Below the pieces are notes generated by a model that was not told where the DNA came from, searched no databases, and worked only from the letters and a program-made list of their open reading frames with translations. Positions 1-64,000 of a stretch of 64,000 nucleotides of DNA are shown here, piece after piece; within the stretch, counting starts at the first letter, position 1; every line of letters begins with the position of its first letter. A program made the translations under genes and the position numbers. Origin of the DNA: an uncultured Paracoccaceae bacterium (GTDB lineage Bacteria > Pseudomonadota > Alphaproteobacteria > Rhodobacterales > Rhodobacteraceae); NCBI GenBank assembly GCA_947502145.1, contig CANMYO010000001.1, positions 186,001 to 250,000 on the forward strand, given 5' to 3'.

Positions 1-174
1 GTTGAAACGGTCATGTCGTTTGATGATGTGCGCGCTGCTGACGAAGTATTCCTGTCTGGAAATATGTCCAAGGTCACCCCGGTGACGGCCTTTGACGATC
101 GGCAGTATCAGATTGGTCCGGTCACCCGCCGGGTGCGCGAGATGTATTGGGATTGGGCGGCCTCTGCGGGGTAA
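1..174 (+). CDS. ilvE: Branched-chain amino acid aminotransferase, C-terminal end (partial)
   Basis: Open from the first base in frame 1 to a TAA at 172-174, giving the last 57 residues of a class IV PLP-dependent aminotransferase. The segment ADEVFLSGNMSKVTPVTAFD matches the C-terminal cofactor-phosphate region of IlvE proteins, and the ending (GPVTRRVREMYWDW) is typical of Rhodobacteraceae IlvE. The enzyme transfers amino groups between glutamate and the branched-chain 2-oxo acids in the cytoplasm. The start and catalytic lysine lie outside the window, so integrity cannot be judged. It is followed 60 bases later by the stress-protein gene on the same strand. Confidence 0.85.
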   Translation, partial: VETVMSFDDVRAADEVFLSGNMSKVTPVTAFDDRQYQIGPVTRRVREMYWDWAASAG

Positions 175-234
175 ATGGCGTTGCCACTGTCCGCGCTTTG
201 CGACAATGTGACCCTACCAGCAAGAGGAACAAAT

Positions 235-690
235 ATGCGCAAGTTTCTGGTTATTCTCGATGACAGCCGCGAGTGCCTGAACGCAATGCGCTTTGCCGCA
301 ATGCGTGCCGCCCATACCGGGGGTGGGGTGACGATCCTGTCGGTGATCCCACCGGAAGAGTTCAATCACTGGATTGGCGTGGGCGAAATCATGCGGGCCG
401 AAGCGCGCGAACGTATCGAAGTGCATTACGAGGTTTTTGCCAAATGGATGCGTGACCGCCAGAACGTCGAACCTGAATTGGTGATCCGCGAGGGTGAGGC
501 GGTTGCCGAGATCATGTCGCAGATCAGCGAAGATCAGGAAATCGGTGTTCTGGTGCTTGGCGCAGGTGCCGGGGGCAAGGGCCCCGGCCCGCTGGTCACG
601 CAATTGACCCGTCAGGCTGGTGAGCTACCGATCCCGATCACCATTGTCCCCGGTGATTTGTCAAAAGAACGGTTGGAAGCGATCACCTGA
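235..690 (+). CDS. Universal stress protein (UspA family)
   Basis: A 151-residue single-domain Usp protein. The N-terminus MRKFLVILDDSRECLNAMRF is the usual first beta strand with the aspartate that contacts nucleotide, and a glycine-rich loop GAGAGGKGPGP follows near residue 120, where ATP-binding members carry GxxGx9G(S/T). The spacing here is not canonical, so ATP binding is uncertain. The ATG at 235 is chosen because AAGAGGAAC lies just upstream; an in-frame ATG at 175 would add 20 residues unlike the family. It is expected to be a cytoplasmic general stress protein of unknown client. A strong terminator follows it. Confidence 0.85.
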   Translation: MRKFLVILDDSRECLNAMRFAAMRAAHTGGGVTILSVIPPEEFNHWIGVGEIMRAEARERIEVHYEVFAKWMRDRQNVEPELVIREGEAVAEIMSQISEDQEIGVLVLGAGAGGKGPGPLVTQLTRQAGELPIPITIVPGDLSKERLEAIT

Positions 691-721
691 TCTGGGATTT
701 CAAACCACCAGCAAGCAATTG

Positions 722-756
722 CGCCCCGACCTGATGGTCCGGGGCGTTTTCTTTGC
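722..756 (+). terminator. Rho-independent terminator after the usp gene
   Basis: Stem CGCCCCGACC (722-731) pairs with GGTCCGGGGCG (736-746) with one bulged base and a four-base loop. A T-rich tail TTTTCTTT follows immediately. It closes the ilvE-usp transcription unit. Confidence 0.8.
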
Positions 757-979
757 GGGATGCATTTTTTGCCCCCTTCGGCGGGACAAGAGTGGTCCAT
801 TTTCATGCACGGGCGGCAGAATCGGCGGTGGAGACCGGACGATTTGCGCAATCTGGCACGACACAATCGTCACGCCGCTGAGAGGCTGCTGAAATCCAGA
901 GAAACATCGCCACACGGCGGCGCGATCTTTGCGAAATAATCTACGTTCACAGATCTGCGGGTGAACTTTTTTCGTGATC

Positions 980-1031
980 GGCTGAAACCTGCGCAGGTGC
1001 CTTTGTTGAGCGATTTCAGCAGGTTTCAGCC
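980..1031. repeat. 13-bp perfect inverted repeat
   Basis: GGCTGAAACCTGC at 980-992 and GCAGGTTTCAGCC at 1019-1031 are perfect reverse complements separated by 26 bases. Transcribed from either strand this folds into a strong hairpin with no T-tract, so it does not look like a simple terminator. It could belong to a small RNA or be an operator-like element; nothing in the sequence decides between these. Confidence 0.55.
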
Positions 1032-1318
1032 CAGTTCTGAGCGCCTTGACGCATGGGTATGTGCATCCCTGCACAGATCCGGGTGGACGTGGCGGCGTGG
1101 CGGATTTCAAGGGGTAAGTCGTCACACAGGGTGCTCAGATTTTCGTGAACGAGCGACCCCTTTCAGAACCGGCTGATCGGCACAATCTTGGGTTCATCGA
1201 AACGCGGCACCCCCCGCCGCAATCAAACAAGCCCGGTCCCAGCGACCACCCACACCGGCCACCTCCCAGGCCACATCAAAACGGTCCAAGTGACCAACAC
1301 ACATAAAGGAACTTAAAC

Positions 1319-1651
1319 ATGTCTATCAAAACTTTTGCCCTTGCCGCCGCTGCTGTCGCCATCACTGCTTCTGCTGCTTCCGCCAACACATTCGGCTTTC
1401 AGGAAAGCGTTGAAGATCGCAACAGCATCGAGCTGAACCTTGTTAACACGCAGTCTGCCGGCGTTGTTGAAATCTACAACCTGAAAGGTGGCGAGCGTGG
1501 CGCACTGTTGGGTGCGACATCAGTCGCAGCCGGTGCAAACGACGACGTCCGCATCAACATCGGCAACGGCTACAAGACTGACGTTCTCGCCGTGCTGAGC
1601 ATCAACGGTCAGGAAGTTGCGGCCGAAGCGTTCGACGTAGAGCGCGACTAA
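1319..1651 (+). CDS. Small secreted protein, first tandem copy
   Basis: A 110-residue protein of unknown function. The first 22 residues (basic start, run of Ala/Val, ending SAASAN) form a clear Sec signal peptide cleaved by signal peptidase I. The mature part of about 87 residues has no cysteine and is rich in short beta-prone stretches (VVEIYNL, KTDVLAVLSINGQEV). A ribosome site AAAGGAA lies eight bases before the ATG. The next gene (1738-2064) is a close paralog with an identical translation-initiation region, so this is a recent tandem duplication. A 9-bp hairpin follows the stop. I do not recognise the family. Confidence 0.8.
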   Translation: MSIKTFALAAAAVAITASAASANTFGFQESVEDRNSIELNLVNTQSAGVVEIYNLKGGERGALLGATSVAAGANDDVRINIGNGYKTDVLAVLSINGQEVAAEAFDVERD

Positions 1652-1660
1652 TCCCCCCCC

Positions 1661-1682
1661 GGGTCGTCCTGCGGGACGACCC
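1661..1682 (+). terminator. Stem-loop between the two tandem paralogs
   Basis: GGGTCGTCC (1661-1669) and GGACGACCC (1674-1682) form a perfect 9-bp stem around a TGCG tetraloop, 10 bases after the stop. There is no T-run, so it may act as an mRNA 3' stabiliser or a weak attenuator rather than a full terminator. Confidence 0.5.
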
Positions 1683-1737
1683 ACCCAAACACCCTCCCGG
1701 GCGCCTCCCTGCCCAAACCCCTTAAAGGAACTTAAAC

Positions 1738-2064
1738 ATGTCTATCAAAACTTTTGCCCTTGCCGCCGCTGCTGTTGCCATCACTGCGACTGCTGCTTCT
1801 GCCAACTCATTCGGCTTCCAGGAATCTGTCGAAGACCGCAACAGCATCAATGTTGAGCTGGTCAAAGCCGAAGGCGCTGGCACGCTGTCAATCTACAACC
1901 TGCAAGGCGGTGAGCGCGGTGCGCTTCTTGGTGCGACCATGGTCTCTGCCGGTGCAAACGGCGACGTGCGCGTCAATGTTGGCAACACATATAAAACCGA
2001 CGTGCTGGCTGTGCTCAGCGTGAACGGTCAGGAAGTTGCAAGCGAAGCCTTCGACGTTCGCTAA
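1738..2064 (+). CDS. Small secreted protein, second tandem copy
   Basis: A 108-residue paralog of the protein encoded at 1319. The signal peptide is the same apart from one residue (TASAAS becomes TATAAS), and the mature halves share the core GFQESVEDRNSI and YNLQGGERGALLGA. The divergence is concentrated just after the shared SI (ELNLVNTQSAG versus NVELVKAEGAG). The leader AAAGGAACTTAAACATG is the same in both copies. It is expected to be periplasmic or extracellular. A strong terminator follows, so the two copies probably form one unit. Function unknown. Confidence 0.8.
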   Translation: MSIKTFALAAAAVAITATAASANSFGFQESVEDRNSINVELVKAEGAGTLSIYNLQGGERGALLGATMVSAGANGDVRVNVGNTYKTDVLAVLSVNGQEVASEAFDVR

Positions 2065-2092
2065 AGCCTCCCCCCCCGCGTGAAAACGCATT

Positions 2093-2129
2093 GGGCCGGC
2101 CCAGAAATGGGTCGGCCCCTTTTCTTTTT
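2093..2129 (+). terminator. Rho-independent terminator after the paralog pair
   Basis: GGGCCGGCCCA (2093-2103) pairs with TGGGTCGGCCC (2108-2118) with one G-T wobble around a GAAA loop, followed by TTTTCTTTTT. Confidence 0.9.
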
Positions 2130-2235
2130 GCAGACCGCCTGCAGGTCGCACCGCCACTTTAGAATGGTTCCAATTCCTTGACATTGCAGCTGCCCGGGCG
2201 CATATCTGAACCTCAACATACCGGGGGCGATTGCC

Positions 2236-2799
2236 ATGTTCATCCAAACAGAATCCACGCCAAATCCGGCGACTTTGAAATTCCTGCCCGGTCAGGCGGT
2301 TCTTGACGTTGGCACAGCCGATTTCCCAACGGCGGATGCGGCAGCGTCATCGCCTCTGGCGCAGCGCATTTTTGCGGTAAATGGCGTCGAGGGCGTCTTT
2401 TTCGGTGTCGACTTTGTCACAGTGACAAAGGCCGAGTCGGTTGAGTGGGATCACATCAAGCCGTCGATCCTGGGTGCGGTGATGGAACATTACCAATCCG
2501 GCCAGCCGGTGATGGCGGATGATCACAAGCCTGTGTCCGGTCACGCGGAACACACCGGTGAAGATGGCGAAATTGTGGGCCAGATCAAAGAGTTGCTGGA
2601 CACGCGTGTGCGGCCCGCCGTGGCACAGGATGGTGGCGACATCACCTTTCACGGCTTTGATCGCGGCATCGTCTATCTGCATATGCAGGGTGCCTGCGCA
2701 GGCTGCCCTTCATCAACGCTGACGCTGAAAATGGGCATCGAGAACCTGCTGCGTCACTATATCCCCGAAGTGGTCGAAGTCCGGCCCGTCGCTGCCTGA
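2236..2799 (+). CDS. NifU-type Fe-S cluster carrier (NfuA-like)
   Basis: A 187-residue protein with two domains. Residues 1-90 are the Nfu N-terminal domain, opening with FIQTESTPNPATLKFLPG. Residues 110-185 are the NifU C-terminal domain with the cluster-binding CAGC motif in GACAGCPSSTLTLK. Such proteins accept a 4Fe-4S cluster from the Suf/Isc machinery and pass it to client enzymes. The window encodes one clear Fe-S client, SdhB. The length is normal for the alphaproteobacterial form. It is followed one base after its stop by the small gene at 2801, with tsaB and rimI continuing by 4-base overlaps. Confidence 0.92.
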   Translation: MFIQTESTPNPATLKFLPGQAVLDVGTADFPTADAAASSPLAQRIFAVNGVEGVFFGVDFVTVTKAESVEWDHIKPSILGAVMEHYQSGQPVMADDHKPVSGHAEHTGEDGEIVGQIKELLDTRVRPAVAQDGGDITFHGFDRGIVYLHMQGACAGCPSSTLTLKMGIENLLRHYIPEVVEVRPVAA

Positions 2800-2800
2800 T

Positions 2801-3085
2801 ATGGCCGACAAGGTCGAGGTCGAAAACGTCAACACGCCCGGTCAGGTGACCCGTGTCGATGCCGCAAAGTATCACGCCATGAAAGCGGCGATGATGCGGG
2901 TGATGTCATCCCAGCCGATGACCGCCAAGGCCATCAAGGAGGCGGCCAAGGCCCATTTACCTGAAGACCTGTTTCCGGGCGGTGCGACGGCCGGATGGTG
3001 GCAAAAATCCGTGCAGCTGGACCTAGAAGCCAAAAAGGTCATCACGCGCCATCTGTCCAAACCGCTGACATTCTCACTGACATGA
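2801..3085 (+). CDS. Conserved small protein, DUF6958-like
   Basis: A 94-residue cytoplasmic protein without a signal peptide. It has a predicted helical start (AAKYHAMKAAMMRVMSSQPM) and the segment FPGGATAGWWQKSVQLDLEA, which I associate tentatively with the DUF6958 family. It begins one base after the nifU-like stop and its TGA overlaps the ATG of tsaB (ATGA), so it is translationally coupled inside a nifU-tsaB-rimI operon. No catalytic motif is visible and the function is unknown. Confidence 0.7.
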   Translation: MADKVEVENVNTPGQVTRVDAAKYHAMKAAMMRVMSSQPMTAKAIKEAAKAHLPEDLFPGGATAGWWQKSVQLDLEAKKVITRHLSKPLTFSLT

Positions 3086-3729
3086 GCACGCTGCTTGCGT
3101 TTGATACCTCTGCCGCGCATTGCGCGGCGGCCGTGTTGGTGGACGGTGCGGTCACGCTGCGCGTTGACGACATGGCCCGCGGGCAGGCAGAGCATCTGAT
3201 GGGCATGCTGAATGAGGTACTGTCCGCGCAAGGGCTGGACTGGGCAGATCTGGATGGCATTGGCGTCGGCATTGGTCCGGGCAATTTCACCGGCATTCGC
3301 ATATCTGTTGCAGCCGCGCGGGGGCTGGCGCTTGGCCTTGGCAAGCCCGCGATTGGGGTATCGACGCTGGACGCGCTGGCACATGGCCATGACAATTGCA
3401 TAGCCGCCGTTCCTGCGCCCCGCGACAGCGTTTATGTTCAGGCCTTTATTACTGGGGCTGATCCTGCCCCGCGTCTGGTACGCAGCGATTTCGCCGCACT
3501 GCCCGCCCTGCCCGCCGGTGCGCGCCCCGTGCTGATTGGCGATGGGGTCGCGGCTTTGGCCGCGCATTTGCAAGTGCCTGTTGTGGCGCCAAAGGCCCCG
3601 TTTATCGGGGCCATAGCGCGGATTGCGGCGGAGCGTCTGCACAGCCCGCAGCCGCGACCTGCGCCGCTATATCTGCGCGCCGCAGATGCCGCCCCGCCCA
3701 AGGATGCCGCCCCTGTGCTTTTGACATGA
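3082..3729 (+). CDS. tsaB: tRNA threonylcarbamoyladenosine biosynthesis protein TsaB
   Basis: A 215-residue member of the ASKHA/TsaD superfamily. The N-terminal LAFDTSAAHCAAAVL and the motif GIGPGNFTGIRI near residue 70 are diagnostic of TsaB. TsaB is the non-catalytic partner that holds TsaD and TsaE in the complex making t6A37 on ANN-decoding tRNAs. The ATG at 3082 overlaps the preceding stop; a longer in-frame reading from 2995 would run through the neighbouring gene and is rejected. The next gene, rimI, also starts by an ATGA overlap, the usual bacterial tsaB-rimI pairing. Confidence 0.92.
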   Translation: MSTLLAFDTSAAHCAAAVLVDGAVTLRVDDMARGQAEHLMGMLNEVLSAQGLDWADLDGIGVGIGPGNFTGIRISVAAARGLALGLGKPAIGVSTLDALAHGHDNCIAAVPAPRDSVYVQAFITGADPAPRLVRSDFAALPALPAGARPVLIGDGVAALAAHLQVPVVAPKAPFIGAIARIAAERLHSPQPRPAPLYLRAADAAPPKDAAPVLLT

Positions 3730-4148
3730 CCGACGCCGCCGCACTGGCCGCCACCCATGCACGCGCCTTTGACACGGAACGCCCCTGGTCAGCGACAGAG
3801 TTTGATGCCCTCTTGTCGCAAAAGGGTGTCGTCCTGACCGGCGACGCAGGCTGTTTTGTGCTGGCCCGCGTGGTTCTGGATGAGGCTGAAATCCTGACGC
3901 TGGCAACCACCCCGTCAGAGCAGCGCAAGGGAATGGCCAGCGCAGTATTGGCCACGTTTGCCGGGGTTGCCCGGCAACAGGGCGTCAAGACCATGTTTCT
4001 TGAAGTGGCCGCCGACAATGTTGCGGCGCTGGCGCTTTACCGGCGCGCGGGTTTCTTCGAGGTCGGTCAACGGCCTGCCTATTACGTCCGCAAGAATGGC
4101 CCGGCTGCCGATGCGGTGATCATGAAACGCCACCTTGGGCCAGAATAA
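3726..4148 (+). CDS. rimI: Ribosomal protein alanine acetyltransferase (RimI, GNAT)
   Basis: A 140-residue GNAT acetyltransferase. The acetyl-CoA loop EQRKGMASAVL lies near residue 60, and the RimI hallmark EVAADNVAALALYRRAGF is near residue 90, followed by a conserved tyrosine pair (AYYVRK). RimI acetylates the N-terminal alanine of ribosomal protein S18. Position directly after tsaB supports the call, although other GNAT substrates cannot be excluded. It is the last gene of the nifU-like operon; no clear terminator was seen in the 170 bases before the next promoter. Confidence 0.82.
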   Translation: MTDAAALAATHARAFDTERPWSATEFDALLSQKGVVLTGDAGCFVLARVVLDEAEILTLATTPSEQRKGMASAVLATFAGVARQQGVKTMFLEVAADNVAALALYRRAGFFEVGQRPAYYVRKNGPAADAVIMKRHLGPE

Positions 4149-4202
4149 CCCAATATCTTGTGTGTGGACCCGAGGAAACGCGCCGAAACTGACAAGAATC
4201 GG

Positions 4203-4233
4203 TTGACGCTACCGCGTCGCCGTTGCCTTATCT
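4203..4233 (+). promoter_or_regulatory. Putative sigma-70 promoter of the BMP transporter operon
   Basis: TTGACG at 4203-4208 followed after 17 bases by CCTTAT (4226-4231), or after 19 by TTATCT, lies about 90 bases before the BMP gene. It is the only clear -35-like hexamer I see in this gap. Confidence 0.4.
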
Positions 4234-4320
4234 TGCGATGACCCGATCCGATCGGCTCGACTTTTCAAAGGGGGACCCGTGTTTTGGCAACCCCCCGCAA
4301 CTAAGACCTGGGAGACATCC

Positions 4321-5316
4321 ATGACCCTAATGCAGAAATTTCTAAGCGCATCCGCTGCCTTGGCGCTGACCGCCGGTGCAGCTGTCGCAGAGCCTGCGCT
4401 GATTTTTGACCTTGGCGGCAAGTTCGACAAATCATTTAACGAAAGCGCCTTTAATGGTGCCACACGTTGGGCCGAGGAAACTGGCGGCTCATTCGCCGAA
4501 GTTGAATTGCAGTCCGATGCACAGCGCGAGCAGGCCCTGCGCCGTTTTGCCGAAGCGGGCAACAACCCGATCGTGATGGCTGGCTTTTCGTTTGCCAACG
4601 CCCTGACCGAAGTTGCGGCTGATTATCCGGACACCAAGTTCCAGATCATCGACATGGTTGTTGATGCGCCAAACGTGCGGTCCATCGTCTTTGCCGAAGA
4701 GCAGGGGTCATACCTTGTGGGCATGGCGGCTGCGCTGGCGTCGGAAACCGGCACAGTTGGCTTTATCGGTGGGATGGACATTCCGCTGATCCGCAACTTT
4801 GCCTGTGGTTACGCGCAGGGTGTTCTGGCGGTAAACCCCGACGCTACCGTGATTTCCAACATGACTGGCACCACGCCATCAGCCTGGAATGACCCGGTAA
4901 AAGGGTCTGAGCTGACAATCGCGCAGATCAGCCAAGGCGCTGATGTTGTTTATGCTGCCGCGGGTGGTACGGGCGTTGGTGTGCTGCAAACCGCCGCTGA
5001 TGAAGGTATCCTGTCAATCGGTGTGGACAGCAACCAGAACTACCTGCACCCCGGTCAGGTTCTGACGTCAATGCTGAAGCGGGTGGACAACGCGGTTTAC
5101 GACGCCATGAAAGCCGGCGAAGATCTTGAGCCAGGCTTTAACGTCATGGACCTGTCCAACGAAGGTGTCGGCTATGCAGTTGATGAAAACAATGCAGAGC
5201 TGATCAACGATGACATGACGGCCAAGCTGGAAGAAGCCAAGGCGATGATCGTTGCCGGCGACATTGCAGTGCACAACTACAACTCTGACGAAACCTGCCC
5301 AGCGCTTGATTTCTAA
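4321..5316 (+). CDS. BMP-family ABC transporter substrate-binding protein
   Basis: A 331-residue periplasmic binding protein. Residues 1-22 form a signal peptide ending AAVAEP with no lipobox. The mature start PALIFDLGGKFDKSFNESAF is typical of the BMP (basic membrane protein/PnrA) family that binds purine nucleosides. An upstream GTG at 4279 would put 14 extra residues before the signal peptide; the ATG at 4321 has GGGAGA upstream and is preferred. It heads a binding protein-ATPase-two permease operon resembling bacterial nucleoside importers. The exact ligand is inferred, not seen. A stem-loop separates it from the ATPase gene, fitting higher expression of the binding protein. Confidence 0.88.
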   Translation: MTLMQKFLSASAALALTAGAAVAEPALIFDLGGKFDKSFNESAFNGATRWAEETGGSFAEVELQSDAQREQALRRFAEAGNNPIVMAGFSFANALTEVAADYPDTKFQIIDMVVDAPNVRSIVFAEEQGSYLVGMAAALASETGTVGFIGGMDIPLIRNFACGYAQGVLAVNPDATVISNMTGTTPSAWNDPVKGSELTIAQISQGADVVYAAAGGTGVGVLQTAADEGILSIGVDSNQNYLHPGQVLTSMLKRVDNAVYDAMKAGEDLEPGFNVMDLSNEGVGYAVDENNAELINDDMTAKLEEAKAMIVAGDIAVHNYNSDETCPALDF

Positions 5317-5341
5317 GATCGCCTGACAGGCCAATACGACA

Positions 5342-5369
5342 GGGCCGCGCAGCGAAAACTGCGCGGCCC
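5342..5369 (+). terminator. Intercistronic stem-loop after the BMP gene
   Basis: GGGCCGCGCAG (5342-5352) and CTGCGCGGCCC (5359-5369) form a perfect 11-bp stem with loop CGAAAA and no T-tract. It lies between the binding-protein gene and the ATPase gene, the place where partial terminators or mRNA-stabilising hairpins raise binding-protein output. Confidence 0.65.
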
Positions 5370-5394
5370 ATTGAATTCAGAGAACAGGTGGCTG

Positions 5395-6924
5395 ATGACT
5401 GCGCCCGCAATTGAACTCAAAGGCATTTCCAAAGCCTTTGGCCCCGTACAAGCCAACAAAGACATCTCGATCCGGGTGATGCCGGGGACAATCCACGGGA
5501 TTATCGGGGAAAATGGCGCGGGCAAATCTACGCTTATGTCGATCCTTTACGGGTTCTACAAAGCAGACGCGGGCGAAATTTTCATTGCGGGCAACAAGAC
5601 CGTGATTCCGGACAGTCAGGCCGCGATTGCTGCCGGCATCGGGATGGTGTTCCAGCACTTCAAACTGGTCGAGAATTTCACGGTGTTGGAAAACATCGTG
5701 CTGGGTGCCGAGGACAGCGCGATGTTGATGCCATCGCTGAACCGCGCCCGCAAGGAACTAAAATCGCTTGCAGAAGAATATGAGCTGAACGTCGATCCCG
5801 ATGCGCTGATCGAAGATATCGGCGTTGGCATGCAGCAGCGGGTCGAGATTTTGAAGGCGCTTTATCGCAAAGCCGACATTCTGATCCTTGATGAGCCGAC
5901 CGGGGTGCTGACGCCGGCTGAGGCCGATCAGCTTTTCCGGATTCTGGGACGCCTGAAAGAAGAAGGCAAAACCATCATCCTGATCACCCACAAGCTGCGC
6001 GAGATCATGGATATCACCGACACCGTGAGCGTGATGCGCCGGGGCCAGATGACCGCAACGGTCAAGACCTCAGAAACCAGCCCGGCAGAGCTGGCTGAGC
6101 TGATGGTGGGGCGCAAGGTCTTGCTACGGGTCGAAAAAACCCCGGCAGAGGTGGGGGACGTGGTGCTGGACATCAAGGATCTGAACGTCACCGACGACAA
6201 GGGCGTGCACCGCCTGAAAGGAATCAGTCTCCAGGTCCGCGCGGGTGAGATACTTGGGATTGCCGGGGTTGCCGGGAACGGCCAATCCGAGTTGCTGGAA
6301 GTGCTGGGCGGATATGAAACCGCAACAGGCACGATCACCATGAACGGCGAAGACATCGACCTGACCGGCGATCATTCAGACGGGCAAAGCCGACGTGACC
6401 GCGGCATCGCCCATGTGCCAGAGGATCGCCAGCGCGAAGGGCTGATCATGGATTTTTCGGCTTGGGAAAACACCGCATTTGGTTACCATCTGGACCCAAA
6501 ATATCAATCTGGCATGTTGATGGATAACAACGCAATCAAGGCCGATACCATTGGAAAGATGGAACGATTTGATGTGCGCCCGCCTGATCCAAAGCTGTCT
6601 GCCAAAAACTTTTCCGGCGGCAACCAGCAAAAGATCGTGCTTGCACGCGAGATTGAGCGCAATCCTGACTTGCTGCTGATCGGACAGCCGACGCGGGGTG
6701 TCGACATTGGCGCAATCGAATTCATCCACCAGCAGATCGTGGCCCTGCGAGATCAGGGCAAGGCCATTTTGCTGGTCTCGGTCGAATTGGAAGAAATCCT
6801 GTCCCTGTCAGATCGCATTGCGGTGATGTTTGACGGCAAGATCATGGGCGAACGCCTGCCTGATCAGACAGACGAAAAAGAACTGGGCCTGTTGATGGCC
6901 GGTATGACGAAGGGGGTCGCATAA
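5395..6924 (+). CDS. BMP-type nucleoside ABC transporter, duplicated ATPase
   Basis: A 509-residue protein with two fused ABC domains. The first has Walker A GENGAGKST near residue 40, signature region GVGMQQRVEILKAL, and Walker B ILILDEPTG. The second has a degenerate Walker A (GVAGNGQSELL), signature FSGGNQQKIVLAREI and LLLIGQPTRGVDIG where the Walker B glutamate is replaced by Gln. That asymmetry is normal for this sugar/nucleoside-type family, so probably one site hydrolyses ATP. Start at 5395 is preferred to a TTG at 5371 that sits on the hairpin flank. The stop overlaps the start of the first permease. Confidence 0.9.
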   Translation: MTAPAIELKGISKAFGPVQANKDISIRVMPGTIHGIIGENGAGKSTLMSILYGFYKADAGEIFIAGNKTVIPDSQAAIAAGIGMVFQHFKLVENFTVLENIVLGAEDSAMLMPSLNRARKELKSLAEEYELNVDPDALIEDIGVGMQQRVEILKALYRKADILILDEPTGVLTPAEADQLFRILGRLKEEGKTIILITHKLREIMDITDTVSVMRRGQMTATVKTSETSPAELAELMVGRKVLLRVEKTPAEVGDVVLDIKDLNVTDDKGVHRLKGISLQVRAGEILGIAGVAGNGQSELLEVLGGYETATGTITMNGEDIDLTGDHSDGQSRRDRGIAHVPEDRQREGLIMDFSAWENTAFGYHLDPKYQSGMLMDNNAIKADTIGKMERFDVRPPDPKLSAKNFSGGNQQKIVLAREIERNPDLLLIGQPTRGVDIGAIEFIHQQIVALRDQGKAILLVSVELEEILSLSDRIAVMFDGKIMGERLPDQTDEKELGLLMAGMTKGVA

Positions 6925-8039
6925 TGGATGTGTTGCCAAGATGGGCCGAAGTTATTCTGGTGCCGCTTTTCAGCCTGCTGCTGGCGGCGATCCTGTCGGC
7001 GCTGGTGATCCTCGCTATTGGTGAAAACCCGTGGAATGCTCTGAAAATCATGGTCAATGGCGCAATCGGGTCAAGTTATGGCTGGGGCTATACCCTGTAT
7101 TACACCACCAACTTTATCTTTACCGGACTGGCGGTTGCGGTCGCTTTCCATGCACGAATCTTCAACATCGGCGGTGAAGGTCAGGCGCTGATCGGTGGTC
7201 TTGGGGTTGCGTTCATTGCGCTTTATATCCCCTGGCCGCACTGGAGCCTCGCGCTGATCGGCTGTGCCGCCGGAGCGGCGGCCTTTGGCGCATTGTTCGT
7301 TGCGATCCCGGCCTATCTGCAAGCTCAGCGCGGCAGCCATATCGTGATTACGACGATCATGTTCAACTTCATCGCCTCGGGGCTGATGGTGTATTCGCTG
7401 AACAACATCCTCAAGCCGACGGGCCAGATGGAGCCTGCGTCGCCATCGTTCCCCGATGCGACACATCTGCCAAGCCTATTTGATATTGCAAAGGTTTTTG
7501 GCGCCACGACGTTCCGGTCGACGCCGGTCAACATCACCCTGTTCATCGCGCTGCTGGCCTGTGTGCTGGTCTGGTTCCTGGTCTGGCGCACCCGGCTGGG
7601 ATACGAGATCCGCGCCTTTGGCCAATCGGAATCCGCTGCCAAATACGCCGGCATCGATCCCACAAAAATCACCATGATTGCCTTGCTGATCTCGGGTGGA
7701 TTGGCCGGGCTGATGGCGATCAATAACGTCATGGGTGAAGCGGAACGGCTGGTTTTGAATGCCACGGAAGGTGCCGGTTTCATTGGCATCGCCGTTGCGC
7801 TGATGGGGCGCAACCACCCTGTTGGCGTGTTCTTTGCGGCGCTGTTGTTTGGCGTTCTGTACCAGGGCGGACAAATCCTGTCGCAGGACACCACCGTCCC
7901 GGTGCAGATCGTTTTGGTCATTCAGGCGCTTGTCATCATGTTCACGGGGGCCCTGGACAACATGGTCAGGGCACCGCTGGCGCGGCTGTTCTTTGCACTG
8001 CGCAGCCGCCCTGTAGCAGCCTCAATACCGGCGGAGTAG
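6924..8039 (+). CDS. BMP-type ABC transporter permease 1
   Basis: A 371-residue integral membrane protein with about nine hydrophobic segments and the BPD_transp_2 family pattern (FHARIFNIGGEGQALIGGLG near residue 75; AFGQSESAAKYAGI in a cytoplasmic loop near residue 235 that docks on the ATPase). Its ATG overlaps the ATPase stop. With the second permease it should form the heterodimeric channel of the nucleoside importer in the inner membrane. Confidence 0.9.
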   Translation: MDVLPRWAEVILVPLFSLLLAAILSALVILAIGENPWNALKIMVNGAIGSSYGWGYTLYYTTNFIFTGLAVAVAFHARIFNIGGEGQALIGGLGVAFIALYIPWPHWSLALIGCAAGAAAFGALFVAIPAYLQAQRGSHIVITTIMFNFIASGLMVYSLNNILKPTGQMEPASPSFPDATHLPSLFDIAKVFGATTFRSTPVNITLFIALLACVLVWFLVWRTRLGYEIRAFGQSESAAKYAGIDPTKITMIALLISGGLAGLMAINNVMGEAERLVLNATEGAGFIGIAVALMGRNHPVGVFFAALLFGVLYQGGQILSQDTTVPVQIVLVIQALVIMFTGALDNMVRAPLARLFFALRSRPVAASIPAE

Positions 8040-8043
8040 GATC

Positions 8044-9207
8044 ATGGATTTTCTCACATTTGTTCAGCTCGCCGATGCCACGGTGCGGATGTCGATCCCG
8101 CTTTTGCTGGCCTGTCTTGCCGGTCTGTTTTCAGAGCGCGCGGGGATCTTTGACATTGGCCTGGAGGGCAAGATGCTGGCGGCAGCCTTCTTTGCCGCGG
8201 CTGTCTCATTTTCGACCGGGTCGGTCTGGATTGGCCTTTTGGCCGGGTTGGCGGCCTCGTTGGCCTTGTCGGTCATACATGGGTTGGCCTCGATCACGTT
8301 ACGGGGCAATCAGCTGATCTCTGGCGTGGCGATCAATTTCCTCGCCGCCGGGCTGACGGTTGTGGTGGCGCAGAGTTGGTTCAAACAGGGCGGACGCACG
8401 CCGCAACTTTCGGGGGCGAGCCGTTTTGATGGGCTGGACTGGCCCGGGGCGCTGACCCGGGTGCGCGAAATCATGACCGCGCCACCGCCACAGCAGTTCT
8501 ATTCCGAGTTCATCTCGGGCCATTCGATCCTTGTCTATTTTGCCTTCCTGTGTGTGCCAGCCTCCTGGTGGCTGTTGTACCGGACCCGGTTTGGCCTGCG
8601 CCTGCGGGCTGTCGGCGAAAACCCGGCGGCCGTTGACACGGCGGGGATTTCTGTTGTCGGGCTTCGGTTTACGGCAGTGCTGATCTGCGGTTTGCTGTGT
8701 GGGATTGCGGGGGCCTATCTGTCCACCGCTGCCCAGGCCGGATTTACCAAGGATATGACGGCCAACCGGGGCTTTATCGCGCTGGCGGCGCTGATCTTTG
8801 CCAAATGGCGACCCTGGCATGCGATGGGCGCATGCCTGTTGTTTGGCCTGTTCTTTGCCATCGACAACCGGTTCCAGAACATTCAGCTGCATGCGATCTG
8901 GATCATCGTGATCCTTGTTGGCCTGTCCGCGCTGATGACCAGCTACGCGCTGCGCCGGGACCGGATTGATGTGATCGTCCTGGGCGGCTTTTCGGCGCTG
9001 CTGACGCTTATCGCGATTGGCATGTGGATCGGGCTGACGGTGCCGGGCGAGGTATCGATGGTGCAGGCCCTTTGGCAGGTGGTGAAACTGCCGACACAGT
9101 TGATCCAGTCAATGCCCTATATCCTGACCGTTGTGGCGTTGGCCGGGTTTGTCGGCAAGGCGATCCCGCCGCGCGCAGGCGGAGAACCATACGTCAAGGA
9201 ACGCTAG
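8044..9207 (+). CDS. BMP-type ABC transporter permease 2
   Basis: A 387-residue BPD_transp_2 permease starting five bases after permease 1 ends. It has the family pattern FSERAGIFDIGLEGKMLAAA near residue 30 and the loop AVGENPAAVDTAGI near residue 190. It carries extra C-terminal membrane segments (about residues 300-380) that make it longer than the minimal permease. It is the last gene of the four-gene importer and is followed by a hairpin. Confidence 0.9.
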   Translation: MDFLTFVQLADATVRMSIPLLLACLAGLFSERAGIFDIGLEGKMLAAAFFAAAVSFSTGSVWIGLLAGLAASLALSVIHGLASITLRGNQLISGVAINFLAAGLTVVVAQSWFKQGGRTPQLSGASRFDGLDWPGALTRVREIMTAPPPQQFYSEFISGHSILVYFAFLCVPASWWLLYRTRFGLRLRAVGENPAAVDTAGISVVGLRFTAVLICGLLCGIAGAYLSTAAQAGFTKDMTANRGFIALAALIFAKWRPWHAMGACLLFGLFFAIDNRFQNIQLHAIWIIVILVGLSALMTSYALRRDRIDVIVLGGFSALLTLIAIGMWIGLTVPGEVSMVQALWQVVKLPTQLIQSMPYILTVVALAGFVGKAIPPRAGGEPYVKER

Positions 9208-9247
9208 TCTCGGTTTGCGGCCCGCACAGAGCGGGGATGAGTCCAAT

Positions 9248-9278
9248 TGCCCCGATGTGCTAAGTCCACACCGGGGCA
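9248..9278 (+). terminator. Hairpin ending the BMP transporter operon
   Basis: TGCCCCGATGTG (9248-9259) pairs with CACACCGGGGCA (9267-9278) with one mismatch and a seven-base loop. No T-run follows, so termination may depend on other factors. Confidence 0.5.
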
Positions 9279-9379
9279 TATGTTGCATCCGCAGCAAAAA
9301 AGTACCCACGGGCATTTGACAGAGTGACAGAATAGGCGTTTTGTGCGCGCAAGTGGCCACCCCCTGCCCTGGACAGCTC

Positions 9380-10300
9380 ATGCAGATCTATCTTCCCATC
9401 GCCGAAGTTTCGGTGAACGCATTCCTACTTCTTGGTCTTGGCGGCCTCGTTGGGGTTCTCTCTGGCATGTTTGGTGTCGGCGGCGGATTTTTGATGACGC
9501 CGCTGTTGTTCTTTATCGGCATCCCCCCTGCGGTCGCCGTGGCAACAGAAGCCAACCAGATTGTGGCGTCGTCGTTTTCTGGCGTATTGGCGCATTTCAA
9601 GCGCAAGACGGTGGATCTGCGAATGGGGACGGTGCTGCTTGTCGGCGGCCTTGTGGGGTCGTTCCTGGGCATTCTGCTGTTCAATTACCTGCGTTCGCTG
9701 GGGCAAGTCGATCTGCTGGTCAAGCTTTGCTATGTCACCTTCCTGGGGATTATCGGTGGGCTGATGTTCATCGAGAGCCTGAACGCCATCCGCCGGTCCA
9801 AGAAAGCCGGTGGCGCGGTACCGACACGGCGCAAGCACAATTGGGTCCACAATCTGCCATTCAAGGTCAAGTTCCGCGTTTCTGGCCTGTATATCAGTGT
9901 CATACCGCCGCTGCTTGTCGGGATGCTGGTCGGCGTTCTGGCCGCGATCATGGGTGTTGGTGGCGGATTTATCATGGTGCCGGCGATGATTTATCTGCTG
10001 GGCATGCCGACCAAGGTCGTTGTGGGCACATCGCTGTTCCAGATCATCTTTGTCACCGCGTTCACCACAATGTTGCACGCAACAACAAACTTTACCGTCG
10101 ACGTCGTGCTGGCCGTGCTGTTGTTGATCGGGGGTGTGATCGGCGCACAGATCGGCACCCGTATTGGTGTGCACATGAAGGCCGAACAACTGCGCATCCT
10201 GCTTGCCATTCTGGTGCTCGCGGTCTGCGGAAAACTGGCGTTTGACCTGTTGGTGACGCCGTCTGAATTCTTCTCGCTCGGCACCGGAGGTCACGCATGA
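9380..10300 (+). CDS. Sulfite exporter TauE/SafE family (TSUP) protein
   Basis: A 306-residue membrane protein with two TSUP repeats, each carrying the glycine-rich hallmark (GMFGVGGGFLMTPLLFFIGI near residue 30 and IMGVGGGFIMVPAMIYLLG near residue 200). TSUP proteins export or import sulfite, sulfonates or related sulfur anions. Start at 9380 (MQIYLPIAEVS) is preferred; an in-frame GTG 13 codons earlier adds an unlikely leader. The stop overlaps the start of the TIGR02186 gene by four bases; that pairing is common in alphaproteobacteria and suggests a functional pair. Substrate not determinable here. Confidence 0.88.
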   Translation: MQIYLPIAEVSVNAFLLLGLGGLVGVLSGMFGVGGGFLMTPLLFFIGIPPAVAVATEANQIVASSFSGVLAHFKRKTVDLRMGTVLLVGGLVGSFLGILLFNYLRSLGQVDLLVKLCYVTFLGIIGGLMFIESLNAIRRSKKAGGAVPTRRKHNWVHNLPFKVKFRVSGLYISVIPPLLVGMLVGVLAAIMGVGGGFIMVPAMIYLLGMPTKVVVGTSLFQIIFVTAFTTMLHATTNFTVDVVLAVLLLIGGVIGAQIGTRIGVHMKAEQLRILLAILVLAVCGKLAFDLLVTPSEFFSLGTGGHA

Positions 10301-11049
10301 TCCGCCTTCTTGCCGCGCTGCTTTTGCTGATTGCCCTGCCCGCCAAGGCTGAGGAAATCGTGCTGGGTCTCAGCCGCGACCAGGTTGCGATCACGGCCAA
10401 CTTTGACGGATCGGACATCCTGATTTTTGGCGCGATCAAACGCGAAGAGGCGATTCCAACGGACAGCGAACTGGGCGTTATTGTCACCATCGCGGGCCCA
10501 GATCAGCCCGTGTTGATCCGCCGCAAGGACCGCAAATTTGGCATCTGGGTCAATACCGAATCCGTCGCCGTTGACGTGGCCCCGACGTTCTATGCCGTTG
10601 CCACGACGGCCCCCCTTTCCGACATCCTGGACCCCATTGAGGACACCAACACGCGGATCAGCATATCAAAGGCCATCCGCTCTGTTGAGGCGGCCCAAAG
10701 CGACACGCAGCAGTTTATTGATGCGCTGGTCCGGATCCGGTCAAGCCAGGAGCTTTACCAGGTGCTGGAAGGCGCGGTGGATCTGGAGGATGAAACTCTG
10801 TTTCGCACCCATGTCACTTTGCCGTCCAACCTGACCGAAGGTGACTATCGCGCTGAGATCTACCTGACCCGCGATGGTCAGATTGTTGACCTCTACAGCA
10901 CCACGATTCCGGTCAAGAAGGTCGGGCTTGAGCGGTGGTTGTACAACCTTGCCCATGACAACGCGCTGATGTACGGCCTGATGTCGCTGGCGATCGCAAT
11001 CGGGGCGGGTTGGGGCGCGTCTGCTGCGTTTTCCCTGCTACGCCGCTAG
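10297..11049 (+). CDS. TIGR02186 family membrane-anchored periplasmic protein
   Basis: A 250-residue protein: signal peptide of about 18 residues (ending PAKAEE), a periplasmic beta-rich body, and one C-terminal membrane segment (about residues 222-246). I recognise the pattern EEIVLGLSRDQVAITANFDGS as the TIGR02186 family, which accompanies TauE/SafE-type exporters. It is coupled to the preceding gene by ATGA overlap. Its role in transport is unknown; a periplasmic accessory to the exporter is an inference from co-occurrence. Its end overlaps the convergent helicase gene by four bases. Confidence 0.82.
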   Translation: MIRLLAALLLLIALPAKAEEIVLGLSRDQVAITANFDGSDILIFGAIKREEAIPTDSELGVIVTIAGPDQPVLIRRKDRKFGIWVNTESVAVDVAPTFYAVATTAPLSDILDPIEDTNTRISISKAIRSVEAAQSDTQQFIDALVRIRSSQELYQVLEGAVDLEDETLFRTHVTLPSNLTEGDYRAEIYLTRDGQIVDLYSTTIPVKKVGLERWLYNLAHDNALMYGLMSLAIAIGAGWGASAAFSLLRR

Positions 11050-12578
11050 GCGTCGTCCGATTGCGCTGACAAGGTTAGCGGCGCCGCGGGCACCCGCAGA
11101 TCATCCACTTTGAGCAGCTCTGTCGGCAGAGCAAGCCGATTACGCACGACCCATCGCAACTGGGTTTCCGCCCGGGTGATCGCAACATAGGCAAGACGTT
11201 TCCACAGGGGCTGACCCGCTTCGACCCGGCCCATGCGGGATGCCGCGTAGATGTCCGGCGCAAAGACCTGCACGGTGTCCCATTGGCTGCCTTGCGCCTT
11301 GTGAATCGTGACTGCCGCGCCATGCAAAAATGTTGCCCCCATCCGCGCCGCAAACGGGATAAAGGGTTCTTCTTCGCCTTCCTTTTCAATCTTTACGATG
11401 GATGCAGCGCTGATCTGCGGATCTTCTGCGCCGATCACGTGCAAACGGCTGAAACCCGGTTTGCGCCCTGGCCCCAGATAGACCACCTGCGCCCCTTTGA
11501 TCAGTCCCTTCGCCTCTAGGTCGAGCCGGCGTTTGCGGTGTTTCAGCGGCAGTTCGATGCCATCACAGATCAGCGGTTCCCCTTCGAGAAGCTCATCCTC
11601 TGGCGCCTGAAACGCGGCACGGAACGCGTGAATCAGGCGGATGCGGGTCGCGTTGCGCCAAACAAGACAGGGGGACCGGGCCATCAACTGCGCCTCGACC
11701 CGCTGGGCCATCACCACGCGTTCGTCCCTTTGCGCGGCCTCTTCGATCATGCGTTCAAAGTGGTGAAATTCAAGCGCCGGATCCGCCAGCGCATGGGCGA
11801 GGTCAAGGATCGGATTGTCAGCGTCCTGGCGGTGAATGCGGCTGAGCGTATGCACATCCTTGGCAGGCAGGGTTTCAAAAACCATGCCGCCTTCTGATTG
11901 TACCGGTGGCAATTGCGCAGGATCGCCAAACAGCACAAGCGTTGGGAAAATCTCTTGCAGGTCAGCAAATTGCTTGGCGTCCAGCATCGAGCTTTCATCG
12001 ACAAAGCCGATGTCCAGCGCCTCTTCCCGGCGTTTCCAGCCAGTGATGAAATCACTGCCCCGCAGCCCGGCCGCCGCAAGGGCCGCCGGGATTGAGGTGT
12101 TGGTCTGATAGGATGTCCAGGCGCGTTCAAGGGCGACATCGGTCAGCCCTTCGATCTCGGGCCGCTCGCCCTGCCCGGCCAGCCATTCGGCGACCTTCTC
12201 ATATTCCGGGTCATAAACCGGCGTGTAAAGGATGCGATGAATCGTGGTTGCGGGCACGCCGCGGTTGCGCAACACGCTGGCCGCCTTGTTGGTCGGTGCG
12301 AGGATTGCGAGCGTGCGGCGGTTGGTGCGCCGCTTGCCTTCCCAATCGCCGGACACGATGTCGACGCCAGCCTCTTTCAGCGCCTCATAGAGCCGCGCAA
12401 GCAGCATGGTTTTGCCAGACCCTGCCTTGCCAATCACCGCCAGCACCGCTGCCGCATCGGTTTGTGGGGGCTGCAATAGGCTGTCGTCAAGATCGACACC
12501 GGCCTGCCGCAACGCGGCTGCGATGTTGTCCCAGGCTTCGGCCTGATCGTCAGAGAAGGTTACGGAGGGGGCGTTCAT
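11046..12578 (-). CDS. RecD-like superfamily 1B DNA helicase
   Basis: A 510-residue ATPase with Walker A GKAGSGKT (residues 50-57), a motif Ia region ILAPTNKAASVLRNRG, motif II FVDESSML, motif III LFGDPAQLPPV, and a C-terminal UvrD-like segment with IHKAQGSQWDTV and AITRAETQLRWV. This is the architecture of stand-alone RecD/exonuclease V alpha-like 5'-3' helicases. It lacks the long N-terminal domain of RecD2 and no recB or recC is nearby, so it probably acts on its own in repair. The gene stands alone, facing the TIGR02186 gene. Confidence 0.85.
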   Translation of the reverse strand: MNAPSVTFSDDQAEAWDNIAAALRQAGVDLDDSLLQPPQTDAAAVLAVIGKAGSGKTMLLARLYEALKEAGVDIVSGDWEGKRRTNRRTLAILAPTNKAASVLRNRGVPATTIHRILYTPVYDPEYEKVAEWLAGQGERPEIEGLTDVALERAWTSYQTNTSIPAALAAAGLRGSDFITGWKRREEALDIGFVDESSMLDAKQFADLQEIFPTLVLFGDPAQLPPVQSEGGMVFETLPAKDVHTLSRIHRQDADNPILDLAHALADPALEFHHFERMIEEAAQRDERVVMAQRVEAQLMARSPCLVWRNATRIRLIHAFRAAFQAPEDELLEGEPLICDGIELPLKHRKRRLDLEAKGLIKGAQVVYLGPGRKPGFSRLHVIGAEDPQISAASIVKIEKEGEEEPFIPFAARMGATFLHGAAVTIHKAQGSQWDTVQVFAPDIYAASRMGRVEAGQPLWKRLAYVAITRAETQLRWVVRNRLALPTELLKVDDLRVPAAPLTLSAQSDDA

Positions 12579-12617
12579 GGGGCGACACTAGCCGCCCCGC
12601 TGGGGGGCTTCCAGTGC

Positions 12618-13247
12618 TCAGGCGGCCTTTTGCGCGGCAATCTGGTGCCCAAAGGACCGATTGAACCATGCCTCGGAAATATCAGAGGATAGACCCGCAC
12701 GGCGCAGCACTTTCATCCGGTCCTCCGCCCGGTAGGCCCAAAGGCCGACGCTGATCTGATCGCGCCCGGTACCGGTGCTGCCAAGCACCTCTGGCGCGGC
12801 CCCGATCATGTTGTAGATCCGCACCATGCGGGCATCAAAAACCCCCAGGAGATGGGTCAGACTAAAGGCGCGCATCAATTCGCCCCCTGCCAGCATAAGC
12901 GCCCCGGCGACCTTGGGACTTGCCTTGGGTGAGAGGCAAAACCGGGTACATTCCCAGATCAACGGGCTGCTGATCTGGGTATCCGACAGGTGGGCAAAGT
13001 GGTCGTTGACCATGGTGCGCCCGGAGGTGGGCAGAAACCGCATGGAACCGCCGTGTCCGCCCTGTCCGTCCTCCCAGATCACGTAGAGCGGATTAAGCCC
13101 GTCATATTCGTCGCGCTCCCATCCGTTGTCGTCGACTGTGACCTCCCATTTGAGACGGTCGCGGAATTGCACGGCGCGATCGCGGTGCATGGTGTCTTGC
13201 AGATGTGAGTAGTTATGCAGTTCATCGCCATAAATATAACGCAGCAT
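12618..13247 (-). CDS. luxI: Acyl-homoserine lactone synthase (LuxI family)
   Basis: A 209-residue autoinducer synthase. The conserved N-terminal motif is present (RAVQFRDRLKWEV, then ERDEYDGLNPLYVIW and GSMRFLPTSGRTMVNDHF, then IWECTRF), giving the invariant Arg, Trp, Asp, Asp, Arg, Phe, Glu and Arg residues. These enzymes make AHL signals from S-adenosylmethionine and acyl-ACP/CoA. The ATG at 13247 is preceded by GGGGAACAG; a reading from 13301 adds 18 unsupported residues. luxR lies 104 bases upstream on the same strand. No clear 20-bp lux box was found in that gap. Acyl chain specificity cannot be read from the sequence. Confidence 0.93.
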   Translation of the reverse strand: MLRYIYGDELHNYSHLQDTMHRDRAVQFRDRLKWEVTVDDNGWERDEYDGLNPLYVIWEDGQGGHGGSMRFLPTSGRTMVNDHFAHLSDTQISSPLIWECTRFCLSPKASPKVAGALMLAGGELMRAFSLTHLLGVFDARMVRIYNMIGAAPEVLGSTGTGRDQISVGLWAYRAEDRMKVLRRAGLSSDISEAWFNRSFGHQIAAQKAA

Positions 13248-13351
13248 TCTGTTCCCCGTGAATAGCGTTCGATGGCTTTGACAATGGGGAAGGTATCTCA
13301 AAACACGGTTAACGCGCCGTCACGGTGTGGGACTTTATCGTGAACAAACGG

Positions 13352-14131
13352 TTAAGCGGTGATGGCTTCGGGGCCATCCTTTCCGGGCCAGTGGCCCTCC
13401 GCTTCGCGGGCGGCACCACCAACCACGATAAACCCTTCGGACAGGGCGCGGGCGACCGCGTGGGTGGTATTGGAAGCGCCAAGCTTGAACCGGGCGCTTT
13501 CGATATAGGCACGCAGGGTGTGTTCAGAAATTGACAGCATCTCGGCCACCTGACCGCGCCCGTAGCCCATTGCAAGAAAGGTCAGCGTGTCCACTTCGCG
13601 CGGGGAGAGCGCGCGCATAGGTTCGGGCACGCGGCCTTTTTCAATCTCAAGCGCCTTTTGGTTGAGGAAATGCGCCACAAGGATCAGCCCACGCTGATTG
13701 TCTTCGGTAAATTGCGCCCAGGTCACGTCATCGCAATTGTGCGACACCGTAAACAGCGCGAATTGCCCATTGGGTCCACGAATCGGGATCGAGTAGCCCT
13801 GATTGCCCACACCGTGGTCTATGGCGTCACGGCGAAACGTCCGCGCGGCCTTGGACGACCAGTCGAGCTTTTTCCAGTCGACAGGGTGGAATCGCTGAAA
13901 ACAGCCCAGGATGACTGGGTCTACCCGCAGGTATTCCTTATCAAGGTAATGCTGGATCCAGGCTGGCGTGTAGGTGCCAAACCCGTATTGTTCGCCATCG
14001 GCGCTGACCCAGTGATAGACCGTGTGGTCGATCTGCATCTCGTCGCGCAGGGCGACGAGCAACCCTTGGATTTCATCAAGCCGTTCGGCTCTCTCCAGTC
14101 CCTGAAAGAAATTGTTGAAGTCGTTCAGCAT
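13352..14131 (-). CDS. luxR: LuxR-type quorum-sensing transcriptional regulator
   Basis: A 259-residue regulator. Residues 1-165 are the autoinducer-binding domain (DHTVYHWVSADGEQYGFGTY, then YLRVDPVI, WSSKAARTF and QGYSIPIRGPNGQFALFT). Residues 185-240 are the LuxR HTH (LSPREVDTLTFLAMGYGRGQ, then SISEHTLRAYIESARFKLGA). The ATG at 14131 fits the usual length; an alternative GTG at 14155 has its ribosome site overlapping the start. The first 56 bases overlap the end of a small gene on the same strand, so translation may be coupled. It probably controls the adjacent luxI and unlinked targets. Confidence 0.9.
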   Translation of the reverse strand: MLNDFNNFFQGLERAERLDEIQGLLVALRDEMQIDHTVYHWVSADGEQYGFGTYTPAWIQHYLDKEYLRVDPVILGCFQRFHPVDWKKLDWSSKAARTFRRDAIDHGVGNQGYSIPIRGPNGQFALFTVSHNCDDVTWAQFTEDNQRGLILVAHFLNQKALEIEKGRVPEPMRALSPREVDTLTFLAMGYGRGQVAEMLSISEHTLRAYIESARFKLGASNTTHAVARALSEGFIVVGGAAREAEGHWPGKDGPEAITA

Positions 14132-14291
14132 CTTCCTGCACCAGTGTTGGCGCACCTCCGGTCGACGCTTTGATCTCTGCTGTCGCGACCTCAGCGGTCT
14201 TGCTCAACTCATGCGCCAGATATGGCAGACCATTTTGTTGGGCAAAGGATTCCAAGTCAGCAAGAACGTCGATGATCCAGTTATGTCCCAT
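14076..14291 (-). CDS. Small conserved protein upstream of luxR
   Basis: A 71-residue protein beginning MGHNWIIDVLADLESFAQQN, with a ribosome site GGAG before the ATG at 14291. No signal peptide or membrane segment; largely helical, acidic. I recall similar short ORFs in front of luxR in other roseobacters, so I treat it as real. Its 3' end overlaps luxR by 56 bases in a different frame, an unusually long overlap. A longer reading from 14366 would cross the palindromic promoter region and is not supported. Function unknown; a modulator of LuxR is only a guess from position. Confidence 0.7.
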   Translation of the reverse strand: MGHNWIIDVLADLESFAQQNGLPYLAHELSKTAEVATAEIKASTGGAPTLVQEDAERLQQFLSGTGESRTA

Positions 14292-14307
14292 TACACACTC
14301 CGCAGTA

Positions 14308-14327
14308 TTCGTTAACGAATTGTTAAC
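14308..14327. promoter_or_regulatory. Palindromic operator-like element before the lux genes
   Basis: TTCGTTAACGAA (14308-14319) is a perfect 12-bp palindrome, and a second GTTAAC follows at 14322-14327. It lies 17 bases upstream of the small gene that precedes luxR. It does not match a typical lux box. The binding protein is unknown. Confidence 0.4.
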
Positions 14328-14442
14328 AACCAATCGTAGCATGCCAAAGCTGAAGGAAATATTCACCGCTTCGCCCCCACTAGAAATGGGGGGAGCCTGA
14401 TCTTGTAAGTTATTGAAACTTTTGGAGCCGATTTCTAACGAA

Positions 14443-14470
14443 AAATCGCCCTACAACTATAGGGCGATTT
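14443..14470 (-). terminator. Rho-independent terminator of ccr
   Basis: Reading the minus strand, AAATCGCCCT and AGGGCGATTT form a perfect 10-bp stem around an eight-base loop, followed by TTCG after a run of T. It lies 20 bases after the ccr stop. Confidence 0.8.
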
Positions 14471-14490
14471 CGCTTCGATTCGCCACCACG

Positions 14491-15783
14491 TTATCGTTGT
14501 GCTTCGACAACAGTGTCTTCATAGGTGCGCAGGCCCGTTTTCGGCGATTGAACAAGCACTGCCATATTGCCCGGCTTGTGCTGGTTCTTGCGCATCTTGG
14601 TGTGCGCCGCTGGAATTTCGTCCCAGCCAAAGACTTCGGACATACAGGGGTCAAGCCGGCGTTCCACCATCAGGTTATTGGCGGCGGAGGCCTGTTTGAG
14701 ATTAGCAAAGTGGCTGCCCTGCAAGCGCTTCTGGTGCATCCACATGTAACGGACGTCAAATGTCAGGTTATAGCCCGTGGTGCCCGCGCAGATCACGACC
14801 ATGCCGCCACGCTTACAAACAAACGTTGAGACCGGGAAGGTTGCTTCGCCCGGGTGTTCAAAGACCATATCGACGTTGTTGCCCTTGCCGGTGACTTCCC
14901 AGATGGCCTTGCCGAACTTGCGGGTTTCGTTGAACCAATCCTTGTATTCAGGCGTATTGACGGTTGGCATCTGGCCCCAGCAATTGAAATCATTGCGGTT
15001 GATGACGCCCTTTGCGCCAAGGGACATCACAAACTCGCGTTTGCTTTCGTCCGAGATCACGCCGATGGCGTTTGCGCCTGCCGTATTGATCAATTGAATC
15101 GCGTAAGAGCCAAGACCACCTGACGCGCCCCAGACCAGTACATTCTGTCCCGGCTTCAGGTCATGTGGTTCGTGTCCGAACAACATCCGGTAGGCCGTTG
15201 CCAGCGTCAGGGTGTAGCAAGCGGATTCTTCCCAGGTCAGATGCTGCGGGCGCGGCATGAGTTGCTGGGACTGCACGCAGGTGAACTGTGCAAAAGACCC
15301 GTCGGGAGTCTCATAGCCCCAGATCCGCTGGCTGGGCGAAAACATCGGGTCGCCGCCGTTACAATGTTCGTCGTCGCCATCATCCTGGTTGCAGTGAATG
15401 ACAACCTCGTCACCGACCTTCCAGCGTTTGACCTTGTCCCCCACGGCCCAGACAATGCCAGAGGCATCCGACCCAGCGATGTGGTATGCGGCCTTGTGCA
15501 CGTCAAACGGGCTGATCGGAATACCAAGCCCGGCCCAGACGCCGTTATAGTTGACCCCCGCAGCCATCACCATGACCAGCACTTCGTGGCTGTCGGGCTT
15601 GGGGCAATCGACCACCTCAATTTCAAACGCCTTTTCGGGTTCACCGTGGCGTTCGCGGCGAATGGTCCAGGCGTACATTTGGTCAGGCACATGGCCGACC
15701 GGAGGCAATTCGCCCACTTCATAAAGTGACTTTTCCGCTGCCGCCTCTGCAGTGTTCTGATCCAAGGCCATGTCCGTCTCCAT
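14491..15783 (-). CDS. ccrA: Crotonyl-CoA carboxylase/reductase
   Basis: A 430-residue medium-chain dehydrogenase/reductase that reductively carboxylates crotonyl-CoA to ethylmalonyl-CoA with NADPH and CO2, the key step of the ethylmalonyl-CoA pathway of acetate assimilation. Family-specific stretches are present: YHIAGSDASGIVWAVGDKVK, IHCNQDDGDDEHCNGGDPMF, nucleotide-binding VWGASGGLGSYAIQL, and RYMWMHQKRLQGSHFANLKQ. The start at 15783 (METDMALD) has AAGGTG seven bases upstream; 15771 (MALD) is also possible. It is close to the R. sphaeroides enzyme along its whole length. The plsB-like gene precedes it on the same strand, and ecm diverges beyond that. Confidence 0.96.
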   Translation of the reverse strand: METDMALDQNTAEAAAEKSLYEVGELPPVGHVPDQMYAWTIRRERHGEPEKAFEIEVVDCPKPDSHEVLVMVMAAGVNYNGVWAGLGIPISPFDVHKAAYHIAGSDASGIVWAVGDKVKRWKVGDEVVIHCNQDDGDDEHCNGGDPMFSPSQRIWGYETPDGSFAQFTCVQSQQLMPRPQHLTWEESACYTLTLATAYRMLFGHEPHDLKPGQNVLVWGASGGLGSYAIQLINTAGANAIGVISDESKREFVMSLGAKGVINRNDFNCWGQMPTVNTPEYKDWFNETRKFGKAIWEVTGKGNNVDMVFEHPGEATFPVSTFVCKRGGMVVICAGTTGYNLTFDVRYMWMHQKRLQGSHFANLKQASAANNLMVERRLDPCMSEVFGWDEIPAAHTKMRKNQHKPGNMAVLVQSPKTGLRTYEDTVVEAQR

Positions 15784-15848
15784 CAGTTTGCACCTTTCCA
15801 TAATGCCGCGCCGCAGAATCGGCGCGCTTGCGGTAGAGATAGAATTGG

Positions 15849-15879
15849 CTGCGCAACATTGCAACCCAATTTGGGGTTG
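15849..15879. promoter_or_regulatory. Inverted repeat and TTGC repeats upstream of ccr
   Basis: CAACCC (15862-15867) and GGGTTG (15874-15879) flank six bases. Next to it, on the coding strand, the partial direct repeats GTTGCAA and GTTGCGC are separated by one T. These lie about 70-95 bases upstream of the ccr start in the only gap between plsB-like and ccr, so they are candidate operator sites; the binding protein is not known. Confidence 0.3.
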
Positions 15880-15890
15880 TTTTTGTAATT

Positions 15891-17297
15891 TTATGTCTGC
15901 GGCACTGCAGCATCGGAAAAACTGCCGGATTGAGCGGCTGGACGCTCGCCAGCGAGGTGGTGCGCAATACTGCCGGCATAATAGGCAAGAATGTCCTGCC
16001 CCTTGTCTGTGATGGTAATCTCGCCTGCCGTCTGAAGGATGACATCACGCGCAGCGAGGCGGTTCAGGGCATCATCGACCAGCGATTCCGGGTCACGTCG
16101 CGGCAGAACCATGCGCCGGTCTTCCAGCGCGGCGAGCGTGGCCTTGACACCCGCCAGCACGCTTTGGCGGTCGTTGGCTCCCTGCACCAATGCGTCCGCT
16201 ACAAGCGGAACGGACAGAACCGGCACAACCGCCTTGATGCGGTTCATCAGCTCTTGTGCGACGGCCTCCGTCAGATCGCCTTTTGTTTGTTCTGCAAAGG
16301 CCGTCAGTTCCAGCGGCCTGCCGAAACCAACTGAAGCCACACCAAAAGACTGAAAGCGGCGGGTTATCCGTGACCACAGATGAGAGGACACCGCCTTGAT
16401 CACTGTTTTCAGCGGTGGCCGGAAACGGCGCGCCCCATTCTTGTCAGCCGCAATCAGAAAGGTGTCTTCAAGAACGCGGTCATAGTTCAATGCGACCGGC
16501 ACAAAGATCACATCCCTGTCTGATGGTGGCATGGTGCAGATGTAATTGAGCAGGCCCAGCTTTGGCTTTCCGGGCGCGCCATTCAGCGACAGCCCTCCTT
16601 CGGGGAACATCGCCTGCGTGACACCGCCGGCCGTTGCCATTTGCACGTAACGCGCGAGGACGCGGCGATAAAGGGCGCCCCGTGACCGCCTGCGAATGAA
16701 ATAAGCACCCATCGCCCGGATGATCCCCGACAATGGCCAGACGCGCGCCCATTCCCCCACCGCATAAGACAGCGCCCCCGCCCTGCTGACGAGATAGGTG
16801 ACCAGAACGTAATCCATGTTGGAGCGATGGTTCATCACAAAGATAATTGTCGCATCGGGGTCGAGCGCCTCAAGCTGTTCGCGCGGAAATGCGCCCAGCC
16901 GAATGCGGTATAATGCCTTGCTTAACCAGCGGGCAAACCTTGTGCCGATGGTGAAATAGGCGGTGGCCGAAAAAGACGGGACAATCTCGCGCGCATAACG
17001 GCGCGCCTTTTCAAAGGCCACGCTTTCGGGAACGTTGTTGCTGCGGGCGTGTTCGACGATCGCCTGCGTCACCTCTGGATCATAGACCAACCGTTCGATC
17101 ATGTCGTACCGCCGGGCGAGTTTGAACGGCTCGATCGGTTTTTGCAGGCGTTCATTCAGGCGGGCAATGACCCGCTCTGCCCGCTTGCGAAAGAACCACC
17201 TGACAGAAGGAAACAGAAAGTGCGATGCGAATGTCACCGCCGCGAACAGCAGGATGAGCACGAAGGCCCAAAGAGGTAGCGTCACGGGTTGCGTCAT
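15891..17297 (-). CDS. PlsB-like glycerol-3-phosphate/1-acyl acyltransferase
   Basis: A 468-residue membrane-associated acyltransferase. One N-terminal membrane segment (about residues 8-30) is followed by the acyltransferase domain with the HX4D motif in NHRSNMD near residue 165, a GAYFIRR segment near 200, and FPEGG near 235. This is the sn-glycerol-3-phosphate/lysophosphatidate acyltransferase signature of phospholipid synthesis. It is shorter than enterobacterial PlsB (about 800 residues), so the precise acceptor is uncertain. Start at 17297 (MTQPVTLPLW) is chosen; the reading from 17372 adds 25 implausible residues. It may share a transcript with ccr. Confidence 0.82.
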   Translation of the reverse strand: MTQPVTLPLWAFVLILLFAAVTFASHFLFPSVRWFFRKRAERVIARLNERLQKPIEPFKLARRYDMIERLVYDPEVTQAIVEHARSNNVPESVAFEKARRYAREIVPSFSATAYFTIGTRFARWLSKALYRIRLGAFPREQLEALDPDATIIFVMNHRSNMDYVLVTYLVSRAGALSYAVGEWARVWPLSGIIRAMGAYFIRRRSRGALYRRVLARYVQMATAGGVTQAMFPEGGLSLNGAPGKPKLGLLNYICTMPPSDRDVIFVPVALNYDRVLEDTFLIAADKNGARRFRPPLKTVIKAVSSHLWSRITRRFQSFGVASVGFGRPLELTAFAEQTKGDLTEAVAQELMNRIKAVVPVLSVPLVADALVQGANDRQSVLAGVKATLAALEDRRMVLPRRDPESLVDDALNRLAARDVILQTAGEITITDKGQDILAYYAGSIAHHLAGERPAAQSGSFSDAAVPQT

Positions 17298-17433
17298 GGC
17301 GCGAACCTGACAGGGATTGCAGGGGAGGTAAATCCCGTGATGCCGCAGTGCAGCGGATTGACGGGGGTTCAAAATTTCGTATAACGGGGATCGAGTGAAA
17401 TTTTATTACGCTGCGATTGCGAAAGGCCGAGAG

Positions 17434-19401
17434 ATGACCGACACCGTCAAAGACCGCCCCTGGTTGTTCCGCACCTATGCTGGTCACTCGACCGCCGCTG
17501 CGTCAAATGCGCTGTATCGCGGCAACCTTGCCAAAGGCCAGACCGGGTTGTCGGTGGCCTTCGATCTGCCAACCCAGACTGGATATGACAGCGATCATGA
17601 ATTGGCGCAGGGCGAGGTCGGCAAGGTTGGCGTCCCGGTCTGCCACATGGGCGATATGCGGGCGCTGTTTGACCAGATCCCGCTTGAGCAGATGAACACA
17701 TCGATGACGATCAACGCGACGGCGCCGTGGCTGTTATCGCTTTATATTGCGGTCGCGGAAGAACAGGGCGCCGATGTCGCCGCGCTGCAGGGCACCGTGC
17801 AAAATGACATCATCAAGGAATACCTGTCGCGGGGCACCTATATCTGCCCCCCTGAACCTTCGCTGCGGATGTTGACCGATGTTGCCGCCTATACGCGCCA
17901 GCACCTGCCAAAATGGAACCCGATGAATGTCTGTTCCTATCACCTGCAAGAAGCGGGCGCGACGCCTGAACAGGAGCTTGCGTTCGCCCTCGCAACAGCT
18001 TGCGCAGTGCTGGATGATCTGAAGGGCAAGGTCGCGCCGGCGGATTTCCCCGAAATGGTCGGGCGCATTTCATTCTTTGTGAATGCCGGGATTCGATTTG
18101 TCACCGAGCTTTGCAAAATGCGGGCCTTTGTTGCGCTATGGGATGAAATCTGCACGGAGCGTTATGGCGTCGAAAACCCCAAGTACCGCCGGTTCCGCTA
18201 TGGCGTGCAGGTGAATTCACTGGGCCTGACGGAACAGCAGCCCGAAAACAATGTCTACCGCATCCTGATCGAAATGCTCGCCGTGACGCTGTCGAAAAAT
18301 GCGCGGGCGCGTGCAGTGCAATTGCCGGCCTGGAACGAAGCGCTTGGCCTGCCCCGTCCCTGGGATCAGCAATGGTCATTGCGAATGCAGCAAATTCTGG
18401 CCTACGAAACCGATCTTCTGGAATTCGAAGATTTGTTTGATGGCAATCCCGCAATTGACCGCAAAGTCAATGCGCTGATGGAAGGCGCGCGCGATGAAAT
18501 GCGCCAGATTGACAGCATGGGTGGTGCCATCAAATCAATTGCCTACATGAAGGGTCGATTGGTTGACGCAAATGCAGAACGCATTGGCGGCATTGAAACC
18601 GGAAATACGATTGTTGTTGGTGTAAACAAATGGCAGGCGGGAGAAGACTCTCCGCTGACTGCGGGGGATGACGCGATCATGGTTGCGGACGCTCAGGCAG
18701 AAGCCGATCAGTTGCGACGCCTTTCACAATGGAAGAGAGATCGCGACGGCGCCGCAGTCACCGCGGCGCTGGCCGGTCTGCGGACAGCGGCGAAAGACGG
18801 AAGCAATATCATGGTTCCGTCGATCGCCTGTGCCAAGGCGGGGGTTACAACCGGCGAATGGGCTGACGTGATCCGCAGTTGTTTCGGCCAGTACCGCGCC
18901 CCAACCGGTGTGTCGTCAAATCCGTCAAACCGCACCCAGGGATTGGACGATATTCGCAGTCAGGTTGACGCGGTCAGCCAGACATTGGGCCGCCGTCTCA
19001 AGTTTCTTGTTGGCAAACCCGGTCTTGATGGCCATTCAAACGGCGCAGAGCAAATTGCAGCCCGTGCGCGGGACTGTGGTATGGATATTGCCTACGAAGG
19101 TATTCGCCTGACCCCCGATGAATTGATTGCGGCGGCACAAAGCGAAGGGGCGCATGTCATTGGTCTGTCAATTCTGTCCGGATCGCATATTCCGCTGATT
19201 GCTGCATTCATGGAAAAGCTGCGCGATGCAGGGCTCGCACATATTCCCGTTATTGCAGGTGGTATTATACCCGAGGAAGACGCGCAAAGGTTGCGCGAAA
19301 TGGGAATTGCGCGCGTTTATACGCCCAAGGATTTTGAATTGAATAAGATCATGGGTGATATCGTAACACTTGTTGATCAAAACGTCCTGGCGGCGGAATA
19401 G
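17434..19401 (+). CDS. ecm: Ethylmalonyl-CoA mutase (B12-dependent)
   Basis: A 655-residue mutase that converts (2R)-ethylmalonyl-CoA to methylsuccinyl-CoA. The N-terminal start (TDTVKDRPWLFRTYAGHSTA) and barrel motif FDLPTQTGYDSDHE belong to the methylmalonyl-CoA mutase superfamily. The C-terminal B12 domain has GLDGHSNGAEQIA (the DxHxxG cobalt-ligand motif) and a later GLSILSGSH. It is a single-chain form about 60 residues shorter than the usual methylmalonyl-CoA mutase large subunit, typical of Ecm/MeaA. ATG at 17434 follows GAAAGGCCGAGAG. It diverges from the plsB-ccr unit. The reaction directly follows Ccr after epimerisation. Confidence 0.94.
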   Translation: MTDTVKDRPWLFRTYAGHSTAAASNALYRGNLAKGQTGLSVAFDLPTQTGYDSDHELAQGEVGKVGVPVCHMGDMRALFDQIPLEQMNTSMTINATAPWLLSLYIAVAEEQGADVAALQGTVQNDIIKEYLSRGTYICPPEPSLRMLTDVAAYTRQHLPKWNPMNVCSYHLQEAGATPEQELAFALATACAVLDDLKGKVAPADFPEMVGRISFFVNAGIRFVTELCKMRAFVALWDEICTERYGVENPKYRRFRYGVQVNSLGLTEQQPENNVYRILIEMLAVTLSKNARARAVQLPAWNEALGLPRPWDQQWSLRMQQILAYETDLLEFEDLFDGNPAIDRKVNALMEGARDEMRQIDSMGGAIKSIAYMKGRLVDANAERIGGIETGNTIVVGVNKWQAGEDSPLTAGDDAIMVADAQAEADQLRRLSQWKRDRDGAAVTAALAGLRTAAKDGSNIMVPSIACAKAGVTTGEWADVIRSCFGQYRAPTGVSSNPSNRTQGLDDIRSQVDAVSQTLGRRLKFLVGKPGLDGHSNGAEQIAARARDCGMDIAYEGIRLTPDELIAAAQSEGAHVIGLSILSGSHIPLIAAFMEKLRDAGLAHIPVIAGGIIPEEDAQRLREMGIARVYTPKDFELNKIMGDIVTLVDQNVLAAE

Positions 19402-19482
19402 CCGCCGCAAACGCCACCGCTCAGAACTTAATTGATTTTTTTGGTCAAGCGTCTTAGTTCCTGAACCAGGGAGACTCTGATT

Positions 19483-19833
19483 ATGAAAAAATCTGAATTG
19501 AACAAAATGTCGCGCAAAGAGCTTGAAAAGCTCAAAGGCGAAGTCGAAAACGCGCTTTCGAAAGTTGCGGGACGCGAATTGAAGGCCGCGCGGGCCGCCG
19601 CCGAAAAAGCGGCCGCAGCACATGGGTTTTCATTGGCTGAGATCGCGGGGGCACCTGCCCCGAAAAAGCGTGGACCAAAACCAAAATCAAAGGGTGCACC
19701 AAAAACAAAGGCGGCACCAAAATATCGCAACCCCGATGATGCGGGCCAAACCTGGACCGGCAAGGGCCGTCAGCCCGGTTGGTTCAAGGCCGCGGTTGCG
19801 GGCGGTACAGATCCCGAAACGATGGCGATCTAA
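19483..19833 (+). CDS. H-NS family nucleoid-associated protein
   Basis: A 116-residue protein with an N-terminal helical oligomerisation part (NKMSRKELEKLKGEVENAL), a Lys/Pro/Ala-rich linker (about residues 64-85), and the C-terminal H-NS DNA-binding motif KYRNPDDAGQTWTGKGRQPG near residue 85. Relatives in Rhodobacter are HvrA and Spb, which modulate photosynthesis and light-responsive genes; this one may act generally on AT-rich or foreign DNA. It is monocistronic, with AT-rich upstream sequence. Its stop overlaps the end of the convergent DUF4329 gene by four bases. Confidence 0.88.
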   Translation: MKKSELNKMSRKELEKLKGEVENALSKVAGRELKAARAAAEKAAAAHGFSLAEIAGAPAPKKRGPKPKSKGAPKTKAAPKYRNPDDAGQTWTGKGRQPGWFKAAVAGGTDPETMAI

Positions 19834-20366
19834 TCGCCGATTTTCGCCCGTAGTTCATCATAGGTGTATTGTTCGGCAATATCCCCGTTGGCCCCTTTGA
19901 AAAATCCCGGGGCCACGGGCAGACATCCAGCCCCGCAAATCTGGACCGCAAGATTGGCGCGGCTGTCGATATACCAAAGTCGACCGCCCGGCGTCGAAAC
20001 GTAACCGTTTATCAGGAATGCCCGATCGCCCTCCATATCAATGGTACTGGGCGTTTCATTGAAATAGCCAAGATCAAACGCGCCGTGGGTATGATAGGAT
20101 GCCACAACTGCAATGTTGTTTGGTAGTGGCGCGCTACAGCTATCCTTGGTGCCGGGCGTTGCTTCGGTTGCGACCAGTTCCGCTTCGGCGGTCCAGCCTA
20201 TGAAACCACAGTATTCGCGGTGCTTGCGAAACGAGATTTCCTGCAATCCGGCAAGTGTTTCGCGGGCAAGATCAGCCTCGACCATATCCTGTGCGGCGGC
20301 AGACGAACAGATGCCCAAGCCAAGCAGTGCCGTTACGATTATCTGCTTTGGGGTTTTCATCATCAT
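19830..20366 (-). CDS. Secreted DUF4329 domain protein
   Basis: A 178-residue protein with a signal peptide of about 25 residues (ending SSAAAQD). The body carries [20 protein letters not shown], then [16 protein letters not shown], the pattern I associate with DUF4329, a JAB/MPN-like fold that often appears at the C-terminus of secreted toxins. Here it is free-standing and exported, with four cysteines probably in disulfides. The His-x-His (HTH) with downstream Asp could bind metal. Start is one of three consecutive Met codons at 20366-20358. Target unknown; no immunity-like partner is seen beside it. Confidence 0.72.
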
Positions 20367-20410
20367 TCAACTGCACCAAATTGCATCCGATCTATGAAAA
20401 GGACGATAAC

Positions 20411-21115
20411 ATGACCATCCATATTGGTGCCAACCCCGGAGACATCGCCGAAACGGTTCTGATGCCGGGCGACCCCTATCGCGCAAAGTGGGCTGCAGAG
20501 ACATTTCTGGATGACGCGGAATGCGTCAACAAGGTCCGCGGGATGCTGGGTTTCACCGGCACATGGAAAGGCAATCGCGTCACGATCCAGGGGTCCGGCA
20601 TGGGGATGCCGTCACTATCAATCTATGCCAACGAGCTGATCACGGCATTTAATGCGCAGACGTTGATCCGGATTGGTTCATGTGGGGCGATGCAAGAGGA
20701 TATCGCCCTGCGTGACATCATCATTGCAATGACGGCATCTTCCTTATCCACCCCGTCCCGCGGCATATTCAAGGAAATCAACTTCGCGCCCTGTGCGGAT
20801 TACCACATGTTGACGCGGGCCTATGACGCGGCGGTCGCCAAAGGGTCCAAGACCCATGTCGGCGGGATCTATTCTTCGGATGTTTTTTACGATGAACGCC
20901 CTGACCTGACGCAACAAATGCAGCGCCATGGCATTCTTGGCGTCGAGATGGAGGCGGCAGAGCTCTATAATCTTGCTGCACGTCACAAGCGCCGGGCGCT
21001 GGCGGTGCTGACCGTCAGTGACCATCTGATCACGAAGGAAGAATTGCCATCCTCGGAACGTGAAAGAAGTTTTGGAGAAATGGTCGAAATCGCACTGACC
21101 GCAGCATTCGGATAA
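20411..21115 (+). CDS. deoD: Purine-nucleoside phosphorylase (DeoD type)
   Basis: A 234-residue member of the PNP/UDP family that cleaves purine (deoxy)nucleosides with phosphate to base and (deoxy)ribose-1-phosphate. Characteristic parts are [20 protein letters not shown] with the phosphate-binding Arg, [39 protein letters not shown] for ribose binding, and LTVSDHL with the catalytic Asp. ATG at 20411 follows AAAAGGAC; an in-frame reading from 20255 runs through the neighbouring antisense gene and is rejected. It is metabolically consistent with the BMP nucleoside importer at 4-9 kb, although not linked to it. A terminator follows. Confidence 0.93.
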
Positions 21116-21122
21116 AACAGTA

Positions 21123-21149
21123 AAGCCCGGTCAACTGACCGGGCTTTTC
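21123..21149. terminator. Bidirectional terminator between deoD and sdhB
   Basis: AAGCCCGGTCA (21123-21133) and TGACCGGGCTT (21136-21146) are perfect complements, with TTTT on the plus side and T-rich sequence on the minus side. It serves the convergent deoD and sdh units. Confidence 0.85.
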
Positions 21150-21168
21150 CATTTGACGAGGGCCGCGC

Positions 21169-21948
21169 CTAGACGATCCGTTCAACCATCTTTTTCTTGA
21201 TGCTGGCAATCGCCGCTGCAGGGTTCAATCCTTTGGGGCAGGTCTTGGCGCAGTTCATGATGGTGTGGCAGCGGTATAGCTTGAACGGGTCTTCAAGATC
21301 ATCAAGCCGTTCGCCTGTCGCCTCGTCCCGGCTGTCAACAATCCAGCGATGTGCCGCCAGCAGGGCTGCAGGCCCAAGATAGCGATCCCCGTTCCACCAA
21401 TAGGATGGGCAAGAGGTTGAGCAGCAGGCGCACATGACGCATTCGTACCCGCCGTCCAGCTTCTTGCGGTCGGCAATGGATTGCTTCCACTCTTTCGCGG
21501 GGGTGTTTGTCTTGGTTTCAAGCCACGGCATGATGCTGGCGTGCTGGGCGTAAAAGTGTGTCAGGTCCGGGATCAGATCCTTGACCACGGGCATATGTGG
21601 CAGCGGGTAAATCTTGATGTCGCCCTGCACTTCGTCAATGCCATAGATACAGGCAAGCGTGTTGATCCCGTCAATGTTCATCGCGCAAGACCCGCAGATC
21701 CCCTCGCGGCAGGACCGGCGGAAGGTCAGCGTCGGATCAATCTCGTTCTTGATCTTGATCAGCGCGTCCAGAATCATCGGACCGCAGGTGTCGAGATCGA
21801 CAAAATAGGTATCAAGCGACGGGTTTTTCCCGTCGTCTGGATTCCAGCGGTAGATCTGCACCTTGCGGACATTGGTCGCGCCTTCGGGCTTGGGCCAGGT
21901 CTTGCCCGTCACCATGCGAGAATTCTTGGGCAATGTCAGTTGAACCAT
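21169..21948 (-). CDS. sdhB: Succinate dehydrogenase iron-sulfur subunit
   Basis: A 259-residue subunit with all three Fe-S centres visible: the plant-ferredoxin motif [16 protein letters not shown] with a later Cys for 2Fe-2S near residue 75, [16 protein letters not shown] for 4Fe-4S near residue 165, and [17 protein letters not shown] for 3Fe-4S near residue 225. It passes electrons from SdhA to the membrane quinone site of complex II. It is the last gene of the sdhC-D-A-lipoprotein-B operon and is 21 bases after the small lipoprotein gene. Confidence 0.97.
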
Positions 21949-21969
21949 GACGGTCTCCTTACGGACAAT

Positions 21970-22302
21970 TTAGCGAAGCGCCGGCGGGCGAATGGGCGGT
22001 TGCCCGGTGCGCCGCATGACACAGGATTCATAGACAGCAAGGGGGTCGGCCCCTCGCAGGAAATCGGACGAGACCCCGATTGAGCCCTCAAAGAAGCCAC
22101 CGGTGCGCGAATTTGTCCCGACCGTGATTTCACCTGTCGGGCCCTGCGCGGCCCGCGCGCGGTCCTCACATTCCTGCGCGACCTTTTCGGGATCGGGCGG
22201 CGGCAGGTCGCAGGCTGACAATGTCGCAACAGCTCCGACCAACAAGGACAGTGGCAGCCTCACGCTTCCCGATCTGACCCTTGTCGGGCGCATCGCAGTC
22301 AT
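21970..22302 (-). CDS. Small lipoprotein inside the sdh operon
   Basis: A 110-residue protein with an N-terminal basic region, hydrophobic segment and lipobox-like TLSAC (Cys about residue 31), so it is probably an outer- or inner-membrane lipoprotein. The mature part has GEITVGTNSRTGGFFEGSIG and two more cysteines (EC and SC), which may pair. Its ATG shares one base with the sdhA stop, implying translational coupling. I recall a comparable lipoprotein between sdhA and sdhB in other Rhodobacteraceae. Function in complex II assembly or elsewhere is unknown. Confidence 0.78.
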   Translation of the reverse strand: MTAMRPTRVRSGSVRLPLSLLVGAVATLSACDLPPPDPEKVAQECEDRARAAQGPTGEITVGTNSRTGGFFEGSIGVSSDFLRGADPLAVYESCVMRRTGQPPIRPPALR

Positions 22303-24107
22303 CAGTACACCCGCGCCTTTGGTGCAATTTTCTTGAGGTCGATCCCGCCTTCTTTTTCGGTGGTGAGCGGGTCAAGGTGAACCGGTCGCGTGGTCAGTTT
22401 GACCTTGGCGCTGTCGACCGTTGCGAGGCTGTGAACGCGCCAGTTCTTGTCGTCGCGGTCCGGGTAATCCTCGTGCGCATGTGCGCCTCGGCTTTCCTTG
22501 CGGGCCTCAGCGGCGACAATCGTGGCCAGCGCATTGGGCATCAGGTTGGTCAGTTCAAGCGTTTCCATCAGGTCCGAGTTCCAGACCAGCGACCGGTCCG
22601 TGACCTTCAGATCACCCATCTTGCCTGCGATCGCCTCGACCTTTTTCACACCCTCAGCAAGGGTCTTGTCGGTGCGGAAAACGGCCGCATCGTCCTGCAT
22701 CGCTTTTTGCATTTCTAGCCGCAGCTCTGCCGTTGGGGTGGCACCATCGGCATGGCGCACATTGTCGAACCGATCAAACGCCTGATCGACTGAGGTCTGG
22801 TTCAGAACCGGGTTGGCGGCATTGGGGTCGACGACCTCACCCGCTTTGATCGCCGCCGCGCGACCAAAGACCACAAGGTCGATCAAGGAGTTCGAGCCCA
22901 AACGATTTGCACCGTGGACCGAGGCACAGCCCGCTTCGCCCACGGCCATCAGGCCGGGAACAACAGCGTCAGGATTATCCTTGGTCGGGTTCAGCACCTC
23001 ACCCCAGTAATTCGTCGGGATGCCGCCCATGTTATAATGCACGGTCGGCAGCACCGGGATCGGTTCCTTGGTCAGGTCGACGCCCGCAAAGATGCGCGCG
23101 CTTTCGGAAATACCGGGCAGGCGCAGGTCCAGCGTTTCGGGTGGCAGGTGATTGAGGTGCAGATGAATGTGGTCGCCATTGGCGCCAACACCGCGGCCTT
23201 CGCGGATTTCCATTGTCATGCACCGCGACACCACATCGCGCGAGGCGAGATCTTTGTAAGTCGGCGCATAACGCTCCATAAAGCGTTCGCCTTCGGAGTT
23301 GGTCAGATAGCCACCTTCGCCGCGTGCGCCTTCGGTAATCAGGCAACCGGCACCATAGATGCCGGTGGGATGGAACTGCACGAATTCCATGTCCTGCAAG
23401 GGCAGGCCCTGGCGGGCCACCATGCCGCCGCCGTCGCCGGTGCAGGTATGCGCAGAGGTGGCGCTGAAATAAGCGCGGCCGTAGCCGCCGGTCGCCAGCA
23501 CCGTGGTCTTGGCGTTGAAGACATGCATGGTGCCGTCATCAAGCTTCCATGCCACGACACCCTGACATTGCCCGTCTTCGGACATGATCAGGTCGGTCGC
23601 AAAATATTCGATATAGAACTCGGCCTTTTGTTTCAGGCTTTGACCGTAAAGCGTGTGCAGAATCGCATGGCCGGTGCGGTCGGCGGCGGCACAGGTGCGC
23701 TGTACGGGTGGGCCTTCGCCAAATTCTGTCGTGTGACCGCCAAAGGGCCGCTGATAAATGTTGCCGTCTTCAGTTCGGGAGAATGGCACACCGTAATGTT
23801 CCAGTTCGTAGACCGCCTTTGGCGCCTCGCGGGCGAGGTATTCCATCGCGTCGGTGTCACCCAGCCAGTCTGACCCCTTAACGGTGTCATACATGTGCCA
23901 TTGCCAGTGATCCGGCCCCATGTTTGACAGCGAGGCGGCGATGCCACCCTGTGCTGCCACCGTGTGGGAACGCGTCGGAAAGACCTTGGTGATACAGGCC
24001 GTTTTCAGCCCTTGCTCTGCAAGGCCCAGCGTTGCTCGCAGGCCAGCACCACCGGCCCCCACAACAATCGCGTCATAGACATGGGTTTCGTATTCGTATG
24101 CGGCCAT
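22302..24107 (-). CDS. sdhA: Succinate dehydrogenase flavoprotein subunit
   Basis: A 601-residue flavoprotein. The N-terminal FAD-binding motif is [14 protein letters not shown], and the covalent FAD His lies in [14 protein letters not shown]. The capping and active-site motifs [21 protein letters not shown] and [20 protein letters not shown] are intact. It oxidises succinate to fumarate. ATG at 24107 ([13 protein letters not shown]) is chosen because homologs start here; the upstream reading from 24176 overlaps sdhD. It starts 19 bases after the sdhD stop. Confidence 0.97.
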
Positions 24108-24126
24108 TTGGGATGCTCCGGCAGGA

Positions 24127-24498
24127 TTAAAGGGCAAGGCGCAGCACGGCGAAAACGCCAGCCGCTGCGGCTGCATAGGACAGGCAGATCATACCGATGA
24201 GCGTTGCCTTGCGGGCAAACCCATGCAGGTAATCTTCGATCAGGGTCTGCACGCCGCCACGAAAGTGGACAAAGCCGACAAGCAGGGTCAGCCCGGCGAT
24301 GATCGCGGGAACGGGGCGCTGATAATAGGCGACGACCTCTTCATAGGGGCTGCCAAGGATCGCGCCAAACGTGAAAATGAATGCAATGACAAGTGGCACG
24401 AGGGCCACGGCGGTCACCATCATTTTCCAGTGGTGTTCAGTTCCGGACTTGGCAGAACCAAGTCCGCTGGCGCGTTTACGGTCCGTCAAAAAAGCCAT
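24127..24498 (-). CDS. sdhD: Succinate dehydrogenase membrane anchor subunit
   Basis: A 123-residue subunit with three membrane segments (about residues 27-50, 62-82 and 97-120) and the conserved HxxxGxxxxxxDY-like stretch [20 protein letters not shown], which supplies heme or quinone ligands. It binds cytochrome b with SdhC and completes complex II. It lies between sdhC (10 bases upstream) and sdhA (19 bases downstream). Confidence 0.93.
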
Positions 24499-24508
24499 GA
24501 TGCGCCCC

Positions 24509-24892
24509 TCAAGCCACGATTACAGTAAAGATTGTCAGCAGGACCGACACCAGGATCGCGGCCTGCGCGTAGGTTTCTGACCGTTTGACATCCAGCATAT
24601 GGCCACTGTCCCAGATCAGGTGACGGACGCCAAAACATAGGTGATACCAGACCGCCCAGACCGACAGGAACATCACCAGATCGCCAAACCAGCTGGTCAC
24701 AAAACCATTTGCCGTCGCAAAGGCGGCCGGCCCGGCGGCGGCGGCAACAAACCACCAGACGATCATCAGCGCAGCCACGATCAGCGCATTGCCGGTCAGT
24801 CTGGTAAAGATTGAGGTCATGGATGTCAGTTGCGGACGATAGATCGTCAAATGCGGCGAAAGAGGGCGATTGCCCCGGTTCACATCGGCCAT
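24509..24892 (-). CDS. sdhC: Succinate dehydrogenase cytochrome b556 subunit
   Basis: A 127-residue subunit beginning MADVNRGNRPLSPHLTIYRP, the usual SdhC N-terminus, followed by SIFTRLTG at the quinone site and three membrane segments with the heme His region WYHLCFGVRHLIWDSGHML. The ATG at 24892 follows GGAAGGGAAC; a reading from a GTG at 24973 adds 27 unsupported residues. It is the first gene of the sdh operon, and its upstream gap contains two TGTGATCACA-like palindromes 21 bp apart. Confidence 0.94.
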   Translation of the reverse strand: MADVNRGNRPLSPHLTIYRPQLTSMTSIFTRLTGNALIVAALMIVWWFVAAAAGPAAFATANGFVTSWFGDLVMFLSVWAVWYHLCFGVRHLIWDSGHMLDVKRSETYAQAAILVSVLLTIFTVIVA

Positions 24893-25030
24893 GTCGGTTC
24901 CCTTCCTGGCGATACACCACTTAGCAGAGCGGTGCCTTTCACGCTTTATTGCCCATCCAATCCGCAGAGTCACGTAAACGCTGGCTTAAAATCCGCGCGA
25001 ATTTGCCACGTTAGCGCAAAAAATTGAGTT

Positions 25031-25061
25031 CGTGATCACATAATTTTCATGTGTGATCACA
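25031..25061. promoter_or_regulatory. Twin GTGATCAC palindromes upstream of sdhC
   Basis: GTGATCAC occurs at 25032-25039 and again inside TGTGATCACA at 25052-25061, centre to centre 21 bp (two helical turns). They lie about 140-170 bases upstream of the sdhC start in the only gap before the sdh operon. The same word pair with the same spacing precedes sucC, and a single copy precedes the gntR gene, so the GntR protein is the likely binder (inference). Confidence 0.7.
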
Positions 25062-25072
25062 AAAAGGGCGCA

Positions 25073-25744
25073 TTACCGCAGGGTGGCGATTTGTTTTGTC
25101 ACTTCCCGCAGCAGCTTTGCACGGATCCGGTCGGGGTAATCGCGAAAATCATCGGCACGCATTGCAAATGACCCGGGCCCGATGATCACACGGCTGCGAA
25201 AATAGTCGGTCAAACCCTCTTCGGAAGCCTCGATCGCAAGTGCGTTGATCGTAATATCGAGGGCTGCTGCCAGCTCCCGGATATGTTCGGGCGGAATACC
25301 TTCGTTCGAGGGTCCGTCACCGCTCACGTCAATCACCCGCCGTTTGCAGCCCTGCACCTGAGGCGCCTCAAAGGCAACGATCGAAATTTCGATCGCTTCG
25401 CCAATGGCGGTTGAGAAATTTCGCCAGACGCGCGGTATTTCGGCCACCTCGCCCGCAAGGGCCGTGGCCTGCTCGTAAGACGCAATCTCTGTCCAGGGGA
25501 CCGATACGGATTGGCGCGTCGCGCCGGTCCATTGGATGACCATGACCTGCGCCCTTGCGTTGACCAGTGCCTCTGCCACGGCGCTGTCCTGCAACGCGGT
25601 CGCGAGGCCGGTCATCTGGACGTCATATTCACGCGGATCGACCGACCCGGACACGTCTACTGCCAGCACCAGCGCCAATTCACAGGCGCGCGCAGGCGTC
25701 AGGCCCATAGACAGGGCCATCATGTAGGAAAAAATCCGCAACAT
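25073..25744 (-). CDS. DUF1194 von Willebrand A-like secreted protein
   Basis: A 223-residue protein with a signal peptide of about 20 residues (MGLTPARAC). The mature start LALVLAVDVSGSVDPREYDV carries the MIDAS pattern DxSxS, and VIDVSGDGPSNEG has the second metal-site Asp. This is the DUF1194 family, VWA-like proteins common in Rhodobacteraceae. It probably binds a divalent metal in the periplasm; the ligand is unknown. It lies between mch and sdhC on the same strand with about 60 bases to mch. Confidence 0.82.
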   Translation of the reverse strand: MLRIFSYMMALSMGLTPARACELALVLAVDVSGSVDPREYDVQMTGLATALQDSAVAEALVNARAQVMVIQWTGATRQSVSVPWTEIASYEQATALAGEVAEIPRVWRNFSTAIGEAIEISIVAFEAPQVQGCKRRVIDVSGDGPSNEGIPPEHIRELAAALDITINALAIEASEEGLTDYFRSRVIIGPGSFAMRADDFRDYPDRIRAKLLREVTKQIATLR

Positions 25745-25806
25745 GCGCCAACCCTGCCCGAAAACAGGGCATCACGTCAGTCACTTTTTGGTGGTTGTCC
25801 GGTCGC

Positions 25807-26832
25807 TCAGCTTGGGATCAGCGCCCAATAGTCCAGATCAAGCAGGACATCGGGGTGATATTTGCCATCATCATTGCGCAAGACACCTGCCACGCCTTTT
25901 GTCGCAACAAGCCTGAGCCGGATCGCACCTACGCCAGGCGCCGCGGTCTCTGCAAGGTCGAGCACTTCGGACCAGGCCCGCACGGTATCACCGGCAAAGC
26001 ATGGGTTTGCATGTGCGCCGGCGTTGAGGCCGACAATCATCTGCGCATTGGCAAGGCCGTTGAACGACAGCGTGCGCGCCAATGAAATCACGTGTCCGCC
26101 GTAGATCAGCCGTTTGCCGTCAGGGCGGTTGGTGCCATCAAAATGCACCTTGGCCGTGTTCTGCCACAGGCGGGTGGCGATCATATGCTCTGCTTCTTCG
26201 ATGGTGACGCCATCGACGTGATCGATGATTTCGCCGACGTTGTAGTCGTGTAACCGATGAGTTTCTCCGGCCAGCGTGAAATCATAGTCCGAAAAGTCGA
26301 GCCCCTCGGGGATTACCAGATCTGAGGCGGCCACGGCGGGCTTCAGGTCCGGGATGATGGTTTGCGGCGCAGCGGCATCGCTGCGTTTGCGCACCATGAC
26401 CCAGCGGACATATTCCAGAACCGGTGTGCCCATTTGGTTGGTGCCAGTCGTCCGGACCCAGACCACGCCGCTTTTGCCGTTGGAGTTCTGTTTGACGCCG
26501 ATCACCTCACTGACGGAGGTCAGCGTATCGCCGGGCCAGACCGGGGCCAGCCACCGTCCTTCAGCGTAACCCAGGTTGGCCAATGCGTTCAAAGACACAT
26601 CCGGAACGGTTTTGCCAAAGACCACGTGGAACGCAATCAGATCATCAAGTGGAGAGCTTTCGAGCCCGCAGTCCTGCGCAAACATGTCGGAGGAATAGAG
26701 TGCTGAACGCGCAGGATATAAGGCGTGATAAAGCGCGCGTTCACCCTCGGCGACGGTGCGCGGTACTGCGTGTTTGATGACATCGCCGACAGCGTAGTCT
26801 TCGAAGAAACGGCCCGGATTGGTCTTTGTCAT
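25807..26832 (-). CDS. mch: Mesaconyl-CoA hydratase (2-methylfumaryl-CoA hydratase)
   Basis: A 341-residue double-hotdog MaoC-type hydratase that interconverts mesaconyl-C1-CoA and beta-methylmalyl-CoA in the ethylmalonyl-CoA pathway. The N-terminus TNPGRFFEDYAVGDVIKHAV and the second half, with NTAKVHFDGTNRPDGKRLIY and GGHVISLARTLSFNGL, match the Rhodobacter enzyme as I remember it. Location with mcl2 supports the specific call over generic MaoC. Its ATG overlaps the stop of the DUF1737 gene. Confidence 0.92.
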   Translation of the reverse strand: MTKTNPGRFFEDYAVGDVIKHAVPRTVAEGERALYHALYPARSALYSSDMFAQDCGLESSPLDDLIAFHVVFGKTVPDVSLNALANLGYAEGRWLAPVWPGDTLTSVSEVIGVKQNSNGKSGVVWVRTTGTNQMGTPVLEYVRWVMVRKRSDAAAPQTIIPDLKPAVAASDLVIPEGLDFSDYDFTLAGETHRLHDYNVGEIIDHVDGVTIEEAEHMIATRLWQNTAKVHFDGTNRPDGKRLIYGGHVISLARTLSFNGLANAQMIVGLNAGAHANPCFAGDTVRAWSEVLDLAETAAPGVGAIRLRLVATKGVAGVLRNDDGKYHPDVLLDLDYWALIPS

Positions 26833-27035
26833 TATTGTTCGCCCAGCTTCATGTCTGGATGATAAGGGGTGTCGACCTCTTTAGTGACCGCCTGCCCGCA
26901 GCGCATCACGCCATTGGCGTGATCATAGGCATAGGTCGGATCCCCGTGCAGGTCCCAGCCCTTTGACAGGGCCAATGATACTTTGTGACAGAATGCCGAA
27001 GTATCGTCTTCGGTCAGCAAACGATAGATTTTCAT
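26832..27035 (-). CDS. DUF1737 domain protein
   Basis: A 67-residue cytoplasmic protein starting MKIYRLLTEDDTSAFCHKVS, with GWDLHGDPTYAYD, the compact DUF1737 pattern. It is the third gene of the mcl2-nnrU-DUF1737-mch unit, with three bases to nnrU and an overlap with mch. No biochemical role is known to me; constant position between nnrU and mch suggests only co-transcription. Confidence 0.8.
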   Translation of the reverse strand: MKIYRLLTEDDTSAFCHKVSLALSKGWDLHGDPTYAYDHANGVMRCGQAVTKEVDTPYHPDMKLGEQ

Positions 27036-27038
27036 AGT

Positions 27039-27584
27039 TCACCCAAACGGATTGTAGCCCAACACGGCATGAATGCCGCCAACAACCACCACCATGACAA
27101 TGGTCGCAATCATCGCGGTTATTTCCTTGCGCACGGGAACATCATGGTAAGGACCGCGCGGACCCTCCGCCCGGTTGATGACGACCATTTCGGCAATCGC
27201 CCAAAGGCCAAGCCCGCCAAACAACAGGAATGACGGAGTATCGCCGTTCACCAGAAGATGCGACACCGACCACAGCACAACCGCGGTCAGCTGGGGATGC
27301 CGGATTGATCGGGTGATCTTGGTTTTCGCACCTGAGGCCGCGAACAGATAGAAAGCCAGGACCATCAAAAGGTTGTTGATGCCGGTCAGGGCAGAACTGC
27401 GTCCCCAGAAAACCGTCCCGTCAGCCGACCGATATCCCCAGATCATGAATATGAGCGCGACAGCAAGCGCGAAGGCGACCAGCGCCTTGCCCTTGTCACC
27501 AAATTTCGCGCGGTTTTCAGGCAGCGCGCGTTTCCAAAAGTGGGCGGCGGCCCAGATAATCAGGCCAAGAAAGATAAGCGTCAT
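27039..27584 (-). CDS. NnrU family membrane protein
   Basis: A 181-residue protein with five or six membrane segments. The segment ITRSIRHPQLTAVVLWSVSHLLVNGD has the conserved RHPQ and HLL(V/A)NGD motifs of NnrU, a family first linked to nitric oxide reductase expression but also related to isoprenylcysteine methyltransferase-like membrane proteins. No denitrification gene is in the window, so a role in NO metabolism is unsupported here. Its ATG overlaps the mcl2 stop (ATGA). Confidence 0.85.
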   Translation of the reverse strand: MTLIFLGLIIWAAAHFWKRALPENRAKFGDKGKALVAFALAVALIFMIWGYRSADGTVFWGRSSALTGINNLLMVLAFYLFAASGAKTKITRSIRHPQLTAVVLWSVSHLLVNGDTPSFLLFGGLGLWAIAEMVVINRAEGPRGPYHDVPVRKEITAMIATIVMVVVVGGIHAVLGYNPFG

Positions 27585-28420
27585 GAATTCTCCAATGCGG
27601 CGATGGCTTCGGCTTTCGCCAAAGTTGCCTGCGCTGTGAAGATATGCAAGTTCTCAACAATCTTTCCGTCAACAACAGCCACCCCCTGCCCGCTGGCTGT
27701 CGCGGCCTCAAATGCCTCGATCTGACGGCGCGCTAGGTCGATCTCATCCGCGCCTGGACCAAAGACATCGTTGCAGATCGCAACCTGTGCCGGGTGAATC
27801 AGGCTTTTGCCATCAAATCCCATGTCGCGGCCGGCATCACATTCTGCCCGTAGGCCCACATCATCCTTGAAAGCGTTAAAGACACCGTCAATGGCCACAA
27901 TACCCGCTGCACGCGCGGCAAGCAGGCAGTGCTGCAGTGCCATCGTCAGCGCATCGCGCCCGCGCGATCCCAGATCCTTGGCAAGGTCATTGGTGCCCAG
28001 GACAAACCCTGCCAACGCCGGATGTGCGGCGATGGCCTGCGCGTTGAGAACACCCTGAGGCGTTTCCATCATCGCCCACAGCGGTTTGCCCGGGAGCAGT
28101 TTGGCGAGCGCATCGAGATCTGCCGGGCCATTCACCTTGGGCAACAGCACCGCATCGCAATTCATGCTCGCAACTGCCGCGGCATCCGCATTGCCCCATT
28201 CCGTATCCAATGCATTGATCCGCACGATCGTCAGGCGCGGCCCGTATCCCTGCGCTAACGCTGCAGCAAGTGTGGTGCGGGCTTCGCATTTGGCATCAGG
28301 GGCAACTGCATCTTCGAGGTCAAACAAGATGACATCGACTGGCAGGGTGCGGGCCTTGTCCAGCGCCCGCGGGCGAGAACCGGGAATGTAAAGAGCAGAG
28401 CGGTGTGGGCGCGCGTTCAT
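27581..28420 (-). CDS. mcl2: (3S)-malyl-CoA thioesterase (Mcl2-type CitE family)
   Basis: A 279-residue TIM-barrel CitE-like protein that hydrolyses (3S)-malyl-CoA to malate and CoA, the last step of the ethylmalonyl-CoA pathway. Visible motifs are SALYIPGSRPRALDKARTLP, ILFDLEDAVAPDAK with the metal Asp/Glu, METPQGVLNAQ, and GFDGKSLIHPAQV. The N-terminal YIPGSRP form and length favour Mcl2 over the longer Mcl1 lyase (about 318 residues, FGPGSRP). ATG at 28420 follows GAGG; the reading from 28453 adds 11 residues. First gene of the operon ending in mch. A citrate-lyase-beta-like activity cannot be strictly excluded. Confidence 0.85.
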   Translation of the reverse strand: MNARPHRSALYIPGSRPRALDKARTLPVDVILFDLEDAVAPDAKCEARTTLAAALAQGYGPRLTIVRINALDTEWGNADAAAVASMNCDAVLLPKVNGPADLDALAKLLPGKPLWAMMETPQGVLNAQAIAAHPALAGFVLGTNDLAKDLGSRGRDALTMALQHCLLAARAAGIVAIDGVFNAFKDDVGLRAECDAGRDMGFDGKSLIHPAQVAICNDVFGPGADEIDLARRQIEAFEAATASGQGVAVVDGKIVENLHIFTAQATLAKAEAIAALENS

Positions 28421-28598
28421 CGAGACCTCGAAATTTTGTTGCGCGGACAACACCCCATTTGAACGGAAGTTTCAACCTAAAAATGCTGCAGCGCGGCAGA
28501 AGGGGCCACCGAACGGTCCGTTAACGGCCCTTAACCCTGTTGCGCACACCCTGATCCGCAGATGCAGCCCAAGACCCGGACCCTTGAAAGGACACCAA

Positions 28599-28910
28599 AT
28601 GAAACGTCACCTTATGATGCTGATGATGGGCGTTTCTGCCCTGATGCTTGCTGCCACACAGATCCAAGCCGCGCCGCGCAACTGCGGACCGCATGACGCT
28701 GTCACCAGCCATCTGGCAGCCAAATACGCCGAACGGCGCGAGATGGTCGGCCTTGCCTCAAACAACATGATGATGGAGCTTTACGTCGCGGATAGCGGCA
28801 CCTGGACACTGATCGTTACCCGGCCCGACGGCATAACATGCCTTGTGGCATCGGGTACGGATGCAGAACTGGTGTCGGATGCTTTGGAAAACACGGACCC
28901 TGATGTCTAG
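28599..28910 (+). CDS. Small periplasmic protein of unknown function
   Basis: A 103-residue protein with a Met-rich signal peptide of about 25 residues (ending QIQAAP). The mature part has two cysteines (NCGPHDAV and ITCLVAS), likely one disulfide, and a strand-rich TWTLIVTRPDG. It resembles small periplasmic proteins I associate with many Rhodobacteraceae. ATG at 28599 follows GAAAGGACACC; a TTG 15 bases earlier is less likely. It stands alone, divergent from mcl2 and convergent with the TSUP gene. Confidence 0.75.
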   Translation: MKRHLMMLMMGVSALMLAATQIQAAPRNCGPHDAVTSHLAAKYAERREMVGLASNNMMMELYVADSGTWTLIVTRPDGITCLVASGTDAELVSDALENTDPDV

Positions 28911-28937
28911 CACGTGACGCCCCCCTGACACCGCCGG

Positions 28938-30757
<1,820 letters not shown>

Positions 30758-30759
30758 AC

Positions 30760-31611
30760 GTGACTGGCAACCGGGGCTTTGTTTTCGCGGCAACGGGCGA
30801 TCTCTACGTGCATCTTGCGCGGCGGACCGCCCGTAACCTGCGTGCAGTCGCCCCGGAGGCCCAAATTGATCTGTTCACCGACCGGGACCTCGCGGACCCG
30901 GTCTTTGACACTATTCACCGCCTTGCCGGGGCCCATGCCCGCCCCAAGATGGAGGCGCTGCGCAACTCCCGATTTGATCGCACCGTCTATCTTGATGCCG
31001 ATGTGATCGCGCTGGGGGATCCGACGGACCTTTTTGATCTGTTGGGGCGCGCAGACATCATTGGCGTGCTGGAACAATACGGCAATTACCACAATCGGCT
31101 GAATCACCGTCGCCCCGACATTCCGGCCAGCTTTCGCGAGCTTAACTCCGGGGTCATGGGAGTCGCCAAATCCGACAAGGTTGATGGCTTTCTTGATGAT
31201 TGGCATCAGGCGTTTCTTGATGCTGATTGGAAACTGGATCAGGTCACACTGCGCGAAGCCCTGTGGGACCGGCCCGATATCCTGCTGACCGTGCTGCCGA
31301 TGGAATATAACCTGATGCATGCGCGGCTGACGCGCTCGTTTGGCAAAAAGATGAGCGCGCCGCGCCTGCTCCATATCACCACCTTGCACGCCCGGAATAT
31401 TCTCGACACCGATCCCGAAACCCCAATTGCCCTGTCAGAGGCGGTAGAAGAACCCACGCGTAAGGCGATTGCGGATTTGCTTGATCAGGACCTTGAGCTT
31501 GGCGCGCGTCCAGGTTTCGTTGATCGCGTTGCGATCGCGCTGAATGCGCATCCGCAGGCCAAGGCCAAGGCCCGGTCCGCCTATCACTGGATCAAGCGCC
31601 TGCGCGGCTAG
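30760..31611 (+). CDS. Glycosyltransferase-like protein in the mdh operon
   Basis: A 283-residue protein with a GTG start two bases after mdh. The body has TVYLDADVIALGDPTDLFDLL, where DAD is the DXD metal/nucleotide-sugar motif of GT-A folds, and SFRELNSGVMGVAKSDKVDG, the acceptor-side pattern of GT8-like proteins. No membrane segment is visible; a cytoplasmic sugar transferase is likely. Donor and acceptor are unknown. Position in an mdh transcript is unexpected for its activity. Gene recognised as real from codon use and GT motifs. Confidence 0.75.
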   Translation: MTGNRGFVFAATGDLYVHLARRTARNLRAVAPEAQIDLFTDRDLADPVFDTIHRLAGAHARPKMEALRNSRFDRTVYLDADVIALGDPTDLFDLLGRADIIGVLEQYGNYHNRLNHRRPDIPASFRELNSGVMGVAKSDKVDGFLDDWHQAFLDADWKLDQVTLREALWDRPDILLTVLPMEYNLMHARLTRSFGKKMSAPRLLHITTLHARNILDTDPETPIALSEAVEEPTRKAIADLLDQDLELGARPGFVDRVAIALNAHPQAKAKARSAYHWIKRLRG

Positions 31612-31777
31612 GTGTCTGTTCGCAACGCCCGGCGGCTTTGTATTGCCTCGTTCAGGACAGCAAATTCGGGTTGCACGCGCCCACATTCTGATTGTGCACA
31701 ACGGTTGCAAGAGCAGTTAAACGCCCTCGCCCCTTGATCCGGGCAAGCGAATCGCACCGCAAGAACGATTTGATGGA

Positions 31778-31812
31778 TTTGTGATCACAGCCAAAAAGGG
31801 TGTGATCACAAA
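31778..31812. promoter_or_regulatory. Twin GTGATCAC palindromes upstream of sucC
   Basis: TTTGTGATCACAG (31778-31790) and TGTGATCACAA (31801-31811) have GTGATCAC cores at 31781-31788 and 31802-31809, 21 bp centre to centre, as at sdhC. They lie about 100 bases before the sucC start in the 294-base gap after the glycosyltransferase gene. A plausible -10 (GATATATC) sits 17 bases downstream of the second box, so binding there would cover the -35 region (inference). Confidence 0.72.
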
Positions 31813-31905
31813 TGTCGGAATTTCTGATATATCCCACATTTGGCTGTTTTTTCTTAAGCTTCGTTGTGTTTCAAATTCTTCAAACACACCCAGCGGGGAA
31901 ATCAG

Positions 31906-33099
31906 ATGAACATCCACGAATATCAGGCCAAGGCACTTTTGAAGTCTTTTGGCGCACCGGTCAGCGATGGCCGCCCCGTGCTGCGGGCAGAAGAGGCCAA
32001 GACAGCGGCAGGCGAACTTGACGGCCCACTTTGGGTTGTAAAGGCACAGATCCACGCGGGTGGACGCGGCAAAGGCAAGTTCAAAGAGGCTGACGCTGGC
32101 GATGCAGGCGGGGTGCGCCTGACAAAATCCGTCGAAGAAGCCGCCGCAGAGGCCAAGAAGATGCTGGGGCGCACTTTGGTGACGCATCAGACGGGCCCGG
32201 CAGGCAAACAGGTCAACCGCATCTACATCGAAGATGGCTCTGGCATTGAAACTGAAATGTATCTGGCACTGCTGGTGGACCGCGCGACCAGCCGCATCGG
32301 CTTTGTCTGTTCAACAGAGGGCGGCATGGACATTGAAGAGGTTGCGGCCTCTACCCCTGAAAAGATTCTCAATTTCACCGTTGATCCGGCAACCGGTTAT
32401 CAGCCCTACCATGGGCGTCGCGTGGCCTTTGCGCTGGGCCTTACAGGCCAGCAGGTCAAGCAATGTGTCAACCTGATGGGGCTGCTTTACAAAGCCTTTG
32501 TCGAAAAAGACATGGAGATGCTTGAGATCAACCCGCTGATCGTGACCGACAAGGGTGATTTGAAGGTGCTTGACGCGAAAGTCTCATTTGATGGCAACGC
32601 CGTTTATCGCCATCAGGACGTTGCTGCGCTGCGTGACGAAACCGAGGAAGATCCCAAGGAACTCGCCGCGTCAAAGTATGACCTGAACTACATCGCGCTG
32701 GACGGCGAAATCGGGTGTATGGTCAATGGCGCGGGCCTTGCGATGGCGACAATGGACATCATCAAGCTTTATGGCGCAGAACCTGCCAACTTTCTTGATG
32801 TCGGCGGCGGGGCAACCAAGGAAAAGGTGACCGAAGCATTCAAGATCATCACCTCAGACCCGAACGTCAAAGGCATTCTTGTGAATATCTTTGGTGGCAT
32901 CATGCGCTGCGACGTGATCGCAGAAGGCGTGGTTGCCGCTGTGAAAGAGGTTGGGTTGCAGGTGCCGCTTGTTGTTCGGCTCGAAGGGACAAATGTCGAG
33001 GCTGGCAAGGACATCATCAACAATTCGGATGTTGATGTGATCGCTGCAGACGACCTCAAGGACGGGGCCCAAAAGATCGTGAAGGCGGTCAAGGGGTAA
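31906..33099 (+). CDS. sucC: Succinyl-CoA synthetase beta subunit
   Basis: A 397-residue ATP-grasp subunit. [20 protein letters not shown] is the usual start, with [16 protein letters not shown] for nucleotide, EINPLIVT for metal, and [16 protein letters not shown] with [16 protein letters not shown] for the CoA/alpha interface. It makes ATP or GTP with succinate from succinyl-CoA. ATG at 31906 follows GGGGAAATC; the reading from 31864 adds 14 residues. It is first in the suc operon, but is separated from sucD by five small exported-protein genes, which is uncommon. Confidence 0.96.
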
Positions 33100-33105
33100 T
33101 CGCAG

Positions 33106-33711
33106 GTGTCGGTCACCAAGCTACTTTTGCTGGTGAGTCTTGCAGCTCTCACGACAGGCTGCATGACCGGCATGGCGCGTCAGGATCTGACCGAAGGCGA
33201 AGCGCTTTCGGCGTTCGACCAGACATGCCTTGCCGACATACGGGCGCGCGATAATCCAGATGTCGCAATCGAAGACCTCGCGCGCAACCTCAACCGTCCT
33301 GTTAGGATCATGCGCGGAAATGGCCGCACCGTGATTTCCGGAATCGATCGCGATGCCGACCTGCAATATTCTGTGACTCGGCTGTCGCCTACTGAGAACC
33401 CGCGCGGGCACAATCTGGTGCGGGTGAAATGCGCACTGGGGTTCTCCATTGATGACCAGTCCGAAGTGATGCGGAGGCTTCCTGCACTTTTGGGGAACGA
33501 CCTGAACCTGACGCAGATTTCCGATGGCTTTGTCACACAATTGGAAGAGGTGCGCACCTATGACGGGACGCGGGTGCGCGTCACGCTCACGCCAGAGGGC
33601 GACGTTGTCATTGACCGCCTGAACGAAGACTTGACCGGAGCAAACGATTTTCGGTTCACAACATTGTCGGTGCGCTGGCTACGCGCGCCACAAGAAAGCG
33701 ATCCGAAATGA
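33106..33711 (+). CDS. Putative lipoprotein after sucC
   Basis: A 201-residue protein with a GTG start six bases after the sucC stop. The signal sequence ends LTTGC, a lipobox-like motif with Cys near residue 19. The mature body has two further cysteines (QTCLADI and VKCALGF) and an alternating strand pattern. No family is recognised. Codon use resembles its neighbours. It may be translated with sucC, but nothing links it to succinyl-CoA metabolism. Confidence 0.65.
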
Positions 33712-33912
33712 CCCGAGCGCAGCAGACAGTTTGGCATCACACGCCAGCGTGCGATCAGGGTGCACAACCCGCCGAGGATTTGGGCATGGTCCTTCCCCCT
33801 GACCTGCCCATAAAAGATCACATTTTAGACAAATCGGCGCTAAATCCCTTTGGCAAACAGTCGGGACATGCAGCGGGTCCGCCCCCTGCACCTGATCTGA
33901 GGGGATTGAGTT

Positions 33913-34101
33913 ATGAAAAAGATCGCACTGCCACTGATTCTGGCATCGACGCTGACCGCCTGCATGGGCAGCACGGACGGCGCAAGCTTTTCGAAAAGCG
34001 CCGCGCTGTCAGGCAACTGCCCCAGTGTGCACATGAAAACAACAAACGGTCTGCCAATGCGTTGCGGTCCGCAGGCCGAGCTTCCCTACACCTATCAATA
34101 G
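33913..34101 (+). CDS. Small lipoprotein, paralog A (NGLPMRCGPQ family)
   Basis: A 62-residue lipoprotein precursor. The signal peptide ends with a lipobox LTAC (Cys17), leaving a mature peptide of about 46 residues with two Cys (GNCPS and MRCGPQ). A site GAGGGG lies eight bases before the ATG. The C-terminal motif NGLPMRCGPQ is shared with the paralog at 34336. It lies between sucC and sucD, and a hairpin follows the stop. Function unknown. Confidence 0.7.
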   Translation: MKKIALPLILASTLTACMGSTDGASFSKSAALSGNCPSVHMKTTNGLPMRCGPQAELPYTYQ

Positions 34102-34108
34102 ACAACCA

Positions 34109-34127
34109 CCGGGCGCAGCGCGCCCGG
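34109..34127 (+). terminator. Stem-loop after lipoprotein paralog A
   Basis: CCGGGCGC (34109-34116) and GCGCCCGG (34120-34127) form a perfect 8-bp stem with a three-base loop, seven bases after the stop. No T-tract follows; it is a weak terminator or an mRNA stabiliser. Confidence 0.5.
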
Positions 34128-34335
34128 ATGGTTAAATCTGGTGGACAGGTCAGAGCGCGCGGGGAACCGCCAAAAGCGGTGTTAACCGGCCAGCAACTAT
34201 TTGCCATGCTTTTGCCGCTTCATGTCCATCTGATGGACATTCAGCCCCAATACATCCTCAAGACAGAACAAGCCCCGGTGCCGCCGCTGCGGTTGGGCCG
34301 GATTACGCAGCTGCCCCTGTCAAAGGATATTGAAC

Positions 34336-34524
34336 ATGAAGAAGATCGCACTTTCACTTATTGCCGCCGTAACCCTGTCCGCATGTCTGGACAGCGGGGG
34401 CGCGTCCGTCGCACGTCTGGACACATTGTCCAGCAATTGTTCGGGCAGCCAGCACATGCAGACCATGAATGGCCTGCCAATGCGTTGCGGCCCACAGGTC
34501 GCGTCGCCCTACACCTTCAAGTAA
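34336..34524 (+). CDS. Small lipoprotein, paralog B (NGLPMRCGPQ family)
   Basis: A 62-residue lipoprotein precursor from the ATG at 34336 (AAAGGAT upstream). Its signal and lipobox (LSAC) and the C-terminal motif NGLPMRCGPQVASPYTFK closely follow paralog A, while the middle has diverged (SQHMQTM versus SVHMKTT). The two genes are about 235 bases apart. A duplication within the suc operon is the simplest explanation. It is followed by a hairpin. Confidence 0.7.
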   Translation: MKKIALSLIAAVTLSACLDSGGASVARLDTLSSNCSGSQHMQTMNGLPMRCGPQVASPYTFK

Positions 34525-34568
34525 GCCGGTCAAAGTCGGGCCATTCCGGCCCCACGACTGGTCTTTTG

Positions 34569-34598
34569 CACCCGGCCCTGCCCACACAGGACCGGGTG
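34569..34598 (+). terminator. Hairpin after lipoprotein paralog B
   Basis: CACCCGGCCCTG (34569-34580) pairs with CAGGACCGGGTG (34587-34598) with one mismatch. It lies between paralog B and the next exported-protein gene, with no T-run. Confidence 0.5.
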
Positions 34599-34621
34599 AT
34601 TTGCGTTCAGAGGTCATGCCA

Positions 34622-35119
34622 ATGATCCGCGCGCTTGCCCTTCCCCTTGCCCTGAGTACTGCGCCGGCGTTTGCCGACACACAGGCAATTGCACCGGGCG
34701 CACAGCTGTCCCCGGCGCAGGTCGGGCATATCTTTGATGCTGTCTGCTTTGGCAGCACGCCCATCGGCATGACCGAACGGGTTGTCCTTGCCGAAAGTGC
34801 GTTTTTCTTCGCGCCCGAAGATCTGGGCACCGACTTTGGCTATGTCAGCCCCGATGGGGCGATCATAGTCACACTGGATGGCAACCCGATCGAAGCTGTT
34901 TGCACCCTGTCCGTGGCGTCCAACTTTATCGGTGATGGCGCAGCGCTTTATGACAGTGTTCTGCTGCACCTTGCCACCCAGCTTGACGCGCCGGTTCCAG
35001 AAGGCACGGCCATCGACGGTGGTCTGCAATGGCAATGGGACCAGCTGAACGCGTCCTTCACGATGACATTCATTGAAACCGAAGGGGCATTTCTGCTGTC
35101 CCTTACAGCGGAAAGTTAG
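34622..35119 (+). CDS. Secreted protein of unknown function
   Basis: A 165-residue protein with a signal peptide of about 18 residues (ending APAFADT) and no lipobox. The mature part carries two cysteines (AVCFGST and AVCTLSV) and a strand-rich C-terminus ending TMTFIETEGAFLLSLTAES. The ATG at 34622 has AGAGG eight bases upstream; 34616 is an alternative. The next lipoprotein gene starts six bases after its stop. A distant resemblance to that protein (single N-terminal helix, FDAVC versus FYDVC) suggests the two share a fold. Confidence 0.68.
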   Translation: MIRALALPLALSTAPAFADTQAIAPGAQLSPAQVGHIFDAVCFGSTPIGMTERVVLAESAFFFAPEDLGTDFGYVSPDGAIIVTLDGNPIEAVCTLSVASNFIGDGAALYDSVLLHLATQLDAPVPEGTAIDGGLQWQWDQLNASFTMTFIETEGAFLLSLTAES

Positions 35120-35125
35120 AACAGG

Positions 35126-35578
35126 ATGCATGCAAATTCGCTTAATATGATCGCTGCAGCGTCGCTGGTGTTTCTATCCGGATGTGCCGGAACTGCAGAA
35201 TCGCCAAATGCCGGGCCCGGTGCCCAGGACGCGGATTCTGCCGTTGCTGCACGCATCTTTTACGACGTCTGCGTCGAAACATTGCCGACCCATGACGGCG
35301 CGGCGGCGGCGCTGGCCAACTACCCCTTCACGCGCCATTCCACCTTTGGCACTTACTACCACAATGTGCAAAACCTGTCGGTCAAGATCGTCGGAGGCCA
35401 ATGCTCCATGGTGTTTGCGACATCTTCCAATCCAACCCAATTCATCGTCGCTTTTGGCCGCTCGCTTGACGCGATCGCACAGGCCAATGGCAAAACAAAC
35501 GTTGACGTCAGTCTGGGCGGCGGACCGCAACCTGACGGCAAATTCTACGCAAACGCACGCACTGCTGCGACACAATAA
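35126..35578 (+). CDS. Putative lipoprotein before sucD
   Basis: A 150-residue protein with a lipobox FLSGC near residue 20 and a mature part carrying [20 protein letters not shown], two cysteines (DVC and GQC), and a strand-rich end. It follows the secreted protein by six bases with AGGATGC before the ATG, and is 11 bases before sucD. The pattern YDVC...C resembles the preceding protein. Function unknown; envelope location inferred from the lipobox. Confidence 0.68.
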
Positions 35579-35589
35579 GGACAGTTCAC

Positions 35590-36471
35590 ATGGCCATTCT
35601 CGTCGACAAAAACACTAAGGTGATCTGCCAGGGCCTGACAGGCTCTCAGGGCACGTTCCACTCAGAACAGGCCATCGCCTACGGCACGCAGATGGTGGGC
35701 GGCGTAACACCCGGCAAGGGAGGGCAGACCCATCTGGACCTGCCGATCTTCAATTCGGTGCACGAAGCCAAGGCGAAGACCGAGGCGAACGCCTCTGTCA
35801 TCTATGTTCCGCCGCCCTTTGCCGCGGATTCGATCCTTGAAGCGATCGATGCCGAGATGGAATTGATCATCTGCATCACCGAAGGCATTCCCGTGCTCGA
35901 CATGATGCGCGTCAAACGCGCGCTGGAAGGCTCCGCTTCCCGCCTGATCGGCCCCAACTGTCCCGGCGTGATCACACCCGACGCCTGCAAAATCGGCATT
36001 ATGCCCGGCCATATCCACAAGCGCGGCTCGGTCGGTGTTGTGTCTCGTTCCGGCACGCTGACCTATGAGGCGGTGAAGCAGACATCTGATTCAGGTCTTG
36101 GCCAATCCACGGCAGTCGGGATCGGCGGTGACCCGATCAAAGGCACCGAACATATCGATGTGCTTGATATGTTCCTGGACGATGATGAAACCCATTCGAT
36201 GATCATGATCGGTGAAATCGGCGGCTCGGCAGAGGAAGAAGCCGCCGAATTTCTGACCGCACAGAAGAAAAAGGGCCGCTGGAAGCCGGTTGCCGGATTC
36301 ATCGCAGGCCGCACCGCGCCTCCGGGCCGCCGCATGGGCCACGCCGGTGCAATTGTCGCTGGCGGCAAGGGTGACGCGGAAAGCAAGATCGAAGCGATGA
36401 AATCCGCCGGCATCATCGTCGCTGATAGCCCCGCAACGCTGGGTGAGGCTGTGCTTGAGGCCATCGGCTAA
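35590..36471 (+). CDS. sucD: Succinyl-CoA synthetase alpha subunit
   Basis: A 293-residue subunit. [20 protein letters not shown] is the CoA-binding start, [20 protein letters not shown] follows, and [17 protein letters not shown] holds the active-site His that is phosphorylated. It completes the enzyme with SucC. It is separated from sucC by about 2.5 kb of small genes, although both are on the same strand. A GTGATCAC word inside it (35968-35975) comes from the codons for Val-Ile-Thr and is probably accidental. Confidence 0.97.
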
Positions 36472-36499
36472 TGCCCAACGGGTGCTGCATCAGACAAAA

Positions 36500-36580
36500 G
36501 GGCAGCGCCGGACCCTGGGTGGGTGCTGAAAGCGCCCTCCCATGGGGAGGGTCGGGCGCTGCCCGGCCTATGGGCCGGGC
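36500..36580 (+). repeat. Cluster of three strong stem-loops between sucD and DUF805
   Basis: GGGCAGCGCC (36500-36509) pairs with GGCGCTGCCC (36555-36564). Inside it CCCTCCC (36535-36541) pairs with GGGAGGG (36545-36551). Overlapping the end, GCCCGGCC (36561-36568) pairs with GGCCGGGC (36573-36580), so two folds compete for 36561-36564. No T-run. A structured intercistronic element, maybe affecting expression of the sucA genes downstream. Confidence 0.6.
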
Positions 36581-36592
36581 GGGACATCGCTG

Positions 36593-37093
36593 ATGGGACC
36601 AATAGGCGCAATCCGGACCGGCTTTGCCAAGTCGTTCCAGTTCAGCGGCCGCGCCACGCGGTCCGCGTTTTGGTGGTTTGCGCCGGGTTATGCCGCCTTG
36701 CTCACGGCAGGCTTCTTTTTCGAAATCATCCCCAATCTAATGTCGGCCGCGTTACCCAGCTTGAGACATCTCGGGGTCGCTCCGCTCTTCTTCCTTTGGC
36801 TTCTACTTCTGACGCCCACCTTCGCAGCATTCACACGGCGACTGAGCGATATAGGTTTCAGCGCGGCTTGGGTGCTTGTGGTGCCCCTCTACCTTCTGGG
36901 TGCGATCCCGCTTGCCGTCGCCGTCGATGCCTCTCCGACGTGGGGCATTCCACATCCCGCGCGCGGCGCACCAGAACTATTCTGGATGTTTGAAGGATTG
37001 ATCTTTCTGATGAGCATCGGCCTGCTGATCAGCCTCTTCCCCTCGCAACGACACAAGATTCTCCGGCCCAACCCCAACGAGGTCCCCCAATGA
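36593..37093 (+). CDS. DUF805 family membrane protein
   Basis: A 166-residue protein. The N-terminal GFAKSFQFSGRATRSAFWWF is the DUF805 pattern, followed by four membrane segments and TRRLSDIGFSAAWVL with the conserved RLxD motif. ATG at 36593 is chosen; the reading from 36542 crosses the stem-loops. It overlaps sucA by ATGA, so it is coupled to sucA. Function of DUF805 is unknown. Confidence 0.82.
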   Translation: MGPIGAIRTGFAKSFQFSGRATRSAFWWFAPGYAALLTAGFFFEIIPNLMSAALPSLRHLGVAPLFFLWLLLLTPTFAAFTRRLSDIGFSAAWVLVVPLYLLGAIPLAVAVDASPTWGIPHPARGAPELFWMFEGLIFLMSIGLLISLFPSQRHKILRPNPNEVPQ

Positions 37094-40053
37094 ACGACCA
37101 TTCCCCAAACGACGTCTTTCACGCCTCTTCCTTCATGCAGGGGCACAATGCGGAATATGTGGAACAGCTTTATGCCCGCTACGCCGACAATCCCGGCGCG
37201 GTCGATGAAAGCTGGCAGGCGTTTTTCCGCAGCCTTGGTGACGCCCCTGCGGATGCCAAGGCAGAGGCGGCGGGCCCAAGCTGGGCACGTCACGATTGGC
37301 CGCCCGTTCCCAATGATGATCTGACCGCTGCCCTTGACGGGCAATGGCCCTCCGAACCCGAAGCGGCGGGCAAGAAGATCAAGGACAAGGCCGCCGAAAA
37401 GGGCGTGTCGCTTGATGAAAATCAGGTCCGCGCCGCGGTGCTGGACAGTATCCGTGCGCTGATGATCATCCGCGCCTACCGGATTCGGGGGCATCTGATC
37501 GCTGACCTTGATCCGCTTGGCATGCGGGCAAACACGCCACATCCCGAACTGGATCCTGCCTCTTACGGGTTTACGGGCGCGGACATGGATCGCCCGATCT
37601 TTATCGACAATGTGCTGGGCCTCGAAGTGGCCACGATGAACGAGATCCTCGCCATCGTGCGCCGCACCTACTGCGGCACCTTTGCGCTGCAATACATGCA
37701 TATCTCAAACCCCGAAGAAGCTGGCTGGCTCAAGGAACGGATTGAGGGTTACGGCAAGGAAATCAATTTTACCCAGAATGGGCGCAAGGCGATCTTGAAC
37801 TCGCTCGTGCAAGCCGAAGGTTTCGAGAAATTCCTGCATGTCAAATACATGGGCACGAAGCGGTTTGGCCTTGATGGTGGCGAAAGCCTGATCCCGGCGA
37901 TGGAGCAGATCATCAAGCGCGGCGGTCAGCTGGGGCTTGAGGATATTGTCATCGGGATGCCGCACCGGGGGCGTCTGTCCGTGCTCGCCAATGTGATGCA
38001 GAAGCCCTATCGCGCGATTTTCAACGAATTCCAGGGCGGATCATTCAAGCCCGAGGATGTCGACGGATCGGGCGATGTGAAATACCATCTGGGTGCCTCA
38101 TCGGACCGGACGTTTGATGACAATGTTGTTCACCTGTCGCTGACCGCAAACCCCAGCCACCTTGAGGCCGTGAACCCCGTTGTTCTGGGCAAGGTGCGCG
38201 CCAAACAGGACCAGAAAAACGACGAAGACCGCACAAAGGTCATGGCAATCCTGCTGCATGGTGATGCTGCATTTGCCGGGCAAGGCGTTGTTGCCGAAGG
38301 TTTTGGCCTGTCCGGTTTGCGCGGTCACAAAACCGGCGGGACGATGCATATCGTCGTGAACAACCAGATCGGGTTTACGACCGCGCCGCACTTCAGCCGG
38401 TCCAGCCCCTACCCCACTGATATCGCGTTGATGGTTGAGGCCCCGATTTTCCACGTTAATGGCGACGATCCCGAGGCTGTGGTTCATGCCGCACGCGTGG
38501 CCACTGAGTTCCGCCAGAAATTCCACAAGGACGTGGTGCTGGATATCATCTGCTACCGCCGCTTTGGTCACAACGAAGGCGATGAGCCGATGTTCACCAA
38601 CCCGGTCATGTATAAGAAGATCAAGACGCATAAAACGTCCCTTACGCTTTATACCGAACGACTTGTCCGCGACGGGTTGATCCCCGAGGGCGAGATCGAG
38701 GACATGAAAGCCGCGTTTCAGGCCCATTTGAACGAAGAGTTCGAGACCGGCAAATCGTACAAGCCCAACAAGGCCGATTGGCTTGACGGGCGCTGGTCCC
38801 ATCTGGACCGGCGCGATGCGGAGAATTACGAACGTGGCAAGACGGCGATCAATCCAGAAACGCTGGCCGACATTGGCACGGCCCTGACCACACTGCCGCA
38901 GGATTTCAAGGTCCACCGGACGGTCGAACGTCTGGTCGGTGCGAAGAAGGCAATGTTTGAAAGTGGCGAAGGCTTTGACTGGGCCACGGGTGAGGCGCTG
39001 GCCTTTGGATCGCTGGTGGTCGAAGGTTATCCGGTGCGCCTGTCAGGACAGGATTGTACCCGCGGCACGTTCAGCCATCGCCACTCTGCCTTTATCAATC
39101 AGGACAACGAAGAACGCTACTATCCGCTGAACAACATCCGCGACGGCCAAGCCAACTACGAAGTCATTGATTCGATGCTTTCGGAATATGCCGTTCTGGG
39201 CTTTGAATATGGCTATTCGCTGGCTGAACCCAACGCACTGACCCTGTGGGAAGCGCAGTTTGGCGACTTTGCCAATGGGGCGCAGATCATGTTTGACCAG
39301 TTCATTAGCTCTGGTGAATCCAAATGGTTGCGCATGTCCGGGCTGGTCTGCCTGCTGCCCCACGGCTATGAGGGTCAGGGGCCAGAGCATTCCTCTGCCC
39401 GGTTGGAACGGTTTCTGACGATGTGTGGCGGCGACAATTGGATCGTTGCCAATTGCACAACGCCAGCCAACTATTTTCACCTGTTGCGTCGGCAGATTCA
39501 TCGCGACTTCCGCAAACCGCTGATTATCATGACGCCGAAATCATTGCTGCGCCACAAGTTGGCAGTGTCGAAGGCCGAGGAATTCACCACCGGATCCTCG
39601 TTCCACCGCGTCCTTTGGGACGACGCGCAGCATGGCAATTCTGATCTGAAACTGAAACCGGACAACAAGATCAAGCGCGTCGTGATGTGTTCGGGCAAGG
39701 TCTATTTTGACCTGTTGGGAGCCCGCGACGAAGCGGGTGCCGATGACACCTACATCATGCGGTTTGAACAATTTTATCCATTCCCGGCCCAGTCGGCGGT
39801 GAACGAACTGCAACGGTTCAAGAACGCCGAAATGGTCTGGTGTCAGGAAGAACCCAAAAACCAGGGCGCGTGGTCCTTTATGGAGCCCAACCTTGAATGG
39901 GTCCTGACCCGGATCAAGGCAAAGAACACCCGACCAAGCTATGCGGGTCGCCCTGCCGCTGCCAGCCCTGCCACGGGACTGGCCAGCCAGCACAAAGCAC
40001 AGCAAGCCGCGCTCGTGAATGACGCGCTGAACCTTGAAGGATCAAAAAAATGA
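37090..40053 (+). CDS. sucA: 2-oxoglutarate dehydrogenase E1 component
   Basis: A 987-residue thiamine-diphosphate enzyme. The N-terminal [20 protein letters not shown] is the E1o start that contacts E2. Further marks are [15 protein letters not shown], the TPP-binding [15 protein letters not shown] with [21 protein letters not shown], and later [19 protein letters not shown]. It decarboxylates 2-oxoglutarate and loads succinyl groups on SucB lipoyl. Its stop overlaps the sucB start by four bases. Confidence 0.97.
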
Positions 40054-41249
40054 GTACCGAAGTCCGCGTCCCTACCCTTGGCGAGTCCGTAACAGAAGCG
40101 ACAGTTGCCACATGGTTCAAGCAACCCGGTGATGCTGTCGCCGTGGATGAAATGCTGTGTGAACTTGAAACCGACAAAGTCACCGTTGAGGTGCCAAGCC
40201 CGGTTGCGGGCACCCTGTCCGAAATCGTGGCCGCCGAAGGTGAAACCGTTGGTGTTGATGCGCTTTTGGCGCAGATCGCCGAAGGTGACGGTGCTGCCGC
40301 TGCCCCCAAAGCCGCTGCCGATGATGCGCCAAAAGCTGCTGAAAAACCGGCTGCGGACGCTGCCGGAAAGGATGTCGAAGATGCGCCCTCCGCCAAAAAG
40401 CTGATGGCGGAAAACGACCTGACGAACGTGCAGGGCACCGGCAAAGATGGCCGGGTGATGAAAGAGGATGTGCTGAACGCCCTCGCCTCAACTTCCCCCG
40501 CCGCAGCGCCGGCCGCCGCACCCCGTGCACCCGTTGCTGCCGATCAGGCCGCGCGCGAGGAACGCGTCAAGATGACCCGCCTGCGCCAGACCATCGCCAA
40601 GCGTCTCAAGGACAGTCAGAACACCGCTGCGATGCTGACCACCTATAATGAGGTCGACATGACCGAGGTCATGGCATTGCGCAATGAATACAAAGACTTG
40701 TTCCTGAAGAAGCATGGGGTGAAGCTGGGCTTCATGTCGTTCTTTACCAAGGCCTGCGTGCATGCCCTGCGCGAAGTGCCCGAGGTCAATGCCGAGATTG
40801 ACGGCACCGACATAGTTTACAAATCCTACGTCAACATGGGGATCGCCGCAGGCACCCCGACCGGTCTTGTCGTGCCTGTCATCAACGATGCCGACGCGAT
40901 GAGCTTTGCAGACATCGAAAAGGCGATCGCCGAAAAGGGCGCCAAGGCGCGCGACGGCAAATTGTCGATGGCTGAAATGCAGGGCGGCACCTTCACGATC
41001 TCAAACGGCGGTGTCTACGGTTCGCTCATGTCCTCGCCCATCCTGAACCCGCCGCAGTCAGGCATCCTTGGCATGCACAAGATCCAGGACCGCCCGATGG
41101 CGATCAACGGAGAGGTCGTGATCCGCCCGATGATGTATCTCGCCTTGTCCTACGATCACCGGATCGTCGATGGCAAAGGTGCTGTGACCTTCCTTGTGCG
41201 GGTGAAAGAAGCGCTTGAGGATCCACGCCGGTTGTTGATGGATTTGTGA
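40050..41249 (+). CDS. sucB: Dihydrolipoyl succinyltransferase (E2)
   Basis: A 399-residue E2. Residues 1-77 are the lipoyl domain with lysine 43 in [14 protein letters not shown]. An Ala/Pro linker leads to the E3-binding domain ([20 protein letters not shown]) and then the catalytic domain ending [17 protein letters not shown], where His and Asp are catalytic. It transfers succinyl to CoA. It is coupled to sucA. An unusual AT-rich gene begins three bases after its stop. Confidence 0.97.
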
Positions 41250-41252
41250 CCT

Positions 41253-41951
41253 ATGGAGTTGCTTGGTGTTGAGAATTCAATATTGGGTTTGCGGGACCAC
41301 ATGAAGAATTGGCCAAATGAGAGGTGCTATCGAAAAAACTTTACGCTGGCTGACGAAGACGACGAGAAGTTGATTAGCGAGCCACTTCGCGATTTTTCAG
41401 TTTGGCGTTGGTTGGATGAGAAAGGAAGAAAAGACTTACGGAGGGTCATTCGAGATTTCCCAAAAGAAGGGGAATTTTCGAAAAATGTCGGCGATTGTAT
41501 CAAGAACCTAGGTAAACAAAAGTCTGGGTGGTGGGCCTCGGGCATGTCAAAGGCTCTATGGTTTGCTAGCAAGCACGAGTATCCTATGTATGACCGCTTC
41601 ACCGCAGCCGCATTTAAAAAACTTGACGGGACCGATGCTCGCGAACGGTGCATATCGTTTTATCAAAAATTGGAGGACAGTTGTTATCTCGATCTCAAAA
41701 AAGAGTTCGACGAGATGGAAATGCCCGAAGCACTCAGAACCGTTCGGTTTGACCGGTTCATTGACAAGTCGTTGATGGTAGCAGGATTGTATCGCTACAC
41801 AAAGAAGAGCTTTAAGAACTTCGATATTTCGATACAATTTCGAGCCAGTGACACTTCCGAGCCTTCCACGGAATATTGCAGGTTTGCGAAACATTGGGCC
41901 GAAAGATTTAAGAAAACCGGTTTTGTCAATGTGCTAACTAGCGAATCATGA
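41253..41951 (+). CDS. AT-rich orphan protein inserted in the sucB-lpd operon
   Basis: A 232-residue cytoplasmic protein of unknown function. It has no signal peptide and many charged residues (DEDDEKLI, EKGRKDLRRVI), and a core WWASGMSKALWFASKHEYPM followed by YDRFTAAAFKK. The SKxLWF...P.YD pattern faintly recalls helix-hairpin-helix OGG-fold proteins, but I cannot support that. Base use is visibly AT-richer than sucA/sucB on one side and MAPEG on the other, including rare-looking AGA/AGG and ATA codons, so it was probably acquired. Yet it fits perfectly into the operon: three bases after sucB, and its TGA overlaps the MAPEG ATG (ATGA). Confidence 0.72.
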   Translation: MELLGVENSILGLRDHMKNWPNERCYRKNFTLADEDDEKLISEPLRDFSVWRWLDEKGRKDLRRVIRDFPKEGEFSKNVGDCIKNLGKQKSGWWASGMSKALWFASKHEYPMYDRFTAAAFKKLDGTDARERCISFYQKLEDSCYLDLKKEFDEMEMPEALRTVRFDRFIDKSLMVAGLYRYTKKSFKNFDISIQFRASDTSEPSTEYCRFAKHWAERFKKTGFVNVLTSES

Positions 41952-42358
41952 CCCCCGAACTCACCGCGCTTGCCTATGCCGCACTGTTTCAAGGACTGCA
42001 CTTCGCGGTCTTGTCTGCTTTGGCCTATTTCGAACTGGGCGGCGGCAAGCTGGTCGCGCCGCGTGACCCGGAACGGCTGGGCAAACCATTGGCGGAACAT
42101 GTCAGCGTCAGAACCGGGCGGTTGTTTCGGGCAATGAACAACCATTTTGAGGCGTTGATCCTCTTTACCGCTGCTGTGGCCGTAGTCTCGCTTGCCGACA
42201 AGAACACCGGTTTCTCGGCAATTTGTGCCTACGCCTATCTTGGTGCCCGCGTCCTCTATGTCCCTGCATATTACTTTGGCCTGACGCCCTGGCGAACGCT
42301 GATCTGGTTTGTTGGGTTTACCGCCACGATGCTGATGTTACTGTCGGCACTGATGTGA
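41948..42358 (+). CDS. MAPEG family membrane protein
   Basis: A 136-residue protein with four membrane segments and the pattern RTGRLFRAMNNHFEALILFT, the conserved R..R...N..E of MAPEG (glutathione/eicosanoid-metabolism) proteins, plus ARVLYVPAYYFGLTPWRTL. A role in glutathione transfer is possible but bacterial MAPEG substrates are unknown. I recall a MAPEG gene between sucB and lpd in Rhodobacter, so its position is ancestral and the AT-rich gene before it is the insert. Confidence 0.87.
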   Translation: MTPELTALAYAALFQGLHFAVLSALAYFELGGGKLVAPRDPERLGKPLAEHVSVRTGRLFRAMNNHFEALILFTAAVAVVSLADKNTGFSAICAYAYLGARVLYVPAYYFGLTPWRTLIWFVGFTATMLMLLSALM

Positions 42359-42472
42359 ATTTCATCGCCCATTGATCCTCATAGGGTTAATGCGCGTTCA
42401 TAAGTCTGGCAGCATGGGTTGTTGCCGCGATGTGCATGGCTTGTGCATGTCAAAATACCGAAGGAGAGGCCC

Positions 42473-43861
42473 ATGGCCAGTTACGACGTCATCATCATCG
42501 GTTCCGGCCCCGGCGGCTATGTTTCGGCCATCCGCTGCGCGCAATTGGGTTTGAAGACCGCCTGTGTCGAAGGACGCGAAACCCTTGGCGGCACCTGCCT
42601 CAACGTCGGCTGCATCCCCTCAAAGGCGCTGCTGCATGCCACCGAAATGCTGCATGAGGCGCAACATAACTTCGCCGAGATGGGGCTGAAGGGTAAGGCC
42701 CAATCCGTCGATTGGAAACAGATGTTGGCCTACAAGGACAAGACCATCACGCAGAATACCGGTGGCATCGAATTTCTTTTCAAAAAGAACAAGGTAGACT
42801 GGCTCAAAGGTTGGGGGTCCATCCCGGAGGCTGGCAAAGTCAAGGTGGGCGATGAGGTCCACGAGGCCAAGCATATCGTGATCGCCACAGGTTCGGAATC
42901 GTCGTCCCTGCCGGGTGTCGAGGTCGACGAAAAGACCGTTGTGACCTCGACTGGCGCGCTTGAATTGGGCAAGATTCCCAAAAGCCTTGTAGTGATCGGT
43001 GCGGGCGTCATCGGTCTTGAACTTGGGTCCGTCTATGCGCGCCTGGGATCAGAAGTGACTGTTGTCGAATACCTGGACGCGATCACCCCCGGCCAAGATG
43101 GTGAGGTTGCCAAGGTTTTCCAAAGAACGTTGAAAAAGCAAGGGCTTAAGTTCATCATGGGGGCCGCAGTGCAGGGTACGACGGTCAAGAACAACAAGGC
43201 CACGGTGACCTACAAATTGCGCAAGGATGACAGCGAAGCGACACTGACAGCCGATACTGTGCTGGTCGCGACAGGTCGCAAGCCATACACAGATGGGCTG
43301 GGTCTGGCGGAGTTGGGCGTTGAATTGTCTGATCGTGGACAGATCAAAACCGATGCGCATTATGCGACCAATATCAAAGGGATATACGCCATCGGCGACG
43401 CGATTGCGGGGCCGATGCTGGCCCACAAGGCTGAGGATGAGGGCATGGCCGTTGCCGAAGGCATTGCCGGTCAAAAGCCGCATGTGAACTACGGTGTGAT
43501 TCCCGGAGTGATTTATACCCATCCCGAAGTATCAAGTGTCGGCGAGACGGAAGAATCCCTGAAAGAACAAGGCCGTGCCTACAAGGTTGGCAAATTCAGC
43601 TTCATGGGCAACGCACGTGCAAAGGCGAATTTTTCAGGTGATGGATTTGTGAAATTGCTGGCCGACAAGGCGACAGATCGGATTCTTGGTGCACATATCA
43701 TTGGCCCGATGGCCGGAGATCTGATCCATGAAATCTGCGTCGCAATGGAGTTCGGCGCCGCGGCCGAGGATATCGCCCGCACCTGCCATGCCCATCCGAC
43801 CTACTCGGAGGCCGTCCGCGAAGCGGCGCTGGCCTGTGGCGACGGTGCAATCCACATGTAG
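42473..43861 (+). CDS. lpdA: Dihydrolipoamide dehydrogenase (E3)
   Basis: A 462-residue flavoprotein disulfide oxidoreductase. FAD motif [19 protein letters not shown], redox-active [13 protein letters not shown] with Cys42 and Cys47, NAD motif [20 protein letters not shown], and the C-terminal catalytic HAHPTYSEA are all intact. It reoxidises lipoyl groups of 2-oxoglutarate dehydrogenase, and possibly of other lipoyl complexes. ATG at 42473 follows GAAGGAGAGGCCC; the reading from 42419 adds 18 residues. A G-rich hairpin follows. Confidence 0.97.
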
Positions 43862-43867
43862 CTTTTG

Positions 43868-43892
43868 GGGTGGGGGGCCGCCCTACCCTTTT
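43868..43892 (+). terminator. Terminator-like G/C hairpin between lpdA and gntR
   Basis: GGGTGGGG (43868-43875) faces CCCTACCC (43881-43888) with imperfect pairing, followed by TTTT. It overlaps the stop codon of the convergent gntR gene. Confidence 0.5.
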
Positions 43893-44530
43893 AACAGTCG
43901 CAGCCCCTTGGTGGTGTCGGTGCGGACCGCAAGGCGCAAGCCCGGTTCATCCCCGGCGCGCAGGGCTGCGATGATAAGCCGATGCGTCGCGGGCGGTTCC
44001 GTGCGGTTCAGCCGCCCATACAGGGCCCGCATCGTCGGGCCAAGTTGCAGCCAGACGGTTTCTGTCATTGCCAGCATCGCCGGGGCCTGGGCCCGCAGAT
44101 AAAGCGTGCGGTGAAAATCAAGGTTCATGCGGATATAGCCTGTCGCGTCATGCCGGGCGATCATCTGGCTGACCGCCTGGTTGATCGCCTCCAGCCTTTC
44201 GATCAGCGCAAAATGCGCCCGCGGGAGCGCACGGCTTGCCAGTTCAGGCTCCAACAACGCCCGCAAGGTTGCAAGCTCTTCGATGCGTTCATTGCTGAGT
44301 TCCGGAGTCGAAACGCGGCCTGACGATGACATTGACAGCGCCCCTTCGGCCGCCAGTCTGCGCACCGCTTCGCGCGCGGGGGTCATCGACACGTTGAAAT
44401 CCTTGCCGATGCCGCGCAATGTCAAGGCGGTCCCGGGCGGAACCTCTCCGTGCATGATGCGGGTGCGTAAAGCGCGATAGACGCGGTCATGTTCTGCGCC
44501 GGTGTTTTCAACTGATTTGGGTTGGATCAT
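43883..44530 (-). CDS. GntR-family (FCD) regulator, probable TCA-gene regulator
   Basis: A 215-residue regulator. Residues 14-75 are a winged HTH (RVYRALRTRIMHGEVPPGTA, then NVSMTPAREAVRRLAAEGAL). Residues 80-215 are an FCD ligand domain, with the metal-binding pattern near NLDFHRTLYLRAQA and RLIIAALRAGD. FCD proteins usually sense carboxylates. It lies 22 bases from lpdA, convergent with the TCA operon. Its own promoter has TTTGTGATCACAAA just before the ATG, and twin copies of that word lie before sdhC and sucC. Regulation of TCA genes by this protein is inferred. The ligand is unknown. Confidence 0.85.
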   Translation of the reverse strand: MIQPKSVENTGAEHDRVYRALRTRIMHGEVPPGTALTLRGIGKDFNVSMTPAREAVRRLAAEGALSMSSSGRVSTPELSNERIEELATLRALLEPELASRALPRAHFALIERLEAINQAVSQMIARHDATGYIRMNLDFHRTLYLRAQAPAMLAMTETVWLQLGPTMRALYGRLNRTEPPATHRLIIAALRAGDEPGLRLAVRTDTTKGLRLLKG

Positions 44531-44534
44531 GGCT

Positions 44535-44550
44535 CTTTGTGATCACAAAA
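44535..44550. promoter_or_regulatory. TTTGTGATCACAAA palindrome at the gntR start
   Basis: A near-perfect 14-bp palindrome at 44536-44549, core GTGATCAC at 44539-44546, centred 12 bases upstream of the gntR ATG. That position suits autorepression. A further GTGATCAC at 44594-44601 lies 55 bp upstream, inside the end of the ygjP-like gene. Confidence 0.7.
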
Positions 44551-44560
44551 TGAAGTCAGG

Positions 44561-45247
44561 TCAAACAAACTGAAAACGATGCAGCTGATCGCCGTGATCA
44601 CGTAACCAATTTCGCCGCGACTGATACTCCGGCATCAGTTTTGCCACAACAGCCCAGAACGCGGACGAATGGTTCATTTCCACAAGATGCGCAACTTCGT
44701 GTGCTGCGACGTAGTCCAGCACCTCTGGCGGGGCCATGATCAGGCGCCACGAGTACATCAGAACCCCCTTGCTAGAGCAGGACCCCCACCGGCTGCGCGT
44801 GTCGCGCAGAGAAAGCCGCGTATAGGACACGCCCAATGCGGCAGCATAGGCATCAGAGCGGGCAGCAAGGACATCGCGTGCAGCAAGTCGCAGGAAAGCC
44901 TTGATGCGTGCACCCGGGTTTTCATCGGCGGGCACCAGCAGCTTGTCGCCATCGCACCTGGTGCGCCTGACAGCCGCAGGCGCAACTGAAAGCTGCCCCC
45001 CACGAAAAGGGATCACGCTGCCCAGCCGCACGGTATGAGGTGATGCCACCTGTGACAGGTGATCGCGCAACCACCGTTCACGGCCAGTAAGAAAACCCAT
45101 TGCCTCACGCTCTGACGCGCCCTGCGGCATTGTCAGGCTGACACGCCCATCTAATCGCGAGACCCGTAGCGAAAGCCGCTTGGCACGCTGAGACCGCCGC
45201 AAATCCACCGTAATCGGGGGGTTGCCAATTGTGACCTGTCGGCCCAT
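44561..45247 (-). CDS. YgjP-like metal-dependent hydrolase
   Basis: A 228-residue protein of the YgjP/DUF45 (SprT-like) metallopeptidase family. RDTRSRWGSCSSKGVLMYSW precedes the zinc motif AAHEVAHLVEMNHS (HExxH) near residue 175, and the C-terminal W..V and Y..R residues are in place. Start 45247 (MGRQVTIGNPP) has AAAGG six bases upstream; 45253 and 45295 are less likely. The neighbour TIGR02300 gene diverges. Substrate unknown. Confidence 0.85.
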   Translation of the reverse strand: MGRQVTIGNPPITVDLRRSQRAKRLSLRVSRLDGRVSLTMPQGASEREAMGFLTGRERWLRDHLSQVASPHTVRLGSVIPFRGGQLSVAPAAVRRTRCDGDKLLVPADENPGARIKAFLRLAARDVLAARSDAYAAALGVSYTRLSLRDTRSRWGSCSSKGVLMYSWRLIMAPPEVLDYVAAHEVAHLVEMNHSSAFWAVVAKLMPEYQSRRNWLRDHGDQLHRFQFV

Positions 45248-45360
45248 ATCCATCCTTTGTCCGGTCAATGGGTCAAAGCCTTTGACACCATGCATTGCTT
45301 ATGGCAGTTGGCCGTGATGACCCGCAAGAGTCGCGAAGAATTTTCAAAAGGGGGAAACCC

Positions 45361-45690
45361 ATGCCGAACGAAGAATGGGGCACAAAGCGCCTCTGCCCCA
45401 CCACTGGCAAACGCTTTTACGACCTGAACAAGGATCCGATCGTTAGCCCGTATACCGGCGATGTTGTGACCGTTGACACGTCCAAGACCCGCACCATGGT
45501 TGCCGACGCAGAGGATGCGCAATCCAAGAAGCTGAAAGAGTCTGCGGAAGAGGACGATCTGGTTCTTGATGACGACGACAGCGATGACGAAGATGTCGAT
45601 CTCGGCGATGACGTGCTGGATGATGACGATGACGACGATACGGTCAGCCTTGATGAGCTGGCAGACGTCGCCACAAACGACGAAGAATAA
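45361..45690 (+). CDS. TIGR02300 (FYDLN acid) family protein
   Basis: A 109-residue cytoplasmic protein. The N-terminus MPNEEWGTKRLCPTTGKRFY with FYDLNKDP is the defining motif of TIGR02300, and the C-terminal half is an Asp/Glu-rich tail with a run of Asp (about residues 64-94). The family is conserved in alphaproteobacteria with no known role; the acidic tail suggests binding to cations or basic proteins. ATG at 45361 is preferred to a leader from 45295. A hairpin and then tRNA-Ala follow. Confidence 0.9.
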   Translation: MPNEEWGTKRLCPTTGKRFYDLNKDPIVSPYTGDVVTVDTSKTRTMVADAEDAQSKKLKESAEEDDLVLDDDDSDDEDVDLGDDVLDDDDDDDTVSLDELADVATNDEE

Positions 45691-45696
45691 TTCCCA

Positions 45697-45733
45697 ATCG
45701 GGGCACGATCTTTTTGCTTGATCCTGCCCCGAT
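45697..45733 (+). terminator. Hairpin after the TIGR02300 gene
   Basis: ATCGGGGCA (45697-45705) pairs with TGCCCCGAT (45725-45733), with an inner GATC/GATC pair and one mismatch. The T-run is in the loop rather than after the stem, so its terminator strength is uncertain. It lies 27 bases before tRNA-Ala. Confidence 0.5.
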
Positions 45734-45759
45734 GGCCGCATAGATAGCGGCACTAGTGA

Positions 45760-45835
<76 letters not shown>

Positions 45836-45891
45836 TTTCACTTTTATCAGCGTTGCAATCGTCGCCGCGGCAGCCACATGAACTTGCTGCG

Positions 45892-47130
45892 TCAACGATC
45901 AATTGCGCTGAGGAATTCGGCAATTTCAGCTTCCCATAGGATTGGCTTGGTCATCGCCCAATGCCCTTTGCCGTAGCCCGGAACGTCCACAATAAGAAGC
46001 TGGTTATCTGCGCCGCGAATTTCCAATTCTCGCAGGTTCAATCTGGAATGCGCGATGCTGTAAAAAGGGTCGTCTTCCCCGTAGATCGAAAAGACTGGTC
46101 CGCCGAACGATCCAATTCGCCCAAACAAAGTGGGATTTATTGCGGCGTCGCAACATCCTTCACTTACCCATCCTCCGACAAAGTTGATGACTCCGACAGT
46201 ATCGTCGGGGTTTTGACCGGCTTGCATGATTGCTACGACTCCACCTCGCGATACTCCAGCCAATAGCGTTTTTCCGGGTTGAACGTTCGGGTGCCGTTTC
46301 AGCGCTGCCAAAGCAGCATCTGCATCCCCCAGCGCCCTGTCAGCGCCCGCAATTGAAACTGCGGCATTGGTCGAATATCCTTGCGAACGATCTGCGGAAA
46401 AACCTTCATCATACACTCCATCCGACCCGCCCCGGCCCCGTCTTTGTGGAAAGGCCGCGATCCACCCATTTTCGTTGAGAATGTCGGCAAACCAATCGTT
46501 TGACCAAACCTCCCGAAACCAGATCGGTTGTTTGCCATCGCCAGTTGATCCGTGATGGATCAGGGCAAGCGGAAAGGGCCCGTCGCCGCGCGGCTTGTAA
46601 ATCCTCACCGCAAGCTCAATTCCATGTCCGTCCTCGACAAGATCGGTTTGCAGCCGCGCAAGGTTGCCAATCGAGAACCAATCCTCGTTTGGCGAGGCCA
46701 AGAGCGCCGAAATATCCTGACGCTCCAAAATTGCAATCCGCTCATTATCGCCAAAGACGCCGCGCATCCGGCCTGTGGCCGAAATCGCATAGCGCACCGG
46801 TAAACTCTCATCAGCGAGGATCAGAACGTCGTCGACGATCCTTGCCTCGGCACGCAGCCAATTTCCCCTCCCGTTGTTTGCGCTGCTGACGGCATAGATG
46901 ATGTCAAAGACCTCAGCCGTTTTCCCGCGTTCAACGATCAGAATATGATCTCGCCAATTGTCCCATTTACCGACCCATGCACCCACAAACGGCCCACCAG
47001 TGCTGTCCGGCGCTACCGTGCCCTTCGGCAGCGGAACAGACCCGATAAATGTAGAGCTTTGTGCGCTGGCCCCGCCGAAACAGAAGATCAGCGCCGCAGA
47101 AGTGAGTGCTGCCAGAATGCAATTCATCAC
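45892..47130 (-). CDS. Secreted alpha/beta hydrolase
   Basis: A 412-residue protein with a signal peptide of about 24 residues (ending GGASAQS). Residues 40-150 form a beta-rich N-terminal domain (GAWVGKWDNWRDHILIVERG). Residues 165-410 are an alpha/beta hydrolase with oxyanion HHGSTGDG, nucleophile elbow GVSRGG, Asp in YGEDDPF, and His in GKGHWAM. It resembles dienelactone-hydrolase/peptidase S9-like proteins. Substrate unknown. It sits next to tRNA-Ala without sign of an integrated element. Confidence 0.78.
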   Translation of the reverse strand: MMNCILAALTSAALIFCFGGASAQSSTFIGSVPLPKGTVAPDSTGGPFVGAWVGKWDNWRDHILIVERGKTAEVFDIIYAVSSANNGRGNWLRAEARIVDDVLILADESLPVRYAISATGRMRGVFGDNERIAILERQDISALLASPNEDWFSIGNLARLQTDLVEDGHGIELAVRIYKPRGDGPFPLALIHHGSTGDGKQPIWFREVWSNDWFADILNENGWIAAFPQRRGRGGSDGVYDEGFSADRSQGYSTNAAVSIAGADRALGDADAALAALKRHPNVQPGKTLLAGVSRGGVVAIMQAGQNPDDTVGVINFVGGWVSEGCCDAAINPTLFGRIGSFGGPVFSIYGEDDPFYSIAHSRLNLRELEIRGADNQLLIVDVPGYGKGHWAMTKPILWEAEIAEFLSAIDR

Positions 47131-47306
47131 GTCTCTCCTTTGACGACAATCCCGTCAAGTTCGCGCTCAAGCCAGTTTTTTGTCACCTGAACGGGGCCGT
47201 CCCGCATGACGGAACGCAGGCACACTTAGATCATGGTCGGCACAACCTGGCCATGAACATACAGAAGACGCCTTGCCTGGTCGGGATGTGAAACGGACCT
47301 TGGTCC

Positions 47307-48200
47307 CTATCTGCGTGCGAGCCGTTCAGTAAAGTAGTCAATCAGCTCTGGCACCAACGCTTCCCCACGCCCGCTGTTGGTTGCGTCCTGCAGGGCGCCA
47401 AGCGCCCCGCCTGCCATCACCGAGGGGGCACCTGCGTCCTTGGCCATCTGGTCGTAGTAGCCAACATCCTTCGTGGCGTTGCGGATTGAGAATGCCAGTT
47501 TGGACGGATCGCCGTCGATCGCATATGCGGCCATGAACTCCATGAAGGGGGACCCGAGCGGGCCGGCGAACATCACGTCGAACAATTGTTTGCGTTCAAT
47601 GCCGAGGATGTCAGCCATCGCAAATCCCTCTGCCAGCGCATTCGCGACGGTTTGCCCGAAAAAGTTGTTGATAAGTTTGATCGCATGGCCATTGCCCAAC
47701 TGGCCAAGGTGAAAAACATTTTCGGCAAGATCGTCCAGAACCGGGCGCACCTTTTCAAAGGCGTCCGCCTCGCCTGCGCACATGAGGTTGATTTTGCCCT
47801 CGCGCGCATGGCTGGGTGTGCGTCCAATCGGGGCGTCAAGAAGAGCACCACCATTTGCGGTGACCTCTGCCCCAAGAGCACGGGTTGATGCCGGCAGCGA
47901 TGTTCCAAAGTCGATGACCACTGTGCCAGGCTTGATCCCCGTGATGACGCCGTCATCCCCCCGCAACCGGCTTTCGACTTGATCGGATGTGCCAACGCAT
48001 ATCATCACCACATCACTTGCCTGGGCCAGACTGCGCGCGCTTGTGGCCTCTTTCGCGCCGCGCGCGATGGCCTTGTCAATTTCGGTGCGGTCACGGTTGC
48101 CCAGAACAGTCACAGCATAGCCGCGGTCCTGCAGACGCGAGACCATCGCGCCGCCCATCACTCCCAGCCCGATAAACCCGATTTTTGCCTTTGTCATCAT
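47307..48200 (-). CDS. 3-hydroxyisobutyrate dehydrogenase-like reductase
   Basis: A 297-residue beta-hydroxyacid dehydrogenase. NAD(P) motif IGFIGLGVMGGAMVSRL, substrate motif DAPIGRTPSHAREG, and catalytic lysine in GNGHAIKLINNF near residue 170 are intact. Family members reduce tartronate semialdehyde or oxidise 3-hydroxyisobutyrate/2-hydroxymethylglutarate. The motif DAPIGR (instead of DAPVSG) makes the substrate uncertain. It is last in the TRAP operon, six bases after the uxaA-like gene. Confidence 0.85.
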   Translation of the reverse strand: MMTKAKIGFIGLGVMGGAMVSRLQDRGYAVTVLGNRDRTEIDKAIARGAKEATSARSLAQASDVVMICVGTSDQVESRLRGDDGVITGIKPGTVVIDFGTSLPASTRALGAEVTANGGALLDAPIGRTPSHAREGKINLMCAGEADAFEKVRPVLDDLAENVFHLGQLGNGHAIKLINNFFGQTVANALAEGFAMADILGIERKQLFDVMFAGPLGSPFMEFMAAYAIDGDPSKLAFSIRNATKDVGYYDQMAKDAGAPSVMAGGALGALQDATNSGRGEALVPELIDYFTERLARR

Positions 48201-48206
48201 ATGCTC

Positions 48207-49706
48207 CTACATGACCGCGCCGATTTGCCAGGGTACAAATTCATAGTCCCCAAGGCCCTGCGCCTCTGATTTTGTTGATTGTCCTGATGCCGTTGCCAGG
48301 ATTGCATGGTAGATTTCGCGCCCCATGGCACTTACGCTCAGACCGGCTGAGAGAATGCGCCCCGCGTCGATGTCCATGTCCCCGGACATGCGTTGCGCCA
48401 TCTCGGTATTGGTCGCGATCTTGATTGTTGGTGCGGGTTTGGAGCCAAATGCCGAACCGCGTCCCGTTGTGAAACACACGACCTGGCAGCCACCAGCGAT
48501 CTGGCCTGTCACACTGACTGGATCATAACCGGGCGAATCCATAAAAGTGAAACCGCTGGCGGTCACCTGTTCTGCGTATCGATAGACCCCCATGAGCGGC
48601 GTCGTGCCGCCCTTCGCCGCGGCGCCAAGCGACTTTTCAAGGATCGTCGTCAACCCGCCGGCCTTGTTGCCTGGGCTTGGATTGTTGTCCATCGAACCAT
48701 GATTTCGCGCTGTGTAGTCCTCCCACCACCTGATCAGATCAACCAACTTTTGTCCTGTCTCAGGATCTTGCGCGCGCGCTGTCAGCAAATGCTCTGCCCC
48801 ATAGATTTCTGGTGTCTCGGCCAGAACCCCTGTCGCACCCTGCCCGACCAACAGGTCACAGGCATGGCCCAGTGCGGGATTGGCCGTGATCCCCGAAAGC
48901 CCATCAGATCCGCCGCATTGCAAAGCAACCTTCAACGCGCCAACTGGACAGCGGCTGCGGGTGAACCTGTCTGCGACAGGCAGCATCGCGGCGACCTTGG
49001 CAATCCCCATCTCAACGGTTTGGCGCAGACCGGCGACCTTTTGAATGTTCATGGTATGAAACAGCGGCCCATGCCTCAGGCCGTAGGCCTCAAGTAGCCA
49101 GTCAATCTGATTCATCTCGCATCCCAGACCAACCATCAGTACGCCCGCAAGATTAGGATGTTGCGCGTAGCCCCACATCACACGTTGCAAGGCTTCAAAC
49201 CCGGTGCCATCACCCCCCATCCCACAACCGGTGCCATGCACAAACGCAGCAACTCCGTCGACATTTGGATAATCCGAAAGACGTTCCGGCGTGAAATGGT
49301 CGGCAATCAACCGGGCCGCGGTGGCAGAGCAATTCACCGATGTTATGATCCCGATGTAATTGCGGGTCCCGATGCGACCCTTGCCCCGGTCATACCCCAT
49401 GAAGGTTTCCTGCCGAGTTTGGGGTGCTGGGCGCAGGTTATTGCCAAAATCGTATTTCTGATCAACAGGTTGAAATGCAAGGTTGTGGGTGTGGACATGT
49501 TCACCGGCGGCAATATCCATGGCGGCGGTGCCAATAGTCTGGGCATATTTTCGCACCACCTGTCCGGTCGCGATGTCATGCACTGCAACCTTGTGGCCGA
49601 CTGGGATCTCATCGCGCACGGTCAGCCCTTCAATGGTTGTTCCGGCGCGAAGCCCCACACGGGCCACGGCAACAGAGTCGCCTGGATCAAGATGGATCAG
49701 CGACAT
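48207..49706 (-). CDS. UxaA-family sugar-acid dehydratase
   Basis: A 499-residue protein with an N-terminal SAF domain (VARVGLRAGTTIEGLTVRDE, then VGHKVAVHDIATGQVVRKYA, about residues 1-90) and the C-terminal altronate/galactarate dehydratase domain (RNYIGIITSVNCSATAAR, then GTGCGMGGDG, CGGSDGLSGITANPALGHA). It dehydrates a sugar acid (altronate or galactarate in known members, sulfolactate in SuyAB relatives). The gene next to it encodes a PhyH protein and the downstream one a reductase. The actual substrate is undetermined. It starts one base before the phyH stop region ends. Confidence 0.87.
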   Translation of the reverse strand: MSLIHLDPGDSVAVARVGLRAGTTIEGLTVRDEIPVGHKVAVHDIATGQVVRKYAQTIGTAAMDIAAGEHVHTHNLAFQPVDQKYDFGNNLRPAPQTRQETFMGYDRGKGRIGTRNYIGIITSVNCSATAARLIADHFTPERLSDYPNVDGVAAFVHGTGCGMGGDGTGFEALQRVMWGYAQHPNLAGVLMVGLGCEMNQIDWLLEAYGLRHGPLFHTMNIQKVAGLRQTVEMGIAKVAAMLPVADRFTRSRCPVGALKVALQCGGSDGLSGITANPALGHACDLLVGQGATGVLAETPEIYGAEHLLTARAQDPETGQKLVDLIRWWEDYTARNHGSMDNNPSPGNKAGGLTTILEKSLGAAAKGGTTPLMGVYRYAEQVTASGFTFMDSPGYDPVSVTGQIAGGCQVVCFTTGRGSAFGSKPAPTIKIATNTEMAQRMSGDMDIDAGRILSAGLSVSAMGREIYHAILATASGQSTKSEAQGLGDYEFVPWQIGAVM

Positions 49707-50654
49707 CTAGGCGCAATACGGACCATCAGCGGCCCAGCGGTGCTGGTTGATCACCTCTGAGTGGGCCAACGTGTGACGGGTTGTTTCCCACATATCTTTC
49801 CACACGGCCGGGTCGCGCAGGACGCTGCCGGGGTCGCGGCGCGACCGGGCCACAAAACTGGGAAACTGTTCTCGCCCGGAAGACTGACCCGTTACGTGGT
49901 AGCGGATATCAAATGACCAGCGATACCCGTCTGTCTGGTTGGACAGGCTTGCGTGCGGGGTGAGCGGATGAAAGACCACCGCCCCGCCGGCCTTGACCGG
50001 TGTTGGAACCGGTTCTCCGGCAGGCAGATAATTGTCAGTGATCCCGACTTGTGTCTTTAGGCAATGCGGCAGGATATCGACCCGCGTGCCGGGCTTGACC
50101 TGCAAACATCCATTTTCAATTGTGGCGTCATTGATCGCAATCCAGACCGTGATCATCTGCGTCTCGTTTGCGGATTCAAGCGTGACACCTTTGTCCTGAT
50201 GCCAATCCGTCGAAACCAGTTGCGCGCGTGTCTCACCCTTTCCGACCTGATCGTTCGGCGGCTTGATCCGCACGTGTTGAATGGGATTGGATGAAATTTC
50301 CGGACCCAGCAGCGCCTCGACCATGTCGAGCACATTGGCATGGGTGATCATGGCAAAGACGGCAGGTCCATGATGCATCGGCGTGGCATCGCTGATCCCG
50401 TCATGCGGCAGCGAGATGTCAAAATGCTGATACCAATCCACGCCATTCCGTTCGGCCAGACCGATCTTATCAAAGAACGTCATCCCCGGCTTTGAGGCGG
50501 GGACCAGCCCGGCATCATGCCATTCGTCGTAGAGCCGGTCCATCAAAGCGGCGTATTCATCGACCACTGCCGTCAGGGTCCCGCTGTCGATCACGTTCTC
50601 AACAACTATGAACCCGTCGGCCGCAAATTGATCTTGTTGAGCCTGAGTTAGCAC
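49707..50654 (-). CDS. Phytanoyl-CoA dioxygenase (PhyH) family protein
   Basis: A 315-residue Fe(II)/2-oxoglutarate-dependent oxygenase. The HxD pair is in STDWHQDKGVT near residue 170 and the distal His and Arg in FHPLTPHASL and DGYRWSFDIRY near 235-255. It hydroxylates a small organic substrate at the expense of 2-oxoglutarate. Between the TRAP permease and a sugar-acid dehydratase it may modify the imported compound. Family known; substrate inferred only as an organic acid. Confidence 0.85.
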   Translation of the reverse strand: MLTQAQQDQFAADGFIVVENVIDSGTLTAVVDEYAALMDRLYDEWHDAGLVPASKPGMTFFDKIGLAERNGVDWYQHFDISLPHDGISDATPMHHGPAVFAMITHANVLDMVEALLGPEISSNPIQHVRIKPPNDQVGKGETRAQLVSTDWHQDKGVTLESANETQMITVWIAINDATIENGCLQVKPGTRVDILPHCLKTQVGITDNYLPAGEPVPTPVKAGGAVVFHPLTPHASLSNQTDGYRWSFDIRYHVTGQSSGREQFPSFVARSRRDPGSVLRDPAVWKDMWETTRHTLAHSEVINQHRWAADGPYCA

Positions 50655-50666
50655 CGTTCGATCCCC

Positions 50667-52292
50667 TCATAGCGCTATTGTCACAATGTTTGGCCATATC
50701 AGCAAAACAGAAAGTGCCAACAATTGCACGCCAATGAAGGGCAGAAATCCACGGAAAATGTCGGTCAGAGAGATATGCGGCGGTGCCACGGACTTAAGAT
50801 AGAAAGCCGCCGGTCCAAAAGGAGGCGACAGAAAACTGACCTGCATGTTCATGCAGAACAGCACACCAAACCAGATCGACACATGCTGTGGCTCCAGCTG
50901 ACCGATGAAACCGATTTCTTCGATGGGGAGCCGTTTCACGATTGGCAGAAAGACCGGAATGATCAGCAGGACAATGCCAACCCAGTCCATGAAAGCGCCC
51001 ATAAACAAAAGGATCAGCATCATGGTGAGAAGAACAAACATCGTTGGCATATCAGACCCAACGATGAGATTTGCGATGTAGTTGGGACCGCCCGCCAGCG
51101 TATAGGCCCCGGCGAGCGCGGCGGCACCAATTGTCACCCAGATGATCGAGCCCGTTGAACGCAGGGTTCGCATCATTGCGTCCCAGAGCAGCCCGATGCT
51201 CGCCTCGCCGCGTAGAAACGCGATCATGAAAACCGCAAAGGCACCCATTCCCGCAGCCTCTGTAATGCCGGTGATGCCACCGTAGATTGACCCCAGCACA
51301 ACGCCGATAACAAGAATGGGCGGGACGAGTCCCTTGCCGTGTTTCCATCCGAGCATGGTGCGTTTGCGTCCAAACACCACGAAAGCGAGAAACGCGCCAA
51401 TCAGCGCGGCAACCGCCAATGGAATCAGATGTCCCGTGGTCCCGAGGGTGATGGCGTCTTCGCCATCCTCCATGATATTTTGGCCCGTGACGGTGAAGAA
51501 TAGCGCGCGCAAAAACAGGGCCACGGCAAATCCGGTTAACAAGAGCGACAGGAAACCGCCAAACATGCCCAGTTTCTGCACGCCTGTTGGGTCGCCCTCT
51601 CTTGGCTCAGGCAATGGTGCGTCCTCGGGACGCAACTGCGTGCGGATCACGATGTAGCTGATGATCATCAGCGCCAGCATGAGGCCTGGCACAAATGCGC
51701 CCGTAAAAAGGGCCTTGATCGATGTTTCAGTAATCAGCCCATAGATGATCAGCACAATTGATGGGGGGATCATTGTCCCGAGGCTTCCCGAGGCACAAAT
51801 CGTCCCGATCGCGAGATTTTGGTTATATCCCAGGCGCAACATTTGCGGCAATGCAATGAGACCCAGCAAGACGACCTCACCGCCGATAATCCCGGACATC
51901 GCGGCCATGATCACGGCCATCAGTGATGTGATGATTGCAACCCCGCCCCGCACCCGGCTAAGCCAGAAATCCAAGGCGTTATACATCTGTTTTGCAATGC
52001 CGGAGCGTTCAAGCAAGGCAGCCATGAATATGAAGAGCGGGACCGAGATCAGGACATACTCTGTCATCAGGTCGAATATTTTCTGGGTCAGAATATAGAG
52101 CGGCCCAGTCCCCGGTCGGCCCGTCAGCAGACCTTCGCCAATGGTGGAAGGATTGGTCAGAATTGTCGGTTCGAATTTAAGCACCATGACCAGCAGGGCC
52201 AGCGCCGCAGAGGCAAAGCCCAATGGCATGCCAATCGCCAAAAGAACGATCATCCCCAGTACGAGGATCATAGAGATTGTTCCAATGTCCAT
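50667..52292 (-). CDS. TRAP transporter large permease (DctM type)
   Basis: A 541-residue membrane protein with about 14 hydrophobic segments. MAVIMAAMSGIIGGEVVLLG and GTICASGSLGTMIPPSIVLI are DctM hallmarks. It is over 100 residues longer than the usual 425-residue subunit because of an inserted stretch (about residues 215-325: PEPREGDPTGVQ to GRKRTMLGWKHG) with extra membrane segments. That resembles the larger mannitol/chloroaromatic-type TRAP subfamily. Its ATG overlaps the small-subunit stop. Confidence 0.9.
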   Translation of the reverse strand: MDIGTISMILVLGMIVLLAIGMPLGFASAALALLVMVLKFEPTILTNPSTIGEGLLTGRPGTGPLYILTQKIFDLMTEYVLISVPLFIFMAALLERSGIAKQMYNALDFWLSRVRGGVAIITSLMAVIMAAMSGIIGGEVVLLGLIALPQMLRLGYNQNLAIGTICASGSLGTMIPPSIVLIIYGLITETSIKALFTGAFVPGLMLALMIISYIVIRTQLRPEDAPLPEPREGDPTGVQKLGMFGGFLSLLLTGFAVALFLRALFFTVTGQNIMEDGEDAITLGTTGHLIPLAVAALIGAFLAFVVFGRKRTMLGWKHGKGLVPPILVIGVVLGSIYGGITGITEAAGMGAFAVFMIAFLRGEASIGLLWDAMMRTLRSTGSIIWVTIGAAALAGAYTLAGGPNYIANLIVGSDMPTMFVLLTMMLILLFMGAFMDWVGIVLLIIPVFLPIVKRLPIEEIGFIGQLEPQHVSIWFGVLFCMNMQVSFLSPPFGPAAFYLKSVAPPHISLTDIFRGFLPFIGVQLLALSVLLIWPNIVTIAL

Positions 52293-53140
52293 TATTCCAC
52301 CCCAATGCTGCGCTTGATCGCAGCAATTTCTTCTTCGTCAATTTCGTCGGCGGTGTAGATTTCGGGATCAAGGTGCCAGTCGGCAATCAGGTTGGCGACG
52401 GCTTGAAGGGAAATCAGGACCAGTGTGATCAGGATCATCGGCTGGATGGTCGCAGGGATCGGCGGATCAAACGCGGTGCCGAACATCTCCCACCGGTAGA
52501 ATTTGTTGACAAAGACCTGCTTGTAGCTGCCAAACACCAGCCCCACGGTGAAGGCCACAATGATCGCGGTCGACAGCACATCAAAAATCTTGCGAACTGG
52601 TCGGGGAAGCACATCATAAAGGATCGAGATCCGAATGTGGCACCGCTGCTGCATTGCATAGAGGCCAGAGGTCAGGAACACGAAGCCAGCGATCCACAGC
52701 GTCAATTCGTTCGCCCATTTGGTCGGCGCCTCGACCACATAGCGCATAAGAACCTCGTAAAGCATGACACCGGTCATCGAGAAGATCATGATCATCGTCG
52801 CCCGGCCAATAAAAAGGGAAAACCGGTCCCAGGACCGCCATTTGTCAAACTCCATGGGCGCAACAACGACCGAGCGTGCCCCAAGCACAGCAAAAAGCGG
52901 AATAAGGATCAGGGCCCCCCAATCAACGACATCGGCGAATCCGCCGAAAAGCCCGCCGAGATCAGGCAAAACGTCCTTTCGCGCGTGAAGGCCGGAAATC
53001 TGGGCGAAAAGGCTCTCGCTGTCTGGTGGCGCGAAATCTAGGATGAATGCGGGCATATGCCAGATGACCCAGCCCGCACAGATCAGAAAAGCGGACGGCC
53101 ATATCCATTCACCGAGGTTCCCGGTTTGCGTGTCATCCAT
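52292..53140 (-). CDS. TRAP transporter small permease (DctQ type), extended
   Basis: A 282-residue protein. The core DctQ domain is about residues 115-260 (GVMLYEVLMRYVVEAPTKWA, then NELTLWIAGFVFLTSGLYAM). An extra 110-residue N-terminal part has two hydrophobic segments (about 15-33 and 75-97), longer than the usual 160-200 residue subunit. It starts 95 bases after the binding-protein gene, with a terminator-like hairpin in between. It works with the large permease in sodium-driven organic acid uptake. Confidence 0.85.
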   Translation of the reverse strand: MDDTQTGNLGEWIWPSAFLICAGWVIWHMPAFILDFAPPDSESLFAQISGLHARKDVLPDLGGLFGGFADVVDWGALILIPLFAVLGARSVVVAPMEFDKWRSWDRFSLFIGRATMIMIFSMTGVMLYEVLMRYVVEAPTKWANELTLWIAGFVFLTSGLYAMQQRCHIRISILYDVLPRPVRKIFDVLSTAIIVAFTVGLVFGSYKQVFVNKFYRWEMFGTAFDPPIPATIQPMILITLVLISLQAVANLIADWHLDPEIYTADEIDEEEIAAIKRSIGVE

Positions 53141-53182
53141 AACTGCCCCCTTGGCCGCCTCGTCTAGTATTCGTGGTGCGTG

Positions 53183-53213
53183 AAAAAACGGCGAGGTATG
53201 CCACCCCGCCGTT
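53183..53213 (-). terminator. Rho-independent attenuator between dctP and dctQ-type genes
   Basis: On the minus strand AACGGCG and CGCCGTT form a 7-bp stem, extended inward by a CC/GG pair after a mismatch, and followed by TTTTTT. It lies 22 bases after the binding-protein stop. Partial termination here would give more binding protein than permease. Confidence 0.8.
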
Positions 53214-53234
53214 CATGGATACGGGCCAATTGGC

Positions 53235-54254
53235 TTACTGCATGGCGCCGATGCTACGCAGGAAGTTCAGGTGGCTATCCAGCAGCGACTGGCTTTCCGG
53301 CGTTGTTGCGAACTCCGTCCAGGCGGATTGCACCGCAGCACGGTAGGCAGCCATGTCTTCTTCTGACCATTGGTACATGTTCAGACCTTCAGCCGCCAAG
53401 GTGACCGAGTTTTCAGCATTGCGCACTTCATTGATCGAGGTGTTCTTCAAAGCAAGCGCCTGCATCCCGACCTTGAGGATGGCCTGGTGGTGTGACGGCA
53501 TGCTGTCCCAAACATCCTTGCGACATGCAAGGTGATCCGCCGGCATGGAGTGGAAACCCGGATAGTTCGTATGCTCTGCGATATCATACAGCCCCAGGCC
53601 GATATTGTTGGTCAGGTTCGCTGCGTCTGCACCGTCAATGATGCCGGTCTCAAGCGCGGTAAAGATTTCGTTGAAATCCATCACAACGGGCGACGCGCCA
53701 AGCTTTTCGAAAATCATCGTGATGATCCCGGGAGGCGAGCGGAACTTCCACCCTTCAAGGTCGGCAACACCGCGGATTGGACGTGTCGAAGAAAGCGATT
53801 CCGGACCCGGGATCCACCAACCGATGAATTCCATGTCGTATGCGTTGTAAAGCTCGTTCATTGCCGCATATCCGTCGCCATGCAGCAACCATGCGTATTG
53901 CTGGTAAGGGTTCGCATAGGCACCATTCAGATCACCCGCAAACTGGAACGCCGGATTCTTACCGGTTTGGTAAGAGCCACCCGTCATGTCGCAATCAAGA
54001 ATACCTGTCGCTGCAGCATCGAAAGTTTCAGCGGATTTCACGACGGATGATGCGTAAAACATTTCGATCTGAATTTCGCCGTTCGACATCGCTGTGACAT
54101 CTTCGATGAATTCTCCTGCCATCTGGCCGGACAGCGTTTCCTGACTGAAATGGGTCTGAATCCGAAGGTTAGTCGTTTCAGCATTTGCGGCAACGGCGGT
54201 CAGCGCAATTGCGGCAGTTGATACAGCGCGCGTCAGGCGCTTCATATTTCTCAT
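53235..54254 (-). CDS. TRAP transporter solute-binding protein (DctP type)
   Basis: A 339-residue periplasmic binding protein. Signal peptide of about 22 residues (ending AVAANAETT). The mature sequence has GWKFRSPPGIITMIFEKLGA with the carboxylate-binding Arg, then MDFNEIFTALETGIIDGADA and YPGFHSMPADHLACRKDVWD, typical of the TakP/mannitol-type DctP group. ATG at 54254 follows GGGAGAG; the reading from 54344 adds 30 residues. First gene of the TRAP operon. The ligand is expected to be an organic acid. Confidence 0.9.
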   Translation of the reverse strand: MRNMKRLTRAVSTAAIALTAVAANAETTNLRIQTHFSQETLSGQMAGEFIEDVTAMSNGEIQIEMFYASSVVKSAETFDAAATGILDCDMTGGSYQTGKNPAFQFAGDLNGAYANPYQQYAWLLHGDGYAAMNELYNAYDMEFIGWWIPGPESLSSTRPIRGVADLEGWKFRSPPGIITMIFEKLGASPVVMDFNEIFTALETGIIDGADAANLTNNIGLGLYDIAEHTNYPGFHSMPADHLACRKDVWDSMPSHHQAILKVGMQALALKNTSINEVRNAENSVTLAAEGLNMYQWSEEDMAAYRAAVQSAWTEFATTPESQSLLDSHLNFLRSIGAMQ

Positions 54255-54303
54255 TTGGTCTCTCCCAGTCGGTTTAAGGTCGGGCGTTTCTGTGTCTAAC
54301 CCA

Positions 54304-54318
54304 TTTGGTATGACCAAA
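54304..54318. promoter_or_regulatory. TTTGGT-N3-ACCAAA operator upstream of dctP
   Basis: TTTGGTATGACCAAA is a perfect 6+6 palindrome with a three-base spacer, 50 bases upstream of the dctP start. TGGT-N3-ACCA is the classic FCD-type GntR operator, so the divergent regulator is the likely binder. Confidence 0.7.
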
Positions 54319-54490
54319 GTAGGGTGACTCCAAAAATTAGGCAACGAATATTTGCGATGGTTTTCGAAACCGCCTAGGGTATTGGAAAGTCTTATATTTC
54401 AACGTTTTCAAACTGCCAATATTTTGAGAGTCGCATCTTTTGTCCGCCATGCCCCCCAATAGTTCACGCATATGGTCATACGACATTTTC

Positions 54491-54507
54491 AGTTTGTCTG
54501 ACCAACT
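54491..54507. promoter_or_regulatory. Second operator-like palindrome before the regulator
   Basis: AGTTTGTCTGACCAACT pairs in seven of eight symmetric positions and shares GT-N3-ACCAA with the first site, 187 bp away. It may be an auxiliary operator for the same protein or autoregulatory. Confidence 0.5.
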
Positions 54508-54705
54508 CGAACTGGCAAAGAGGCACCCTGACCACCGGTTAACGCCACTCGCCCCGGCACGTCGCGAACAATTTCCGCGATGGCAAAACTGGGGCTGACC
54601 AGGGATGTCGCTTGCATTAATCGCGCAATGTGGGCAACTTTCGACCCCACGAAATGATGCCGCTTGCGCGTGATGCGGCGCAGGGAAAGTCAAAGGAATG
54701 TCTTT

Positions 54706-55422
54706 ATGACGTCAAAGGACAGCGGGCGTAAGCCACGCGCAGCTGACCAGCTGGTCGCATATTTCGAGGCCAAAATCCTTGATGGGAGCCTGCAAGCGGG
54801 AACGACACTGCCCACCGAACGCGAGATCGTCCAGAACCACGGCGTGAGTCGCACAGTCGTTCGCGAAGCTGTTCTCGCGCTGGCCAACAAGGGCCTGATA
54901 AAGGCACGCCCTCGATTTCGCCCGGTGGTTGTCAAACCCGGATACGACACAGCACTGGATGTCGTTGGCAGCGTTGTTGCGCAACTGTTAAGCCAGGCTG
55001 ACGGTGTAAGGAATCTGTTTGATATCCGCATCATGATGGAAAGCTCACTGGTGCGGGATGCGGCGGCGAACGCCACCTCCAAGGATATTGAGAAACTGGA
55101 ATCCGCACTGTCGGACAACGAAGCCACAATTGATGATTCCATGCGATTTTACGAAACTGACATCGCTTTTCACGGGGTCTTATATGATCTGCCCGAAAAC
55201 CCGGTTCTGCCGGCAATCCATGCCGCTTACACCGATTGGCTGTCTGTGCACTGGCGGCAGATGCCGCGTCTACCCGAGCGCAATCAGGCCAATTTCGAAG
55301 CCCACAGCCGAATATTTCAGGCGATCCTGCGCCGCAATGCTGACCAGGCAGAGGCCGAACTGCGTGCTCATCTTGCAGCTGCCTGGCAGCAGGTGAGCAT
55401 AAGTCTGGACGACAAGTCCTGA
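54706..55422 (+). CDS. FadR/GntR-family (FCD) regulator of the TRAP operon
   Basis: A 238-residue regulator. Residues 10-75 form the HTH (VAYFEAKILDGSLQAGTTLP, then HGVSRTVVREAVLALANKGL). The FCD domain follows (RIMMESSLVRDAAA, then ETDIAFHGVLYDLPENP, EAHSRIFQAILRRNADQAE), with metal-ligand Asp/His residues present. ATG at 54706 has AAAGGA eight bases upstream; the reading from 54664 adds 14 residues. Divergent from the TRAP operon, with two operator-like palindromes in the gap. It probably represses the operon until its organic acid ligand is present. Confidence 0.88.
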   Translation: MTSKDSGRKPRAADQLVAYFEAKILDGSLQAGTTLPTEREIVQNHGVSRTVVREAVLALANKGLIKARPRFRPVVVKPGYDTALDVVGSVVAQLLSQADGVRNLFDIRIMMESSLVRDAAANATSKDIEKLESALSDNEATIDDSMRFYETDIAFHGVLYDLPENPVLPAIHAAYTDWLSVHWRQMPRLPERNQANFEAHSRIFQAILRRNADQAEAELRAHLAAAWQQVSISLDDKS

Positions 55423-55647
55423 AACACGCGGGGCCAAACAGTGATTTTGGCAAAGTGGCCGTTCCGGAATTTATTCGCGCGCCTGGGATGTGTGACCCCG
55501 CAAGATTTGTTTAACCGGGCCCTCAGCATCATCCCTGTGTGGCACGCCCCCTGCTCACAAGGTGACAGCGCCGCACTATCTGTCGATGGTTACGCTGCAT
55601 CGACATCGGCGGATGGGCTGACCCTCGCCGCGATCATCAAACCCCTA

Positions 55648-56571
55648 TTAGGATTGCACAATGCATTGCGCCTTGCCCGCTATTGCAAAATGGGCGTGGC
55701 ACGCTCTGACAAACTCCGTCACGCTTCGCCGGGGGCGTGCTTTGTCATAGCCAATTGCAAGGGTCAGCGGGGTCAAGTCTTCTGAGATCGGGCGCGCGAC
55801 AACGCGGGCGCCAAAGTAACTTTCAGATGTCTGCGGCCGCATGTTGAGGATCGCGCAGCCCCGCCCAGCGGCCACAAGGCTCCTTACCATTTCTGTTGAA
55901 TTTGCATAAGCAACAACCGGTGCACTACGCGATCCGGGTTTGAACAACCCCGTGTAATAGGCAGCGGCGATGGGACGGTTCAAAACAACAAGTGGTTCGC
56001 GCGCAATTTGTGCCATTGAGACTGTTGGCTGATGCGACAACGGATGCACTTCTGGCAACAGGCAATAAGGCGGTGCAGCGACAAGGGGCTCATAGTCGAC
56101 CGGGGCCCGCACACCTTCTGCGACGAACAGGATCACATCAAACGCACCGTTAAGCAGACCGTCCTGTGCTGCGTCATTGTCGCATTCAACAAGGTCGAGT
56201 GTCATTGCGCTATTGGTCGGCAAGAAGCTGTCCAGAATTTGTGGCAGGAATGCTGGCGCGATTGGCGCATAATACCCAATGCGCAGAGTCCCGTTGAGCG
56301 CGTGCTTAAGGTCTGCACCATCCGATAGAACGGATTGATATTCCTCAAGCAATCGCGCGCACTTCTCCGCGATCTTGCGACCGTTTGCATTTGCCTGAAT
56401 GCCCTTCGCCCGCTGGCGTGTGACCAGCCTAAGGTCAAACTCTGCCTCAACCTGATCAATTGCGCCCGAAATAGCAGAGGCCGCGATGTTCAGCTCTGTT
56501 GCCGCTTTGGTGATGTTGCCGTGGCGCAGGGCAGTGGTGAAATACGTCATGGCCTTGAGGGTAAGTGCCAT
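55648..56571 (-). CDS. LysR-family transcriptional regulator
   Basis: A 307-residue regulator. HTH residues 1-62 (MTYFTTALRHGNITKAATEL, then AASAISGAIDQVEAEFDLRL) are followed by an effector domain starting near GTLRIGYYAPIAPAFLPQIL. The N-terminal HTH differs from most LysR (GNITKAATELNIAASAISGA instead of xSxxAAxxLxxSQPAVS), but is in register. It is convergent with the FCD regulator and divergent from the amidotransferase gene. Targets unknown. Confidence 0.85.
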   Translation of the reverse strand: MALTLKAMTYFTTALRHGNITKAATELNIAASAISGAIDQVEAEFDLRLVTRQRAKGIQANANGRKIAEKCARLLEEYQSVLSDGADLKHALNGTLRIGYYAPIAPAFLPQILDSFLPTNSAMTLDLVECDNDAAQDGLLNGAFDVILFVAEGVRAPVDYEPLVAAPPYCLLPEVHPLSHQPTVSMAQIAREPLVVLNRPIAAAYYTGLFKPGSRSAPVVAYANSTEMVRSLVAAGRGCAILNMRPQTSESYFGARVVARPISEDLTPLTLAIGYDKARPRRSVTEFVRACHAHFAIAGKAQCIVQS

Positions 56572-56911
56572 TTAATTCTCTGATTTTCAGGTTTGGTTGG
56601 CGCTATCCTACTGTTTTTCTGATGATTGAGGTCATGAAATTTCTAAGGCGCTGCCAGGTACGCCGGATTGACCTTGATCGACGCACCGCGCAAGGGGTGG
56701 ATTCGCACGCTTGACGCTCCGCTTCAGGTGGCACCAATTACCAATCGGCCCATCCAATCCCAGTTTTGTGCCATTTGCAGCCGTTCGCACTGGATCGGGC
56801 GAAATTGACAACGGCCGCTGTTGCGGCGAATGTCCGCGCTGGAAACCGGCTGACCATTTGCTGTCGGCGCGTCAGCCATTCTATTGCGCAGATTATTGGG
56901 ACTGCACCCGA
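56572..56911. other. Intergenic region before the amidotransferase gene
   Basis: A 340-base gap between divergent lysR and the amidotransferase. A reading frame continuous with the amidotransferase stays open back to a TTG at 56711 and would encode a Cys-rich stretch (CCGECPRWKPAD). It has no ribosome site and does not look like the family, so I regard it as noncoding. Presumably holds both promoters. Confidence 0.5.
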
Positions 56912-57664
56912 ATGAAAAAACTTCTCGTCTTGCAACTTCGCCCGGAAACCGATGCCTCAGATGATGAATTCGCGTCAATTCTGGCCAAGTGCGAGATGAC
57001 TCGGGATCAGACCAAGCGCATTCGGGTCGACCAGGAGGACATCCCAACCGATCTGGACGTGACCGATTTTTCGGCGGTCATTGTTGGCGGTGGGCCGGGG
57101 TGTGTCAGTGACACAGATGCTGAAAAATCCGCGACAGAGGCCAGGATCGAAAGCCAGATTTTCCGGCTGATGCCGCAGATTATTGAGAAGGATCATCCCT
57201 TCATGGGGTGCTGCTATGGGCTTGGAATCCTTGCGAAACATCTGGGTGGTGAGGTCAGCAAGGACCGGTTCGGCGAACCTGTCGGCCCATCAAGCTGCGT
57301 TGTGTTACCCACGGCAGAGCAGGACCCGCTCCTGATGGGGCTGGAAACGGAATTTGATGTTTTCGTTGGGCACAAGGAGGCCGTTCAGAGTCTGCCGGCC
57401 AATACCGTTCATCTCGTCAAATCCGACGCCTGTCCAATTCAGATGATCCGCTACGGCGAAAACGTTTATGCGACGCAGTTTCACCCCGAAGCCGATGCCC
57501 ATGATTTTGAGAAGCGTATCCTTGTCTACCGCAATCACGGCTATTACCCGCCCGAAGATGCCGACCGGCTAATTGCGAAGTGTCACACAGCAAATGTCAC
57601 GGTCCCCGGTGAAATTCTGCGGCGGTTTGCGGCGCGCTATTGCAAAGAATCCGATCAGGATTGA
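56912..57664 (+). CDS. Class I glutamine amidotransferase-like protein
   Basis: A 250-residue GATase1 protein. The nucleophile region is HPFMGCCYGLGILAKHLGGE (Cys in GxCxG) near residue 100, and the His-Glu pair is in ATQFHPEADAHDF near 195. It resembles the GMP-synthase-like stand-alone amidotransferases. No synthase domain is present, so its partner must be separate; the following gene is a carboxylate-amine ligase. Start at 56912 (MKKLLVLQLRPE) lacks a clear ribosome site, and an upstream start at 56711 cannot be ruled out completely. Confidence 0.8.
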   Translation: MKKLLVLQLRPETDASDDEFASILAKCEMTRDQTKRIRVDQEDIPTDLDVTDFSAVIVGGGPGCVSDTDAEKSATEARIESQIFRLMPQIIEKDHPFMGCCYGLGILAKHLGGEVSKDRFGEPVGPSSCVVLPTAEQDPLLMGLETEFDVFVGHKEAVQSLPANTVHLVKSDACPIQMIRYGENVYATQFHPEADAHDFEKRILVYRNHGYYPPEDADRLIAKCHTANVTVPGEILRRFAARYCKESDQD

Positions 57665-57820
57665 AAGCGCGATCAACGTTGGAAAAGGCGCATTTTGTGA
57701 ATTTACTGACACGGCGGGTTAATTCTCTTAGCCTGTAGACGTCAGATTAAGCGGGCGGGAAAACCGGGCGCTGCAATTCTGGCAGGTAGACATGCGTGTT
57801 GCGCATCGGGAGAATTGACA

Positions 57821-58954
57821 ATGGCACAGGTGCCCCCCTCGTTCACACTTGGCGTAGAGGAAGAATACCTCATCGTTGATGCTGAAACGCTTGACCTCGT
57901 GCCTGTGCCAGAGGCGCTGATGGATGATTGCATCAACAAGCTTGGAGATAAGGTCAGTCCAGAGTTTCTGCGGTGCCAGATCGAGGTTGGCACTGGTGTT
58001 TGTGCGACTGTTGCGGACGCGCGCGAAGATCTTGGACAACTCAGGCAAACGGTCAAACAGGTTTGCAACACGCACGGTTTGGCACCGATTGCCGCTTCGA
58101 CTCATCCGTTTGCCGCGTGGCAAGAGCAGAAGTTTACCGAAAAGGACCGCTATCAGGCCCTGGAAAAGGATCTTGCCGGGGTGGCGCGCCGGATGCTGAT
58201 TTGTGGCATGCATGTGCATGTGGGGATTGATGACGACGACCTTCGGATCGACCTCTTAAACCAGTTTTCCTATTTCCTGCCCCATCTACTTGCACTGTCC
58301 ACCTCATCCCCATTTTGGGAAGGACGCCTGACGGGTCTGCATTCCTACAGGTTGACGGTTTTTGACAATCTGCCAAGGACGGGATTGCCGCCCGTATTCT
58401 CAAGCTACTCTGAATATGAGCGTTCGGTTCAGACGATTACCGATGCCAAGATAATTGAGGATTCAAGCAAACTTTGGTGGGACGTGAGGCCGTCGGCACG
58501 TTTTCCAACACTTGAATCCCGCATTTGCGACGTGATGCCAAAGATCAATCACGCGATGGCCATTACAGCGCTCACGCAAAGTATTTTCAGAATGCTGTAT
58601 GAACTGCGGCGAAAAAATCAGCGTTGGCGGCTTTATGAGCGGTTCCTTGTCGAGGAAAACCGCTGGCGCGCGCAACGTTACGGTCCGACTGATGGATTGA
58701 TTGATTTCGGGCTTGGGAAGATCGTGCCGTTTGATGAAATCCTTGAAGAACTCATTGAACTTGCGACACCACATGCGCAGGAACTGGGGTGCCTTGCCGA
58801 TGTTCAAAGCGCCCGCGATATTCTGACCGAGGGCACAAGTTCGCAACGGCAGGCCGATGTATTTCGCAATGCGATTGAACAGGGGGCGGACAAGGATACT
58901 GCATTGCAAGAGGTCGTACGGACTTTGGTTGCCGAATTCGATCAGGACCTTTGA
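57821..58954 (+). CDS. YbdK-type carboxylate-amine ligase (GCS2 family)
   Basis: A 377-residue member of the glutamate-cysteine ligase 2 family. [20 protein letters not shown] is the N-terminal ATP/metal motif, then [20 protein letters not shown], the catalytic GMHVHVGI, and [20 protein letters not shown]. YbdK has weak glutamate-cysteine ligase activity; the natural substrate is uncertain. ATG at 57821 follows GGGAGAATTGACA. With the preceding amidotransferase it might form a small-molecule amide/peptide pathway (inference). Confidence 0.88.
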
Positions 58955-59038
58955 ATTGGGTATTCAATTGCCTATGCTGCCGGATCAAGAGTAATCAAAC
59001 TGACACCCGTTGATGATGTTGGACGGAAATCGGAGGGA

Positions 59039-59497
59039 ATGACGGTGGGGTCTGTCCCGACACTGGACCGTTGCAGGGATATATTCCAGACCGATGGTAG
59101 CCTGCGCGACCTTTACGTAACGCCGACCAACCTTAAGGACTGGCAGCGGTTCATGGATTTCTCTGCCGGTTATCCGCGGGCATATTTTGTTGATGGCAAC
59201 CCCGGTGAGATTCCCGACCGGATCGGGCCGCTTCTGTCAGATTCACAACAAACACATTTGATGCGGCTTGACCTTTGGGGCGTCACGTTGAATTGCCATT
59301 TCTTCACCCCGGAAGAAATTGAATTGGACATTGACCCTGCTGCCATAACGACGGAGGCCAGTTTTTCCGCGTTGACGGATTTCATGCAGAGCTTGGGCAC
59401 CGCGCTTGGCAAGGATGTGATCCTGACGCATGAGAACCGGGCAAAGGACGTGTTGATCCGGTTTGCCTGCGGCACGTCCGAATTTGCATTTGCCTAG
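59039..59497 (+). CDS. Conserved protein of unknown function
   Basis: A 152-residue cytoplasmic protein starting MTVGSVPTLDRCRDIFQTDG, with LRDLYVTPTNLKDWQRFMDF and a strand-rich centre (MRLDLWGVTLNCHFFTPEEI). A strong ribosome site CGGAGGGA precedes the ATG. No signal peptide. It follows the YbdK-type gene by 84 bases on the same strand. I do not recognise the family. Confidence 0.72.
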   Translation: MTVGSVPTLDRCRDIFQTDGSLRDLYVTPTNLKDWQRFMDFSAGYPRAYFVDGNPGEIPDRIGPLLSDSQQTHLMRLDLWGVTLNCHFFTPEEIELDIDPAAITTEASFSALTDFMQSLGTALGKDVILTHENRAKDVLIRFACGTSEFAFA

Positions 59498-59658
59498 AAC
59501 CCCTGTTCGCTTGCCCGGCTGATATTAACAGGTCACGGATGTCCGCTTTTGGCGGTTACGTCTGCGCGGTCTTTGTGAATGGATCGGGATCAAGCCGGAA
59601 GCGATCCGCGTCGCGCTCCGCCGATTAGGCAAAAACGGCTGGATGGCAAGGGATTATG

Positions 59659-59735
59659 TGGCGGACTGGGGAGGATTCGAACCCCCGACCCCTTGATTCG
59701 TAGTCAAGTACTCTATCCAACTGAGCTACCAATCC
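59659..59735 (-). tRNA. tRNA-Arg (anticodon ACG)
   Basis: On the minus strand: acceptor GGATTGG/CCAGTCC with one wobble, TA then D-stem GCTC, anticodon arm CTTGACTACGAATCAAG with anticodon ACG, T-arm GGGGGTTCGAATCCTCC, discriminator G and encoded CCA. A34 is expected to be deaminated to inosine to read CGU/CGC/CGA. Confidence 0.94.
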
Positions 59736-59796
59736 GCGTATCGGGGGATTTAGACCCCAGCACACTGCGATGCAAGACCCAATCGTCGAAATTTCA

Positions 59797-61194
59797 TTAT
59801 TCCGCCGCGGGGGCCAGCGTCATATCGGCTTTCGGCAATTGAATTCGGAAGGTCGTGCCGGTCTCATCCGTCTTTTCAAGTTCAAGCCGCCCACCGTGGC
59901 CCCGGATTAGGTCCGCAGCAATCACAAGGCCAAGCCCTGACCCACCTTTGCGCACGCCACCCTGGAAGGGTTGGAACAGGTGTTCCTGTGCACGTGCCGG
60001 CAATCCCGGGCCGGTATCGGACACTGTGATCCACCAGGCGTTTTCATCCTCAAAACCCTTGATACAGATCTCGCCGGGACTTCCTGTCGCCATGATTGCC
60101 TGCCGCGCGTTGCGCACAAGGTTTGATACAACACGGTAGATTTGCTCTCCGTCGGCGCGGATCGTCATGCTTGCGGGCACATCTTCGGCGAATGAAACCT
60201 CATGATCAGCCGTGGCCAGCCGTTCGCCGTCGATGACTTCGTTCACGATCGGCGCAAGGCTAAGCCGGCTGAGCGTCGGTGCAGGTTCATCCACCTTGCC
60301 AAAGGCCAATGTCGTCTCGCAGAGATTGACGGCGCGGGTTATCGAGCCGACCAATTTGGGCGCCATGCGCTTGACCAACGGGTCGTCTGAGCCTTCGATC
60401 CTGTCGGTGAACAGCTGTGCTGTGGTCAGGATATTGCGCAGATCATGGCTGACCTTGGCAACCGCACCACCCAATTGCGCAAGGCGGTCCTTTTGTTTCA
60501 GCGCGGTGGTGAGCTCTGTTTGCATCGATTGCAACGCCTCTTCTGCGTCGCGCAGTTCCTTGACGCCCGCATTTGGCGAAATGATCCTGCGTGCGTCTTC
60601 AGGCGCGTCAGCGTAGCGCTGCATTGAGCCGACGACACCCCGGATCGGGCCAACGATCAGGGCCTGAACGGCGATGAACAGGAGCAGCGCCGTTATGATC
60701 GAAATGATGGCCGACAGGATCAACACGTTTCGACCGTATTCAAGCATCGCTTCGCGCAGCGGATATTGCATCATCGTGACTTCGATCAAAAGCCCACCGT
60801 CCTGAACCGGGTGGCCGATGACCCGGATCACCCGGTCTTCGCCATCCAGCAAGGTCCGCATCGCATCCATGATCAGCGTCATGCTGTTAGGGTCGCGCAT
60901 GTCGTAGGTTGCGAAAATCGGCGATGGGATCGGTGAAGAAAGCGCCAACTGCCGTATCTCGTCACGGCGCAGCACGACGTTGAAAACGCCAGCGTTCTTG
61001 AGCAGCTCTGCCTCAAGCGCGGGCGAGATCATGTCGTCTGCTTCGAGCGACAGCGAGGCCAGCTGTCCGCGTTCCAGACGCGCCAGCAAGTAGTCCTGCC
61101 GAAACCGCGCAACGGACGGCACGAAAATCAGAACTTCGGCCAGCATCACAAAGATGATGGTGAGGATCAGGAAGCGGCCGGACAGTGAATTCAT
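59797..61194 (-). CDS. Orphan sensor histidine kinase
   Basis: A 465-residue membrane kinase: membrane segments at about residues 8-28 and 155-178, a periplasmic sensor region between them, a HAMP-like linker, H-box KVSHDLRNILTTAQ (phospho-His), N-box YRVVSNLVRNARQA, and G-boxes DTGPGLP and GGSGLGLVIAADLI. All catalytic parts are intact. No response regulator lies nearby, so the partner is elsewhere. The flavoprotein gene ends 18 bases before it on the same strand. Confidence 0.88.
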   Translation of the reverse strand: MNSLSGRFLILTIIFVMLAEVLIFVPSVARFRQDYLLARLERGQLASLSLEADDMISPALEAELLKNAGVFNVVLRRDEIRQLALSSPIPSPIFATYDMRDPNSMTLIMDAMRTLLDGEDRVIRVIGHPVQDGGLLIEVTMMQYPLREAMLEYGRNVLILSAIISIITALLLFIAVQALIVGPIRGVVGSMQRYADAPEDARRIISPNAGVKELRDAEEALQSMQTELTTALKQKDRLAQLGGAVAKVSHDLRNILTTAQLFTDRIEGSDDPLVKRMAPKLVGSITRAVNLCETTLAFGKVDEPAPTLSRLSLAPIVNEVIDGERLATADHEVSFAEDVPASMTIRADGEQIYRVVSNLVRNARQAIMATGSPGEICIKGFEDENAWWITVSDTGPGLPARAQEHLFQPFQGGVRKGGSGLGLVIAADLIRGHGGRLELEKTDETGTTFRIQLPKADMTLAPAAE

Positions 61195-61212
61195 GAATAT
61201 GGCGCGCCCTTG

Positions 61213-62631
61213 CTACGGAATCCAGCGTTGAACAAATCCAACCACTCGTTTGACCGTATCACTCTCGAACAGTCTGGGGCTAAAATAGGCGCCTGCGGCA
61301 CGTTTGTTAACCTCACCAATTGTGGGATAAGGCAAAACCGTGTTGGCAACGGCGGACATCTTGAGGTTGTTGGCGATGGCCATGGCCCACATGCCAATCA
61401 ATTCACCGGCGGAATGCCCGGCGATAGAAACGCCGACAGGGCGTCCTTTGGCCACCATGACCTTGATCAGACCCTTGTTCTTGCGCTCTGCAATCAGCCG
61501 ATCATTGTGATGAAGATCAAAGCGAACAACCTCCAGCCCGGCCCCGTATTTCTTTTTGGCCTGCGCTTCGGTCAGACCGACATGCGCCAGTTCAGGCTCT
61601 GTGTATGTCGCCCAGGGAATATGCGCGGTCTTTTGCTTGGATGGCAGCGCGAACAGGAGCGAGCGGATCAGGACACCAGCGTGATACCCGGCAACATGGG
61701 TAAATTGCAGGCCGCCGGCCACATCGCCTGCAGCATAGACGCGCTTGTTTGTGACCGACCGCAGGTCATCACCGACTTTCAGGCCGCGGCGGTCATGCGC
61801 AATACCGCCTTTGTCGAGGTCAAGTTTATCAGTATTCACTTTCCGACCAACCGCCATCAAAATATGGCTTCCGCTGAAGTCCCCCGAACTTGTGTGCACT
61901 GTAACTTCGCCTTCATTGCCGCTGATCTTCTCAGCCTGCGCACCCTCGACGATTTCGATTCCTTCCGCGCGCAGGTTCTCCAGAACAATTGCGGCCATTT
62001 CCGGATCATCATTTCCCAAGGCCTTGGCACCTTCGATCACGGTGACCTTACTGCCCAGCCGGATGTGTGCCTGTGCCATTTCCATGCCAATGGGTCCGCC
62101 GCCAACCACGATCAGATGCTCAGGGCGTTCGCGCAGATCGAAAATGTTTTCGTTGGTGTAAACGTCGACAGCGTCGATGCCATCAATCGGCGGCACGAAT
62201 GGCGCAGAGCCTGTTGCCACGACAAAGCGGCGGGCCTCGATGATCGTATCGCCGGCCTGCACTTCCGTTTTTGAGATGAAGCGACCAAATTCTTCGATGA
62301 CCTTCACGCCGAGACCCTCGAACCGCTCAACGGAATCGAGTGGCGCGATGGTGGCGATAACCTCATCGACATGGTCCTTGGTCGCCGCGTAGTCCACAGC
62401 TGGCGAAACATTTGCGACGCCAAATTCGACGTTTCTGCTGCCCTCATGTGCCCGCTTTGCAGATGCAATCAGGGCTTTGGACGGGACACAGCCATAGTTC
62501 AGGCAATCGCCGCCCATTTTGTGCCCTTCAAGCAGGACAACCGTTGCGCCCATCTGTACGGCCCCTGCAGCGACCGAAAGCCCACCTGATCCGCCGCCAA
62601 TGACGCAGATGTCTGTCTTTATGCGATTCAT
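61213..62631 (-). CDS. Dihydrolipoamide dehydrogenase-like flavoprotein (MerA/Lpd superfamily)
   Basis: A 472-residue flavoprotein disulfide oxidoreductase. FAD motif CVIGGGSGGLSVAAGA, redox Cys43 and Cys48 in GGDCLNYGCVPSK, and NAD motif VVGGGPIGMEMAQAHIRLGS are present. The C-terminal catalytic HxxxxE of Lpd is replaced: LPYPTIGEV takes its place, without His. That points to a different electron acceptor from lipoamide, as in MerA-like relatives. It is paired with the TVP38 membrane protein three bases upstream, a common bacterial pairing. Function unknown; distinct from lpdA at 42 kb. Confidence 0.88.
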   Translation of the reverse strand: MNRIKTDICVIGGGSGGLSVAAGAVQMGATVVLLEGHKMGGDCLNYGCVPSKALIASAKRAHEGSRNVEFGVANVSPAVDYAATKDHVDEVIATIAPLDSVERFEGLGVKVIEEFGRFISKTEVQAGDTIIEARRFVVATGSAPFVPPIDGIDAVDVYTNENIFDLRERPEHLIVVGGGPIGMEMAQAHIRLGSKVTVIEGAKALGNDDPEMAAIVLENLRAEGIEIVEGAQAEKISGNEGEVTVHTSSGDFSGSHILMAVGRKVNTDKLDLDKGGIAHDRRGLKVGDDLRSVTNKRVYAAGDVAGGLQFTHVAGYHAGVLIRSLLFALPSKQKTAHIPWATYTEPELAHVGLTEAQAKKKYGAGLEVVRFDLHHNDRLIAERKNKGLIKVMVAKGRPVGVSIAGHSAGELIGMWAMAIANNLKMSAVANTVLPYPTIGEVNKRAAGAYFSPRLFESDTVKRVVGFVQRWIP

Positions 62632-62634
62632 GGA

Positions 62635-63366
62635 TTAGATACCTTTCTTGCCACGCAGGGCTTTGATGGCAATAGGCAGCGCTGCCAGAACGCAAAGACC
62701 GATAATCGGAAGGATAATTGCGGGCTCAAATATGATACCAAGATTAGGTGTTTCACCCCGTGCAAAGACCTCTCCCAGCCCGGCGCCGACAGATGTATAG
62801 ACCACCGTGCCCGGAATGATCCCGAGAAACGTCGAGATGACAAAGCGGCGCAAAGGAACTTCCAGAAATGACGGCACCAGATTGGCCATGAAGAAGGGGA
62901 CCGCCGGGACCAGGCGGATCAGGAACAGCATTGACCACTGATTTTCGTCGATCCCGTCCTTGATCTTTTTGACAATGCCCTCTGAACCTTCCATCCGCGC
63001 GCCCAGCTTTTCACCAAACCCCCAGCGGGCGGCCAGGAATATGGCCGTTGCACCGATGGTTGCGCCCATGACATTGAACAGCGCGCCGGGAAATGTCGCG
63101 AACAGGAAACCACCCGTCAGGGTCGCGATCGTCGCCCCGGGGAGCGAGAAGGCAACGATGACCACATAAGCGGCGACAAAGACCAGCACTGTCAGGACAT
63201 AATTGTTGTCCCTGAACGCCAACAGCGCCTCCCGGTTATCGCGCAGCGCATCAAATGTAAGGTAGTCGCGCAGAAAAAACGCGCCCAGAAGGGCCACGAC
63301 AGCGATGATAATCAAGGGCAGCCGCCGCAGGACTGGATTTGGGGCGGGGGCATCAGACATGGACAT
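62635..63366 (-). CDS. TVP38/TMEM64 (DedA-like) membrane protein
   Basis: A 243-residue protein with about five to six membrane segments. AFSLPGATIATLTGGFLFAT and RLVPAVPFFMANLVPSFLEV with GIIPGTVVYTSVGAGLGE are the SNARE-associated/VTT hallmarks. VTT proteins may move lipids across membranes. Start 63366 (MSMSDAPAP) follows TGAGGAACCC; a reading from 63447 adds 27 residues. Co-transcribed with the flavoprotein. Confidence 0.88.
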   Translation of the reverse strand: MSMSDAPAPNPVLRRLPLIIIAVVALLGAFFLRDYLTFDALRDNREALLAFRDNNYVLTVLVFVAAYVVIVAFSLPGATIATLTGGFLFATFPGALFNVMGATIGATAIFLAARWGFGEKLGARMEGSEGIVKKIKDGIDENQWSMLFLIRLVPAVPFFMANLVPSFLEVPLRRFVISTFLGIIPGTVVYTSVGAGLGEVFARGETPNLGIIFEPAIILPIIGLCVLAALPIAIKALRGKKGI

Positions 63367-63652
63367 GGGTTCCTCACAAGGCATCCGTTCGGGTTGGAAC
63401 CTAAATGGACAAAGCGCAGGCTTGCGCAAAGCCCGATCACGCGCCATTGATCCGCCCTGCCCGGTTATTTCAGTTTCAATGGGGTGAACCTCACAAACTG
63501 TAACATTCCGCAGGTGCAGAAAGTATGAATTGTTGCAGTTCGGCGCCTTCGCACCCGTTGACAGGGTGCTGGCACAGCTTTATGCGACAGGTCTGAATGC
63601 CTTTGGGCTTCGAATCCCTCGCGGATTTGGCCCCTGAACCCGGAGAGACGCC

Positions 63653-63787
63653 ATGAAGCGGACATTCCAACCATCTAACCGCGTGCGCAAGAACCGCCAC
63701 GGCTTTCGCGCACGTATGGCCACAAAAGCGGGCCGCAAGATCCTGAACAATCGCCGTGCCAAGGGCCGTGCGAAGCTGAGCGCGTAG
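63653..63787 (+). CDS. rpmH: 50S ribosomal protein L34
   Basis: A 44-residue, highly basic protein: [20 protein letters not shown] then [20 protein letters not shown]. It is the complete L34, part of the large subunit exit-side. GGAGAGACGCC precedes the ATG. It is followed by a hairpin and rnpA, the conserved bacterial order. Confidence 0.97.
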
Positions 63788-63813
63788 GCGCCTTTCAGTC
63801 TTGTCAGAATTGC

Positions 63814-63851
63814 AACCGCCGGTGACCCAATCCCTTGGCTCACCGGCGGTT
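63814..63851 (+). terminator. 12-bp perfect hairpin between rpmH and rnpA
   Basis: AACCGCCGGTGA (63814-63825) and TCACCGGCGGTT (63840-63851) are perfect complements around a 14-base loop. TCTGTTTG follows, a weak T-rich tail. It covers the presumed GTG start of rnpA, so it may reduce rnpA expression relative to rpmH by partial termination or by hiding the start. Confidence 0.7.
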
Positions 63852-64000
63852 TCTGTTTGTCTGCAGGTTCTCACCAAGCGGTCCGACTTTATCGCCGCCT
63901 CGCGCGGGGTACGATACGGAACAACCGGGATACACCTTCAGGCGCGAAACCGCCGCGACACTGAACCGATGCGGGTCGGCTTTACCTGTTCCAAGAAAGT
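63822..64000 (+). CDS. rnpA: Ribonuclease P protein component, N-terminal part (partial)
   Basis: The frame runs to the window end, giving 59 residues. LQVLTKRSDFIAASRGVRYG then MRVGFTCSKKV are typical of RnpA, the protein cofactor of RNase P. The only in-frame starts are GTG at 63822 and TTG at 63801; no ATG exists before the conserved region. Both lie in or before the hairpin. The catalytic RNA-binding C-terminal part is outside the window. Confidence 0.85.
   Translation, partial: MTQSLGSPAVSVCLQVLTKRSDFIAASRGVRYGTTGIHLQARNRRDTEPMRVGFTCSKK

Follow-up and report, generated by a model that had tools for sequence, protein, structure and literature searches.

How are the TCA-cycle genes of this bacterium controlled, and does the GntR-type regulator encoded beside lpdA take part? 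The window, meaning the whole 64-kb stretch of DNA that was analysed, holds the regulator gene (gntR) at 43883..44530 on the minus strand, with a product of 215 aa. The initial annotation had placed a palindrome at the start of this gene, and such a palindrome is there: TTTGTGATCACAAA occupies 44536..44549, its centre lying 12.5 nt ahead of the ATG at 44530. Two putative target units are encoded in the same window. The sdhC to sdhB operon is found at 21169..24892 on the minus strand, with the sdhC ATG at 24892. The run from sucC to lpdA is found at 31906..43861 on the plus strand and is composed of sucC (31906-33099), sucD (35590-36471), sucA (37090-40053), sucB (40050-41249) and lpdA (42419-43861), with unrelated small genes interspersed. 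The sucC-sucD interval of ~2.5 kb (33106-35578) contains small open frames without a Pfam match; at one related locus (L168), both genes are adjacent. Elsewhere, the window encodes a LuxI-type autoinducer synthase (12618-13301) and, between sdh and suc, mesaconyl-CoA hydratase-like and HpcH/HpaI lyase genes (25807-28453) that presumably belong to an ethylmalonyl-CoA pathway region.

The 8-base core of the palindrome, GTGATCAC, occurs seven times in the window (at 25032, 25053, 31781, 31802, 35968, 44539 and 44594) versus 1.15 copies expected, and none of 100 shuffles gave seven. Four of these copies form two pairs. Before sdhC, on the minus strand, the upstream box is at 25053..25060 and the promoter-proximal box at 25032..25039; before sucC, on the plus strand, they are at 31781..31788 and 31802..31809, the latter ending 96 nt before the sucC ATG. 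Both pairs have 13 nt between the cores (N13), or 21 bp centre to centre. The claim that the same word stands at gntR, sdhC and sucC holds for this core but fails for the 14-mer. Within the window, gntR alone has an exact copy of TTTGTGATCACAAA; each of the four paired boxes is one or two bases off it, and with three mismatches allowed the 14-mer has five matches versus 2.86 expected, which is not above chance; the word common to the sites is thus the 8-base core. The copies at 35968, within sucD, and at 44594 fit the number expected by chance. The latter had been put forward as an auxiliary site and was rejected because it lies inside the ygjP frame (44561-45295) and is not conserved, with 0 of 29 other gntR loci showing a further exact copy within 200 nt.

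A small, TCA-centred regulon had been proposed, and the wider counts agree. Across the whole genome (4.03 Mb), GTGATCAC-N9..17-GTGATCAC was found solely at sdhC and sucC, and the reversed-pattern control gave no match. Pairs in relatives are mostly at the same places: 68 of the 72 pair loci among those listed are directly before sdhC (32) or sucC (36), spaced by N13 in 63 and N12 in 5, and the other 4 were left unassigned. Extra pairs away from both genes were seen at L082 and L112 of one genome (G044) and at L083 of another (G042), two of them with N10, and are possible further targets. A near match to the 14-mer at C3:309959 (L004) was tried as an extra regulon member and rejected, being inside a reading frame.

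The gntR product matches the Pfam families GntR (E=3.6e-13) and FCD (E=1e-18). The closest paralog encoded in the same genome is 26% identical, and against the curated NCBIfam GntR regulators PRK11414, PhnR, NanR and CsiR the best score was 79.9 bits versus a cut-off of 225, so that none was reached. The metal site of its FCD domain reads N-H-H-D (N136, H140, H183, D205), whereas the canonical FCD site is D-H-H-H. These four residues are invariant in 12 aligned orthologs and in the copy of Rhodobacter (Cereibacter) sphaeroides described below, and the paralogs of the same genome have D and H at the metal-site positions where alignable. This variant may alter metal or ligand binding. The predicted structure (mean pLDDT 62.3) was left out of this reading.

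For comparison, a genome (G051) was chosen in which 168 of 168 malyl-CoA lyase residues agree with PDB 4l9y, and the species of this genome was inferred from that match. We take 4l9y to be the R. sphaeroides enzyme and G051 to fit R. sphaeroides 2.4.1. Its closest relative of the gntR product is 75% identical and the next best is 30%. The gene is directly past sdhB with ygjP beside it, lpdA-sucB-sucA-sucD-sucC are on the other side of sdh, and both 21-bp pairs are present. This gene order is the order implied by the numbers RSP_0962 to RSP_0981, and RSP_0981 is presumably AkgR. Given the identity, the distance to the next best relative and this gene order, the gene next to lpdA is, as judged from sequence, the ortholog of AkgR. 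ygjP also adjoins it in the window and in all 80 further loci read. A Paracoccus denitrificans replicon carries a named ortholog, 71% identical, with TTGAC-N13-GTGATCAC before its start.

RSP_0981 (GntR) is predicted in PMC4344238 (PLoS Comput Biol 2015) to regulate sucCD (RSP_0967-6) and also sdh (RSP_0974-6) and sucA-lpd (RSP_0965-62). In its lines on AkgR, PMC6365646 (citing Imam et al., mBio 2015) terms AkgR a transcriptional activator and prints GTGATCAC among the AkgR sites. The initial annotation knew of no characterised counterpart with this site; the gene is AkgR, and its site is in print. A literature search on AkgR found nothing beyond these two papers, as far as their relevant passages go, and those passages hold no mention of the spacing, phase or self-site described below. 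The akgR finding is therefore real but largely known.

The pairs before sdhC and sucC, whose outer flanks are T-rich and A-rich, stand in a regular relation to the promoter. At sdhC of the window, a -35-like GTGACT (24968..24973, minus strand) follows 58 nt after the pair, and a -10-like CAATAA (24946..24951, minus strand) corresponds to a family consensus of TAnnAA. [GT]TGAC follows the pair in 27 of 32 sdhC loci, with TAnnAA 16 nt further, and was not found in the other 5. A search of 394 genomes for pair-N44..74-GTGACW gave matches in 237. Gaps were counted in the 150 matches listed, taken as motif matches whichever gene they precede: 55-60 nt in 132, 47-48 in 7, 69-70 in 9, and single cases of 44 and 66 nt. 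Of the 18 gaps beyond the main peak, 16 differ from it by one helical turn (p 2e-8 on the assumption of independence, which does not hold for genera); neither of the two off-phase cases is an sdhC promoter, one facing away from sdhC (G219) and the other standing before sucC (G146). In a second search (N75-105), 8 of 21 matches had a gap of 77-80, which is two turns further out, and one of these 8 stands before sucC; the other 13 are scattered at 84-105, off the ladder, and look like background. The gap between the pair and the sdhC -35 element thus moves in steps of ~10.5 bp. At sucC, the -35 element is weakly conserved, with T at +48 to +50 in 22-26 of 32 loci, which suggests an element about one turn nearer; a clear one was not discerned before sucC in the window.

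Spacing that shifts by full turns of the helix is as expected for an upstream activator, and the pairs at sdhC and sucC appear to have this geometry, with a protein facing RNA polymerase on one face of the helix. Most FCD GntR proteins are repressors. With that background and a box in repressor position at akgR, AkgR might instead repress sdh, suc and itself until a TCA intermediate releases it. The pairs, however, are well upstream of the predicted -35 element and move relative to it by whole turns, and the passage of PMC6365646 on AkgR calls the protein an activator. For these reasons, the repression of sdh and suc first annotated is unlikely, and a repressor acting at all three sites is improbable.

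The akgR -35 element TTGACC (44559..44564, minus strand) touches the ygjP stop codon, and its spacing to the box is conserved. The -10-like CACAAA (44536..44541, minus strand), 17 nt from it, is made of the right half of the box plus flank. Because this element ends 5 nt before the ATG, the akgR transcript is probably leaderless, starting at or near the ATG. An exact box is near the gntR start in 21 of 30 loci, and the 80 further loci have an exact box in 57, one mismatch in 4 and none in 19. It follows TTGAC by exactly 13 nt in 48 of the 80, and in 52 of the 57 loci with a box its end is 8-11 nt from the first in-frame ATG. At 13 nt after TTGAC, the box occupies the interval as far as the -10 element and should block the promoter, so the single box is indeed in the position of an autorepressor, between the -35 and -10 elements of its own promoter. 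Autorepression of akgR by this site is probable in the window organism. It is not universal, since 23 of the 80 close loci and R. sphaeroides are without the exact box; the R. sphaeroides-inferred promoter has TTGAC and no box, so that self-repression there, by this site at least, is judged absent. Overlap with the -10 element, together with the loci that lack an exact box (R. sphaeroides and the same 23), would also suit a -10 sequence that is palindromic by chance and has no regulatory role. The eight core bases and TTT/A flanks are nevertheless kept at fixed spacing in 48 promoters, where the search required the core and not the flanks, and a chance palindrome is accordingly unlikely.

Footprinting of the motif beside gntR orthologs, proposed in the initial annotation, was carried out on 248 genomes of the family, one per genus. 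The gntR product was found in 231 genera (E<=1e-20). The pair (N8-18) was found in 222, most often as two copies in a genome, and the reversed pattern gave no match. Counted by eye, a strong gntR (E<1e-80) occurs with the pair in 218 genera and without it in 4, a weak or absent gntR occurs with the pair in 4, and 22 have neither. The two thus go together in all but 8 discordant genera (Fisher p 1.3e-23, kinship ignored). Among the strong gntR genomes without an exact pair, a pair with a single mismatch stands before sucC in G040, and a true sucC was not found in G147, G155 and G166. One genome (G033) keeps the pair alongside a 46% identical protein. Boxes kept in genomes without the ortholog had been named as evidence against the regulator, and here the outcome mostly favours the regulator. 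Of the 22 double-negative genomes, 19 have sucC, and in none of these does an exact box lie 350 nt or less from it; the pair is kept, though, without a detected ortholog in G096 (77% complete) and in G019 and G114 (best GntR relative 37%). Single one-mismatch boxes are near sucC in 3 of the 19, including two genomes with broken gntR remains: G157 (L261, C5:11667-12295) and G109 (L258, C56:33057-33555). In both, decay has left no more than one inexact copy of the sucC boxes, and gntR is in pieces.

Independent losses of gntR and the pair are few. A SucC tree of 39 rows, partly picked for having the pair, needs 8 changes for gntR and 6 for the pair, and its well-supported branches hold only 2 independent contrasts, too few for a sign test. 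Beyond the family, a sample of 118 genomes from the class (including 2 from the family) gave ortholog-like matches of no more than 41% identity, and a single other family showed the pair (G407, N14); in this sample the system therefore looks restricted to the family. It is very probable that GTGATCAC is recognised by the gntR product. That some other regulator reads the word at sdhC and sucC while gntR merely shares the site is very unlikely, for although the pair persists in three genomes where no ortholog was detected and further GntR proteins may read GTGATCAC (PS417_07240 is proposed to in the part of PMC6365646 on its palindrome), gntR and the boxes co-occur and decay in step, the word is among the AkgR sites given in that paper, and a box stands at the gntR gene itself.

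We consider it highly likely that the AkgR ortholog activates the TCA operons through paired dimers and shuts off akgR through a single dimer. An AkgR dimer would read TTTGTGATCACAAA. At sdhC and sucC, two dimers would share one face of the DNA, with two helical turns between them, and lie ~90-120 bp ahead of the predicted transcription starts. Judging by the literature and the geometry, they would from there help RNA polymerase to start sdhCDAB and the sucCD-AB-lpdA run. At akgR, the position of the box suggests that a single dimer would cover the space from -35 to -10, shut the promoter and so limit the level of the activator. Going by the family, the probable signal is a carboxylate linked to the TCA cycle, which the FCD domain would bind. 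It is somewhat better than an even chance that AkgR of roseobacter-type relatives acts as a two-way switch, joining phase-locked upstream activation to self-repression, and that R. sphaeroides lost this feedback or never had it. The sucA-lpd genes may be transcribed by read-through from sucC. No box was found between sucD and sucA in the window or in the R. sphaeroides stretch read, and sucA-lpd as a separate AkgR target is, in the relevant section of PMC4344238, a prediction and not a defining trait.

These results tie TCA control in an unstudied genome to a known regulator. They also give precise promoter rules (21-bp pairs, helical phase to the -35 element and a self-site) across most examined genera of a major marine bacterial family, and the helical ladder offers a natural record, of a rare kind, that an upstream activator has to face its promoter.

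Three known systems invite comparison. By sequence profile, the closest solved structure is E. coli McbR (PDB 4p9f, E=3.5e-23), a relation at the level of the fold only, with a different function. Pseudomonas simiae PS417_07240, the regulator of a deoxyribonate cluster, is likewise GntR-like with GTGATCAC proposed as its palindrome, but its target genes differ and it is 32% identical to AkgR, a figure given in the same passage of PMC6365646. AkgR of R. sphaeroides is the same in its GntR family, its word GTGATCAC, its sdh and sucCD-AB-lpd targets and its 21-bp pairs. It differs in that its gene is beside sdhB, whereas akgR of the window is beside lpdA, and in that the window gene has a box on its own core promoter while the R. 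sphaeroides-inferred genome does not.
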